64,000 bases of DNA. Source: Mya arenaria. Its lineage: Eukaryota; Mollusca; Bivalvia; Myida; Myidae. The notes beneath the pieces were generated by a model. It saw nothing but the letters and a program-made list of their open reading frames with translations. It searched no databases and had not been told where the DNA came from. Shown piece by piece: positions 1 to 64,000 of this stretch. The first letter of the stretch is position 1, and each line of letters starts with the position of its first letter. A program made the translations under genes and the position numbers. The stretch is from NCBI RefSeq assembly GCF_026914265.1, contig NC_069135.1:10514887-10578886 (forward strand), written 5' to 3'.

Positions 1-3000
1 TAGTGACGTGAATGAGTGCCTGGTATATTCTATAGTATGGTGACGTGAAGTAGTGCCTGGTATATTCTATAGTACTCTGATGTGAAGTAGTGCCTGGTAT
101 ATTATATAGTATGGTGACGTGAAGTAGTATCTGGTATATTCTATAGTATGGTGACGTGAAGTAGTGCCTGGTATATTATATAGTACGCTGATGTGAAGTA
201 GTGCCTGGTATATTATATAGTATGGTGACGTGAAGTAGTGCCTGGTATATTCTATAGTATGGTGACGTGAAGTAGTGCCTGGTATATTCTATAGTACGCT
301 GATGTAAAGTAGTGCCTGGTATATTATATAGTATGGTTACGGGAAGTAGTGTCTGGTATATTCTATAGGTAGTGATGTGAATGAGTGCCTGGTATATTCT
401 ATAGTATGATGACGTGAAGTAGTGCCTGGTATATTCTATAGTACGCTGATGTGAAGTAGTGCCTGGTATATTATATAGTATGGTGACGTGAAGTAGTGTC
501 TGGTATATTATATAGTATGGTGACGTGAAGTAGTGTCTGGTATATTCTATAGGTAGTGACGTGAATGAGTGCCTGGTATATTCTATAGTATGGTGACGTG
601 AAGTAGTGCCTGGTATATTCTATAGTACGCTGATGTGAAGTATTGTCTGGTATATTCTATGTAATGGTGACGTGAAGTAGTGCCTGGTATATTATATAGT
701 ATGGTGACGTGAAGTAGTGCCTGGTATATTATATAGTACGCTGATGTGAATTAGTGCCTGGTATATTATATAGTATGGTGACGTGAAGTAGTATCTGGTA
801 TATTCTATAGGTAGTGACGTAAATGAGTGCCTGGTATATTCTATAGTATGGTGACGTGAAGTAGTGCCTGGTATATTCTATAGTACGCTGATGTGAAGTA
901 GTGCCTGGTATATTATATAGTATGGTGACGTGAAGTAGTATCTGGTATATTCAATAGTATGGTGACGTGAAGTAGTGCCTGGTATATTATATAGTACGCT
1001 GATGTGAAGTAGTGCCTGGTATATTATATAGAATGGTGACGTGAAGTAGTGCCTGGTATATTCTATAGTATGGTGACGTGAAGTAGTGCCTGGTATACCA
1101 TTTAGTACGCTGATGTGAAGTAGTGCCTGGTATATTATATAGTATGGTTACGTGAAGTAGTGCCTGGTATATTCTATAGGTAGTGACGTAAATGAGTGCC
1201 TGGTATATTCTATAGTATGGTGACGTGAAGTAGTGCCTGGTATATTCTATAGTACGCTGATGTGAAGTAGTGCCTGGTATATTATATAGTATGGTGACGT
1301 GAAGTAGTGTCTGGTATATTCTATAGTATGGTGACGTGAAGTAGTGTCTGGTACATTATATAGTATGTTGATGTGAAGTAGTGCCAGGTATATTATATAG
1401 TATGGTGACGTGAAGTAGTGTCTGGTATATTCTATAGTATGGTGACGTGAAGTAGTGCCTGGTATATTCTATAGTATGTTGATGTGAAGTAGTGCCTGGT
1501 ATATTATATAGTATGTTGATGTGAAGTAGTGCCTGGTATATTATATAGTATGGTGACGTGAAGTAGTGCCTGGTATATTATATAGTATGGTGACGTGAAA
1601 TAGTGCCTGGTATATTCTATAGTATGTTGATTTGAAGTAGTGCCTGGTATATTCTATAGTATGGTGACGTGAAGTAGTGTCTGGTATATTCTATAGTATG
1701 GTGACGTGAAGTAGTGTCTGGTATATTCTATAGGTAGTGACGTGAATGAGTGCCTGGTATATTCTATAGTATGGTGACGTGAAGTAGTGCCTGGTATATT
1801 CTATAGTACGCTGATGTGAAGTAGTGCCTGGTATATTATATAGTATGGTGACGTGAAGTAGTGTCTGGTATATTCTATAGTATGGTGACGTGAAGTAGTG
1901 CCTGGTATATTCTATAGTATGGTTATGCGCAGTAGTGCCTGGTATATTCTATAGTACGCTGATGTGAAGTAGTGCCTGGTATATGATATAGTATGGTGAC
2001 GTGAAGTAGTGTCTGGTATATTCTATAGTATGGTGACGTGAAGTAGTATCTGGTATATTCTATAGTATGGTGACGTGAATGAGTGCCTGGTATATTCTAT
2101 AGTATGGTGACGTGAAGTAGTGCCTGGTATATTATATAGTACGCTGATGTGAAGTAGTGCCTGGTATATTATATAGTATGGTGACGTGAAGTAGTATCTG
2201 GTATACTCTACAGGTAGTGACGTGAATGAGTGCCTGGTATATTCTATAGTATGGTGACGTGAAGTAGTGCCTGGTATATTCTATAGTACTCTGATGTGAA
2301 GTAGTGCCTGGTATATTATATAGTATGGTGACGTGAAGTAGTGTCTGGTATATTCTATAGTATGGTGACGTGAAGTAGTGCCTGGTATATTATATAGTAT
2401 GGTGACGTGAAGTAGTGCCTGGTATATTATATAGTATGGTGACGTGAAGTAGTGCCTGGTATATTCTATAGTATGGTGACGTGAAGTAGTGCCTGGTGTT
2501 TTATTTAGTACGCTGATGTGAAGTAGTGCCTGGTATATTATAAAGTATGGTTACGTGAGGTAGTGTCTGGTATATTCTATAGGTAAGACGTGAATGAGTG
2601 CCTGGTATATTCTATAGTATGGTGACGTGAAGTAGTGCCTGGTATATTCTATAGTACGCTGATGTGAAGTAGTGCCTGGTATATTATATAGTATGGTGAC
2701 GTGAAGTAGTGTCTGGTATATTCTATAGGTAGTGACGTGAATGAGTGCCTGGTATATTCTATAGTATGGTGACGTGAAGTAGTGCCTGGTATATTCTATA
2801 GTACGCTGATGTGAAGTAGTGTCTGGTATATTCTATGTAATGGTGACGTGAAGTAGTGCCTGGTATATTCTATAGTATTGTGACGTGAAGTAGTGCCTGG
2901 TATATTATATAGTACGCTGATGTGAATTAGTGCCTGGTATATTATATAGTGTGGTGACGTGAAGTAGTATCTGGTATATTCGATAGTATGGTGACGTGAA

Positions 3001-4199
3001 GTAGTGTCTGGTATATTCCATAGTATGGTGGCGTGAAGAAGTGTCTGGTATATTCTATAGTATGGTGGCGTGAAGTAGTGTCTGGTATATTCTATAGTAT
3101 GGTGACGTGAAGTAGTGTCTGGTATATTCTATAGTATGGTGACGTGAAGTAGTGTCTGGTATATTCTATAGTATGGTGACGTGAAGTAGTGCCTGGTATA
3201 TTCTATAGTATGGTGACGTGAAGTAGTGTCTGGTATATTCTATAGTATGGTGGCGTGAAGTAGTGTCTGGTATATTCTATAGTATGGTGACGTGAAGTAG
3301 TGCCTGGTATATTCTATAGTATGGTGACGTGAAGTAGTGTCTGGTATATTCTATAGTATGGTGACGTGAAGTAGTGCCTGGTATATTCTATAGTATGGTG
3401 ACGTGAAGTAGTGTCTGGTATATTCTATTCTATAGTATGGTGACGTGAAATAGTGTCTGGTATATTCTATAGTATGGTGACGTGAAGTTGTGTCTGGTAT
3501 ATTCTATAGTATGGTGACGTGAAGTAGTGTCTGGTATATTCTATAGTATGGTGGCGTGAAGTAGTGTCTGGTATATTCTATAGTATGGTGGCGTGAAGTA
3601 GAGTCTGGTATATTCTATAGTATGGTGACGTGAAGTAGTGTCTGGTATATTCCATAGTATGGTGGCGTGAAGTAGTGTCTGGTATATTCTATAATATGTT
3701 GGCGTGAAGTAGAGTCTGGTATATTCTATAGTATGGTGACGTGAAGTAGTGTCTGGTATATTCTATAGTATGGTGGCGTGAAGTAGTGTCTGGTATATTC
3801 TATAGTATGGTGACGTGAAGTAGTGTCTGGTATATTCTATAGTATGGTTACGTGAAGTAGTGTCTGGTATATTCTATAGTATGGTGGCGTGAAATAGTGT
3901 CTGGTATATTCTATAGTATGGTGACGTGAAGTAGTGTCTGGTATATTCTATAGTATGGTGACGTGAAGTAGTGTCTGGTATATTCTATAGTATGGTGACG
4001 TGAAGTAGTGTCTGGTATATTCTATAGTATGGTGACGTGAAGTAGTGTCTGGTATATTCTATTGTATGTTGATGTTAAGTAGTGTCTGGTATATTCTATA
4101 GTATGGTGACGTGAAGTAGTGCCTGGTATATTCTATAGTATGTTGATGTTAAGTAGTGCCTGGTATATTCTATAGTATGTTGATGTTAAGTAGTGCCTA
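1..4199. repeat. 37-bp satellite array, truncated by window start
   Basis: About 113 head-to-tail copies of a 37-bp unit with core tggtatattctatagtatgg followed by tgacgtgaagtagtgcc. Successive cores lie 37 bases apart (for example 21 and 58). Variant units (tacgctgatgtgaag; ggtagtgacgtgaatgag) alternate with the main type up to about 3000, after which the array is more homogeneous. That pattern suggests higher-order structure on the left and recent homogenisation on the right. The array ends abruptly at about 4199 in non-repetitive DNA. The unit contains GTGAAGT, also seen in the termini of the foldback elements at 15.4-34.9 kb; that link is weak. Confidence 0.97.
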
Positions 4200-4975
4200 G
4201 AGATGTTTGGAGATACAGACAACAAATGCATCGAGACATAAGTTAAAAGAAATGTTTGGGTTCTCACCTTTTTTAGTACATGGCCATTGTGCTCTTTACG
4301 ATATTGCCAAACAATGGAAAGTACATGGAGATCCGTACTTAAATAGGTTTATCTAACTTTGAATTGTACCAACGTCAGTGTTCTGTGCCCCTCGTACATG
4401 ACGTTTACAGACTGTGGTATAAGTGTGGTATATTATGTCAGACCTTAGTATGGGTTTCGGGAAAAAACAGTCGAAAACATTCTTCGATGAAAGCGTATAT
4501 CAAATTTGTCAAACTATCCTTCCTTCTTTAATGTCATACTGTTAAAGTAATTTGTCCTTAGCTAAAAAAATGCTGTAAACGACTCCAGTAGCAAGACTGT
4601 TGCCGAGTTTTCCTTGATGACTTAATATAATGTAGATTATTATAGTCGAAATGTAAATCTTTAAGAAATCATTAATCGCAATGGAGTCTAACGTTTTTTT
4701 ATATGATAAAATAGTCTAACACAGCACCAGTTCAACACGTAAGGTCGTCGATATCTTGAACATGAGATAAGCGACTTCCTTCATGTTAAAGTTATTATTG
4801 TTTAAATTAAGACCATGGTTAATAACAAAGGAGAAGGTATATTTCATCCTGTTCTCGAACTAGATGATATACTTCAATGTTGATTAATACGAAAAATAAG
4901 AATTTAATCGACTTCGATTGCAGCATTAGAAATTTGACAGAGTCTTCGACACGTACACATGTGTTAAAATTATAC
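4200..4975. other. AT-rich non-coding DNA
   Basis: I see no gene, structural RNA or tandem repeat here. It is the upstream region of the ShKT/TSP1 gene and presumably holds its promoter, but no clear TATA or initiator can be singled out. Confidence 0.6.
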
Positions 4976-6917
4976 ATGTTTACACTGATAGAAATGGGTT
5001 GTTTATTTTCAGCAATTTTACTTGTTTGGACTGTTTGCGTGCACCATGCTGCAGGTTCCGCACCATGCGTGGACTTGGATGTGACTGGCTGCCGGAGCAA
5101 CCCGCAGTTCTGTCACGACCACCTTTTCGCAGAAGTCACCTGTCCGTAATGTGCAACAAATGTGCCGTTAATTAGTTTAAACGTTCTTCTAAGCAATTGA
5201 TGAATAAAATATTTAGGGTATAGATTGTTGACATTAAATGTGTCTTGTTTTTGTTAAAAGAGCAGAATGGAATAAAATAAAAACAAAATATCCATATACG
5301 AAAGTTTTTTTTTCCTCCAGCTAATGGTCCGCAAACGGCGACCGATGCTACTGCAGGTAAAACATTAATATTAAACACTCTAATTAAAAATCAAAAGTTA
5401 AATACAATGCCTAATGGTCCGCAAACGGCGACCGATGCTACTGCAGGTAAAACATTAATATTAAACACTCTAATTAAAAATCAAAAGTTAAATACAATGC
5501 CAACCGCTTACTTCTAACTGCACGGACATCTGTCCATGTCGGCTAAAAGTAGAGCTGGCCTTTGTAGAAAACTAGACGCTCTGGTAAAAAAAGAAAACTT
5601 AACATAACAAACGAAGTCAATTATTTTAACTTCTTTTTGGGTGGTCAGGAAGTAGGTTTTAAGATAGCTAGATTAAATAAGATAGCTGAGAAGAATGAAG
5701 AAATTGTTAACTGAATGGCAAATAATTTAAAAAGCATACGAATGCACATTTACATAGGTAATGTTGAATATCTTTGGACGAAGTAATTTTCACGAGTAAG
5801 AATATGATGAGACAGGATGGTCAAGGCAGAAAGCAAGATTATTTTAGCTTAAGTTCCCTTCCATAGTTGACGGCGGATGGGCCGATTGGTTCGAGTGGGG
5901 TGCGTGTTCCACCACATGTGGCTCGGGCAGCAGGACGCGTGTCCGGATATGCACGAACCCCAAGCCCGCGTACGGCGGAAATTTCTGTGATGGCGATTTT
6001 GAAGAATTCTCCAACTGTTCCATCAACCCTGACATGTTAAAGTGCTCTAGTAAGAAGAAGTTAATATGTATATTACACCATCTATCTTGATATATATTCA
6101 TACTACTTTCTATCACGCCGCATATGGGATGGACTAGTGCCTGTGGGTTTGGGTGTGTTATCAGCGACACGGAAAATGAGTGTTAAATAAGCATGCATTT
6201 ATTTAGGATATTGACGTATGTGTAAACGTAAAAACACCACAGTTAGGAAATAATATGTAAATAAATAAAATAAAACGTATTTGGTTTAATTCTAAAAATA
6301 TTATAGATCAAAAGAGTTATTTTTTCTCAATTTGAAAACAATTCACATTGCGTGCTTCTCCGCACAACTGACGGTGAGTGGGGCTTCTGGGGTCCATGGG
6401 CAAAATGCGAGGACAACATCACCTATCCCTATCGAGCCTGCGACAACCCGCGGCCCTACGACCAGGGCAAGAACAGTTTCGGTCAAAGATTTCAGTACAA
6501 GACGTGCACAACTTGCTGTCTAGTTGGTATGTCAGAATATTCGCATCTACATTTAAGTGCGACTGCTGTAAATCAAGAGGTCACATAGTTCATGCAATTT
6601 AATTCCACGTGGAGATTTTAAATAAACACATTGTGTATGAGATAATAGAACCGCTTGCTTTAAAAGATTCGCGTGTACATTTTATATGTTTTTTCATATT
6701 GTGTTCTAACTTAAAAAATACTAACTGCGGGTGATTAGAGAAAGGCGCATGGTCAAATTGGAACGCGTGGTTCACGTGCTCTTCAACTTGTGGTAACGGC
6801 ACTAAGACACGCTTACGGACGTGCGACCACCCTTTACCGAGCAAAGGAGCTCCGTACTGTCCGGGAAGTAACAACGACACGCGCGTATGCACCGGGCCTG
6901 ACTGTGCCGGTGACTAA
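4976..6917 (+). CDS. Small secreted ShKT + TSP1 repeat protein (5 putative exons)
   Basis: The start is ATG 4976 or 4994, giving a hydrophobic signal peptide (GCLFSAILLVWTVCVHHAAG) ahead of a cysteine-patterned ShKT-like module beginning CVDLDVTGCRSNPQFCHDH. A 36-bp linker exon (5321-5356, NGPQTATDATA) has a textbook acceptor and donor. Three thrombospondin type 1 exons follow: 5867-6049 (DGGWADWFEWGACSTTCGSG), about 6368-6526 (DGEWGFWGPWAKC, atypical because it lacks the CSxTCG core) and terminal exon 6739-6917 (WSNWNAWFTCSSTCGNGTKT, then a stop). The linker and TSP1 exons are mostly symmetric phase 1-1, typical of shuffled extracellular modules. ShKT/TSP1 proteins are common in molluscan secretions and matrix; adhesion or matrix binding is inferred. 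The junction after the ShKT module and the 5' junction of the second TSP1 exon are not clean, so the gene may be damaged, alternatively spliced or mis-sequenced. The exact orthologue was not recognised. Confidence 0.72.
5321..5500 (+). repeat. Perfect 90-bp tandem duplication including a 36-bp exon
   Basis: Bases 5321-5410 and 5411-5500 are identical 90-bp copies. Each holds the 36-bp linker exon and its GT donor plus the first 54 bases of the intron. Only the first copy is preceded by the polypyrimidine tract and AG (ctccag); the second is preceded by caatgc and has no acceptor, so it should not be spliced in. Perfect identity means a very recent duplication, or an assembly artefact. Confidence 0.95.
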
Positions 6918-7105
6918 CATTTCCATTGACATTACGACGTCGCGTCATTTGATTTTGTACTGGAACGATTTGTTTATACGATACTATCTTATTATGACAA
7001 GCTTCCGGTTTCAGATGAGTTGTCGCTCGTGGGGTGACACGTTCTGTTGATCGAATGCGCAGATGTGGTGTCTTGTGATTTTATCGTTATTTTCCTATAA
7101 CACCT

Positions 7106-7111
7106 AATAAA
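7106..7111 (+). promoter_or_regulatory. Poly(A) signal of the ShKT/TSP1 gene
   Basis: A canonical AATAAA lies about 190 bases after the stop codon of the terminal TSP1 exon, and T-rich sequence follows. It supports 6739-6917 being the last exon. Confidence 0.55.
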
Positions 7112-7563
7112 GGGAGTCTGTAACATTTTATTCCCTTATATAGGGAAGTTGTGTTTGTGAAATAATGGCGGGATGCACCAGACTACGCTGGTGGATAATC
7201 TGCCTTTATCATTATATTACGTTGGTGTAGAGTCATTTGCGTCCACTTCATGTACATTCGCACTACATTCCAATTTAATACACTACTCAAAATGTTAGTT
7301 CAAACGTAACTGTTACTTATGATACATCTCCGTCTGTCGTGGGATTACCTGTTTTCCTAATCATCATCTTGAATGGGTTTTAAGTGATCGCTATCAAAAC
7401 AAAACAAAATAGTTGATCGCTAGCTTAATAGAGTATTTCGAGGATTGCTATCTCTACAAACTATTTGGGTGATTGCTGTCATGACGAACTACCAAGTTAA
7501 TCTCTATCTTAACAAACATTGAGATGACCGACCCAGTGAATACAAGATTTTCAAGCTTAACGG
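7112..7563. other. Non-coding spacer
   Basis: Between the poly(A) signal and the minisatellite I see no open frame of note, no RNA gene and no tandem repeat. Confidence 0.6.
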
Positions 7564-10500
7564 ACTCCCACCACAGACACCAAACGTCACTAAATCAGAG
7601 ACACTAAACCTAAATCAGAAAAACCAAACGTAAATCAGAGACACCAAAAGTCACTAAACTACAGACACCAAGCGTCACTAATCCAAAGGCACGTAATATC
7701 ACTATACCACAGACACCAAACGTCATTAAACCAGAGACACCAAACGTCACTAAACCACAGATACCAAATGTCACTAAACCAGAGGCAACAAATGTCTTTA
7801 AACCAGAGAGAAAAAATGTTACTAACCACAAACACCAAGCGTAACCAAACCAGAGATTTCAATCGTCATTAAACCTAGGGCACCAATCGTCACTACCCCA
7901 GCGATATCAAAACGTCACTAAACCATAGAAAACAAACGTAAATTAACCACTGACACCAAACGTCACTAAACCAGAGACATCAAATCAGAGACAGCAAACG
8001 TCACTAAATAAGAGACACCAAACGTCTTTAAACCAGAGAAACCAAACGACACTAAACCACAGACACCAAACGTCATTAAACCAGAGACACCAAACGTCTT
8101 TAAACCAGAGAAACCAAACGACACTAAACCACAGACACAAAACGTCATTAAACCAGAGACACCAAACGTCTTTAAACCAGAGAAACCAAACGACACTAAA
8201 CCACAGACACCAAACGTCATTAAACCAGAGACACCAAACGTCACTAAACCACAGATAGCATACGTCACTTAACCAGAGACACCAAACGTCACTAAATCAC
8301 AGACACCAAACGTCACTAAACCACAGACACCAAACGTCATTAAACCAGAGACACCAAACGTCACTAGACCAGAGACACCAAACGTCACTAAACAAGAGAC
8401 ACCAAACGTTACTAGACCACTGACGCCAAACGTCACTAAACCACAGACACCAAACGTCACTAAAACACAGACACCATACGTCACTAAACCAGAGACACCA
8501 AACGTCACTAAACCAGAGACACCAAACGTCACTAAACCACACACACCAAACGTCATTAATACACAGACAACACTCATGTCTAAACCAGAGACACCAAACG
8601 TCTTTAAACCAGAGACACCAAACGTCTTTAAACCAGAGACACCAAACGTCACTAAACCAGAGACACCAAACGTCACTAAACCAGAGACACCAAACGTCTT
8701 TGAACCAGAGACACCAAACGTCTTTGAACCAGAGACACCAAACGTCTTTGAACCAGAGACACCAAACGTCTTTGAACCAGAGACACCAAACGTCACTAAA
8801 CCAGAGACACCAAACGTCTTTGAACCAGAGACACCAAACGTCACTAAACCAGAGACACCAAACGTCACTAAACCAGAGACACCAAACGTCACTAAACCAG
8901 AGACACCAAACGTCACTAAACCAGAGACACCAAACGTCACTAAACCAGAGACACCAAACGTCTTTGAACCAGAGACACCAAACGTCACTAAACCAGAGAC
9001 ACCAAACGTCACTAAACCAGAGCCACCAAACGTCTTTAAACCAGAGACACAAAACGTCACTAGACAAGAGACACCAATCTTCACTAACACAGAGACACCA
9101 AACGTCACTAAACCAGAGACACCAAACGTCACTAAACCAGAGACACCAAACGTCACTAAACCACAGACACCAAACGTCACTAAACCAGAGACACCAAACG
9201 TCACTAAACCAGAGACACCAAACGTCACTAAACCACAGACACCAAACGTCACTAAACCAGAGACACCAAACGTCACTAAACCAGAGACACCAAACGTCAC
9301 TAAACCACAGACACCAAACGTCACTAAACCACAGACACCAAACGTTTTTAAACAAGAAACACCAAACGTCATTAAAGCACAGACATCAAACCTCTTTAAA
9401 CCAGAGACACCAAACGTCACTAAACCACAGACACCAAACGTCTTTAAACAAGAAACACCAAACGTCATTAAAGCACAGACATCAAACCTCTTTAAACCAG
9501 AGACACCAAACGTCACTAAACAAGAGACACCAAACGTCACTAAACCACAGACACCAAACGTCATTAAAACACAGACAACAATCATGTCTAAACCAGAGAC
9601 ACCAAACGTCTTTTAACTAGAGACACCAAAGGTCACTAAACCAGAGACACCAAACGTCACTAAACCACAGACACCTAACTCACTAAACCACAGACACCAA
9701 ACGTCACTAAACCACAGACACCAAACGGCACTAAAGCACAGCCATCAAACCTCTTTAAACCAGAGACACCAAACGTCTTAAAACCACAGACACCAAACGT
9801 ATCCAAACCAGAGACACCAAACGTCACTAAACCACAGACACCAAAATCACTAAACACAGACACCAAACGTCTTGTAACTTCAGACATCCAACGTCTCCGA
9901 ACCAGAAACACCAAACGTCACTAAATCACAGACACCAAACGCCACTAAACCAGTGACACCTAACTCACTAAACCAGTGACACCAAACGTCACTAAACAAG
10001 AGACGCCTAACGTCACTAAACCAGTGACACCAAACGTCACTAAACCAAATACACCAAACGTCTCTAAACCAGAGGCACCTAGCGTCACTAAACCAGAGAC
10101 ATCAAACGTCTTTAAACCAGAGACACCAAACGTCACTTAACCAGAGACACCAAACCTTACTACACCAGAGTCTCCAAAGTCACTTAACCAGAGACATCAA
10201 ACGTTACTCACCACAAACAACAAACGTTACTAAACCAGTGACACCAAACGTAGGTAAACCACAAACACCAAACGTCACTAACCACAAACACCGAACGTGA
10301 CTTACCAGATACACCAAACGTCACTAAACCACAGTCACTAAACGTCACTAAACCAGAGACACCAAACGTCACTAAACCACAGTCACCAAACGTCACTAAA
10401 CCAGAGACACCAAACGTCACTAAACCACAGTCACCAAACGTCACTAAACCAGAGACACCAAACGTCACTGAACCAGATAACTTAATGCCACTAGCCAGTG

Positions 10501-11260
10501 TCACCCAACGTCACTTACAACAACACCAAACGTCAGTAACCAGAGGCACCAAACGTCACTTACCAGAAACACTAAACGTCGCTTAACCACAAAACCAAAA
10601 CGTCACTTACAAGATACACCAAACGTCGCGACACCAGAGACACCAAACAACTCTTAACCAGAGACACCATACAACTCTTAACCAGAGAAACCAAACTTCA
10701 CTAGACGAGATACACCAAACTACACCAAACCAGGGACACCTAACGTCACTAAACCAGAGACACCAAACGTCACTAAACCAGAGACACCAAACGTCACTAA
10801 ACCAGAGACACCAAACGTCACTAAACCAGAGACACCAAACGTCACTAAACCAGAGACACCAAACGTCACTAAACAAGAGACACCACTAAACCAGAGACAC
10901 CAAACGTCACTAAACCACAGACACCAAACGTCACTAAACCACAGACACCAAACGTCACTAAACCACAGACACCAAACGTCACTAAATCACAGACACCAAA
11001 CGTCACTAAACCAGAGACACCAAACGTACCTTAGCCAATCTTCGCTAAACCACAGACAATAAACGTCTTTAAAACACAGACACCAAACGTCTTTAAAACA
11101 CAGACACCAAACGTCTTTAAAACACAGACACCAAATGTCTTTAAACCAGAGACACCAAACGTAGACAAAGGACATCAAACGTCACTAAACCAGAGACACC
11201 AAACGTACCTTAGCCAAATAAACCATTCTTCGCTAAACCACAGACACTAGACATAATTAA
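7564..11260. repeat. 24-bp minisatellite (about 3.7 kb)
   Basis: Units of consensus actaaaccagagacaccaaa followed by cgtc, 24 bases long, repeat about 150 times. Copies are cleanest at 8580-9560 and 10740-11000 and degenerate towards the edges. Recurrent variants are cttt for cact, gaacca for aaacca and cacag for cagag. Because 24 is a multiple of three and the unit lacks stops in several frames, both strands show long open frames (plus strand KPETPNVT repeats at 8576-9616, minus strand VTFGVSGL repeats at 8269-9585). Four overlapping frames being open together, with variants that change amino acids freely, argues against coding. Confidence 0.96.
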
Positions 11261-11381
11261 ACCAGCCCACATTCATCGAAATATCTTTATCATTGTTGTT
11301 GGGGTACCACCTGGGATTGGTCAGCGATACGGGAGCTTACTTCGGGGAGTAAATATATTTAAAAGACATTGCTCCTTGACA

Positions 11382-11845
11382 ATACTGGTATATTTACACT
11401 TCAACTTCCATCCCGACCTTTCGGCAATTGCGAATATTTGATGTATGCAACATCTTCGGAAATGCTCGCATCGTGAATCCTCGCTTATTAATAAAACAAA
11501 ACAAAAATATTATATTGTTTGTATTGGGACTACTTTGTCCGCAGAAATAAAATGTGTACACAAGTTGGGTCGTTCCATAAACAAATGGGTGAGATATAAT
11601 TAATTTAAAGACTTTTAAATGAAATTAAGTATTGTATTATCAATATTGAAAAGAAATAATGAACTTAAGATGTAAATTATAGTAATGATTTGCGTGATTT
11701 ATGTCATAATCAGGTCTATGAGCGCAGTTGGGTTGGTAAAAAAATATGCTTGGAATTCGGACTCTACACACTTCAACCAGTCCAACTGCGTTCGTACCCC
11801 GATAATGACATCAATCACGCAATTCATTCCTTAAATGAACATGAC
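11382..11845 (+). repeat. Dispersed repeat, copy 1 of a direct pair
   Basis: Its left part (tttacacttcaacttccat, then ttcggcaattgcg, gcaacatcttcgga) and right part (ggactctacacacttcaacc, then cgataatgacatcaatcacg) recur in the same order at 12692-13000. Family unknown. The copies are diverged and differ in the length of the middle. Confidence 0.7.
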
Positions 11846-12691
11846 TGAGTAAATCGTGGCAACTAAATCGTTACGACAATAGTAACAACTCGACCATCTC
11901 CGGCAAGCTTCGGGATGGACCTCGTAAACAGAATTCAAGATAAACGAAAATGTGGCGAAGCCGCCGATGATGAACTGAACGATGAGTAGACCCATTCGAT
12001 AACATTGACATTGTACTGCAGTGAAGGATTTCTGTTAGTATCTTTAAAATCGTTACATTTTTAGAGAAAGCGCTAATCAAAAACTCGTTTCAAAAATCTT
12101 TTTATTTTCATGTACTATATCAGAAATGGTAAAAATATTAATTATTTACTCGGCAATTAGCTTTTTTATATTAATATTTATATAAAAAAGACGTTATTTC
12201 CAGAGGACATTTAACTGGCCCTTGATTTCCATACCATGATGAATGTTTTAAAAAATGAAAAATTACTAACAAAATCAAAACGTTGCTACAGTAAACTGAC
12301 ACTTTACTGTATGAATACTGATTTGAATATTCCGATGTAAATAGATTTCTGGTTCTGTGAAGATCGGTAGAAGCAATCGCCATACCATTTGTTGTATGCT
12401 GGATTACTTATCTGATTGATGAAGGTTTATATGACATCAATAAGATCATGGAAATGGAAAGGCATTGATAAGTGTTGACCCATTCATTTTAGGCAACATA
12501 TTTTACTTTAACATCACAAAACTGATCTTGACAAAATTAACCATGTTGGCGAACTCTTAATTCAAACACCAAATGTACATATGACAATGCATATAAACTC
12601 GATAATACTGAAATATCTATAACACAATGACATTTACAGGGACTAGCCATTGAAAAATAAACCCTACGTAGAGGTACAAGGCAAGGGCCAA

Positions 12692-13000
12692 CACAACAAT
12701 ATTTACACCTCAACTTCCATTCCTTATAAAAAACTGCTTTTCGGCAATTGCGGTTTTCATCCGATGAACGCAACATCTTCGGATATGTTCGGATCGCAAT
12801 TTAATGCATAACAATATACACGAAAACTGATGATCTTGCTATTATTTGTAATGTATCGTTAAATATAAATAAACATTTTAGAATGTGTTAATTTATGATG
12901 TGTTAATTGTTTCCTGCGGACTCCACACACTTTGACCAGCCAAAATGCGTTCATACTCCGATAATGACATCAACCCCGCAATTCATTCCTTAATTGAACT
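12692..13000 (+). repeat. Dispersed repeat, copy 2 of a direct pair
   Basis: This matches 11382-11845 at both ends, including cttttcggcaattgcgg, gcaacatcttcgga and cgataatgacatcaaccccg, with a shorter middle. Same orientation as copy 1. Confidence 0.7.
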
Positions 13001-14034
13001 AGAAACACTAACCTATAAACACCACATACACAAATTCTAATACCCAAAACAGATAACACACTCGTCAAAATACCGATAAACAATGAGATTACCGCATTGG
13101 AACGGTCAGTGAAACACGGGTTCACTGGAACTACTTTGGGCGTAAACTTGTCAACTTTTATACAATCTTCCCCCACATTTCAAAGTTTTTGCAAAATCAC
13201 TTTTTTCAAAACTTATTTCTTTTTTAGAACTGACGGAACAAAGGACATAAATGAGACTAAAGGGTGATTATGAACAACACAAATCGCTGCTTCAGCTTGA
13301 TACTGAAAGTGACACTCGTATTCAATATCAATACATACAAATGTATAAACAACGTCAATTTTGACTGATAAACCTTTAACTACTTACAAAATAATACATT
13401 TATGAAAAATATTTAGTACTAATAGCAAAGATTGTAACCGTGTTTTTAATAGCAGAAAGAGCAAAAATATTTAATGATTGGTGAATACTAAAATATTAAC
13501 TGTGGTCTTCTATGGTGGCAAATTGAAATTTTATTCTTATACCAGGAGTTTTATATCCAATTCATTGAATTTACCCTTATCGACTGAGCTTGAATTCCAA
13601 ACCATGTGTTCCGAATACATTGTCCGAGTTCGCAAGCGTATCCGAAATACATATTCACGTACTGGTTTCGAAAAGTAAGATTAATACTGGAATAGCAGGA
13701 AAAAAGATCACAATTTCAAATTTGCAAACTAACAAGAAATGTCCACAATTCAATCTAGAAACTGTGCTAAAAAAACAACTTCACGTTTAATTACACGCGA
13801 AATATCGCGCGTTACAGACTGATACTGCTAATATTTGAAATAATAAGAGATTTTGCAGCAATAATATCCTGTCATGATGGATATGACGTAAACCGGGGTG
13901 GTGGACGACATACTTGTTGGAACATGTTCTTCTAGCAGATACACGTATTACAAGAAACATAATCGTGTGATCATGGGCTACAAAAAAGACTTGCTACATA
14001 TCGGCGTGTATCTTTTCCGGTGGGTATAGACTAT

Positions 14035-14584
14035 AAGTATCTTCCATGACAGAGTGTAAGATAGGTTCATCCCGACCCGAGCGTAGGGTGCGAGGGTCGG
14101 GATGAACCTATCTTACACGAGCGGCTATGGTAGATGCTTTTTCTCCCACCTCAGTTAAACAAAATTTAGTAAAAATGTATTTTTTTGCTGGAACTCTTTT
14201 GTGCGTAGTGAAAATAATGTGTATGGATATTTGATAACTCGTGGTTGTCATGGATATGCGCGCAGTGATTCAGATTATGTTAATAGTCAAAGCGGTCTTT
14301 AAAATAATACTGCTGAGAGTGGAGCATTATTTCATGAAAGGTGCGTGAAAACTTTTTAATGGTGACATTTGAAGCGAGAAATAGTTAATAAGCATTCTAA
14401 ATATTGCCACAAGACAAGGTTTCTATGATGCTACAGACGACTGTCTTCAACAAGGGAAGTAACTTCAATGTGGTAACCATTTTAAAGGAGTTCCATACGG
14501 GCATTTTATCTTCGCCCGTGGGCAAGATAATAATTTCTAGCATGGTTAAATGATTGGATCTACTTATCTGAGGTGGGAGAAAAA
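14035..14584 (+). mobile_element. MITE-like element with hairpin head
   Basis: A near-perfect palindrome occupies 14054-14118: 25-base arms of gtgtaagataggttcatccc plus gaccc around a short loop. It lies next to a segment bounded by inverted repeats tttttctcccacctcag (14138-14154) and ctgaggtgggagaaaa (14568-14584). A second, diverged copy lies in inverted orientation at 26573-27020. No open frame of note, so non-autonomous. Superfamily not determined. Confidence 0.7.
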
Positions 14585-15374
14585 TGTATCTTCCATGGCT
14601 GAAATTGCAGGATATAAAAGTCCATGTTGGGTAAACACATTTTTATCAACAGTACGTTTTCAAAATTAACATTATTTTAGCTTTATTTACATTTATGTTA
14701 TAAGTGAAAGGTCTGTAATTAATAAATGTATGTCGATCGATAATGTCCTTATATGATCTTGATCAATACCTGTTGCCTAAAGCATTGAAAAACAATGTTT
14801 ACAATTGGGCAAGATCATTTCTAGATACATTTTAGATGACCTTTATCGAGACCTTTTGATCTATTTCTGACGCTTAAGGCATAACAACTTCATCACAGCA
14901 AAAATATTATAGCAGAATTATAAAGAGCTCAAGCAAGTTGACAAATTTACATTTCGGCATTCATGTTAACCATTTCCATTTGAAAATAAGCATAATTAAA
15001 GGAAAAAATATAATAAGTAAAGCATGTACAACTGGCTCATGGAAATATCTGATAGTGTCTATTTCAAATGTATAACCCCTGTTATAAAGTTACAACAATT
15101 ATATGTAATATCTATATGTTGGAGAGTTTGTATTGTAAAAAATACCGCCAACCCATTTGTCTAAAACAGAATACAAACCAATATAGGAATATAAGAGATG
15201 TAATGCAAATTGTTTTTTGTCTGAGCACAGTCACCGAAAAAAAACATTACACACCCAAAGGCTTTTGAGTTGGCAGGTTTTCAAATTAAGAAATTAAACG
15301 GGATTTCCTGCCTTTATGATTGCACGCTCTCTTTTGGCCTCATTTGAATTGGAAATGAAAGGGAAAGCTTTTAG
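14585..15374. other. Non-coding spacer before the giant foldback element
   Basis: AT-rich. No gene, repeat array or RNA recognised. The last bases are the genomic flank of the 9-bp target duplication. Confidence 0.6.
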
Positions 15375-15383
15375 CCAACTAAT
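15375..15383 (+). repeat. Left 9-bp target-site duplication of outer foldback element
   Basis: ccaactaat here is repeated exactly at 34855-34863, immediately outside the two ends of the 19.5-kb inverted-repeat structure. Confidence 0.88.
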
Positions 15384-15397
15384 ATGTTCGTGAAGTT

Positions 15398-15690
15398 GGC
15401 AGCCCAGCAGCCCAGCAGCGTGAAGTCAGCAGCCCAGCAGACTGGCAGCCTAGCAGCGTGAAGTCAGCAGCCCAGCAGCGTGAAGTCAGCAGCCCAGCAT
15501 ACTGGCAGCCCAGCAGCGTGAAGTCAGCAGCCCAGCAGACTGACAGCCCAGCAGCGTGAAGTCAGCAGCCCAGCAGACTGAGAGCCTAGCAGCGTGAAGT
15601 CAGCAGCCCAGCAGCATAGCAGCGCGAGTTAGCAGTCTGGAAGCCTGACGGCGTGAAGTCAACAGCTGAGCAGCTGAGCAGATTAGCAGC
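15398..15690 (+). repeat. Terminal 38-bp tandem repeats of left outer arm
   Basis: The unit is cagcgtgaagtcagcagccc followed by agcagactggcagccc, 38 bases, with 22-base short variants. Each unit carries GTGAAGTCAGCAG, close to the element's own terminal GTGAAGTTGGCAG, so the array looks like an amplification of the end sequence. Confidence 0.9.
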
Positions 15691-15719
15691 TATGCTAAGA
15701 CGAACTCGTGTGAAGTTTC

Positions 15720-18700
15720 CAGTCGGTTTTCAGTTTTCAAAGACAAAAAAAAAACATAAAAATGAAAAAAATCTTCACAATAGTTGGTTTGCAAAACAAA
15801 CCTTAAAATGAAGCAAAAATACTAAATTGAATAAGTTAAAAACATTAACACTATTCCCTTTTTGTGAACTAAAGAAATCGACTTTTCAATTTCACGCTTC
15901 TGACAGCCCCGGGCAGCCCCATGTGTTTTATTGTATTTTTACGCGGGCTGTATACATGGCTTCTAGCATATGAAACGTTCGAATGATAACAAGTTTAATG
16001 ACTTAACAACACGGAAAATTCATGTTTTCAAAGCCGAAAAAAAATGAAAAAAATCATTCACAATAATTCGTTTGCAAAATACGCTTTAAATGACGCAAAC
16101 TACTTAAATGAATACTTTTTCAACATTTACACTATTCTTTGAGTGTGAACTAAAAACATCATTTTACTCCACTTTTCTATTTTAGTTTTCTGGCAGCCCC
16201 CAGCAGCCCCGGGCAGCCCCAGGCAGCCCTGGGCAGTTTATGGTATTTTTACCTGGGCTGCATACATGGCTTCTAGTATATGAAACGTTCGAATGATAAC
16301 AAGTTTAATGACTTAACAACACGGAAAATTCAAAATTCATGTTTTCAAAGCCGAAAAAAATGAAAAAAAATCATTCACAATAGTTCGTTTGCAAAATACT
16401 CTATAAATGACGCAAAATACTAAAATGAATACATTTTCAACATTCACACTATTCTTTTTGTGTGAACTAAAAACATCACTTAACTCCATTTTTCTATTTT
16501 AGTTTTTTGGCAGCCCCGAGCAGACCCGGGCAGCCCCGGGCAGCCCCGGGCAGCCCCAGGCAGCCCTGGGCGTTTTATGGTATTTTACTCGGGCTAGATA
16601 CATGGCTTCTAGTATATGAAACGTTCGAAGTTTCCCGTCGTTTTTGTAAAAAAAAGCGCGTCTTCAAATTCAAAAACCTTCATTTTGCCATTTAAGCTGT
16701 AGATTCCCCTTACCACACCGCGCATCAAAGCCTTGTATGCTGAATATTGTCTTTTCTTACAACACGGAAAATCCAGAAAATCAGGTTTTCAAAGCCGAAA
16801 AATTGAAGAAAAATACATTCATAAACGTTCGTTTGCAAAACAACCCTTTAATTGACGCAAAAATACTCAAATGAATCATTTAAAAACAATTACACTACTC
16901 TTTTTGTGTGAACTAAAAACATCACTTTACTCCACTTTTCGACTTTAGTTTTCTGGCAGCCCCCAGCAGCCCCCAGCAGCCCCGGGCAGCCTGAAGCGTA
17001 TAACGATATTTTTACACTGGCTAGATACAAGGCTCTAACTATGTGTAACGTTCGGATAATTCAAAGTTTATTGACTTTAAAGCAAAGATAAGATGTAAAA
17101 TGTTACAGAACACTAATTATTTAACGTAATCTTGATAAAATTTCACTCGATTTTTATCGCTCTCCTAAGACGAAATCGTGCGAAGTTTCCCGTCGTTTTT
17201 GTAAGAAAAAAGCGCGTCTTCAAATTCAAAACACTTCATTTTGCCATTTAAGCTGTAATTTAGTTTCCCCTTACCACACTACGCATCAGAGCGTTATATG
17301 CTGAATATTGTCTTTTCCAACAACAAGGAAAATTAAGAAATTCATGTTTTCAAAGCCGAAAAAATGAAAAAAAAAAAATCACAAAAGATCGTTTGCAAAG
17401 CACTCTTTAAATGACGCAAACATACTCAAATGAATACTTTTTCAACATTTACACTATTTTTTGTGTGAATTTAAAACATCACTTTACTCCACTTTTCGAC
17501 TTTAGTTTTCTGGCAGCCCCCAGCAGCCCCGGGCAGCCTGAAGCGTATAACGATATTTTTACACGGGCTGGATACAAGGCTTTAACGATGTGTAACGTTC
17601 GGATGATTCCAAGTTTAATGACTTTAAAGCAAAGATAAGATGTAAAATGTTAAAGAACACTAATTATTTAACGTAATCTTGATAAAATTTCACTCGATTT
17701 TTATCGCTCTGCTAAGACGAAATCGTGCGAAGTTTCCCGTCGTTTTGGTAAAAAAAGCGCGTCTTCAAATTCAAAACACTTCATTTTGCCATTTAAGCTG
17801 TAATTTAGTTTCCCCTTACCACACTACGCATCAGAGCGTTATATGCTGAATATTGTCTTTTCTAACAACACGGAAAATTCAGAATTTCATGTTTTCAAAG
17901 CCGAAAAAAAAACAAAAACAAAAAAAATCATTCACAACAGTTCGTTTGCAAAGCACTCTTTAAATGACGCAAACATACTCAAATGGATACTTTTTCAACA
18001 TTTACACTATTTTTTGTGTGAACTAAAAGCATCACTTTACTCCACTTTTCGACTTTAGTTTTCTAGCAGCCTGGGACAGCCCAGGGCAGCCTCAAGCGTA
18101 TAACGATATTTTTACACGGGCTGGATACAAGGTTTTAACTATGTGTAACGTTCGGATGATTCCAAGTTTAATGACTTTAAAGCAAAGATAAGACGTAAAA
18201 TGTTAAAGAACACTAATTATTTAACGTAATCTTGCAACAATTTCACTCGATTTTTATCGCTCTGCTAAGACGAAATCGTGCGAAGTTTCCCGTCGTTTTG
18301 GTTAAAAAAAAGCGCGTCTTCAAATTCAAAACACTTCATTTTGCCATTTAAGCTGTAATTTAGTTTCCCCTTACCACACTACGCATCAGAGCGTTATATG
18401 CTGAATATTGTCTTTTCTAACAACACGGAAAATTCAGAATTTCATGTTTTTAAAGCCGAAAAAAATCAAAAAAATCATTCACAACAGTTCGTTTGCAAAG
18501 CACTCTTTAAATGACGCAAACATACTCAAATGAATACTTTTTCAACATTTACACTATTTTTTTGTTTGAACTAAAAACATCACTTTACTCCACTTTTCGA
18601 CTTTAGTTTTCTAGCAGCCTGGAACAGCCCAGGGCAGCCTCAAGCTTATAACGATATTTTTACACGGGCTGGATACAAGGCTTTAACTATGTGTAACGTT

Positions 18701-18990
18701 CGGATGATTCCAAGTTTAATGACTTTAAAGCAAAGATAAGATGTAAAATGTTACAGAACACTAATTATTTAACGTAATCTTGCTACAATTTCACTCGATT
18801 TTTATCGCTCTGCTAAGACGAAATCGTGCGAAGTTTCCCGTCGTTTTGGTAAAAAAAGCGCGTCTTCAAATTCAAAACACTTCATTTTGCCATTTAAGCT
18901 GTAATTTAGTTTCCCCTTACCACATTACGCATCAGAGCGTTATATGCTGAATATTGTCTTTTCTAACAGCACGGAAAATTCAGAAATTCA
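15720..18990 (+). repeat. Left-arm tandem units (about 310 bp, then about 545 bp)
   Basis: Outer units at roughly 15730, 16030 and 16340 are short (about 310 bases) and diverged. Four inner units starting near 16790, 17350, 17890 and 18444 are about 545 bases and nearly identical. Each has a poly-A-rich stretch, a cluster of gcagcccc triplet-like repeats, and ttatatgctgaatattgtct. The gain in length and identity towards the centre is mirrored in the right arm. Confidence 0.9.
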
Positions 18991-19661
18991 TGTTTTCAAA
19001 GCCGAAAATAATCATACTAGTAGTTGGAGTCATAACTGAAGCTGTAAAAGTGGCAACAACAACAGTATCAACAGCAGCGTCAGTTGTTTTAGGGGATGCA
19101 AAGTCATCACAATATCGGTGGTGATGATGATTGCGGTGGTGGTGGCGTCGCTGGTGATTTTGCGATGTTGATGACAGTGGCAATAGCAGAAACAGTAGTG
19201 GTAGTATGGACAGCAAAAACTGAAGCATTACCAGCTGTATTACTAAGATTTGAAGCGCACATACCAAATGACCAAACATGCTCACCTAATATATCTATTT
19301 AAACTTCAATAGAACATAGTCGGTTCTGTTCGGGGTTATATACTTTTTTTACAGACACGATCGTGGGAAGTCATTTAGTATTTTTAGAGGTTGTGGGGAG
19401 GGGGGGGGGGGGGGGCAATATAATACACAAAACTAGTCACTCAAGGATGATGATTTTATGTCGGCCAAAATATGTTATTACACAGATCAAGGTATGAAGA
19501 AAATGCAAGATGCATCTGTTATACGAAAATGAATTCACAGTGCCCTAGAATGTGTTCATGATGATGTAAACACAATTGAAGTAGATTTGACATTCGAAGT
19601 TCAGTTTCACCAATATGATATATTTTCAAGTTTCGATTGTATTTTACATGGTGTTTACGTA

Positions 19662-19826
19662 TACAGTACAACTCCGTTGGCTCTAACTCGTTTGGCCCGA
19701 ATTCCTCGTTGGCCCGAAAATGTTTCATTATACTGAAGGTAGCTATTCCCGCTTGGCTCGAATTTTCCGAGGCTCGAGGTATTTTTGCCGGTCGGTATGA
19801 GTTCGAGGCAATCGGGTTCGACAGTA
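19662..19826. mobile_element. Small pogo/Tc1-type MITE in left arm
   Basis: Imperfect terminal inverted repeats, tacagtacaactccgttggc against tactgtcgaacccgattgcc, bound 165 bases. The same element sits at the matching place in the right arm (30195-30358), so it was already there when the arms were last copied or homogenised. Confidence 0.55.
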
Positions 19827-20113
19827 CTAACGAGTTTTATAAAAAAATACAGTGATCAACGGCAAACCTTTAAAAATGAATAATTAAGAGATTTCGTATC
19901 TATTATAAAATCCGAAGTCAATCAAGCTTCCTTTGTAAAATTAATATCTATACGCTAAGTAAAACCCCTAAATACATTAGATTGATAAATACAACTAGAT
20001 TTATATAAGGCATTACAGGTTACATTTACATTACAAATAAAACGGTTTTCATAAGCGTACCATTTTGATTAACAGCTGCCACCTGTTTAAAACAGTTGAA
20101 TGTTACTCATTAA

Positions 20114-20156
20114 AGCTGCACTCTCACAGAAATGGTATAACTGTGAGAGTGCAGCT
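20114..20156. repeat. Perfect 16-bp-arm hairpin
   Basis: agctgcactctcacag (20114-20129) pairs with ctgtgagagtgcagct (20141-20156) across an 11-base loop. It resembles the ends of a widespread bivalve repeat collapsed into a snapback. Found only in the left loop region. Confidence 0.75.
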
Positions 20157-20183
20157 GTTATTAAAGACCAACAAGATAGTTTA

Positions 20184-22099
20184 GGCCACAACAAATTGAT
20201 CATTTGTTCTACGGATTTTGCCCAAAAAAAGTAGGAGCGAGCGAGCGAAAAAAAAATAAAAATACTTTTTTTTTAAATTTAAGGCAAATCAGAGGCGAGC
20301 GCAAGGCGAAAAATTAAAAAAAAAATAAAAAAGCATATTTGTTACCAAATTTATCATACAATTATGTCAAGAAATGCTTTTTAATTGCAAAAATATGTTC
20401 AGTTATTAATGAAAAGGTTTTGATTGTATCACAGTGACATGAAAATCCCTCTCAATATTTAACAAATGGCAATAAGGTCCAGTGCTTTACTATTAACTTC
20501 AATTTAAACGTGGATTATTGTAAAGACAACATTCCTCATAGTAACATACAATTATTCGAAGACCAAAAAGAAAACTATTGTATTCATTCCGCAACTTACT
20601 ATTACAAAAAAAACATTTTAGACTTGTAAGAGTTATTCATGATTTGAGCATTTCTAAATTTTGGGTCAGGTCTAAATTTGAACCTCTTGAAGCACATGAT
20701 TAAATTGGTGTCAACTACTAGTGACTTTGACATTTCAGAAGATTGAAAATGTAAATAACACAGAGAACATATCTAAAAAAGACACTGTGGATTAAATTGC
20801 GGGACAACATAAATGAAGCAGTATCAAACAAATCTGCAAATGTGGCACCAGTCATTATATTAGAGCAGGTGGTGGAATAAAGATATTTCCCTTTAAAGAA
20901 CCCGCCTTTACCCCGAACCTATGGTTTATAGGTCCGTGCCTTGAAAAAGAATATCATGTCGGCCTCCATAGCTTCAATGCCCATAAGAAACAGGCCACTT
21001 TAATTACAGGCCATTTTATACAAATGGATCAAAGAAAACAAGTGGATAAAAACGAAGAATTGAGAAAATTAAAACAGTCATTTTACATATAAAAGGTTTT
21101 ATTTTCTGATTTTACTGATGTTTTTTATACTGTCCATGTGTATGTAATGCAGTAGTCAATTGTAACCACGCCCCAAGGTCCGGGGAATAGCGGGGACTTT
21201 GATTTTCAGTCCAGCCAACCCCGGGTATATCCACTGCATTAACCCGGCACTGTGGGGCCACCTTGAAGGTAAAAACTTGGCCCATTTCCCCGACTATCCC
21301 TGGTATACCCCAGGACCTGGGGGGGGAGGGGGCGTGGATTGACTGGTTCATAAATTCAACGTACAGGCTGTTTCTAAAACATTTACAAGTCCTACTATTT
21401 TTATCTGTTTATAACGATTATGATTATATGAAAACTGGGAAATGCATTTTAGAAAATTTAAAAAATAACTCACCAAAACATGTTCAATTGTGTTAAGTCG
21501 TGTATCCGTGTATTTTAATATAAGTTTTGCACTCAAAATCCGATTTAGTTATTATTTAACACAAAATTTTGAGTACAAAACAATGAATTACTTAAAACAC
21601 ACATAGATAATTATTGCCTTCGACGCTGTTAAACTGTTGTTGTTTACTGAAGACTGTAATCCATTGACTTTGACACTGATTTTCATTTAAAAACGTGTAT
21701 TTTACATTACGAAAACTGAAAGTAACCCGAAAATTAATACCGGAAATAAATAACAACGGTGCGTCCTGCAAAATATTCCCGACAAAAAAGACTGTCAACA
21801 AAAATCGGCTGTTTTGCGGTTACCCGGACCTGATTTTGTCCTGACACGAGGAAATTTTGCTCGCGAAGAATGTAAAGCATGGAAATGCCTTCAAAAAAGG
21901 CGAAGTTGACGTTGAAGGATTAAATTCTTAGTAAAAGAACTTCAGAAAATAGAGGAAATTCAGAAGTAAACAGAAAAAATAATATGCGCGGCCAAATAGT
22001 AAGTGCGGGCGCAAACAAAAAGTTTTTTTTATTTTTTTTTCGTTTTTCGAATTTTAGGTGCGGCAAATCCGACGAACAAATGATCAATTTGTTGTGGCC
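20184..22099. mobile_element. PIF/Harbinger-like non-autonomous transposon
   Basis: Terminal inverted repeats of about 38 bases start ggccacaacaaattgatcat and end with the complement. The element is flanked by TTA at 20181-20183 and 22100-22102. A 3-bp TTA duplication and GGCC-starting ends fit the PIF/Harbinger superfamily. Over 1.9 kb I see no DDE transposase or Myb-like frame. A smaller MITE lies inside (21150-21345). Confidence 0.72.
21150..21345. mobile_element. GC-rich snapback MITE nested in the Harbinger-like element
   Basis: The ends cagtagtcaat...ccacgcccc and ggggcgtggattgactg are inverted copies. The inside also folds (ccccaaggtccgggg against ccccaggacctgggg). It is much richer in GC than its surroundings. 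No coding potential. Confidence 0.6.
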
Positions 22100-22753
22100 T
22101 TATGTATAAGTTTATATTAATTTTAACTTGTCAATAATTACGTATAACACTTAATACTTCTTAATATCTTTCTTGGCTAAATTAAATACATTCTTCCAAA
22201 TCTTGAACAAAACCGCAGCAAACCTCGGCAAAATAACATGAGAATTTGACCTTTGATTCTCGGTCAATTAGTGGTTAATGTGTAGCTAAAGTTGACTCTC
22301 ACGTAGAAATGAAAACTGGAAAAAAATGGCTGGTATTTCATGGCATGATAAAGAAGTGCAGCTTTTAAGCTTTTTTTTAAATTCTGAAATGTGTGAACGG
22401 GAATATGGGAACAGTTTCAGTATCGGTAAACTCACAAAACTAAACTGCAACAATCTATGTTTTACACATAAAAGCTTCAATCATCCTGAATATAACCCAT
22501 ACATAATATTTATAATAAGCCACACATGTATTACAAAACAATATGTTCTGATGTCATAGAAGAAACTTAATTTGTCCAAATTATCGCTTCAAATCAAATC
22601 TTAATCGGCAGGAATAGAATAAAATAAAACCTATCTAAAATTCTCAATATCAAATTGCGTAAATATTTTATCTTCTGCGATTGGTTTCTACCGTACATGA
22701 AGCAGATGCCAGTCAAACCAGCTGAAAAAATAATAGAATGCATAATCATCACC

Positions 22754-22916
22754 AAGATAAGGCGGGGCTTATCAGTTGCCCGGCGCTTTCCTCCATGATC
22801 TCTAACAATCTCTAACAATAATGAACTGACATGACGCAGACTGCCTGTCAGACTAGCCGCTTCAAATAAGACTGACCAATCAGCGTCCAATATGGGCGGG
22901 GCTTATAAGTAACCCG
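22754..22916 (+). promoter_or_regulatory. Promoter-like cluster (CCAAT, GC box, TATA)
   Basis: ggcggggcttatcagttgcc at about 22760 recurs as ggcggggcttataagtaacc at about 22893. The second copy is preceded by two CCAAT boxes (gaccaatcagcgtccaatat) and contains TATAA. No gene follows. It could drive a non-coding transcript or be a relic promoter; evidence is motif only. Confidence 0.25.
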
Positions 22917-23639
22917 TTGTTATCAATCGATGTTACTCTAGAGTTCCGACAAAAGGAAAATAGGATGCAAAAATTCTTGACTTTTAAGGAAACGCAAAAT
23001 GAATGAATCCTCCAAATATATCGATCGTTTAATGTAAATTTTTGATTTAAATAATATTCGTAAAAGTAGGAAATATCATTGTGAGTACATGGAATCTATA
23101 AGTGTATACTAGTGACGTTATTTTGCGATGTATTTATATTTTAAAATGTGTATCATTCTTGTGTATAAAATAAAGCATTTTGTTTGTTAAGATATACATT
23201 TAAGGTATTTTTTTTAAAGATTTAACAAAAAAGAATAAATAAATTATGACCTAAGATTACAATAAATATAAACATTTTTAAATGTCACAAATCACCTGAT
23301 ATCCAGAAAAGTGTACCTTACCGACTTCGTTTTTTGCGCAGTATCAAATAATCTAACACCTATACCTGTTTCTTCAATACGTATTGTATTAAAACGTTTA
23401 ACATGACGTTATACGTAATATTATTATTGTTAATAAGAGCTTAGTTTTGAACAAACCACTGATCAATACTATTTACCAGCAATTGTTTATTTCTGTTTAA
23501 TTCATAATTCAACATGTTTTTTTTTTCTGTTAAACTCCGAATAATAAAAATTATCAAATCATTATAGCACTGATTATAAATGAACTATAGTTAAATAGGT
23601 TATATAAGCTCATTTAGGGTGGTTATAACTCACATACAA

Positions 23640-23892
23640 ACACACGCACATAACGCAGGTACAATAAAAGCACGCACGAAAGAATGCGTAAAAACTCACC
23701 CCACAAACCATCCTACATTCAAGAACGCGTGCGAACGCAGGCAAGTATGCGGACACGCTCGCGCGCGCGCGCGCGCACACACGCACATACACGCACACAC
23801 GCACGCACGCACCCACGCACGCACGCACGCACGCACGCAACCCCCCCCCCCCCACACACACACACAATCGCACACACGCACCCACGCACACA

Positions 23893-23951
<59 letters not shown>

Positions 23952-23952
23952 G
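23640..23952. repeat. (CA)n/(GCAC)n/(CG)n microsatellite
   Basis: A compound purine-pyrimidine tract made of acgc, gcgc, a run of c and a long (ca)n. Open frames crossing it on both strands are artefacts. Such alternating tracts can adopt Z-DNA. Confidence 0.97.
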
Positions 23953-24195
23953 ATACGATAAAATATATGTTCCAAATGGTAAAAATGATGATCCTGAAGT
24001 TAAATGGTACAAAAAAAGTTTATAAACGAAAATAGTATGTACAGTCTTTGAAGCCCGCAAATATATATATTGTGCGTGTAAGTATCATTGTTTTAACTGT
24101 TATTAAAGCTTACTGAGCTTATTGAACCCGTACATGAGCTAAACGTGACGTCAATGCTTTTTTATAGTGCGCATATTCTATTCTTTAAGGTATAC

Positions 24196-24204
24196 TATTT
24201 AAGT
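24196..24204 (+). repeat. Left 9-bp target-site duplication of inner foldback element
   Basis: tatttaagt here is repeated exactly at 29420-29428, directly outside the two inverted ends of the inner element. Confidence 0.88.
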
Positions 24205-24228
24205 AGCTGTGTGAAGTTAGCTAAACAT

Positions 24229-25140
24229 ACGACATTGGACATTGGACATTCAAAATCGAATGTTGTGCTGGCACGACATTGGACATTCAAAAGCGAATGT
24301 TGTGCTGGCACGACATTGGACATTGGACATTCAAAAGTGAATGTTGTGCTGGCACGACATTGGACATTGGACATTCAAAAGTGAAAGTCGTGCTAGCACG
24401 ACATTGGACATTGGACATTCAAAATCGAATGTTGTGCTGGTACGACATTGGACATTGGACATTCAAAAGTGAAAGTCGTGCTAGCACGACATTGGACATT
24501 GGACATTCAAAATGGAATGTTGTGCTAGCACGACATTGGACATTGGACATTCAAAAGTGAAAGTCGTGCTAGCACGACATTGGACATTGGACATTCATAA
24601 TCGAATGTTGTTCTGGCACGACATTGGACATTGGACATTCAAAAGAGAATGTTCTGCTGGCACGACATTGGACATTGGACATTCAAAAGTGAAAGTCGTG
24701 CTTGCACGACATTGGACATTGGACATTCAAAATCGAATGTTTTGCTGGCACGACATTGGACATTGGACATTCAAAAGTGAAAGTCGTGCTAGCACGACAT
24801 TGGACATTGGACATTCAAAATCGAATGTTGTACTGGCAAGACATTGGACATTGGACACTCAAGAGTGAAAGTCGTGCTAGCACGACATTGGACATTGGAC
24901 ATTCAAAACCGAATGTTGTGCTGGCACGACATTGGACATTGGACATTCAAAAGTGAAAGTCGTGCTAGCACGACATTGGACATTGGACATTCAAAATCGA
25001 ATGTCGTGCTGGCACGACATTGGACATTCAAAAGTGAAAGTCGTGCTAGCACGACATTGGACATTGGACATTCAAAATCGAATGTTGTGCTGGCACGACA
25101 TTGGACATTGGACATTCAAAAGTGAAAGTTGTGCTAGCAG
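24229..25140 (+). repeat. 44/88-bp palindromic satellite, left inner arm (about 20 units)
   Basis: A 44-base unit (cattggacattggacattca, then a variable core) alternates between core A, aaaatcgaatgttgtgctgg plus cacga, and core B, aaaagtgaaagtcgtgctag plus cacga, making an 88-base dimer. Core B contains the perfect 14-base palindrome tcgtgctagcacga. All frames are open across it, so the overlapping MDIGHSKVKVV-type frames are artefacts. Confidence 0.96.
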
Positions 25141-26572
25141 TTAGCACATTCAAATCAATGTATGACATGTTTTATGAATGAATTTTTTTTTACCGTTTAA
25201 ATAATTTTGATGGCATGCAATACTCGGATTTTTGTTTGTTTGAGATATTGTCTTGAAATTATTTGAAAAGGGTCAGAGATCACAAAGCAATGAACCATTA
25301 TAAATTTATTAGCACCAAGAGAGCATTGTCATGACGATTCCATCGAAATATTTGAAACTTAAGCATGATTCAGATATATAAGATGTCACATATGCAGAGA
25401 AAGATTCAAATGAATATACTTATGAATGGTCGTGGATTATATGTAGACAAACAGTGATAATGCTTTCAAAATGGCATATTTTAATAAGCTTAATTGTTTA
25501 CACACCACTGCTACACATCTAGTACCATTTATAAAGGAAGTGAAGATAATTATATCCACAGTATATAATGACATATGAAAATATAGACATGCATTGATGA
25601 TTCCTACAAGTATAAATGTAATCGTCCGTACATCTTTTTTATCTGGTTTTACGTAAACACAAAAAAATATTGTCAATGAGTCGATAAAGTAACCTATTCC
25701 TGCCTGTCGACTTGTTTTTTTATCGACTCAGTTAGTCGAACATGCTACGTCGTCTTCATTTGGTAAAGTTTATATGAAATAATTGTGTTCGATAAACCTT
25801 TTTGATATTTATAAGTCGACAGAATTACACAAAGCGTTTTATAATCAATCGCATCGACATTAAAGAATTCAAAATGACGTCTTCATCACATACGACATAA
25901 GTTCTTATAGGTTTTACAGAATATACAATTTATACATGTAAAATGTGACACCAGAGCCATTGGAAATGGCATCTTGGGCAGAACTGACAATGGTTAAAGG
26001 GTTGAAAGAAACAAAGCGCAAATAATTATATAAACCCAACAAATGTGCACTTCAGTATGTGTTTATCTACAGAGCTTTAGAATAATTATATTACATTAAT
26101 GAATGTGTCTGCATTTACATGGGAATATGTATGTATATCAATCGAAAGGATTGTTTTAATACAACTCTCAATAACAATGGATGTGACTTAAGCAACATAC
26201 ACACAGCTAAACTTGTCAATGCATAAACCATTGGCGATAATGCTACATTTTGATGCATGGGGATCCCATATAATTTTGGTATTATTTTAAAGGGTACTCC
26301 TGACAGATAATTAATGAGTAAAAATGACCTATGTCCAACAATTATTATTTGTATACTGGTTGTCGTTTCATTATATTTTTTCTCTTAATATTTACCACTT
26401 CCAATGGATGCCTAAATAATATTTGGTCACTATGAATAGACAGATATACGTTATTATAAACCATATTTTAAAAAATAAAAGCCAAGTTGAATGTCGTTAT
26501 TTAACACAATAATTTGAATGGACAAATTAGAATTGCAGCCTTATCACCAGTCCAAGATTTCGGATATATATA

Positions 26573-27020
26573 TTTCTGCCACCTCAGAACAGTAGATTCA
26601 AACATTTGTCCATGCGTGAAATTCTTATCTTCCCAACGGGCAAAGATAAACAAGTACCCGTACGGAACTCTTTTTTATTGCCTTCACTTTGCTGCATCCA
26701 GAACTATTTAAAGAACAATTTGACTATTAACATAATCTGAATCACTGCGCGAATATCTATGACAACCAGGAATTGTCATATATCTATGCGCACATTATTT
26801 TCACTACGCACAAAAAAGTTCCAGCGATAAAATACATTTTTACATTATTTTGTTTAACTGCGGTGAGAGAGAAAAACATCTACCATAGTCGCTCGTGTAA
26901 GATAGGTTCATACCAACCCTCGCACAGGGTGTTCTGCGGAAACATTTAAACCTCGTTTCCGCAAAAGACCCTACGCTCGGGTTGGGCTGAACCCATCTTA
27001 CACTCTCGGCCATGGAAGAT
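26573..27020 (-). mobile_element. Second copy of the 14-kb MITE-like element
   Basis: This is the reverse complement of the element at 14035-14584: ttctgccacctcag at the left, then actacgcacaaaaaagttcc, catctaccatagtcgctcgt and a hairpin head ending cggccatggaagat. The hairpin loop here carries an extra small hairpin (gcggaaac and gtttccgc). It lies inside the loop of the inner foldback element. Confidence 0.7.
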
Positions 27021-27073
27021 ATAATAGGCTACATAATGTGATTCTTGAGAAAATAAAATAAACTTGAATGCTT

Positions 27074-27253
27074 CTACACTTGACAAAAAATAGCGTGAGA
27101 CGGTGTCCAAGTGTGAAGGTCGTGTGGTAATGGACCTAGCTGTCCAACCAGCCCGTCATACCACACGTTTCCAAAGGTTTCTGATTGAAGTACTGCACAA
27201 TAGTGCGTCTCTCTGTGCATCGTGACTCCTGCAAGTTGATACACGACTTTCAT
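27074..27253 (-). pseudogene. Coding relic resembling a USP-like His-box C-terminus
   Basis: The minus strand from 27253 reads MKVVYQLAGVTMHRETHYCA, continues with a WYDGL motif, and stops at 27076-27074. The pattern YxLxGVxxHxxxHYxA followed by W-YDG resembles the catalytic-histidine region of C19 ubiquitin-specific proteases or related modules carried by some invertebrate transposons. Only about 59 residues remain. Upstream the frame runs straight into the satellite, whose core aaaagtgaaagtcgtg resembles the first codons of this relic. It could be a captured host gene end or the last piece of an element-encoded protein. Family assignment is tentative. Confidence 0.35.
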
Positions 27254-29396
27254 TTTTGAATGTCCAATGTCCAATGTCGTGCCAGCACAACATTCGATTT
27301 TGAATGTCCAATGACGTGCTAGCACGACTTTCACTTTTGAATGTCCAATGTCCAATGTCGTGCCAGCACAACATTCGGTTATGAATGTCCAATGTCCAAT
27401 GTCGTGCTAGCACGACTTTCACTTTTGAATGTCCAATGTCCAATGTCGTGCCAGCACAACATTCGATTTTGAACGTCCAATGTCCAATGTCGTGCTAGCA
27501 CGACTTTCACTTTTGAATGTCCAATGTCCAATGTCGTGCCAGCACAACATTCGTTATGAATGTCCAATGTCAATGTCGTGCTAGCACGACTTTCACTTTT
27601 GAATGTCCAATGTCCAATGTCGTGCCAGCAAAACATTCGATTTTGAATGTCCAATGTCCAATGTCGTGCTAGCACGACTTTCACTTTTGAATGTCCAATG
27701 TCGTGCCAGCACAACATTCGATTTTGAATGTCCAATGTCCAATGTCGTGCTAGCACGACTTTCACTTTTGAATGTCCAATGTCCAATGTCGTGCCAGCAC
27801 AACATTCGATTTTGAATGTCCAATGTCCAATGTCGTGCTAGCACGACTTTCACTTTTGAATGTCCAATGTCCAATGTCGTGCCAGCACGACATTCGATTT
27901 TGAATGTCCAATGTCCAATGTCGTGCTAGCACGACTTTCACTTTTGAATGTCCAATGTCCAATGTCGTGCCAGCACAACATTCGTTTTGAATGTCCAATG
28001 TCCAATGTCGTGCTAGCACGACTTTCACTTTTGAATGTCCAATGTCCAATGTCGTGCCAGCACAACATTCATTTTGAATGTCCAATGTCCAATGTCGTGC
28101 TAGCACGACTTTCTTTTGAATGTCCAATGTCCAATGTCGTGCTAGCACAACATTCTTTTGAATGTCCAATGTCCAATGTCGTGCTAGCACGACTTTCACT
28201 TTTGAATGTCCAATGTCCAATGTCGTGCAGCACAACATTCGATTTTGAATGTCCAATGTCCAATGTCGTGCCAGCACAACATTCGATTTTGAATGTCCAA
28301 TGTCCAATGTCGTGCTAGCACGACTTTCACTTTTGAATGTCCAATGTCCAATGTCGTGCCAGCACAACATTCGATTTTGAATGTCCAATGTCCAATGTCG
28401 TGCCAGCACAACATTCATTTTGAATGTCCAATGTCGTGCCAGCACAACATTCGATTTTGAATGTCCAATGTCGTGCTAGCACGATTTTCACTTTTGAATG
28501 TCCAATGTCCAATGTCGTGCCAGCACAACATTCGATTTTGAATGTCCAATGTCCAATGTCGTGCCAGCACGACTTTCATTTTGAATGTCCAATGTCCAAT
28601 GTCGTGCCAGCACAACATTCGATTTTGAATGTCCAATGTCCAATGTCGTGCTAGCACGACTTTCACTTTTGAATGTCCAATGTCCAATGTCGTGCCAGCA
28701 CAACATTCGATTTTGAATGTCCAATGTCCAATGTCGTGCTAGCACGACTTTCACTTTTGAATGTCCAATGTCCAATGTCGTGCCAGCACAACATTCGATT
28801 TTGAATGTCCAATGTCCAATGTCGTGCTAGCACGACTTTCACTTTTGAATGTCCAATGTCCAATGTCGTGCCAGCACAACATTCGGTTTTGAATGTCCAA
28901 TGTCCAATGTCGTGCTAGCACGACTTTCACTTTTGAATGTCCAATGTCCAATGTCGTGCCAGCACAACATTCGATTTTGAATGTCCAATGTCCAATGTCG
29001 TGCCAGCAGAACATTCTCTTTGAATGTCCAATGTCCAATGTCGTGCTAGCACGACTTTCACTTTTGAATGTCCAATGTCCAATGTCGTGCCAGCACAACA
29101 TTCGATTTTGAATGTCCAATGTCCAATGTCGTGCTAGCACGACTTTCACTTTTGAATGTCCAATGTCCAATGTCGTGCCAGCACAACATTCGATTTTGAA
29201 TGTCCAATGTGCAATGTCGTGCTAGCACGACTTTCGCTTTTGAATGTCCAATGTCCAATGTCGTGCCAGCACAACATTCGATTTTGAATGTCCAATGTCC
29301 AATGTCGTGCTAGCACGACTTTCGCTTTGAATGTCCAATGTCCAATGTCGTGCCAGCACAACATTCGATTTTGAATGTCCAATGTCCAATGTCGTA
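27242..29396 (-). repeat. 44/88-bp palindromic satellite, right inner arm (about 49 units)
   Basis: This is the reverse-complement counterpart of 24229-25140 with the same A/B alternation, more than twice as many units, and several units with small deletions (for example near 28110-28230). The different copy number shows that the arms evolve by slippage or unequal exchange. Confidence 0.96.
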
Positions 29397-29419
29397 TGTT
29401 TAGCTAACTTCACACAGCT

Positions 29420-29428
29420 TATTTAAGT
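29420..29428 (+). repeat. Right 9-bp target-site duplication of inner foldback element
   Basis: tatttaagt, identical to 24196-24204. Confidence 0.88.
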
Positions 29429-29597
29429 CATGGACTATCATCAGTTCAATTTGTGCTTTAATGAAACCCTGATAACGAATTCGAACGCGCAACATGAACA
29501 TATTGAAGTGCAGGCAGTATCAATTAGTTGGCTACTAATTTTGTGCTATGAACTGTTTTCGGCTATGTAATTACCTCTCTAATGAATTATACCGGAC

Positions 29598-29639
29598 ACA
29601 CGCACGTACGCACGCACGCACGCACGCACACACGCACAC

Positions 29640-29683
<44 letters not shown>

Positions 29684-29692
29684 ACACTTGAG
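29598..29692. repeat. (CA)n/(GCAC)n microsatellite
   Basis: A dinucleotide tract reading CA on the plus strand, as at 23.7 kb. It is therefore not in mirror orientation and not part of the palindrome. Confidence 0.95.
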
Positions 29693-29939
29693 GTTGAAAT
29701 TTCATAGCGGTAAACGAAGAATTGATAAAAAAATGTCTGTAATTGTAGCTGGAACGCAAAATATGACAGACGTCTCATCATTTTATGTCAGTGGTATATT
29801 TTGAACATTGTTAGTTTCAAAACTGTTCTGAATATTGAAAAAGTAATATTAGTCCTCAACTGGGCATATGCTCTTCTATTTGTATACCAATTTTCAGATC
29901 TTAACTCGAACATTCGTTCATAGTCGCGTTCCATCTTAA

Positions 29940-30085
29940 AGGTATGTTTTGCAAACAAACTATTGTGAAGAATTATTTTTCGTGATGAAAGAGAAAACTA
30001 AATCCATCATATAACGCTTTGATGCGTGATATGGAAAGGTGAAACTAAACTACCGCTTAGATGGCAAAATTAAATGTTTCCAATG
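29940..30085 (-). repeat. Diverged fragment of the 545-bp arm unit
   Basis: ttttgcaaacaaactattgt and catataacgctttgatgcgt followed by ggcaaaattaaatg match the inner part of the 545-bp unit on the same strand as the right arm. It is older and decayed. No equivalent was seen on the left side. Confidence 0.65.
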
Positions 30086-30194
30086 TTTAGAAGCTTGATT
30101 GATTTCGCATTTTATAATAGATACGAAAACTCTTAATTATTCATTTTTAAAGGTATGCCGTTGATCACTGTATTTTTTTTATAAAACTCGTTAG

Positions 30195-30358
30195 TACTGT
30201 CGAACCCGATTGCCTCGAACTCATACGGACCGGCAAAAATACCTCGAGCCTCGGAAAATTCGAGCCAAGCGGGAATGGTTGCTTTCAGTATAATGAAACA
30301 TTTTCGGGCCAACGAGGAATTCGGCCAAACGAGTTAGAGCCAACGGAGTTGTACTGTA
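30195..30358. mobile_element. Small pogo/Tc1-type MITE in right arm
   Basis: Reverse-complement counterpart of 19662-19826, with the same imperfect terminal repeats and nearly the same length. Confidence 0.55.
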
Positions 30359-31009
30359 TACGTAAACACCATGTAAAATACAATCGAAACTTGAAAATAT
30401 ATCATATTGGTGAAATTGAACTTCGAATGTCAAATCTACTTCAATTGTGTTTACATCATCATGAACACATTCTAGGGCACTGTGAATTCATTTTCGTATA
30501 ACAGATGCATCTTGCATTTTCTTCATACCTTGATCTGTGTAATAACATATTTTGGCCGACATAAAATCATCATCCTTGAGTGACTAGTTTTGTGTATTAT
30601 ATTGCCCCCCCCCCCCCTCCCACAACCTCTAAAAATACTAAATGACTTCCCACGATCGTGTCTGTACAAAAAGTATATAACCCCGAACAGAACCGACTAT
30701 GTTCTATTGAAGTTTAAATAGATATATTAGGTGAGCATGTTTGGTCATTTGGTATGTGCGCTTCAAATCTTAGTAATACAGCTGGTAATGCTTCAGTTTT
30801 TGCTGTCCATACTACCACTACTGTTTCTGCTATTGCCACTGTCATCAACATCGCAAAATCACCAGCGACGCCACCACCACCACAATTATCATCACCACCG
30901 ATATTGTGATGACTTTGCATCCCCTAAAACAACTGACGCTGCTGTTGATACTGTTGTTGTTGCCACTTTTACAGCTTCAGTTATGACTCCAACTACTAGT
31001 ATAATTATT

Positions 31010-34000
31010 TTCGGCTTTGAAAACATGAATTTCTGAATTTTCCGTGCTGTTAGAAAAGACAATATTCAGCATATAACGCTCTGATGCGTAATGTGGTAAG
31101 GGGAAACTAAATTACAGCTTAAATGGCAAAATGAAGTGTTTTGAATTTGAAGACGCGCTTTTTTTACCAAAACGACGGGAAACTTCGCACGATTTCGTCT
31201 TAGCAGAGCGATAAAAATCGAGTGAAATTGTAGCAAGATTACGTTAAATAATTAGTGTTCTGTAACATTTTACATCTTATCTTTGCTTTAAAATCATTAA
31301 ACTTGGAATCATCCGAACGTTACACATAGTTAAAGCCTTGTATCCAGCCCGTGTAAAAATATCGTTATACGCTTGAGGCTGCCCTGGGCTGTCCCAGGCT
31401 GCTAGAAAACTAAAGTCGAAATGTGGAGTAAAGTGATGTTTTTAGTTCAAACAAAAAATAGTGTAAATGTTGAAAAAGTATTCATTTGAGTATGTTTGCG
31501 CCATTTAAAGAGTGCTTTGCAAACGAACTGTAGTGAATGATTTTTTTTTTATTTTTTTTCGGCTTTAAAATCATGAAATTCTCAATTCAGCATATAACGC
31601 TCTGATGCGTAGTGTGGTAAGGGGAAACTAAATTACAGCTTAAATGGCAAAATGAAGTGTTTTGAATTTGAAGACGCGCTTTTTTTAACCAAAACGACGG
31701 GAAACTTCGCACGATTTCGTCTTAGCAGAGCGATAAAAATCGAGTGAAATTGTAGCAAGATTACGTTAAATAATTAGTGTTCTTTAACATTTTACGTCTT
31801 ATCTTTGCTTTAAAGTCATTAAACTTGGAATCATCCGAACGTTACACATAGTTAAAGCCTTGTATCCAGCCCGTGTAAAAATATCGTTATACGCTTGAGG
31901 CTGCCCTGGGCTGTTCCAGGCTGCTAGAAAACTAAAGTCGAAAGTGGAGTAAAGTGATGCTTTTAGTTCACACAAAAAAATAATGTAAATGTTGAAAAAG
32001 TATTCATTTGAGTATGTTTGCGTCATTTAAAGAGTGCTTTGCAAACGAACTGTTGTGAATGATTTTTTTTTCGGCTTTAAAAACATGAAATTCTGAATTT
32101 TCCGTGTTGTTAGAAAAGACAATATTCAGCATATAACGCTCTGATGCGTAGTGTGGTAAGGGAAACTAAATTACAGCTTAAATGGCAAAATGAAGTGTTT
32201 TGAATTTGAAGACGCGCTTTTTTTAACCAAAACGACGGGAAACTTCGCACGATTTCGTCTTAGCAGAGCGATAAAAATCGAGTGAAATTGTAGCAAGATT
32301 ACGTTAAATAATTAGTGTTCTTTAACATTTTACGTCTTATCTTTGCTTTAAAGTCATTAAACTTGGAATCATCCGAACGTTACACATAGTTAAAGCCTTG
32401 TATCCAGCCCGTGTAAAAATATCGTTATACGCTTGAGGCTGCCCTGGGCTGTCCCAGGCTGCTAGAAAACTAAAGTCGAAAAGTGGAGTAAAGTGATGCT
32501 TTTAATTCACACAAAAAATAGTGTAAATGTTGAAAAAGTATTCATTTGAGTATGTTTGCGTCATTTAAAGAGTGCTTTGCAAACGAACTGTTGTGAATGA
32601 TTTTTTTTTTCGGCTTTAAAAACATGAAATTCTGAATTTTCCGTGTTGTTAGAAAAGACAATATTCAGCATATAACGCTCTGATGCGTAGTGTGGTAAGG
32701 GGAAACTAAATTACAGCTTAAATGGCAAAATGAAGTGTTTTGAATTTGAAGACGCGCTTTTTTTAACCAAAACGACGGGAAACTTCGCACGATTTCGTCT
32801 TAGCAGAGCGATAAAAATCGAGTGAAATTGTAGCAAGATTACGTTAAATAATTAGTGTTCTTTAACATTTTACATCTTATCTTTGCTTTAAAGTCATTAA
32901 ACTTGGAATCATCCGAACGTTACACATAGTTAAAGCCTTGTATCCAGCCGTGTAAAAATATCGTTATACGCTTGAGGCTGCCCTAGGCTGTCCCAGGCTG
33001 CTAGAAAACTAAAGTCGAAAAGTGGAGTAAAGTGATGCTTTTAGTTCCCACAAAAAAATAGTGTAAATGTTGAAAAAGTATTCATTTGAGTATGTTTGCG
33101 TCATTTAAAGAGTGCTTTGCAAACGAACTGTTGTGAATGATTTTTTTTTTCGGCTTTAAAAACATGAAATTCTGAATTTTCCGTGTTGTTAGAAAAGACA
33201 ATATTCAGCATATAACGCTCTGATGCGTAGTGTGGTAAGGGGAAACTAAATTACAGCTTAAATGGCAAAATGAAGTGTTTTGAATTTGAAGACGCGCTTT
33301 TTTTAACCAAAACGACGGGAAACTTCGCACGATTTCGTCTTAGCAGAGCGATAAAAATCGAGTAAAATTGTAGCAGATTACGTTAAATAATTAGTGTTCT
33401 GTAACATTTTACATCTTATCTTTGCTTTAAAGTCATTAAACTTAGAATCATCCGAACGTTACACATAGTTAAAGCCTTGTATCCAGCCCGTGTAAAAATA
33501 TCGTTATACGCTTGAGGCTGCCCTGGGCTGTTCCAGGCTGCTAGAAAACTAAAGTCGAAAAGTGGAGTAAAGTGATGCTTTTAGTTCACACAAAAAAATA
33601 GTGTAAATGTTGAAAAAGTATTCATTTGAGTATGTTTGCGTCATTTAAAGAGTGCTTTGCAAACGAACTGTTGTGAATGATTTTTTTTTTCGTTTTTTTC
33701 GGCGTTGAAAACATGAAATTCTGAATTTTCCGTGTTGTTAAGTCATTCAACTTGTAATTATTCGAACTTTTCATATACTAGAAACCATGTATCCTGCACG
33801 AGTAAAAATACCATAAAACGCCCGGGGCTGCCTGGGGCTGCTTGTGGCTGCTGGGGCTGCCAGAATGAAAACAGAAAAGAGGAGTAAAGTGATGTTTTTA
33901 GTTCACACTCAAAGAATAGTGTAAATGTGGAAAAAGTATTTATTTTAGTATTTTGTGTCATTTAAAGAGTATTTTGCAAGCGAATTATTGTGAATGATTT

Positions 34001-34260
34001 TTTTTTCATTTTTCATATACTAGAAGCCATGTATCCAGCCCGAGTCAAAATATTATAAAACGCCTGGGGCTGCCCGGGGCTGTCAGACGCTTGAAATCAA
34101 AAAGTAGAGTAAAGTGATCTCTTTAGTTCACAAAAAAGGAATAGTGTTCATGTTTTTAAATGATTCATTTTAGTATTTTTGCTTCAGTTCAAGGTGTGTT
34201 TTGTAAACCAGTGAATGATTATTTTCATTTTTTTATGTATTTCTTTTTGGCTTTGAAAAC
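31010..34260 (-). repeat. Right-arm tandem units (about 545 bp, then short)
   Basis: Five long units begin near 31010, 31560, 32075, 32612 and 33152; shorter diverged units follow to about 34260. They mirror the left arm, with one more long unit. Within the arm the long units are nearly identical. Confidence 0.9.
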
Positions 34261-34314
34261 TGAAAACCGACGGGATTCTTCACATGAGTTCGTCCGTCTT
34301 AGCATAGCTGCTAA

Positions 34315-34840
34315 TCTGCCCAGCTGCTCAGCTTTTGACTTCACGCCGTCAGGCTTCTAGACTGCTAACTCACGCTGCTATGCTGCTATGCTGCTAGTCT
34401 GCTAGACTGCTGACTTCACGCTGCTAGGATGTCGGTGTGCTTGGCTGCTGACTAAACGCTGCTAGGCTGCCAGTCTGCTGGGCTGCTGACTTCACGCTGC
34501 TGGGCTGCCAGTCTGCTGGGCTGCTGACTTCACGCTGCTTGGCTGCCAGTCTGCTGGGCTGCTGACTTCATGCTGCTGGGCTGCTGGGCTGCTGACTTCA
34601 CGCTGCTAGGCTGCCAGTCTGCTGGGCTGCTGACTTCACGCTGCTAGGCTGCCAGTCTGCTGGGCTGACTTCACGCTGCTGGGCTGCCAGTCTGCTGGGC
34701 TGCTGACTTCATGCTGCTGGGCTGCTGGGCTGCTGACTTCACGCTGCTAGGCTGTCAGTCTGCTGGGCTGCTGAGTTCACGCTGCTAGGCTGCCAGTCTG
34801 CTTACTTCACGCTGCTGGGCTGCTGGGCTGCCAGTCTGCC
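34315..34840 (-). repeat. Terminal 38-bp tandem repeats of right outer arm
   Basis: Complement of the 15398-15690 array (gctgctgacttcacgctgct, gggctgccagtctgctgg), with roughly twice the copies. Confidence 0.9.
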
Positions 34841-34854
34841 AACTTTACGAACAT

Positions 34855-34863
34855 CCAACTAAT
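34855..34863 (+). repeat. Right 9-bp target-site duplication of outer foldback element
   Basis: ccaactaat, identical to 15375-15383. Confidence 0.88.
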
Positions 34864-35476
34864 GGCTTCATCTCATGTTTCAGAGACACGTTTAGGATCG
34901 GGATGCCTAGCAGAAAGTTTCGGCTAAGCGCCAGCGGAATAATTGAGCATTAATTATCATCAATCTCTACTTTTTAGATTTCTTCAATTGTCCTTTCATT
35001 TATCTCGAACTGAAACATGGCCTTGGTGTAAGATGCTGCCTAAAGTTATAGTGGTGATCGTTGGATGATAACCTTGTACCTTTTACAGATGCTGCCTATA
35101 GTTGGAGTGGTAATCGGCAGATGATAACCTGGTGCCTTTTACAGATGCTGCCTACAGTTAGAGTGGTAATCCACGGATGAAGAACTGGTGCCTTTAATGA
35201 TGTCGTAGGTTTGATATATTCTTCGTTTATTTAAGTTCGATTGTGAAGATATTCTCAAAAATTGACGTGGCCTTGATTGGACTCGAGCCGCAGACCTATT
35301 GGGTATGATGCAAGTTACTATTCCAGTAAACCACTCTCACCCTATTTAAACAGCTTGTTGTCAGATACATTCTTACTATCTTTAATTGCCTAAATCTGGT
35401 TTCAAGCATACGTGAGGAAGGTTGTGTTGTTAAGAAGGGCCGTATAGTTGTTCCGTCCTTTTTCACCTTTCAAAAA
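34864..35476. other. Non-coding DNA with a triplicated 56-bp repeat
   Basis: Three copies of a 56-base unit beginning gatgctgccta start near 35032, 35088 and 35144. Nothing else recognised. Confidence 0.75.
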
Positions 35477-35484
35477 GCCTTCAG

Positions 35485-35730
35485 GTTGTCCGGTTAGCGC
35501 AGTGGTTAGCGCACTCGCTTCTCACCAAGGCGACCCGGGTTCGATTCCCGGCCTGGGCGCGTGTGAGTTTGGTTAGTGGTCACCAAGCCGGACAAATGGG
35601 TTTTCTCCGGGTACTCCAGTTTCCCTCACAACACAAGATGACACAACATTGTGCCAGCGAGAGTGACTTAGTATAAGCTATCATAGCTTCCTTCACAATC
35701 GTTGTAAAATATATAATGGTTAAAGTAAAC
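35485..35730 (+). mobile_element. tRNA-derived SINE with 8-bp target duplications
   Basis: The head is tRNA-like (tRNA-Glu type suspected), with A box TAGCGCAGTGG and B box GTTCGATTC. Next comes a conserved central stretch (ggttttctccgggtactcca, gtttccctc) and an AT-rich tail. gccttcag directly flanks both ends (35477-35484 and 35731-35738). At 246 bases it looks full length. The intact pol III boxes suggest a fairly young copy. SINE subfamily not determined. Confidence 0.88.
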
Positions 35731-35738
35731 GCCTTCAG

Positions 35739-36968
35739 ATGATCAAAACAAATCCAGCTAAATACGTTTTTTGTACGATATAGCCATTACATCTAAGTCG
35801 GGTATGTTATTATATATGATACATATATCGACAGCCCTAAATTGTATCAAACAGGATTTTATGACAGGTGTTACTGTTCAGACCGTTCGGTAAAATGGAA
35901 ATAACATGATGGTGGGGACGTTTTAAGGCATCTTCATCGTTTTAAATACGTTTACATTACAGTAGACATGCTTTATCTTGGAGAAAGGCATGCAATCTTT
36001 TTTTGAACTATGCATGATATTATAATAGAGAGGGTTCAGTATGCGGCATTGATCGTTAGCCACGGAACTGCTATAAGGACTGTCACACTGAATGACATGA
36101 CCTGTTAACATAGTCTTATAAACTTGCTTCGTACTTTTTTCAATTGAAGCCAATTACAGGTTCACCCTAATAAGATCCCCTAGTTGATCTATGATATCCA
36201 TCATTTAATGTTTGACACACATGTTGGCAGTTACCATAGCATTATTAAGATACACGATTGATAAAGACATATGGGACGAGTCAACTTAATGATGAGTTCT
36301 GTAAATCGTTCAGAACATTGCCCCTCCTGTTATGTAATACCAAACTAGTACATAGAACTATAAAACTAGCATAAGTCATTTATTCCAACTTTTTGATATA
36401 ACTCGTTATCTTCAACTTCTTGGAAGGTTTCTAGAATCATGTGCAGGGGATGTAACTCTGACTCGTCTCCCACATTAGAATCCATGAGGTAGCGAGGCTT
36501 ACATAGTTGTGTACTGTGGCACGAATAAAGATATATGATAGGCGCTAGAGAGTGTATATGTTGATATTCTTGAGTGAAATAAATGAATAGCACGTTCAAT
36601 TAGGCCTCTTGAACACTTCTTATCGTCTAAATAGCTGATAACATTAGCTCAAGTCATCAATGCTTCAATGCTGATTTGGTTATAACGCACGTTTAATTCA
36701 CCTTAAACAAAAACAAAACACAAAGAAGTTTCAAATGTTGCCATATTCCACCATAAGTATGTCGAGATTTGTCTATTAGTGTATGTTATATAAAACACAT
36801 TTGGATATACGTGCACAGTGGCACAGCCCATAAAGTCACTTATTACAGACCTCGAGCCGCCTTTTCCGAATCTTGCTGCCGACGATAAAACATAAATAAC
36901 TCTCTTCTCGATTTTCTAAAAAGATCAAAGTTTCAGAAAAAATATTAGCACAACACAAGTACAGCTTT
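35739..36968. other. Non-coding DNA
   Basis: No convincing exon, RNA or repeat. Short minus-strand frames lack similarity to known proteins. I looked for later SLC2A13 exons here (for example the PESPRWL motif) and found none. Confidence 0.6.
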
Positions 36969-37548
36969 GTAACGCCGCATAACAGCATCGCCGCATTAAC
37001 GAAATCGACCACGTTTATGCGGTGATTTTCAACGCATACATAGGACTTTCTTATGTGGCAAAAAGGCACACGTTCCTCGCATAAAAAAAAAACAATTAAA
37101 ACACATACTAGTACAAGAGTGGTTGATAAAGTTTCATCAAGATCGGACTTAGCTTTTTGTGTCCACTTAACCAAGCTTTGAACTAGACTTTTTGAGACGT
37201 AAATTCTGACAAAGATTTAGTAAGATCGGTTTAAATGTGAAACAAACCAATTGATTTTTCTGCGAAAATGTTTGAAATGACGTTTGGTCCAACTTATGGC
37301 GGGAATATATGTTACGACAACGCACAACACCGTGATTTGGGACAATCAGAAAATTGAATCGTCGTATAACGTAACACATATTCTCGCCTTTTTGTCAGAC
37401 TGACGGGCATGTACCCTTGACAATGCGCACTTTCAACGTTATTTCAAACGTTTCTAGAAAAGTCAATTGTTAACGACGGACAAACAACAGAAATCCAACA
37501 ATCCTCACAGCTCCACATGTGCTCTTTGTGCTCAGATGAGCTAAGAAT

Positions 37549-37629
<81 letters not shown>

Positions 37630-37851
37630 GTTTTTGTTGAAATATTAGTACTCTATTTTTTAGCTTTATAATAAATGGTTTAGTTTATCCTCTTTATGTG
37701 GCAAAAAGGCACACTTGCTTCCCATATAAGCAATTTCTGCTTTATGCGTTGAGCGTCGCCGCATAAACGTTGTCGCCCTGTTTATGCGTTGAAAATAACC
37801 GCATAAACGAAAAAAACACGTTTATGTGGCGATGCCGCTATGCGGCGTTAC
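36969..37851. mobile_element. TIR element with internal GCATAAACG repeats
   Basis: gtaacgccgcat at the left and atgcggcgttac at the right are inverted ends. The inverted similarity extends inwards for over 100 bases on each side, including tttatgcgg, ttttcaacgcata and tgtggcaaaaaggcacac. The motif cgtttatgcg recurs many times in both subterminal regions. An (ATC)n tract lies in the middle. No protein-coding frame. Superfamily unknown. Confidence 0.7.
37551..37630. repeat. (ATC)n microsatellite
   Basis: About 26 uninterrupted cat/atc triplets within the TIR element. Confidence 0.98.
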
Positions 37852-38073
37852 ACAGCTTATGAAAACTCATTAGTCATGTTATAAAAGTATATCCGTGTTT
37901 TAAGTTTATCGCGAACTAGAGCCAACTACTTGTTTTTACCTTCTTCGGAATAATTAATTAATTTGTTACCGAATAAAACTCTAACCGAATAAAAGTACAT
38001 CGTTGAAATTCGGCTAAGGCGATCTTATACGTATGATGTCAACGCTAAATATATTAGTAGTCTAATAAATATA

Positions 38074-38173
38074 NNNNNNNNNNNNNNNNNNNNNNNNNNN
38101 NNNNNNNNNNNNNNNNNNNNNNNNNNNNNNNNNNNNNNNNNNNNNNNNNNNNNNNNNNNNNNNNNNNNNNNNN
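38074..38173. other. Assembly gap (100 N)
   Basis: Exactly 100 N, the conventional length for a gap of unknown size. The true distance and even adjacency across it are uncertain. Confidence 0.99.
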
Positions 38174-38493
38174 GGCAAGACCCAACATCCATCTGCATTT
38201 GGGGATATGAGTAGAAACTTATAGTACATAAAAGTATTCATATGACGTCTTTATTACTATGATTGTGTTTTTTAAGATTGCAACATGGTTTAATAGATCT
38301 AGATTGAGGGGTTATAGCTAATGAATGATATCCATAGAAAAACAATTCAGATGCGATGGTAGAAAAACGTACCGAAAGGCGTCAAGATGTTACTAGTTTA
38401 ATAATCTTAATGAATGGCCACATATTAACGTACGTACTTGATAAAATCAAAATGCAGTTTAATTCTTTGCCTATTTTTGCGGCGTGTTCTCAC

Positions 38494-41400
38494 CTCCAGC
38501 CGTTCTCCTTGTTGACAGAGAAGAGACCAGCGACGATGCTGGAAATGACGATACCGATGGTGATGAACAGCTGGTTAATGGTGACGAGCCGCCCACGGAT
38601 CTCCGGGGGAGCCGCCTCTGCCACGTATACAGGGATTGACATGGATGCAAAACCTGAATGAGAAGGCGTGTAACTATAAGTACATCCCAGCAAACCCCTA
38701 CGTCGGTACGACGTTGCGCTGGCACAGCGCCTCAATTATACTGGGTAAAAATGGAACGTATTTATATTGCTAAATAGAGAAAACGTACATCTTAATATAA
38801 CTTGGTGGAAATAGATCTATGTCAAAAATGGTCGTTATTGTGTCGCGGCCTCTTCGTCGCGTTTTGACGTTAAAACACTGCAAAACCCACCAAAATCAAA
38901 GTCAAACCCAATTCGGACTCCGACGTCAAGGCGAAGTCTAATGTTTTGCCGGATTCCTATTCAAGTTCGTTAATTTACAAATGCATGACTATATTCTTGT
39001 TGCACATGTGTCGACGTCCAAGTCATACAGACGAAAGTATGTTCATAGTACGTATGTTTACTTGGTTGGTAATATGCAAAGCCCGGGCTCTGTGTGGATT
39101 GAGAATTTAATGTATATAAAGACCAGTGGGCCCCTTCAGGGTCGAGCATGCTTTTCTCTGAAGGGATCTGTTGGTGTTTTTCTGTTGGCCATCTCCCATT
39201 TCGTGTAACTAAGTTATCTATGAGTTTGAGCCTGACAAATTGGTTTTATCAGAGTTATTTGACTTACCCCTAAATATATTTCAGATACCACATTTTCTCA
39301 TCGGCCCAACGTTTTTTTGTTTTTTTTAAATACGTTTGTGATTCATTGTTTTCCCTATCGTTGTAAAACAAGTGTGAATTTAAATGCGATATGTTTGGAA
39401 TACTCTGAACGCATAGCCTAGATGTACTGTGAAATCATTGCAAGAAAAAAATCAAAAAAATCTGTCGGACTGACCCTGCAGATCAATTCACAATTCAAAG
39501 ACGATAGCGTTATACATTAAATAGCAATGATGACATAAATCATGAGTTACCGTGATGCAGTAATCATGATGTTGCGCGAAATACTAGACACTCGTCCGAT
39601 TGAAAACCAAAGTTCATATCATGACAAGAGATAAGATTTGATGTTTGAGTAAGATCATGATAAACCTGAAGCATCCTATATCTATGATTTGTTTCTCATG
39701 AAGAGCCAAGATGATTTCTCAAGTGTGTCATTTGATTTGTGATATGAAGGACCGAGTCCGACCAATTGTGTCAAACATGCACGATTTCAGTGAGACATGC
39801 AAAACGTTCAATGAATCTTGATACATGTATGTAATACCTTGAAGGGGATTGTAAAATCCTGGATTATTGCGTTACCAGCCGCAGTGTTCAAGAATGGCAG
39901 TTACACAATCATATTTGAACCCGCCACCTACACTTCCTTATTTTGGCCAGTGGTCAGCTGACATTTGCTTTAGAATAATGAAACAAGATAACGAAGTATG
40001 GGCTATTATTGTGTATTTGTCGTCCACAAATATAGCTATGCAAGCTTCAGTGGAAAATAAGACCATTTCATTCTTAAGTTCAATTCATTATTTTGGTGTT
40101 TGCATTTTTCTGTGAGCCAATGATAATCGATGATTTTTCAAATTTTCTGTACAGGCCAAAAAAAAGTTCTGTGTATCCGCTTACATCTCAAAAAATAGGG
40201 TAGGTAGGTAGTCATTACTTTTTTCTTCTATCTTTTGTGGAGGGGAGAACAGGGATTCTGTACCAAACAACAGTATATAAGTGTTTTGCTATAATTGTAG
40301 AAACTTTTAAATAAATTGGTCAAGGTTAAACAAATTTACTCAAAAATGCACATTTTTAGGAATCCACACTTCGGCATAGAAAGCTAGGGTCGGGAGGAAT
40401 AGAAACTGCTTGGTGTACACCCGCTCATTTTCTGTAGATCGCCAATATTTCGGAATTCACGTCCAAAATAGGTGTACTTCATTCTTTCTTTATATTTTAG
40501 TTATCATTTGTGTCCTTAAAGTTTGCTTTCTCTGTGCAAAAACGCTGGACGACAAGGGTCTAGATAGATAACGCAAATAAAGGTAAATAAACTATGACAA
40601 AGTTGTTTTTCTGAAATAAGGACGTTGCTAAGTATGTATTATGTCATTTTTATTTGAACTTTAGCACGAAAATACTGATACTTCTTCAAAAGATCTTCCT
40701 TATGGTTTACCTGTGCGATTTGGTTTTGTGGGTCATTCGGTACTGTGGGTATTCGGGGGAGGGGTAAGTGGGTCATTTTGTACTGCGGGTATTCGGGGGA
40801 GGGGAAAGTGGGACATTTTGTACTGCGGGTATTCGAGGGAGAGGAGTAAGTGGGTCGTTCGGTACGGTGGGTATCCGGCGGACGGGTAAGTGGTCATTTG
40901 TTACTGCGGGTATTCGAGGGAGAGGAGTAAGTGGGTCATTCGGTACCGCGGGCATTCGGCGGAGGGGTGAGTGGGTCATTTTGTACTGCAAGTTTTCGGC
41001 GGAAGGTTAAATGGGCCATTTGGTCCAGCGAGTATTTGGCAAAGGGGTAAGTGGGTCATTTGGTACTGCGAGTATTCGGCAGAGGGGTAAGTGGGTCATT
41101 TGGTACTGCGGGTATTCGCCAGAGAGGTAAGTTGGCCATTCGGTTTCTGTATGCACTGCTACAATTTTCATTAATGTGTTGCTGCTGTGTTGTGGGATGT
41201 GGTAGAAACTTGATGGCATTAAGTGATATGTAAAACAAGGCATACTAGAGAGAAATTCAAAGACAGAGGTCTCAACCGTTAGCTCACCAATAGCGGTCTT
41301 TCATGTGACACAACCTCTTCTGATGGTGAAAACTATATAATATGTTTGACCACGTACCCATCTGTGTTACCGTGACGTTAAACTTACAGATATATGCACT

Positions 41401-44400
41401 CGACATGGTTTCATGGTTTAAATATGTATAAATATGTTTTCAAATCCTCTAATACATGGCCAAAATACAACGCGACACGCTGAGATAATGTGTGTTATAT
41501 TGACCTTTGTCGTACAGACAAGGATCGTTCACACGACACCGTGGCCACCATCTCATTGTTAACATACGAGCACAGTTGTTCCATTTAAAAAATCACCATT
41601 CATGTCCGGACAAACCAACACGGGACGGACGTACGTACGCATGGACGGACGCACGCACATACACTTGACCGACATTTACACACTATATAATTATATACAT
41701 GATAAGAAATAAGTAAATTGTCAATCATTTATTGCCAATTAGAATGTGTGTGTATTATCTATGATATTTTAAAGCATTACGTGCACTTTAATCGAGTTCA
41801 ATTCATGGTAAGATAAATATATGGGCTCTTCGACCCCGCTGATTGACGACGGTCTGATAGTGTCCTGCTTGCTATCCGACACAAGAATGTGCTTACTCGT
41901 ATCGTCTAGCCTAACCCTAGGCCACACACACGCAAATCTTGATTGAAGAAATCTTGCAAAAATGAGAAGAAAGTCGGGAGATATGACACTTATAGTTAAA
42001 TTTATACTGAAATATTATGTTTCTCAAAATCTCGGGTACCAATCACCAATGTGACAAAGTAGATTCATAAGAAAAATGTGAATAACATTACCATACTTTT
42101 TCAATGAGTCTAGAGCATGTCCATTATGCCATTGTTTGATCAGCATTGAAGCAAAATACTTGAAGAGATCACGAGCAAACCACTTCGAGAGCATGATTGT
42201 GACATTGGTACAGATCCGAGATAATCGCCGTCGTGTTTTTCAGAACATTTGCCAGAAATTCTAGAATGACTTTGCGTGATCACTTGAGTTGCACTTTTTG
42301 TATGTATACGTACTCAAGAAACACCAAATTTTTACAGAAATGCAAAACGCCTATACAACCGTCTCTATGCAATCTGTCTATTCGCCCGACCGTAAAAGGG
42401 TGCAAAAATGCAACCCGCCTATCCGATCGCGTCTGTAAATCGGTATACACAAGCATCCTGCCTGTCCGTTCGTCCGTTAATTCGTACAAACATGCAACCT
42501 GCATATTCGACCACGTCCATGAAAAGGTATAAACATGCAAACTGTTTATTCCTCCGAACTTAAATGGGTAAAAACAAACAATCCGTTCGACCTTAATATA
42601 TATATATGCAATCTGCCTATCAGTCCGACCGTAATGTATAAATGTAATCTGCCTATCAGTCCGACCGTAATGTATAAATGCAATCTGCCTATCAGTCCGA
42701 CCGAAACGTATATATGCAATTGGCCTATCCGTCCGATCGAACGTAATATATACAACCTGCCTATCCGTCCGATCGTAACGTAATATATACAACCTGCCTA
42801 TCCGTCCGACCGTAACGTTATATATACAACCTGCCTATCCGTCCGACCGTAACGTAATATATACAACCTGCCTATCCGTCCGACCGTAACGTTATATATA
42901 CAACCTGCCTATCCGTCCGACCGTAACGTTATATATACAACCTGCCTATCCGTCCGACCGTAATGTAATATAAACAACCTGCCTATCCGTCCGACCTTAA
43001 TGTAATATATACAACCTGCCTATCCATCCAACCGTAAGGTATATATACAACCTGCCTATCCGTCCGACCGTAACGTAATATATACAACCTGCCTATCCGT
43101 CCGACCGTAACGTAATATATACAACCTGCCTGTCCGTCCGACCGTAACGTAATATATACAACCTGCCTGTCCGTCCGACCGTAACGTAATATATACAACC
43201 TGCCTATCCGTCCGACCGTAACGTTATATATACAACCTGCCTGTCCGTCCGACCGTAACGTAATATATACAACCTACCTATCCGTCCGACCGTAACGTTA
43301 TATATACAACCTGCCTATCCGTCCGACCGTAACGTAATATATACAACCTGCCTATCCGTCCGACCGTAACGTAATATATACAACCTGCCTGTCCGTCCGA
43401 CCGTAACGTAATATATACAACCTGCCTGTCCGTCCGACCGTAACGTAATATATACAACCTGCCTGTCCGTCCGACCGTAACGTAATATATACAACCTGCC
43501 TGTCCGTCCGACCGTAACGTAATATATACAACCTACCTATCCGTCCGACCGTAACGTAATGTATACAACCTGCCTTTCCGTCCGACCGTAACGTAATATA
43601 TACAACCTGCCCATCCGTCCAACCGTGATGTAATATATATATAACCTGCCTATCCGTCCGACCGTAACGTAATATATACAGCCTGAATATCCGTCCGACC
43701 GTAACGTAAAAATATATACAGCCTGCCTATCCGTCCGACCGTAACGTAATATATATAACCTGCCTATCCGTGCGACCGATATGTATAATTATGATTGTGA
43801 CCAATATTTCGTATTTAGACCAAGCCGAACAGACACCCACTAAATAGAAGCCTTATAAAGGAAATTATGTAGCCGGCCTTCCTCCGTAGCTCTTTGTTAA
43901 TCAGTTACAGTCTTAGAAAAATATGATATTTCCCGAGATGTATTCGTTCTGTTATTCGTTAATATTTCTACATCGATTGTAAGTTTTTCATTGCATCTGC
44001 ACTTGGTGCATGTTTAAAACAATAAAAGATATATGTAGTCAAAAAATATGTTTAGCAATAATAAGACATCTATGTTGCTGTGGGGATATATACTGTAATT
44101 AAAACTCGAATGCGTTGACACATTGTATTAGTGTGTTTATAAGAATTATGTATATATAATACACTAGAGTAGTCCACTTTATTATGTATGACCAAATGTG
44201 ATATATTTTGTATAGTTATTCACCTCTCAAAATATCAATCTAAATAGGAAACTAGCGATGTATCTATGTTAGACTTTATATTTAAGTAATACTCTCTTCA
44301 TACTTTATTTGATGTATTGTATTGAAGTATTTACTTAAATAGCATCATATATTCGAATGACTATGCAATGTCACATATATGTTGAAAATCCCACTGTATA

Positions 44401-44976
44401 ACTCTATTTGTTCACAATTTAAACGCATTCAATGAGCCAAAGCCTGTGTTATACCTGATTTTGCTTTGTCTAACAAACTGTATATATAAACAAATATATC
44501 ATTAACTACATACCCCTATATGCATATATAACGCTATTATATGATTTCTTTCTACACAGTTAATGACATGAAGAACGCCTACCTATACCAGCACCGACAA
44601 CAAGACGGCCGACGAGGAGCATCTCCTTGTTAACGGAAGCGCCCATGATGACGGCCCCGCCGGTGAAGATGACGCTAGCGAACATGACTACCTTCTTCCG
44701 ACCGATCCAGTCCGTGAGGTAGCCGGCGATGAGCGCGAAGATGGCGGCGGCTCCCACAGTGGCGCTGACAATCAACTCTTTCCATATCGTGGTCAAGTTC
44801 CAGTTATCGCCAATGAGAAGCATGGACCCTGAGATGATGCCCGTGTCATATCCGAACAGCAGACCGCCGATCGTGGCGAAACACGTCAGGTAGTACACAT
44901 AGAAATTCGAGCCTCTCTCGTCTTCGCCGGTGTCCACGGACGCCTCGTATTTACTCCCGTTTTTCTCAACTCCCAT
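38494..44976 (-). CDS. SLC2A13: SLC2A13-like proton/myo-inositol cotransporter, 5' part
   Basis: Two minus-strand exons. Exon 1 (44976-44583) starts at ATG with an acidic, hydrophilic cytosolic N-terminus, then TM1 with GGLLFGYDTGIISG, the loop 2-3 signature DWIGRKK and GRLVVGAGIG. Exon 2 (38653-38494) encodes FASMSIPVYVAEAAPPEIRG, then RLVTINQLFIT and ENGWR. Donor and acceptor are canonical, and phase 1 joins exactly to give GAGIGFASM. These are hallmark major-facilitator sugar-porter motifs and closely follow human HMIT (SLC2A13), which moves myo-inositol with protons at the plasma membrane. About 185 residues are present, roughly the first five membrane helices of twelve. Later exons are not found towards lower coordinates, where an assembly gap lies 320 bases beyond exon 2. 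The 5.9-kb intron holds two minisatellites. Confidence 0.88.
40730..41140. repeat. 40-bp minisatellite in the SLC2A13 intron (about 10 copies)
   Basis: Units like gggtattcggcggaggggta followed by agtgggtcattttgtactgc start at 40747, 40787 and 40827, with 2-base variation later. GC-rich against an AT-rich background. Frames on both strands are artefacts. Confidence 0.93.
42340..43790. repeat. 37-bp minisatellite in the SLC2A13 intron
   Basis: The unit tatatacaacctgcctatcc followed by gtccgaccgtaacgtaa repeats about 30 times from 42780, with degenerate early units from 42340. The period equals that of the satellite at 1-4199 but the sequence is unrelated. Confidence 0.95.
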
Positions 44977-46142
44977 TGTCTGTATCTTACGGGCTATACC
45001 AGGTTACGCTATTTGTGCAATATGATTTTGATAAACTTAATGATTGTTTGAAATATTATCAAACAATTAAACGAGAGATAGCCGGACTGGCCAACACTGA
45101 CGGATGGAGAATCTCAACAGTTGAAAGCTTGAGCCGTGCGAACTGATAAAAGAACAAGGCTAATATTAGACGTAAGATTAGTGCGACATATTTCTATCGT
45201 TCTGTAACGCCCTCTACTACCCTTATATGTCCAAACATTTAACATTTTGGTGATAAATCTTGACCCAAATAAGCATGCATGTACGTCCATATGACAATCA
45301 CCGTATTTTAGTGATTTCTTCTTCACATGTCAAAGAACAACAAAGTATCGGCTTTAATGTTGTGAGACAATTTAATAAAACATTGTCATAGCTTAGCACT
45401 CCAATATTTGTTGTTGTATTGTCTTTTGTTAACGGCCATTGAGAATGACTCCACCAAGCTCAGTCTATTTCGAGCAAAATAATAAAAAAAAAACTTGAAT
45501 ATCATAATTTGGTAATATTAGTGTATGCATTTAAAAGAAATATACTATAGTAGTTATGATGGGAAAAAACATTCTCTAGAATCGATGAGATAAAACATTT
45601 GCAACTTCATTTATATTTTAGGCTTTATTTTAGGCCTGACATATGAATACCGTTTGTTATTTCAATAACAAAAGTGCATGTGTTTTAATTTCTGGCCAGC
45701 ATTTTTAAGCTTGAAGACTATCTCTTAGGCTACCTTTGGATAAAATAATGGTGGTACATATTATGATAGACTCTCATATTTCTAAACAGAAAACAATAAC
45801 TCTACTATCGGAATTAATCAGAACGAAATCATCGTTAAATGCCCGTATCTTAAAGGTACATGACTGCCTCAAGATAGCGTGTATTATCTGTGGCTGTTGA
45901 TCTTTCTAACGCGTGCCAATGTTCGATCATACTATCACGCCTCTGGAATCTTACCATCACGTCAATTTGTACTGCTGCATGTCTGCCTGCTGGTTTCTAC
46001 ATCGTAATACGTCCATCACCCTGAGCTGGTGGATTATAGTTTGAAGTTATTGTAGTTATTCTGTACGTGTGTGAACTTTTGGTCAGTTGTTACTTATTTA
46101 ATTGTGCCGGTAAATATTCAGACAACTTTATATATATATATT
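44977..46142. other. Upstream flank of SLC2A13-like gene
   Basis: Contains the presumed 5' UTR and promoter of the minus-strand transporter. No clear core promoter motif and no other gene. Confidence 0.5.
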
Positions 46143-46147
46143 GTATA

Positions 46148-46151
46148 TATG

Positions 46152-46192
<41 letters not shown>

Positions 46193-46215
46193 TATAATCA
46201 TCACCGTCGTCATCG

Positions 46216-46263
<48 letters not shown>
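46148..46263. repeat. (ATC)n microsatellite
   Basis: Near-perfect triplet repeat. The apparent poly-His and poly-Ile frames are artefacts. Confidence 0.97.
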
Positions 46264-46274
46264 CACCACCAAGA

Positions 46275-47185
46275 CAATCCTCAAACAACATAAGTAAAGA
46301 GAACTGGAAGAAATATATACTACACTAAGAAACCTAAAAACAAAGGTGAAAAGACAGTCAATCACAACGTACTTTCAAGAGAGATGCGCAGGCCAACCTA
46401 AATCAATAGATTTTTGGCCAATGATTAAACCTTTCTTTTTCAAAAGAGCACAGATAAGTCAGATAATCCAATCATACTCAGAACAACACAAAACAAACTC
46501 ATCACAGACCAAACACAATCTAAACTCATTTACATAAACATACATGAAGCTCAAAATATTGGAATCGACATTAATGTCAAAGTCAACGATAAGCTCAAAA
46601 TTTGAGTTCAACCTGTTAATGAAGATACTGTCAAAAAGATTATCCACAATCTCAACCCCCAAAAAGCTACTGTGGTCGACCGAATGTCACCAAAAGTTAT
46701 AATATCAGGGAAAGAATCTTTAGCTTCACCTATTCGCAACATGACAAATACAATGATAAAACTTCCCTGAAAGCCTCGAACTTGCACAAGTGACACCTTT
46801 ATTTAAGAAAGATGACCCATTTATTGAAAAAATACAGACCAGTCCGCATCTACACACTTTATTAAAACTATTTGAACGAATCATGCATGATCAGTGGGTT
46901 ACCCATTTTATCGAAAGATTCAACCCGTACTTTAAGGTCAAACTTTGGGTGTCACACTACATTTCTAAGGTTTGTAGATTACTGAAAGTTTGCTTCTGAT
47001 AACAACCATTATTTAGGGGCCATACTAATAGACGAAGTTTTTCGACTGTTTTCCGCAGGGTCTCGCAGATGTATCATGTAGTCTCCTGAAACGTTTCCTC
47101 TCAGAAAGAATACAAAGAGACAAATTTGGGGACCACACAAGAACATGGCAACACGTTCTCCAGGGTGTCCCTCAACATTTTAATG
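46275..47185 (+). pseudogene. Decayed non-LTR (LINE) reverse transcriptase fragment
   Basis: Segments in different plus-strand frames read VNEDTVKKIIHNLNPQKAT, VDRMSPKVI, VTPLFKKDDPF, LLKLFERIMHDQWVTHFIE and DNNHYLGAILID, in the order expected for the fingers and palm of a Jockey/CR1-like LINE reverse transcriptase. Several frameshifts and in-frame stops, and loss of the catalytic FADD box, make it an old, dead copy. The clade is uncertain. Confidence 0.72.
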
Positions 47186-49888
47186 TTGTTGTGCTTTTGG
47201 GAGTATGTGTAAATGTCTTAGCTATTGTATATGCTTGGAAGTTATTAAACACTTTGCCTCTAACTCCAGTTGTTAGCATGCTTAACCCTTTATTTATCCT
47301 ACATCTTATTTGTTTTAAAAGTGATTTTTTTTGTTTTCATTTGTCACATTTTTCTTAGATATTTCTTCAATACCATTGGCATTGCGCTGCTTTTCGTATC
47401 TTATTTGGCAATCTGCTTTTGTTTGAATATTCTTGCATTTTGGGCTTTTAGTTCAAACTATACGTTCAATACTAAATACAGACGTAAGCACATCGTCTGA
47501 ATAATCTTCTAAGCATATTTTTAATAAACAAATATTCTAGTCAAAAGTGATTTCATTTTGATATTCTCGTTTGTTTATAATGCTCCATCAATTAAGGATC
47601 GATGTATTTATAATCATTTATTATTATGTATTTTAGTGATGACTATTTTGTTAATACTATTCCATTTGAATCTAATTGAATGCATTTATTACCTTCTGGG
47701 TTCTGTGTTGTAATTTTGATATATGGTCTCAGTTAATATGTAATTTGATTTGCATTTTGTTGGAAAATAACTGTGCGAGCTCGTCTTGTAATTTATTTAT
47801 ATATCCGGCGTGATCTACTGCTGAATGATAGAACTATTGGATCGAAATAAAATGTTAAACGACCAATTCCAACATATACCTGTATACGGGGATATCACTG
47901 CGTTTGCGTTTGATTCCCGTTACGAAATGACCGACTTGAAGAAAGACGTTATGTCTTGAGTATAGAAGCGACGTTTGTGTAGAGTGTCTTAATTATAATC
48001 TAATTTTAAAGGTTTGCAGTTAAAAAAAGTGAGATCATACTCTTTTGTGTAGTACTTTGAGTGAGAAAATTTATATGTGTTTGTGTACAATGACATGACA
48101 TAGACTCAATTACGAATAAACTTGTGTTGTCATCTAATTTCGCGAGTTTCTTGTTTTGTAAAAATGATGTAAAGTTTGATTATAATCCAGTTTCGAGTTT
48201 CCCGTCTGTGACATGTTAAAATTTTACTAATTTGATGCTGAAAATGTGGGGCACCAGTCCCTTATATTTTTTGGAATCGTATACTATACATTTGTATTAA
48301 AAAATAATTACATGTGGCGATTATTCCAGACACATCTGTCATGAGTTCAGTTAACGTGTTTGCGGTGAACGTTTGCTGTTTGGTTTCCCCTTGCAGTGAG
48401 TTGCAAAAGGGAAACCAAACAAAACAGTTTGCTTATGTTAGATAATGTAAACCTTTACTGAACACATGTCAGGATGACTGTATGATGCAGAGCAAGTTTG
48501 TTTGGGCTGTTTATCAAGTCATACAGTACTGTTAAGACCAAACTTTACACTCTTGTTCACTAGGAGTGCACTAGTAGTGAACAATTTGTGCACTATGGAT
48601 AAACTAATGTAGTCTGTAGTTTATTAGATAAGCCAGTATTGATTTTCCTGGTCCACTCAGATTGGCCTTACTATATTGATTTAATTTTACTGATAAGATC
48701 ATTTCCTCTAGCAGATCATTGTTTAACTTGTGATAAAACATTTTAGTATACTGCATTTATTGATGACTTTATGATGATCATCATTTAATGGGCCAGTAAC
48801 TAAAGACAAGGGGTTTCTACCCATCATTTACTGGTCATATTTGTCTTTTTTTTAATTCTAATGTTGGTGAAATAAGAATAAACATTTCTTAAATAAATTT
48901 CTTTGTAAGCCAATATTTGAAAATAGGGGTGCTACTATTGTAACATCCTAACAATTGTTTTTGGTAATTCAGACATTTAATTAAAGTCAATTAGTGATTA
49001 CAAAATAATAATTCTAAATCCTAAGTATATAAGTGAACAGCACTATTATATATTCAAACAGTGAATGCAAAACCAATGTTTATGATAAAAAAGGTAATTT
49101 TAATTTAAAAGACGAAAAAATATGCATGCAGTGTTGAAAAAATACCTCGCCTTAATTAGATTTAAAAATAGAAGCTCAGGCTATGTCTTCAGAAACAGAT
49201 TTTTCATATATGCATTACATTATAACTTCATCAAAAAGTTTATAAATACTAATCTAGATGAAATTCAAATTGTCTGTAACTTTCCTGTATAGATGTTACG
49301 TAACTATATTCACGATTAATTTCATTACTTTTCATTATAAACATATTAAAAGCCTAGTTTGAGCATTTGATACTGAATGTATCTATTTATCTTTATCTAT
49401 AAAAAGAGCACAAACAGGAATTATCCTACCAAATGGCCCACTAACCAGGCATTAAATTTTAATTTCAGAAAATTATAAAATGCTTATTCATACTTTTGTA
49501 ATGAGATTACCCATTGTAACAATGTTAGCCCCAATAGGTCGAGGCAATAAACAATACACAGGAAGTATCAGGAACCCTGCTGTGATAACTTATAAATGGC
49601 AAAAAAGGGAATTATACTATGCATCCAACCATTAACCAGGCATTACAATAAATATGAGTTCTAATAAACTTGCTATTTGATGTTAAAATACATGATATGC
49701 ATGGTTAATATTAAATATCTCTACTCTTAACAATTTGATTAACAAATGATGAAAGTGTCCTAAAGAAATAGTATTTTTATTTTATAACGCAGTTGCAAAA
49801 TATAATAAATATAAACTACTTTCCATCTTTTATAAATAGTTGAGTATAGACACTACAAACGCATCAAACAATTGGCATTTTGTCGTAA
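47186..49888. other. AT-rich intergenic DNA
   Basis: No gene or RNA recognised. Contains one long imperfect hairpin (48334-48475), listed separately. Confidence 0.6.
48334..48475. repeat. Long imperfect hairpin (snapback)
   Basis: gtttggtttccccttgcag faces gcaaaagggaaaccaaac at the tip. The stem continues outward through cagttaacgtg and aacctttactg to ctgtcatgagttcag and ctgaacacatgtcag. About 140 bases in all. Most likely a foldback MITE; a small-RNA precursor is possible. Confidence 0.6.
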
Positions 49889-50100
49889 GAAATTGAGCGT
49901 TTACATTTGCGTATCTGCAAACAAATTTTAGGTGTTAAATTGTCTGCAAGTAATGCTGCTATATATGGTGAACTGGGAAGACGCCCGCTATTCATAAATA
50001 GATATTATAGAATAATAAAGTACTGGTTTAAGTTGCTGTGTTCAGAGAATTGCATAATGAAAACATTATATGTATGTTCCTTGAATGATTTACTGAATAA

Positions 50101-51246
50101 CAGTCTTCGACGTAACCCACTCGACCATCGACCGAGTCAAGCTGTTTTCCGCTCGGTCGACTGAAAAAATCAAGTCACTAGCCCGACCTGTCGAGTGATT
50201 TTTTCCCGAAAAATAATTATCCGAAATGTTATACCTATCGGTATCCGTATCTGTTACAACAGGCTACCTAGACTAACTATGACTGGTTTACCGCTATTCG
50301 TATCAGATCGATAAACGCTTATTCAAAATGTAACACTTCGTGTACTTGAGGGACGCTTGAAAAAATGAGAACGGGATACAGTCTATTCGTGTAGCTGTCA
50401 TTTCTTCACACTGAACAATGTCGCTTCTACGTTATTTCGAAGGAGCTACCCCGAAAAGAAAGGCTCCTGGTGACAAGCCTGATGCATAAAAGAAGGTAAC
50501 TAAGGTTTACGAACAGGCAAGAAAACGAAAGTTCCAGTCATTTTGGACTGTGAACAGGCCATGGCTTTGTTACAGTGAGGGTATTATGACTTGTAGCATT
50601 TGTAAACAGTACTCCCCAACCAATGACAATGCTGAATGGATGGTAGGTTAAATAAAGCAAGAATTGATATAGTCATTAAAAAGTATATGAAACTATATGA
50701 ATTCAAAAGAATACAATGTACATGTTCACAATTTCAGACCTCTACTCCATCTGGCCAGACCCAAGGAGGTTATCACACTTGCAGACTCTGATCTCGACCA
50801 GGCAGATGAGATGGAACAGGCAGATCTCATTTACAATATAACTGTTTGTACTGAATTTTACAATAATTATTAAATACTATTTTCGGTTGAACAGTTATTT
50901 TGACAAATAAATTTTATGCCATTTCATGCATTACTTTTAGTGAATAGTCAACTACAACATCGCTGGTGCCAGAGAAGATGATGTATGATGGAGACGATAG
51001 TGACAGAGTACGCGACTGTGAGATGTCAGAAGACCTTGTGTTTTCATTGTTGATGGAATACAGTAGAGATTAAAATGAGAAAACAGTTTACTGGTGTTAT
51101 AGCTTTATGACCTTATACATATATTAAAATATCTCTGTTAAAAAGTTATTTTGGTTCGGGCTAGTGAAACTTGATTCGGGCTAGTGCTTTTTCCAGGCTG
51201 CTAGCCCAACTGGGCTAGTGCTTGAAAAAAATTAGTGCGAAGACTG
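50101..51246. mobile_element. hAT-like element inserted in the LINE
   Basis: Terminal inverted repeats cagtcttcg (50101) and cgaagactg (ending 51246). The target duplication gaataa lies at 50095-50100 and 51247-51252. Subterminal inverted copies of ctagcccga/gggctagtg add support. It carries a zinc-finger-type exon (50418-50642) but no hAT catalytic domain, so it is an internally deleted derivative. A 5-6-bp duplication is known for some hAT groups; the superfamily is inferred. Confidence 0.75.
50418..50642 (+). pseudogene. TTF/BED-type zinc-finger exon of a hAT-like transposase (remnant)
   Basis: From ATG 50418 the frame reads MSLLRYFEGATPKRKAPGDK, meets a stop at codon 25, then continues KRKFQSFWTVNRPWLCYSEG and MTCSICKQYSPTND. 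The RPWL and MTCSIC pattern is typical of the N-terminal zinc finger of ZNF862/hAT-type proteins. A GTAGGT donor follows at 50643. Short later segments with acceptor-like ends (about 50740 and 50940) may be further exons. Inactive as it stands. Confidence 0.55.
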
Positions 51247-52122
51247 GAATAACAAAAATAACTGGTTGTCAAATGTGAAAAACTTGTTGTATATATATGG
51301 TTTTGGTGAGGTGTGGGAACAGCCATATTTAGTTGATAAAGATATATTTTTACTAAGCTTTAAACAAAGATTATATGATTGTTATATGCAAAACTGGAGA
51401 GATGATATAATGAAAAATTCAGTATTAAATGTGTATAAGGAAATTAAGGTTAGCTTTGAATACGAAATTTTTCTTAATAGTAATATTCCCCACTATCTGT
51501 TAAAATTATTTACACAAATGAGAATATCATGTCACAGTCTAAGAATCGAAACTGGGCGATATGGAAGAAATCGCATTGACAGAAATCAAAGATACTGTGA
51601 ACTGTGTGATACTGTGGACATAGAAGATGAGTATCACTTCTTGTGCATTTGTAATAAATATAAAGTTATACGCAAGAGATATTTACCCAAATATTATATT
51701 GTAAGACCTAACATGATAAAATTTTTAGAGTTGATAAACACAAGAAATGAGACACTAATTCTGAAAATAGTGACTTTCATAAATTGTGCGCGTAAAATAC
51801 GAACTAATTTGTTAACTCAATGATGTGTTGTTGTTGTTTCGTTGATATTGCTTTTTTGTATCATGTATATTTCATAAAAATAAGACTTAAAACTATGCTA
51901 TATGCTCATAAATTGAATATTTGTTATCATTGATACAAGTATAATATTTCCTTTGATAATATGTTTTGATGCATGTTCTCCTTAGTAATAGTATATATTT
52001 GATATGTTTGTAATGTATTCTAAATGGTATATTGACTATTGTATATATGTATGATCATGTTGATGGATGATGAACTGTATGTTTAAATCCAAATAAACTA
52101 TTCTTCTTCTTCTTCTTCTTTA

Positions 52123-53913
52123 TAAAAACATATTTGTTAAAATCTCTTCTCTAAAACCAAATTCATAAAAAATATATTGAGTTGCCTAGTTTTAAGATGT
52201 TAATTCTCTGCTGTGTATCCCTTGTTTATTGCACTAGTGTCAATGCAGGGGCCAATTTCCTGTGTATTTGTTTATTGGCTTGGGGCCATTTTGAGGTGAC
52301 ACCATTTAGAGTAGAAAATAGCATTATCTTATTAATACACAACCAATTCTTGCATAAACAATATATGTAGAACAAAATACCAGAACTGATCATGAGTCAC
52401 TTCATTATAACGGTTATGGTCTGATTGTTGCAGGCTCTCACTTTCAGTACAGAGAGTATTTATAAATAAGCTTGTTATGACGATTTTAGCCGACTCTGTG
52501 CATGTTTTAACAGATCTTGTTTGGAATAACCGATAAAATTGGTGTGCTTATTAGATTTAGTTTTAGATATTATTTGCACAGAATATGATTCACATTTATA
52601 TAGAGTTTATTCATGTCTGAAAAGTCGTGGATTTTTTTTCGTAAAATGCAAGATACCGTTTATGTCCTGTTATACAATGTACACCCAGGGTGCATGCCTT
52701 TTGTTAACCCTGCACTCTTAACAAAGAACCATTTTTCTCTATTCAGCAACTTTTAAAACTCCCCATTTAATTCAAGTAAAAACATGAAAAACTCCCCAGT
52801 CTTCGCTGCTCACTCATGTCCTCAGTATATCAATACACAAGTTCAGCAATTTTAATATTATTTATTGCAACTTCATGAATACAATAGGGTTTGTTTTTTT
52901 CTGTATATGCATGAATTCAGCAGGTGCTCTAAAATGGTGACTGCTGGAATGCTTTTCATCGGATAAAATTGCATTTGTTTTTTGGTTCAGGGTTACGTTG
53001 CAGAATTGTAATATAGACTCAAGAAGAGACCCCTGGCATGTCTACTAGGACATCCACGTTTATGAGAACATTTACAGTACTTGTCTTTTGGTTTCTTGTA
53101 TCCAGAGAGGAAATTTGCTTTGCTAGTTTGTAGAAATATTGTTTTGGAATCAAGATAAATTGTTGCTATGAATTGATGAACAGCCCCAGAAATTTGGCTC
53201 TGCATCATAATATAATTTGCGAGCTTAGACAAAAGTCTTTTGAATATGTCGTCTTAAAACATGTAAATAAACTCAAAACACCGAATTGTGTCACCCTGTG
53301 CATGCTGGCAAGATGCTAAAAGTGAAAGGTTAAATACTTCTCTTAATTTCAACTTCAAATTTGTTAGTAAGATTAAATATTAATTATGTTTCATGAAGTT
53401 TCATTAACCAAACCATATTTTGTCTATTTACTTTATTCTATTAAGATTTACAGTACAAATTAATATGATTAAAGTGGGCAAAAACTAGGGGTGCTAGAAT
53501 CTACAAATATGAATGAAAAGATACAAACTTTAATATAATAAATGTCAGATATGTGTTCATCACTGGTGAATTTAAGGCCATTTAATTTATTTTCAACAGC
53601 ATGTGGTTATGAAGTACTTGTGTTTTATGTTGGTCCAAATAGCTGCATATGCGAACACTGAAATTTAGCTTGTTTCCATGGTAGTTAATTAAAATTTGTT
53701 TTTCGTTAAATGGACAAAAAATTAATTACATCGATATTTGTGAAAGAACCCAAGGTAATAATAAAGATATTGATCAAAATTTCAAAAAGTGGTCATAATC
53801 AGAAACAAAACCAGTATTACAAATTATTATTTTGGCTGCTTCAATTTCGATTATTCAGAAATTGTTATCTGTTGAACTGCCCTTGATATCAGCCATATTT
53901 TTTTTACCTTCAG
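52123..53913. other. Intergenic DNA and presumed PUS7 promoter/5' UTR
   Basis: No convincing coding exon. The PUS7 start codon sits right after a splice acceptor, so a non-coding first exon and the promoter should lie here, but I cannot place them. Confidence 0.5.
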
Positions 53914-56900
53914 ATGGAGCATGATGATGGCGATGTATCCTGTGCAAAAAGGCAGCGCTTAGAAAACAGCAAAGACACAGACAGATGCACAGACAAAGGT
54001 TCATTTTTAAAAAATTTAGATATTTCAGTCAGCTGGTGAGTTTAAAAGTTTTTATAACTTGGAACCAGCATCATGTTTTAATTTGTATAAAACATGCATT
54101 AATCCATTTGTAAACACAATAATATATTTGTACAAATGGGCCATGACCTTCTGCAGCCAATTGTATCAACTAGACTAGATTTAACCATTGATTAACAGTC
54201 TTTGTCGTAACTGGTTGCCCAAAGCCCGGGACAAGTAAAGACTGTTTCGGACAAGTAAAAATTTCCGGGCTGTTGCCCGAATGACAAGTACACTTTTCCA
54301 AAATTTAGATCCCTCTGTTTTCATAGTTTCATAGCAACAATTCACAAATCCTGATTGAACATTATTATGATATTGAAATATTGATTTTCGTCTATTTACG
54401 CATGAATTGGTTATTTTGGGCAAGTTAAACTGTTTTTGGGCAAGTGGTTTCTTCAATTTTAATTGCCCAAAGGACAAGTGCTGAAAACATTTTAAGGCAA
54501 AGACTGATTAATGTAGTCCAGCTTGAATCACTTCAACTTAACCAAAGCTTCCTACAATGCACTGAAGGACATGGTTTAAATCAGTGTGTATTTACCGCTT
54601 TTATCTATAAATTTTGCAGTTTGAATTATGAAACATCTAACTGGATTTGTTTCAGAAGACATACAAGAAGAAAACTCAGCGGACAATGCCTATTCGACAG
54701 GTCCAGTCAGGGAGGATGATGTTGGGATAACAGAGTACATCTCAACATTGCCAGGCTTCTCAGGAATTCTCAACAGAGGTAAATTGTGGATACAGGTGTA
54801 CATTGTGAGGCAGAGGTACATGTACGAGGTACATTGTGAGGCAGAGGTACATTTACGAGGTACATTGTGAGGCAAAGGTACATTTGTTACCTCGGGTACA
54901 TTGTGAGGCAGAGGTACATGTGAGGCCAAAGGTACATTGTACGAGGTACATTGTAGGCAGAGGTACATTTGTACGAGGTACATTGTGGCGGCGAGGTACA
55001 TTGCGAGGTACATTGTGGAGCAGGTACATTGTACGAGGTACATTGTGAGGCAGAGGTACATTGTACGAGGTACATTGTGAGGCAGAGGTACATTGTACGA
55101 GGTACATTGTGAGGCAGAGGTACATTGTACGAGGTACATTGTGAGGCAGAGGTACATTGTACGAGGTACATTGTGAGGCAGAGGTACATTGTACGAGGTA
55201 CATTGTGAGGCAAAGGTACATTGTGATACAGAGCCTTCGGAAAGTTGCACAATGTTTAAGTACAACATTTGAGTATCAATTCATTAGTTTTAACAGATTT
55301 GTTAACATATTAAGGTGAGCTTTTCTTTAATATAATATTATCAGGCAGCTGTGGTTATGATGAAAATGTTAGCCTTATGATGACCACATGTTGGAACTGT
55401 ATAAAAGTGGTCTATTTGAAGGAACACATAGATCTACAGATTTCAATTAACAGTTTGCTTTGCTAAATGGTAAAGATAAGGAGATTGATGTATTTGTGCA
55501 GGTACTCTGACTTCCTGGTGAATGAGATCAGCCTAGATGGTGAGGTTGTGAGACTAACTAACACTGACCTGCCCTGTCCACTACCCCAAGCAACACCACA
55601 GGTCAGTTACTGGTCATGTGACCTCTGGAGGCTACATTTGTTGCATTCATTAAAAAGAAAGCAGTTAACCATAAGTACCAAAAACACTTTAGTGCTGCTA
55701 TCACACTTGATGACTTTTTAAGTGCTTGATCTGTTTTGATTTTTGCTATACGCCAGGTATTTGAACTTAAAGAACTTGTCAGGAATAAATTCAATGCACT
55801 TAGATAATTCATTGTCAAAGTGTTCACAAACAAAAGTTTAAAAATGTGACCCAAAGATGATTCTGCAAATTGATTTTTGATATTGTTCATATTACTTACA
55901 AACATATAATATAAATACCTTCACTAAACAGTATTTCAAAGTTCAGTGGAAACTCACTAAACCAGATCTGCACAAACCGGAATACTCGGGTACCTGACTT
56001 TTTTCAGAGTCCTGGTTTTCCCCGTCTATTTTAATGTAAAAAATCCCTACAAAACAGGAACCCCGGAATTCCGGATACCGGACAAAAAATCGAGAAAATT
56101 TGTTAGTTGTCAATGTAATTTTACCTCACAAAACCAGCGGTTTATTTGTTCAAACATGTCAAAATAATTTTGTGTATTAGGAATTCGGGAATCGCGTGTC
56201 ACTTTGTTTTGACAGCCGGTGCGTTGTTAAATATTGCACCTGTGATGTTGCGATAACTCGATAATCGTTAATGATGATTGCGCTTAGGATTGACTGCCGC
56301 GCGATAATCAAACGATAATCAAACTTGTGAAAAGAAAATTGATTGAAACATTAATTTGTTTGTTGCAATAAATAAAGAACTAGAAATGGTTATTAAGTGA
56401 TCATTTTGGAGGGTTGTTTTATCTAAAGACTTCTATGAATGATTGAATCAAATCAGAGCGGTGCATTATTAAACTATCAAACATACTTAACAAGCATTAA
56501 ATTACGCGAGTTGTTTTAAGACTTGGAAAAAAGATCATTATAAAAACGCAGAAATGTTTATTTATGTTTATCACTTTTGCATGTGCTTTAATCATGTCTC
56601 AACCTCCGTCTAAATGTCGAATAATTGAAATTCCCTTGTCATTTTATTCCAGTTTTCAACTTCCCTCTAAAGGTTAACTCGGTTAATATTTGAGTAAACT
56701 TACTCCGTACATCAAATCCTCACTTAACCGGAAACCTCACTAAACCGTAAATTTTGCCCAGTCCGGACCTTGTCCGGTTTAGTGAGTTTCCACTGTAGTA
56801 ATAACATTTCAAAAATATTAGTTTAATTGGTCAATTTAAAGAAATTCAATCTTATTAATGGAGTAATAGGTTCTGTGTTATTTGTGATTCACCTACCGGG

Positions 56901-59900
56901 TACTTGTTTTTGATCTTACAATAGTTTGTGGTACACTTATGTCCTCCCTCAGGTAGAGACGGGATCCCTGGTACTGGTCTCAAGAGAGGATGCTGACAAG
57001 CTCACTGAGCTCCTACAGTCTAAAGACACGTCCAGGTGTGTCACCATACAGGTACATTTCTAAATGCCAGGTGTTAAGCATGATGGTACCAGTTCAAGTT
57101 CATCATAATTATCTGGAATTCTTTTTCTGGCTTTAACCTAAGCCAAACATTCTGATGTGATAAATTGACTTATTGTTGATAAAGACTACCAATTGTGTTA
57201 TTCATGTATTGACAAATCCTTGACATACACTTCCACCATGAAATAATGTACTGGTAATACTTTTCATACTGAGAGTTAAGTATTTCCTTGTACCGTATAT
57301 AAATACAACTTCATCAACCCAAATCAATGTATCCATGTGTATCTGTAAGGCATCAACAGACAAGGGTGAGAGGACAAGAATGCATGCCGAGATATCACGA
57401 TGTTTCCCAGGGCTAGAGACGGATACGGTGGTGGACGGGGACAATAGGCTGATACAGGCCCGAATCACTACAAACAAGGGTACAACTATCTGTCTGGCTT
57501 GCCCATCTGCATTATGTTTTATGTAGATAAAAATTATACAACAAAGAAACTTTAAGATTTGAATTTGCTAACTAATGAATTATTTGGCATTTGATAAATT
57601 AGTTTTTAGGTCATCTGCATATACTTATTTTTTGTAGAAAAAATGTGAGGGATTGTCATAGGCTTGGTGTCACTGGCATTCGTTGTCATTTGGCCAAGGG
57701 TATTTTAATTAAACTTGGTGTACACATTAAATATGGCAATAAGCTTATATGTGAAGCTAGTTCCACAATTCCTGCTAAAGTATTGTGGACAAATGCCCCT
57801 CATTAACTGTTATTAAAGGAATAGTTTTGTCCTTGTATTGCAGTGGTTTTGTTCTGACTTTGTCATTTTCATTTTACCTGTCTAAAATCAGTAATTCTAT
57901 TCAAGGCAATGCGCGTCACAACTGGCCAAAGGGGCGTGGAGATTACTGCCGGTTTGTTCTCTACAAGGAAAACAAGGATACCATGGATGCTGTGGGCCTC
58001 ATAGCCAAGATGATCAGGTATGTTTTACCTTCAACTAGAATGTTTTCCATTTCCCTTTTCATAAACATTTCATATTACTTGTAGCTAGAATGTTGTGTTT
58101 GATATGAAATGGATGTTTTTGTGAACCCTCTTATAAAGGGTTAAATGTTGATAGAGTACTGTTAATATGTATTATTTACATCGGAGGTCACCAAAATCAA
58201 TTACATTCAAGGGTTTATTGCCATGTTACTATACCTTTCAAAATAAAAAATGACAGTAGATCATTGTATTAAGGATATTCAATTCTTCATTATGAAAATA
58301 ATTAAAACAATTATTTCTTAATTAATAGAACACAGCATAAGGCATTGTGTTAATTAGTATTCATTATTATTCTCCCCAAAAGGGGCAGCATATCGTCTCT
58401 GCTTTGGCAATCCATCCTTCCATCGCACCGTTGTCAGGAGAATAACTTAAGAGTGCTGATGAGATTATGACAAAACTTGAAACATAGATGGGGAGAACCA
58501 TAATCCTATGCATATGCAGAGATAGCATTGAGAAAAAGTGCAGTGCGGATATTCCACCACCTTTCATATTTACTGAGTTGTCTCCCGTGTTTACAATATT
58601 TGTAACATTTGTGACTGATTATCAATGCCTATTGTCAAATAAATGTATGCATGTCGCCTGTATGAGAGATCAGAAGAAAATATTACTAACTGGTAAACAC
58701 TAATGCCATCATCCTATTAAACTGTGGGTTTTTTTTCTTTTCCAGTCTGAAGAGCAGCCTGTTCCAGTACTGTGGAACCAAGGACAGACGAGGGAAAACC
58801 AGCCAGCACATCTCGGTCTACAAGTGAGCTTCTCTGGGTTTCTTTATCCACTTATTGAATCTTTTTTGTCAACCCCACTTGTGATGAACTCCACATAGTT
58901 GCCACAATGGTGGTTTGGTTTATGGTATTTGTGAATGCTTTGTCTGTATGTTTTCGGCTTTTCAGGGGCTATAACTTGGCCATACTTTGGGGAATCTGAT
59001 AATAACTTGGGTAAAATGTTCACCATGACCAGACAGGGTTTGTGTGCAAGACACATGTCAAAGGTCAATGTCACACTTAAGATCACTTGTATTTTTGGCT
59101 TGTCTAAGCTGAAACTTGGCCATGCATTTGGGGATTTTATGTTCACTTGACACAATTGTTCGCCAAAAAAAAAAGTATGTCACATGCAAGACCCTCATAT
59201 GTAGGTCCAGATGTCAATGTCGTACTCAAGGGTCAGTCATCACAGTCCTTGTATATTGGCTTGTTCAAGAATGTGAGAACAGATAGGGCTACAAATAAGA
59301 CACATCTAAAATTAAAAAGCGTGCAGTTGTAGCTACATTGAAAAATGTATGTGTTTAAGTTTTTTAACAGGTTTCTGCTTTTCGTAAATATTTCGTTTAG
59401 AAATTGAAAGGTAGTGTAGTATTGAAATCATTGTAAAAAACATTCTGCTATTCATGTTTCATTTCTTTCTATTAGGGTTGCCCCAGAAAAACTACGAGGT
59501 CTCAATAAGAAACTAAGAAATATAGTCCTTGGAAATTTCAGGTAAACATTGTGATGAATAGAATGTTTTTCAATGAATTCAGTCTTTTACTGATTTTAAA
59601 AATCACAGTTAACTCTGGCATGATCTTCTATTGTTACGTTAATTATTTAAGACTATAGTGCATGTATTAAATGATTGCATGTAGAATTATGTTTTACTTG
59701 TTTTGACATTTTTACTGGATTCACACTTGGATAAAAATTAAAAGCCTTTGATTTGTTGATAAATCAGCCTGACCAGATCATATCTGTAAATATCTTAAGA
59801 CCAATTCTGCCAATGGTATTGTAAAGATTTATATACATTTTATAAATATCTTCCATGTCTTCCAGCTATGTGGAGAAGCCCCTACAGTTGAGTGGTGCTC

Positions 59901-62900
59901 AGGGTAGCAAGTTCACAGTGGTTCTACGGTCTGTGACTGGTTCTCAGGATCAAATTGATGCTGGGATGACCTCGCTGCGGGAGACCGGCTTCATCAACTA
60001 CTTTGGCATGCAACGTTTCGGCACCTCGGCTATACCATCTCATCATATCGGCAGGTATGTGGACATACAAGATTAAAGAACTATGCAGTCAGATTGCTAC
60101 ATAGGGGAACTTTTAGATGGAATGTTAATAAAGCAAATTGTCCATACAGCTGCAATTAGGATATAGTTTATTTGGCCTTTACCCAATTGACTAACAAAAA
60201 AACCAGTGACCTGAATGATTTATTAGTTTCTTATGCCCTCACTAATGACGTGATTCTGTCTGTAAGTATTATGTGAACTTGTCATTCAAAACTCCAAAAC
60301 AATTTGACCTTTAGTTATGAATCCTCAAGGGAACGTTGTTGAGATAAAGACCTTGAGTTATGAATCCTCAAGGGAACGTTGTGAGATAAAGACCATGAGT
60401 TATGAATCCTCAAGGGAACGTTGTTGAGGTAAAGACCTGGGGTTTTGTTTGCAGCTTCACATAGTAAAGGAAGAGTTATGGCCCTTCAATTAGCATTTTC
60501 GAACTTGTTTTTGGTTTTTCAAGAAAGAATTTAAGGGGTTAGGAAGTAAATAAAAAGTTAATAAAAAAACATAACTTCCCATCAAGTAAAATGTGAGTCT
60601 GGTATTTCCAAACAAATGAAATCTGGCGTAATACATATCTTGACATACATGTACAACACCATTATTGGTGATCTAAGGAAAGCCTTTGAATGCTGTTTAT
60701 AATGTAATGAAATGACAAAAAGATATAAAGGGATTATATAAAACATGGTGACTGTTTTATCTCTCTAGTTCAACATTTACCTTTTCAGGGCCTTGTTGTT
60801 GGGAGACTTCAAACAGCTGTAGAACTGATTCTGAAACCAAGACCCGGAGACACACAAGGTGGTTATTTTAATGTTTTCAAGAGAACAACATAGGCATCAT
60901 GATGTCACGGTTGTGAGAAAGCAGGTCATTGGTGTTTATGCAAATTAGGTTTAACTTTTCCTACACTTCATACATCAATGAAATGCAAAAAATAATGTTC
61001 AATTCTTATATAAACATTACAATGTACCGTTAATTAGTAAGTTTTGATTAATCACCAAATGCTTACTTAAGAAATTAAAATATAATATTAATAATAGTAA
61101 TAAAATAGACATGAATCTTTGCAGAACACTTTATAAATAGTATGCTGCACATTATGTATCTCCAGATGAACAGTTGACTGCTGCACGCCAGTTTTGGTGG
61201 GAGAAACGAGACAGCAAGGCGGCTATCAACAAGTTTCCCAAGTTTTCTTACATTGAGAGGAACATTCTGTCTGGACTTGTAGGCAATGAGAACAACTTCC
61301 TTGGGGCTTTCCAAAAGGTACATAAGTTCTCAAAACTAAATATAGATCATTTGTAGAATTCCTATGGGCAATGTATATAAAGAAAAAAGAACTACCGCAA
61401 ATGACTGGGTATTAGACACACTTTTTTCCCTCAGATTTCGATGTAAAAAAAATGTCCTCTAACCAGTAACAAGCTTTTTAACTTTTTTTCTGAGGTCGAT
61501 TTCAGGCCGAAGGTTTGTTTAGATTTATGTAGAAAGGGATGTTATATCATATCGATCAAGTATATACGGGTTAAAACGGCAGTTGAAGATCGGGATACGG
61601 TATATCGTAAGACCGTATGACGTTTTTAATTTAAAAAAATATATTGTACGATTAAAATTATTAAAATTATTCAATATTCAATATTATTTTGAATATAACA
61701 ATAATTAAACATGCATATAAAGAAGCAAAGCTGTGCACTGTCAAAATATTTTTGTCAGTTGAACGATCAGGTGTGAAAAACTCACACTGCCTTTAAAGCT
61801 CTTTAACATACCGATACTACAAACTGTTGCGATAATGTCTTGTTTTTTCACACTTTGTCATTTTCTTTATTCTTTTCTGTAGGTGTTGACATTTTGAGAA
61901 CAAACCCTTATAATATAAGGTTTTTGCATTACTAAACTTTTCACTCTCGACAGGTTATTGTTTACGATATACTGTCAGAAAGAAATCTTAAAAATTGTCA
62001 TAAAAGGTACTTTTCAGTGCCATCCAGCTACAAATTTTAAATAATTTGTAACATAACATGAAACGAATAAACAATGAAACATATTTTGCTTTGTATTTAG
62101 TATTGTATGGTTTTAAAAATAACCATCGCCATTTTCACAAAAAAAAAATTCTTTACTGTCAACAAACATGGTGGCCGATCGCGGCAGACGATTTTGACAT
62201 TTTTTTCTATGCGTCTTTTAACCCAAAACATAGATTAAAAGTTTTTTCTCGGATTTTCACAGTTTTTTTTTGCCTGCGTCTTATACCCCCTATCATCTTA
62301 TACCCAGTCATTTACGGTATCTGCTTCTTAAATTTTTAGGCTATATATTTTGTTTTTAATAAAATAATGAAAGCATTTGGTATGTTTAGCTACAGTTGAC
62401 TTTGTGCAAAATACTTAATTGAAACACATAAAGATTCTCACATGAAGATGCCCGGTAAGTACATAAGTTCAAACACAAAATACTAAGAGTCAAGACATGT
62501 GTAGCAAGGCATGACAAGCATTTGTATAAAGTGGCCACCTTTGAGAAAAAGGTCAAATTGGCTGCAAAGAAGGGTGGGAGATTGCTGTCATGAAGCTTTT
62601 CAATGCGACCTTTTTCTAATGATTGTATACACTCAACACATTCATTCAGAGTCAAACACTTTTTACATTTGTTTTACTGTCACTTACTTTATCAAAAATA
62701 AAAATAAAATCACACACATTGCATAGTAAATGTTTGATCGTAAAAATAAAATCCCCATACATAAAAGAAATGAATACAAAAAGTGACTTATCTTATCTCA
62801 TCAAGGGACAATGCAAACAGTAAATCCATAATAACCAGTGTTCTTTTTCGGTATTTCATCATTAACTTTGTGTAATATAATGTTTATTTAAGTATCTATT

Positions 62901-64000
62901 CATTAATTGTGTTAATTCTGATCAAAACGTGTTGTTGATAACCTTACTTTAACAATAAATACTTCGCTACAGAAGATCTTTACTAATTTCTAGTTGTGAT
63001 CAAAACCTTTGTCAATGTGTTATAAATTTGATCCGTAGGACAATCATGTGATGTAACACCCATTTCGATTGGATGAGGGATATTTTCAAGGCCGTCATAT
63101 TATTTTGTTAGTTTCTGTATAGAATTATTGCTGTGTATTTGAAAAACAGGTGTCTTAAATAAACACCCGATCTAATTGATTATCTCAACATAAGAAATTT
63201 TAGTGGAACTGTCAGTGAATTCATGGGATCAAAGGATAGTGAATGGGGCCGTGTTTGACAGTTGGCCGTTAGTTAAAAAATGAACGGGGAATTTGTAGTG
63301 GCCTTATAATACAGGTGGCCATTTTAAACAGGTGGCCTTATGACCAGGTCTGACTCCATTGTGTATTGAACACTTTATTCTGCAAATACTCAAAATGTTC
63401 CAGTTATCACGCAACAACCGACTGATGTACGTACATGCCTACCAGAGTTACATATGGAACGTGTCCACATCCCATCGAGTCAAGAAATACGGGCTTAAAC
63501 CCATGGTTGGGGACCTTGTCATACCAGGGGTGGGGGACTACGGACAGGAAGGTTTGTTGGAATTTTGAGTTTAAAAACTAAGCGCTTCATTTATCTGTTG
63601 TAAATGCCATTTCTATAGAGTACATTTCTCTTAAATCTGCATTAGATCAGTCTTATTTTGGTGAAGAGCACTTCTTAACATGTTTTCCCCTGATATAGAG
63701 GACACAGATGAGCAAGCAAGTGAAGATTCTGACAGCAAGCCAAAGCCTGTGATTGTTACTGCAGAAAATATTGGTATGTAACACTTGAGTACAATTCAGC
63801 AAATGTAAAGAAAGTTACATAAGTAATATTACTTAAGTATGACACTTACTTAAAGCCTCATTTATTTGCATTTGCCTAGTCTGTTTGTGTAGCGAAAAAC
63901 CTGACATTCAAATTGTACTACATGAGATTTATATTCATTACAATATGTAAGGGCTTATTATGTCAGTGCTTATTTCAATAGTGCGCTCTGATGGGATAAG
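53914..64000 (+). CDS. PUS7: Pseudouridine synthase PUS7, 5' two thirds
   Basis: Thirteen exons: 53914-53998, 54656-54778, 55502-55601, 56953-57051, 57350-57479, 57906-58017, 58746-58823, 59476-59541, 59866-60054, 60789-60858, 61166-61317, 63404-63551, 63699-63773; a possible fourteenth starts at 63982. They encode about 476 residues collinear with human PUS7: [27 protein letters not shown] (TruD N-terminal motif), [27 protein letters not shown] with the catalytic Asp, [13 protein letters not shown] and [19 protein letters not shown]7 isomerises U to pseudouridine in tRNA, snRNA and mRNA, preferring UNUAR sites. The start follows acceptor ccttcag|ATG. Splice phases agree except between exons 2 and 3 and in exon 10, where one base appears to be missing. 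The C-terminus lies beyond the window. Confidence 0.95.
54196..54506. mobile_element. hAT-like MITE in PUS7 intron 1
   Basis: Ends cagtctttg and caaagactg, flanked by attaa on both sides (54191-54195 and 54507-54511). The termini closely resemble those of the 50101-51246 element (cagtcttcg). 311 bases, no coding potential; contains repeated ggacaag/gggcaag motifs. Confidence 0.65.
54785..55235. repeat. 32-bp minisatellite in PUS7 intron 2
   Basis: The unit gtacattgtgaggcagaggt followed by acattgtacgag repeats about 13 times, cleanest at 55040-55220. It starts 6 bases after the exon 2 donor, so it lies directly against the splice site. Confidence 0.95.
55944..56795. mobile_element. pogo/Tigger-like TIR element in PUS7 intron 3
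   Basis: cagtggaaactcactaaacc at 55944 and ggtttagtgagtttccactg ending at 56795 are perfect inverted ends, followed inwards by ccgga-rich repeats. CAGT(G)GAA-CTC ends are typical of pogo/Tigger. The right flank is TA; the left flank is TT, so a TA duplication is only partly preserved. No transposase frame in 852 bases. Confidence 0.75.
58840..59330. repeat. Diverged dispersed repeat in PUS7 intron 7
   Basis: Internally repeated phrases (ataacttggccatactttgg against gaaacttggccatgcatttg; aggtcaatgtcacactta against gatgtcaatgtcgtactc) suggest a degenerate duplicated repeat resembling a common bivalve interspersed family. No ends or target duplication found. Confidence 0.4.
60310..60437. repeat. 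Triplicated 43-bp repeat in PUS7 intron 9
   Basis: Three near-identical copies of gttatgaatcctcaagggaa plus cgttgttgagataaagacc begin at 60314, 60357 and 60399. Confidence 0.9.
61393..62319. mobile_element. TIR element in PUS7 intron 11
   Basis: taccgcaaatgactgggtat at 61393 and atacccagtcatttacggta ending at 62319 are inverted ends with one mismatch. 927 bases, AT-rich, with no transposase. Ends of the type TACCG-AAATGAC-GGGTATAAGAC are common in invertebrate MITEs; superfamily not assigned. Confidence 0.72.
63982..64000 (+). CDS. PUS7: Possible PUS7 exon 14 (start only)
   Basis: Acceptor tatttcaatag is followed by 19 bases that, in the phase left by exon 13, read VRSDGI. It is too short to test. 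Kept separate because it lies at the window edge. Confidence 0.3.

Follow-up and report, generated by a model that had tools for sequence, protein, structure and literature searches.

Organization of the locus

The window, by which we mean the whole 64,000-nucleotide stretch analysed here (C14:10514887-10578886 in a 1.216-Gb genome of 18 contigs), contains a 19.5-kb inverted-repeat element at positions 15384-34854, with an exact 9-bp duplication, CCAACTAAT, flanking both termini. On the + strand of the window, CCAACTAAT occurs only at 15375-15383 and 34855-34863, and its complement occurs once, at 29523. The left terminus, ATGTTCGTGAAGTTGGCAG, starts at 15384, and the right terminus, its complement with one mismatch, ends at 34854. 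Between them lie a left arm (15384-19930) and a right arm (30090-34854), the inner parts of which (16619-19930 against 33334-30090) are 94.1% identical over 3,323 aligned bases and the outer parts 79.5% identical over 1,184. According to Tandem Repeats Finder and self-comparison, each arm begins on the outside with an array of 38-bp units; next come a GC-rich module built on 10-bp units and then five or so units of 522-556 bp, and innermost lies a unique segment measuring about 0.9 kb. Long inverted repeats made of tandem subrepeats, the structure looked for in a foldback element, are thus present. These termini, alignments and tiers bear out the initial annotation in its description of a giant inverted repeat with 9-bp duplications on both sides and arms of mirrored tandem repeat classes. 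Its description of the element as palindromic needs a correction: the central 10 kb (19931-30089), taken whole, do not form a palindrome. The features are as follows.

15375..15383, + strand: left target-site duplication (TSD), CCAACTAAT, from pair comparison; single copy at the empty site
15384..15402, + strand: left terminus, 'C-type' end, ATGTTCGTGAAGTTGGCAG then CCCAGCAG, from genome-wide end pairs
15405..15614, + strand: outer tier, left, a 38-bp tandem array whose units contain a degenerate copy of the terminal motif
15904..16571, + strand: GC-rich module, left, a 317-bp repeat with 10-bp GGCAGCCCCG units
16619..19011, + strand: middle tier, left, about five units of 545-556 bp
19012..19930, + strand: inner unique arm segment, left, of which 861 bp served as genome query
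19931..30089, no strand: core, about 3 kb common to a sister copy plus two nested insertions
20184..22099, no strand: nested 1.9-kb insertion with GGCCACAACAAATTGATCA inverted termini and a TTA duplication, absent in the sister copy C3:78247107
24205..29419, no strand: nested 5.2-kb foldback of a second family, terminus AGCTGTGTGAAGTTAGCTAAACATA, TSD TATTTAAGT, absent in the sister copy
24229-25139 and 27242-29395: 44-bp arrays of the nested second-family foldback
30090..31004, − strand: inner unique arm segment, right
31005..33740, − strand: middle tier, right, about five units of 522-540 bp
34382..34839, − strand: outer tier, right, the mirrored 38-bp tandem array
34836..34854, − strand: right terminus, 'A-type' end, ATGTTCGTAAAGTTGGCAG then ACTGGCAG, from genome-wide end pairs
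34855..34863, + strand: right TSD, CCAACTAAT, from pair comparison; single copy at the empty site

A composite core with two nested insertions

The 19.5 kb had at first been taken for a single element, a view that comparison with the sister copy (C3:78247107-78263258; 16,152 bp; TSD TACGTTTTT) corrects. Two core stretches, in which the window copy is flipped relative to the sister, are 97.1% and 97.3% identical. The sister lacks window positions 20184-22099, with one TTA where the window has two, and also 24205-29419, with one TATTTAAGT where the window has two. Because neither insert is present and each duplication is single, the sister represents the empty site for both. Together the inserts contribute 7.1 kb to the 19.5-kb total; arithmetic on the coordinates gives 12,328 bp once both inserts and their extra TSD copies are subtracted, leaving an element of about 12.3 kb. 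The smaller insert, with its GGCCACAAC termini and TTA duplication, is a putative PIF/Harbinger-like element. The larger one belongs to a second foldback family whose 25-bp terminus occurs 511 times exactly in the genome. This nested element also has a 9-bp TSD, and its family and that of the window element both have GTGAAGTT-x-GC at equal distance from the end.

An empty site on the same contig

The initial annotation had proposed a search for an empty site with a single CCAACTAAT. The two flanks of the window element, joined through one CCAACTAAT, match C14:11122670-11122799 at 130/130 bases, 592 kb from the window copy on the same contig. Of the 12 further matches, two are the separate halves in the window, and the other ten are partial (52-54 bp, 87-90%) and form five pairs 579-595 kb apart. 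Within 1.2 kb, the flanks of the empty site are 99.5% identical to window positions 14785-15383 over 600 bp and 99.2% identical to 34855-35463 over 609 bp, and this aligned 1.2 kb contains one CCAACTAAT and no terminal motif.

A 100-N gap lies at window positions 38074-38173. Sequence to its left has a copy about 592 kb downstream, and the only full-length copy of sequence to its right (44000-46000) lies 593 kb upstream, at 99%; from these two probes, the gap appears to be where two near-identical blocks, each about 593 kb long, join. On the simplest reading, the second block is perhaps a haplotype that was not purged from the assembly, in which case the window insertion may be heterozygous and the family would have been recently active. 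The block may instead be truly duplicated, with the empty site produced by precise excision from a tandem duplication. The flank identity of 99.2-99.5% is compatible with both readings, but the two probes find the ~593-kb copies to the left and right of the gap, the layout expected of an unpurged haplotype, and excision calls for one more event, the exact removal of everything but a single TSD copy. We therefore consider excision improbable and an unoccupied haplotype the better account of the empty site.

A dispersed family with 9-bp target-site duplications

The window element is a real mobile DNA element and one member of a genomic family. The initial annotation had proposed a genome-wide search for the terminal 19-mer in inverted pairs and had made its reading depend on other copies having 9-bp duplications at identical terminal bases. 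The 19-mer has 98 exact occurrences in the genome (48 forward, 50 reverse) and 157 at no more than one mismatch; the same pattern read backwards, used as a control, has 0. Convergent exact ends no more than 45 kb apart form 22 pairs, two of them sharing one end, which with the window pair makes 23 inverted pairs spanning 1.05-38.2 kb. Their 9-bp flanks match at 9/9 in 12 pairs, at 8/9 in 4 and at 1-4 of 9 bases in 7, so that at least 8/9 bases agree in 16/23 true pairs versus 1/504 mismatched pairings. Among the latter, one matched at 9/9, none at 8/9 and seven at 7/9. We read the single 9/9 control as the left flank of the copy at C9:40.6 Mb against the right flank of the copy at C11:5.9 Mb, because these two loci share their right flank.

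Partners were sought for 12 of the 54 listed unpaired exact ends, on C1-C3. Four of the 12 have a diverged partner no more than 9.7 kb away, delimiting elements of 1,884, 3,272, 188 and 2,468 bp with TSD matches of 9, 8, 8 and 7 of 9, respectively; for the other eight, no partner was found within 9.7 kb. Duplications of about 9 bp at one fixed terminal base, as expected of foldback elements, therefore recur in the 16 pairs at 8 or 9 of 9, in the diverged-end pairs and at the empty site, and the earlier proposal of a multicopy foldback family stands on the copies, their TSDs and that site.

Arms and middle also differ in size between copies, with TSD-supported pairs ranging from 188 bp to 34.6 kb. 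In two copies the arms measure 4.5-7.5 kb and contain 5 to 10 of the ~540-bp units each. The 861-bp inner-arm query, for which the best 40 of 3,134 candidates were scored, gave matches of 87-100% identity; among these 40, four inverted pairs lie about 3.1 kb apart (C3:78.25, C5:30.41, C6:4.14 and C3:85.02 Mb) and others 3.6-10.2 kb apart. From this spacing, a single core may have been multiplied many times over; the cores read are those at C3:78.25 and in the window. Identity among five inner-arm copies ranges from 98.25 to 99.53%; end-specific grouping rests on 3 sites versus 1 and 1, so we make no claim of arm homogenization.

Two end types and a repeated terminal motif

In all 23 pairs, one end continues as GCAGACTGG (A-type) and the other as GCAGCC (C-type), and each of the four diverged-end pairs likewise combines one GCAGCC end with one GCAG[A/T]CT end. 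Across 57 exact ends, the 19-mer is followed by ACTGG in 26, by CCCAG in 27 and by other five-base sequences in 4. We scanned five full elements (1.05, 3.0, 3.4, 16.2 and 19.5 kb) for CGTGAAGTTGGCAG at no more than 3 mismatches and found 7, 12, 9, 12 and 9 forward sites at one end and 4, 8, 11, 10 and 11 reverse sites at the other, mostly 38 bp apart; none lies between the two end arrays of these five elements. Sequences shuffled ten times within 50-base blocks averaged 0-0.6 sites. By analogy with Galileo, as described in excerpts of PMC4079207, the 38-bp arrays are candidate transposase-binding sites.

The search for a transposase

The initial annotation had seen no transposase in the element. 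We compared the genome with PF20700, PF10551 and the protein of locus L067 (see below), scoring the best 114 of 290, 150 of 153 and 82 of 378 candidates, respectively. None of the scored matches (119, 54 and 88) falls inside the 30 family intervals, which comprise 22 end pairs (two C8 pairs counted as one), four diverged-end pairs and four inner-arm pairs and include the window element; four open reading frames of the window element have no Pfam match above curated cut-offs. These results agree with the earlier observation and give no known autonomous partner with window-family ends. As only the best candidates are scored, such a partner could have been missed, and its absence is not proven. 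Looking inward from the 98 exact ends over a distance of 45 kb, we encountered a single scored match, to PF20700, 38 kb from the unpaired end C5:45981219; we considered it as an autonomous partner and judged it to be chance. Two PF20700 copies, L064 and L065, were also set aside as partners, having neither inverted arms nor the end motif in the 9.5 kb around each.

Two of the five MULE loci read are foldback MULEs: L067:885-6152 (5,268 bp, TSD GGTCACTCC) and L070:153-6663 (6,511 bp, TSD ACCATCCAT), both with exact TSDs. The two are 96.2-99.7% identical in their three longest aligned stretches. Their arms of about 1.0-1.2 kb contain 192-bp, 204-bp and 18-21-bp repeats; those of L067 enclose a MULE-domain open frame of 529 aa, and the L070 frame has one TAG within the match. 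An inner candidate pair in L067 scored equal to the chosen one, which we preferred because L070 has the same ends. The other three loci (L066, L068 and L069) have no inverted pair with an exact TSD, with weak inverted repeats in L066 (58%) and L069 (72%). Foldback MULEs with tandem-tiered arms therefore occur in this genome. The terminus pattern of this third family occurs 280 times in the genome; end asymmetry, seen in the two copies, was rejected as a general trait, as 97 of 100 listed ends (of the 280) read GGTGCGGGG. The third family resembles the window family in its tandem-tiered arms and exact 9-bp TSDs within the same genome, but differs in its termini, its shorter arms and its MULE-domain frame.

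A probable non-autonomous foldback transposon

We conclude that the window family very probably consists of non-autonomous foldback DNA transposons that move by cut and paste in trans; the enzyme would come from a gene located elsewhere and is most likely a Mutator/MULE-type transposase. Support for this reading comes from the defined ends, the 9-bp TSDs, the large number of copies, the paired end types and the empty site of the window copy. Foldback denotes a structural class of element; MULE membership is suggested by TSD length, 9 bp falling within the ~8-11 bp of Mutator/MULE elements, and by the third family. The transposase supplied in trans would bind the terminal GTGAAGTTGGCAG motif, the 38-bp arrays, with their degenerate motif in mirrored order, could act as extra binding sites, and arm length would shift by gain and loss of tandem units. 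Observations on the side of a MULE type are the L067 and L070 frames with exact TSDs and a second family sharing GTGAAGTT-x-GC and the 9-bp TSD. Against the reading as a whole stand the 7/23 pairs matching at 1-4 of 9 TSD bases, the 8/12 single ends on C1-C3 without a partner in 9.7 kb, the different ends of the foldback MULE and the lack of any scored transposase match in the 30 family intervals.

The same element could be mobilized by a transposase other than a PF10551 MULE, namely a PF20700 Mutator-like/Rehavkus, P/Galileo or Merlin type, which we regard as unlikely. The genome does contain long PF20700 open frames (682, 638 and 672 aa), but the 9.5 kb around each of two copies holds neither inverted tandem-repeat arms nor an exact GTGAAGTT. 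The P superfamily, to which Galileo belongs, produces TSDs of 7-8 bp, unlike the 9 bp found here; in an 8-bp register no more than 5/8 bases match in any of the 23 pairs, and the matches follow the 9-bp register. Still, the foldback shape has arisen with different transposases, for example a P-type one in Galileo, according to excerpts of PMC3169594. That the palindrome is a segmental inverted duplication or was made by the assembly is extremely improbable: the window region was seemingly assembled twice around the 100-N gap, making the local assembly imperfect, but dispersed copies on many contigs have the same termini and different 9-bp TSDs, and the empty site is clean.

Beyond the favoured reading of a Mutator/MULE-type transposase acting in trans, it is conceivable, and we offer it tentatively, that one transposase lineage drives several foldback families at once, recognizing GTGAAGTT-x-GC at a set distance from the terminus, that the giant arms are binding-site arrays tuning transposition by their length, and that the two unlike ends form an obligatory directional pair.

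Comparison with known systems

Foldback elements with tandem-repeat arms and 8-10-bp TSDs have been described in Drosophila, nematodes and mosquitoes, as excerpted from PMC4079207, PMC3169594 and PMC5225508, and the comparisons that follow draw on those excerpts. Tetris, a Drosophila virilis foldback (PMC4079207), resembles the window family in its long three-domain terminal inverted repeats (TIRs) with ~220-bp tandem units, non-coding middle, 8-10-bp TSDs and transposase that was not found. Compared by description, its TIRs reach no more than 1.7 kb with one main tandem class, whereas the window family has arms of 4.5-7.5 kb (in two copies) with 38-bp and ~540-bp tiers. Tm1, a Mutator/foldback of root-knot nematodes (PMC3169594), shares TIRs of composite structure in which the tandem repeats vary, TSDs that are mostly 9 bp long, two unlike end motifs and non-autonomous classes; unlike the window family, its repeats are about 14 bp and one copy encodes a Phantom-type transposase. 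Muta1 of Aedes aegypti (PMC5225508) is a MULE termed type 2 foldback, similar in its subterminal tandem repeats, 8-9-bp TSDs and more than 300 putative non-autonomous derivatives, but with 145-bp TIRs, 12-bp repeats and a transposase active in yeast. Rehavkus elements, in excerpts of PMC6446971, combine a MULE-related transposase bearing a PHD finger with a minisatellite before the 3′ TIR; the 9-bp TSD fits, and no scored transposase match lies in the 30 family intervals. The initial annotation had suggested an undescribed foldback family in a mollusc; a limited literature search, made without a repeat database such as Repbase or Dfam, turned up no foldback element of a mollusc, and two oyster satellite-DNA papers that contain the word 'foldback' do so only in their reference lists.

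The window family is best read as a new family of an already known foldback kind. It stands out for the size of its arms, its two main tandem tiers, the way its two end types are paired and the co-occurrence of three foldback families in a single genome, with one inserted inside another. It also supplies foldback copies on a chromosome scale, with TSDs that have been measured, naturally occurring empty sites (for the two nested insertions and the window copy) and fixed end-type pairing, which makes it testable whether foldback tandem arms are transposase-binding arrays and what limits arm growth.

Flanks shared between family copies and ends

Single ends of the foldback family at two loci on contig C3 (L024 and L025, at 75.22 and 75.40 Mb) have a common outer flank that is identical at 120/120 bases, marking L024 and L025 as a duplicated locus. 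Two copies on contig C6 (44896482-44902184 and 45220538-45225785) have both flanks in common, at 150/150 bp on one side and 109/150 ungapped on the other, and a matching target-site duplication is absent at both. The combination of shared flanks and no matching target-site duplication indicates that the pair probably arose by segmental duplication of a copy that had already been rearranged. For the copies at C9:40630514 and C11:5935273, the right flank is common to both (98/120 ungapped) whereas the left flank differs, a pattern that ectopic recombination through the element or interchromosomal duplication would give.

Family ends also occur in other arrangements. At C9:30757821 and C9:30757825, element ends abut with a gap of three bases. 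At about 8400-9700 of locus L021 (C3:37353431-37363430), an unrelated tandem array of ~1.3 kb, recognised from repeated peptides in open reading frames, directly follows a terminus and ACTGG, as if family ends could be coupled to other arrays.

Other features of the window

Several features accompany the element in the window:

3-4198, tandem array in which a 37-bp unit, GTGACGTGAAGTAGTGCC..., recurs ~113 times
7570-11206 and 42581-43778, long stretches of minisatellite with repeat units of 24 bp and 37 bp
38074-38173, 100-N assembly gap
44560-44976, open frame resembling, by eye, a sugar transporter exon

The unit at 3-4198 includes CGTGAAGT, which resembles the terminal motif of the foldback element. 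This array may be the arm of a further foldback element, truncated by the window edge. Two near-identical blocks of ~593 kb each seem to meet at the gap, and this doubling is possibly an unpurged haplotype.
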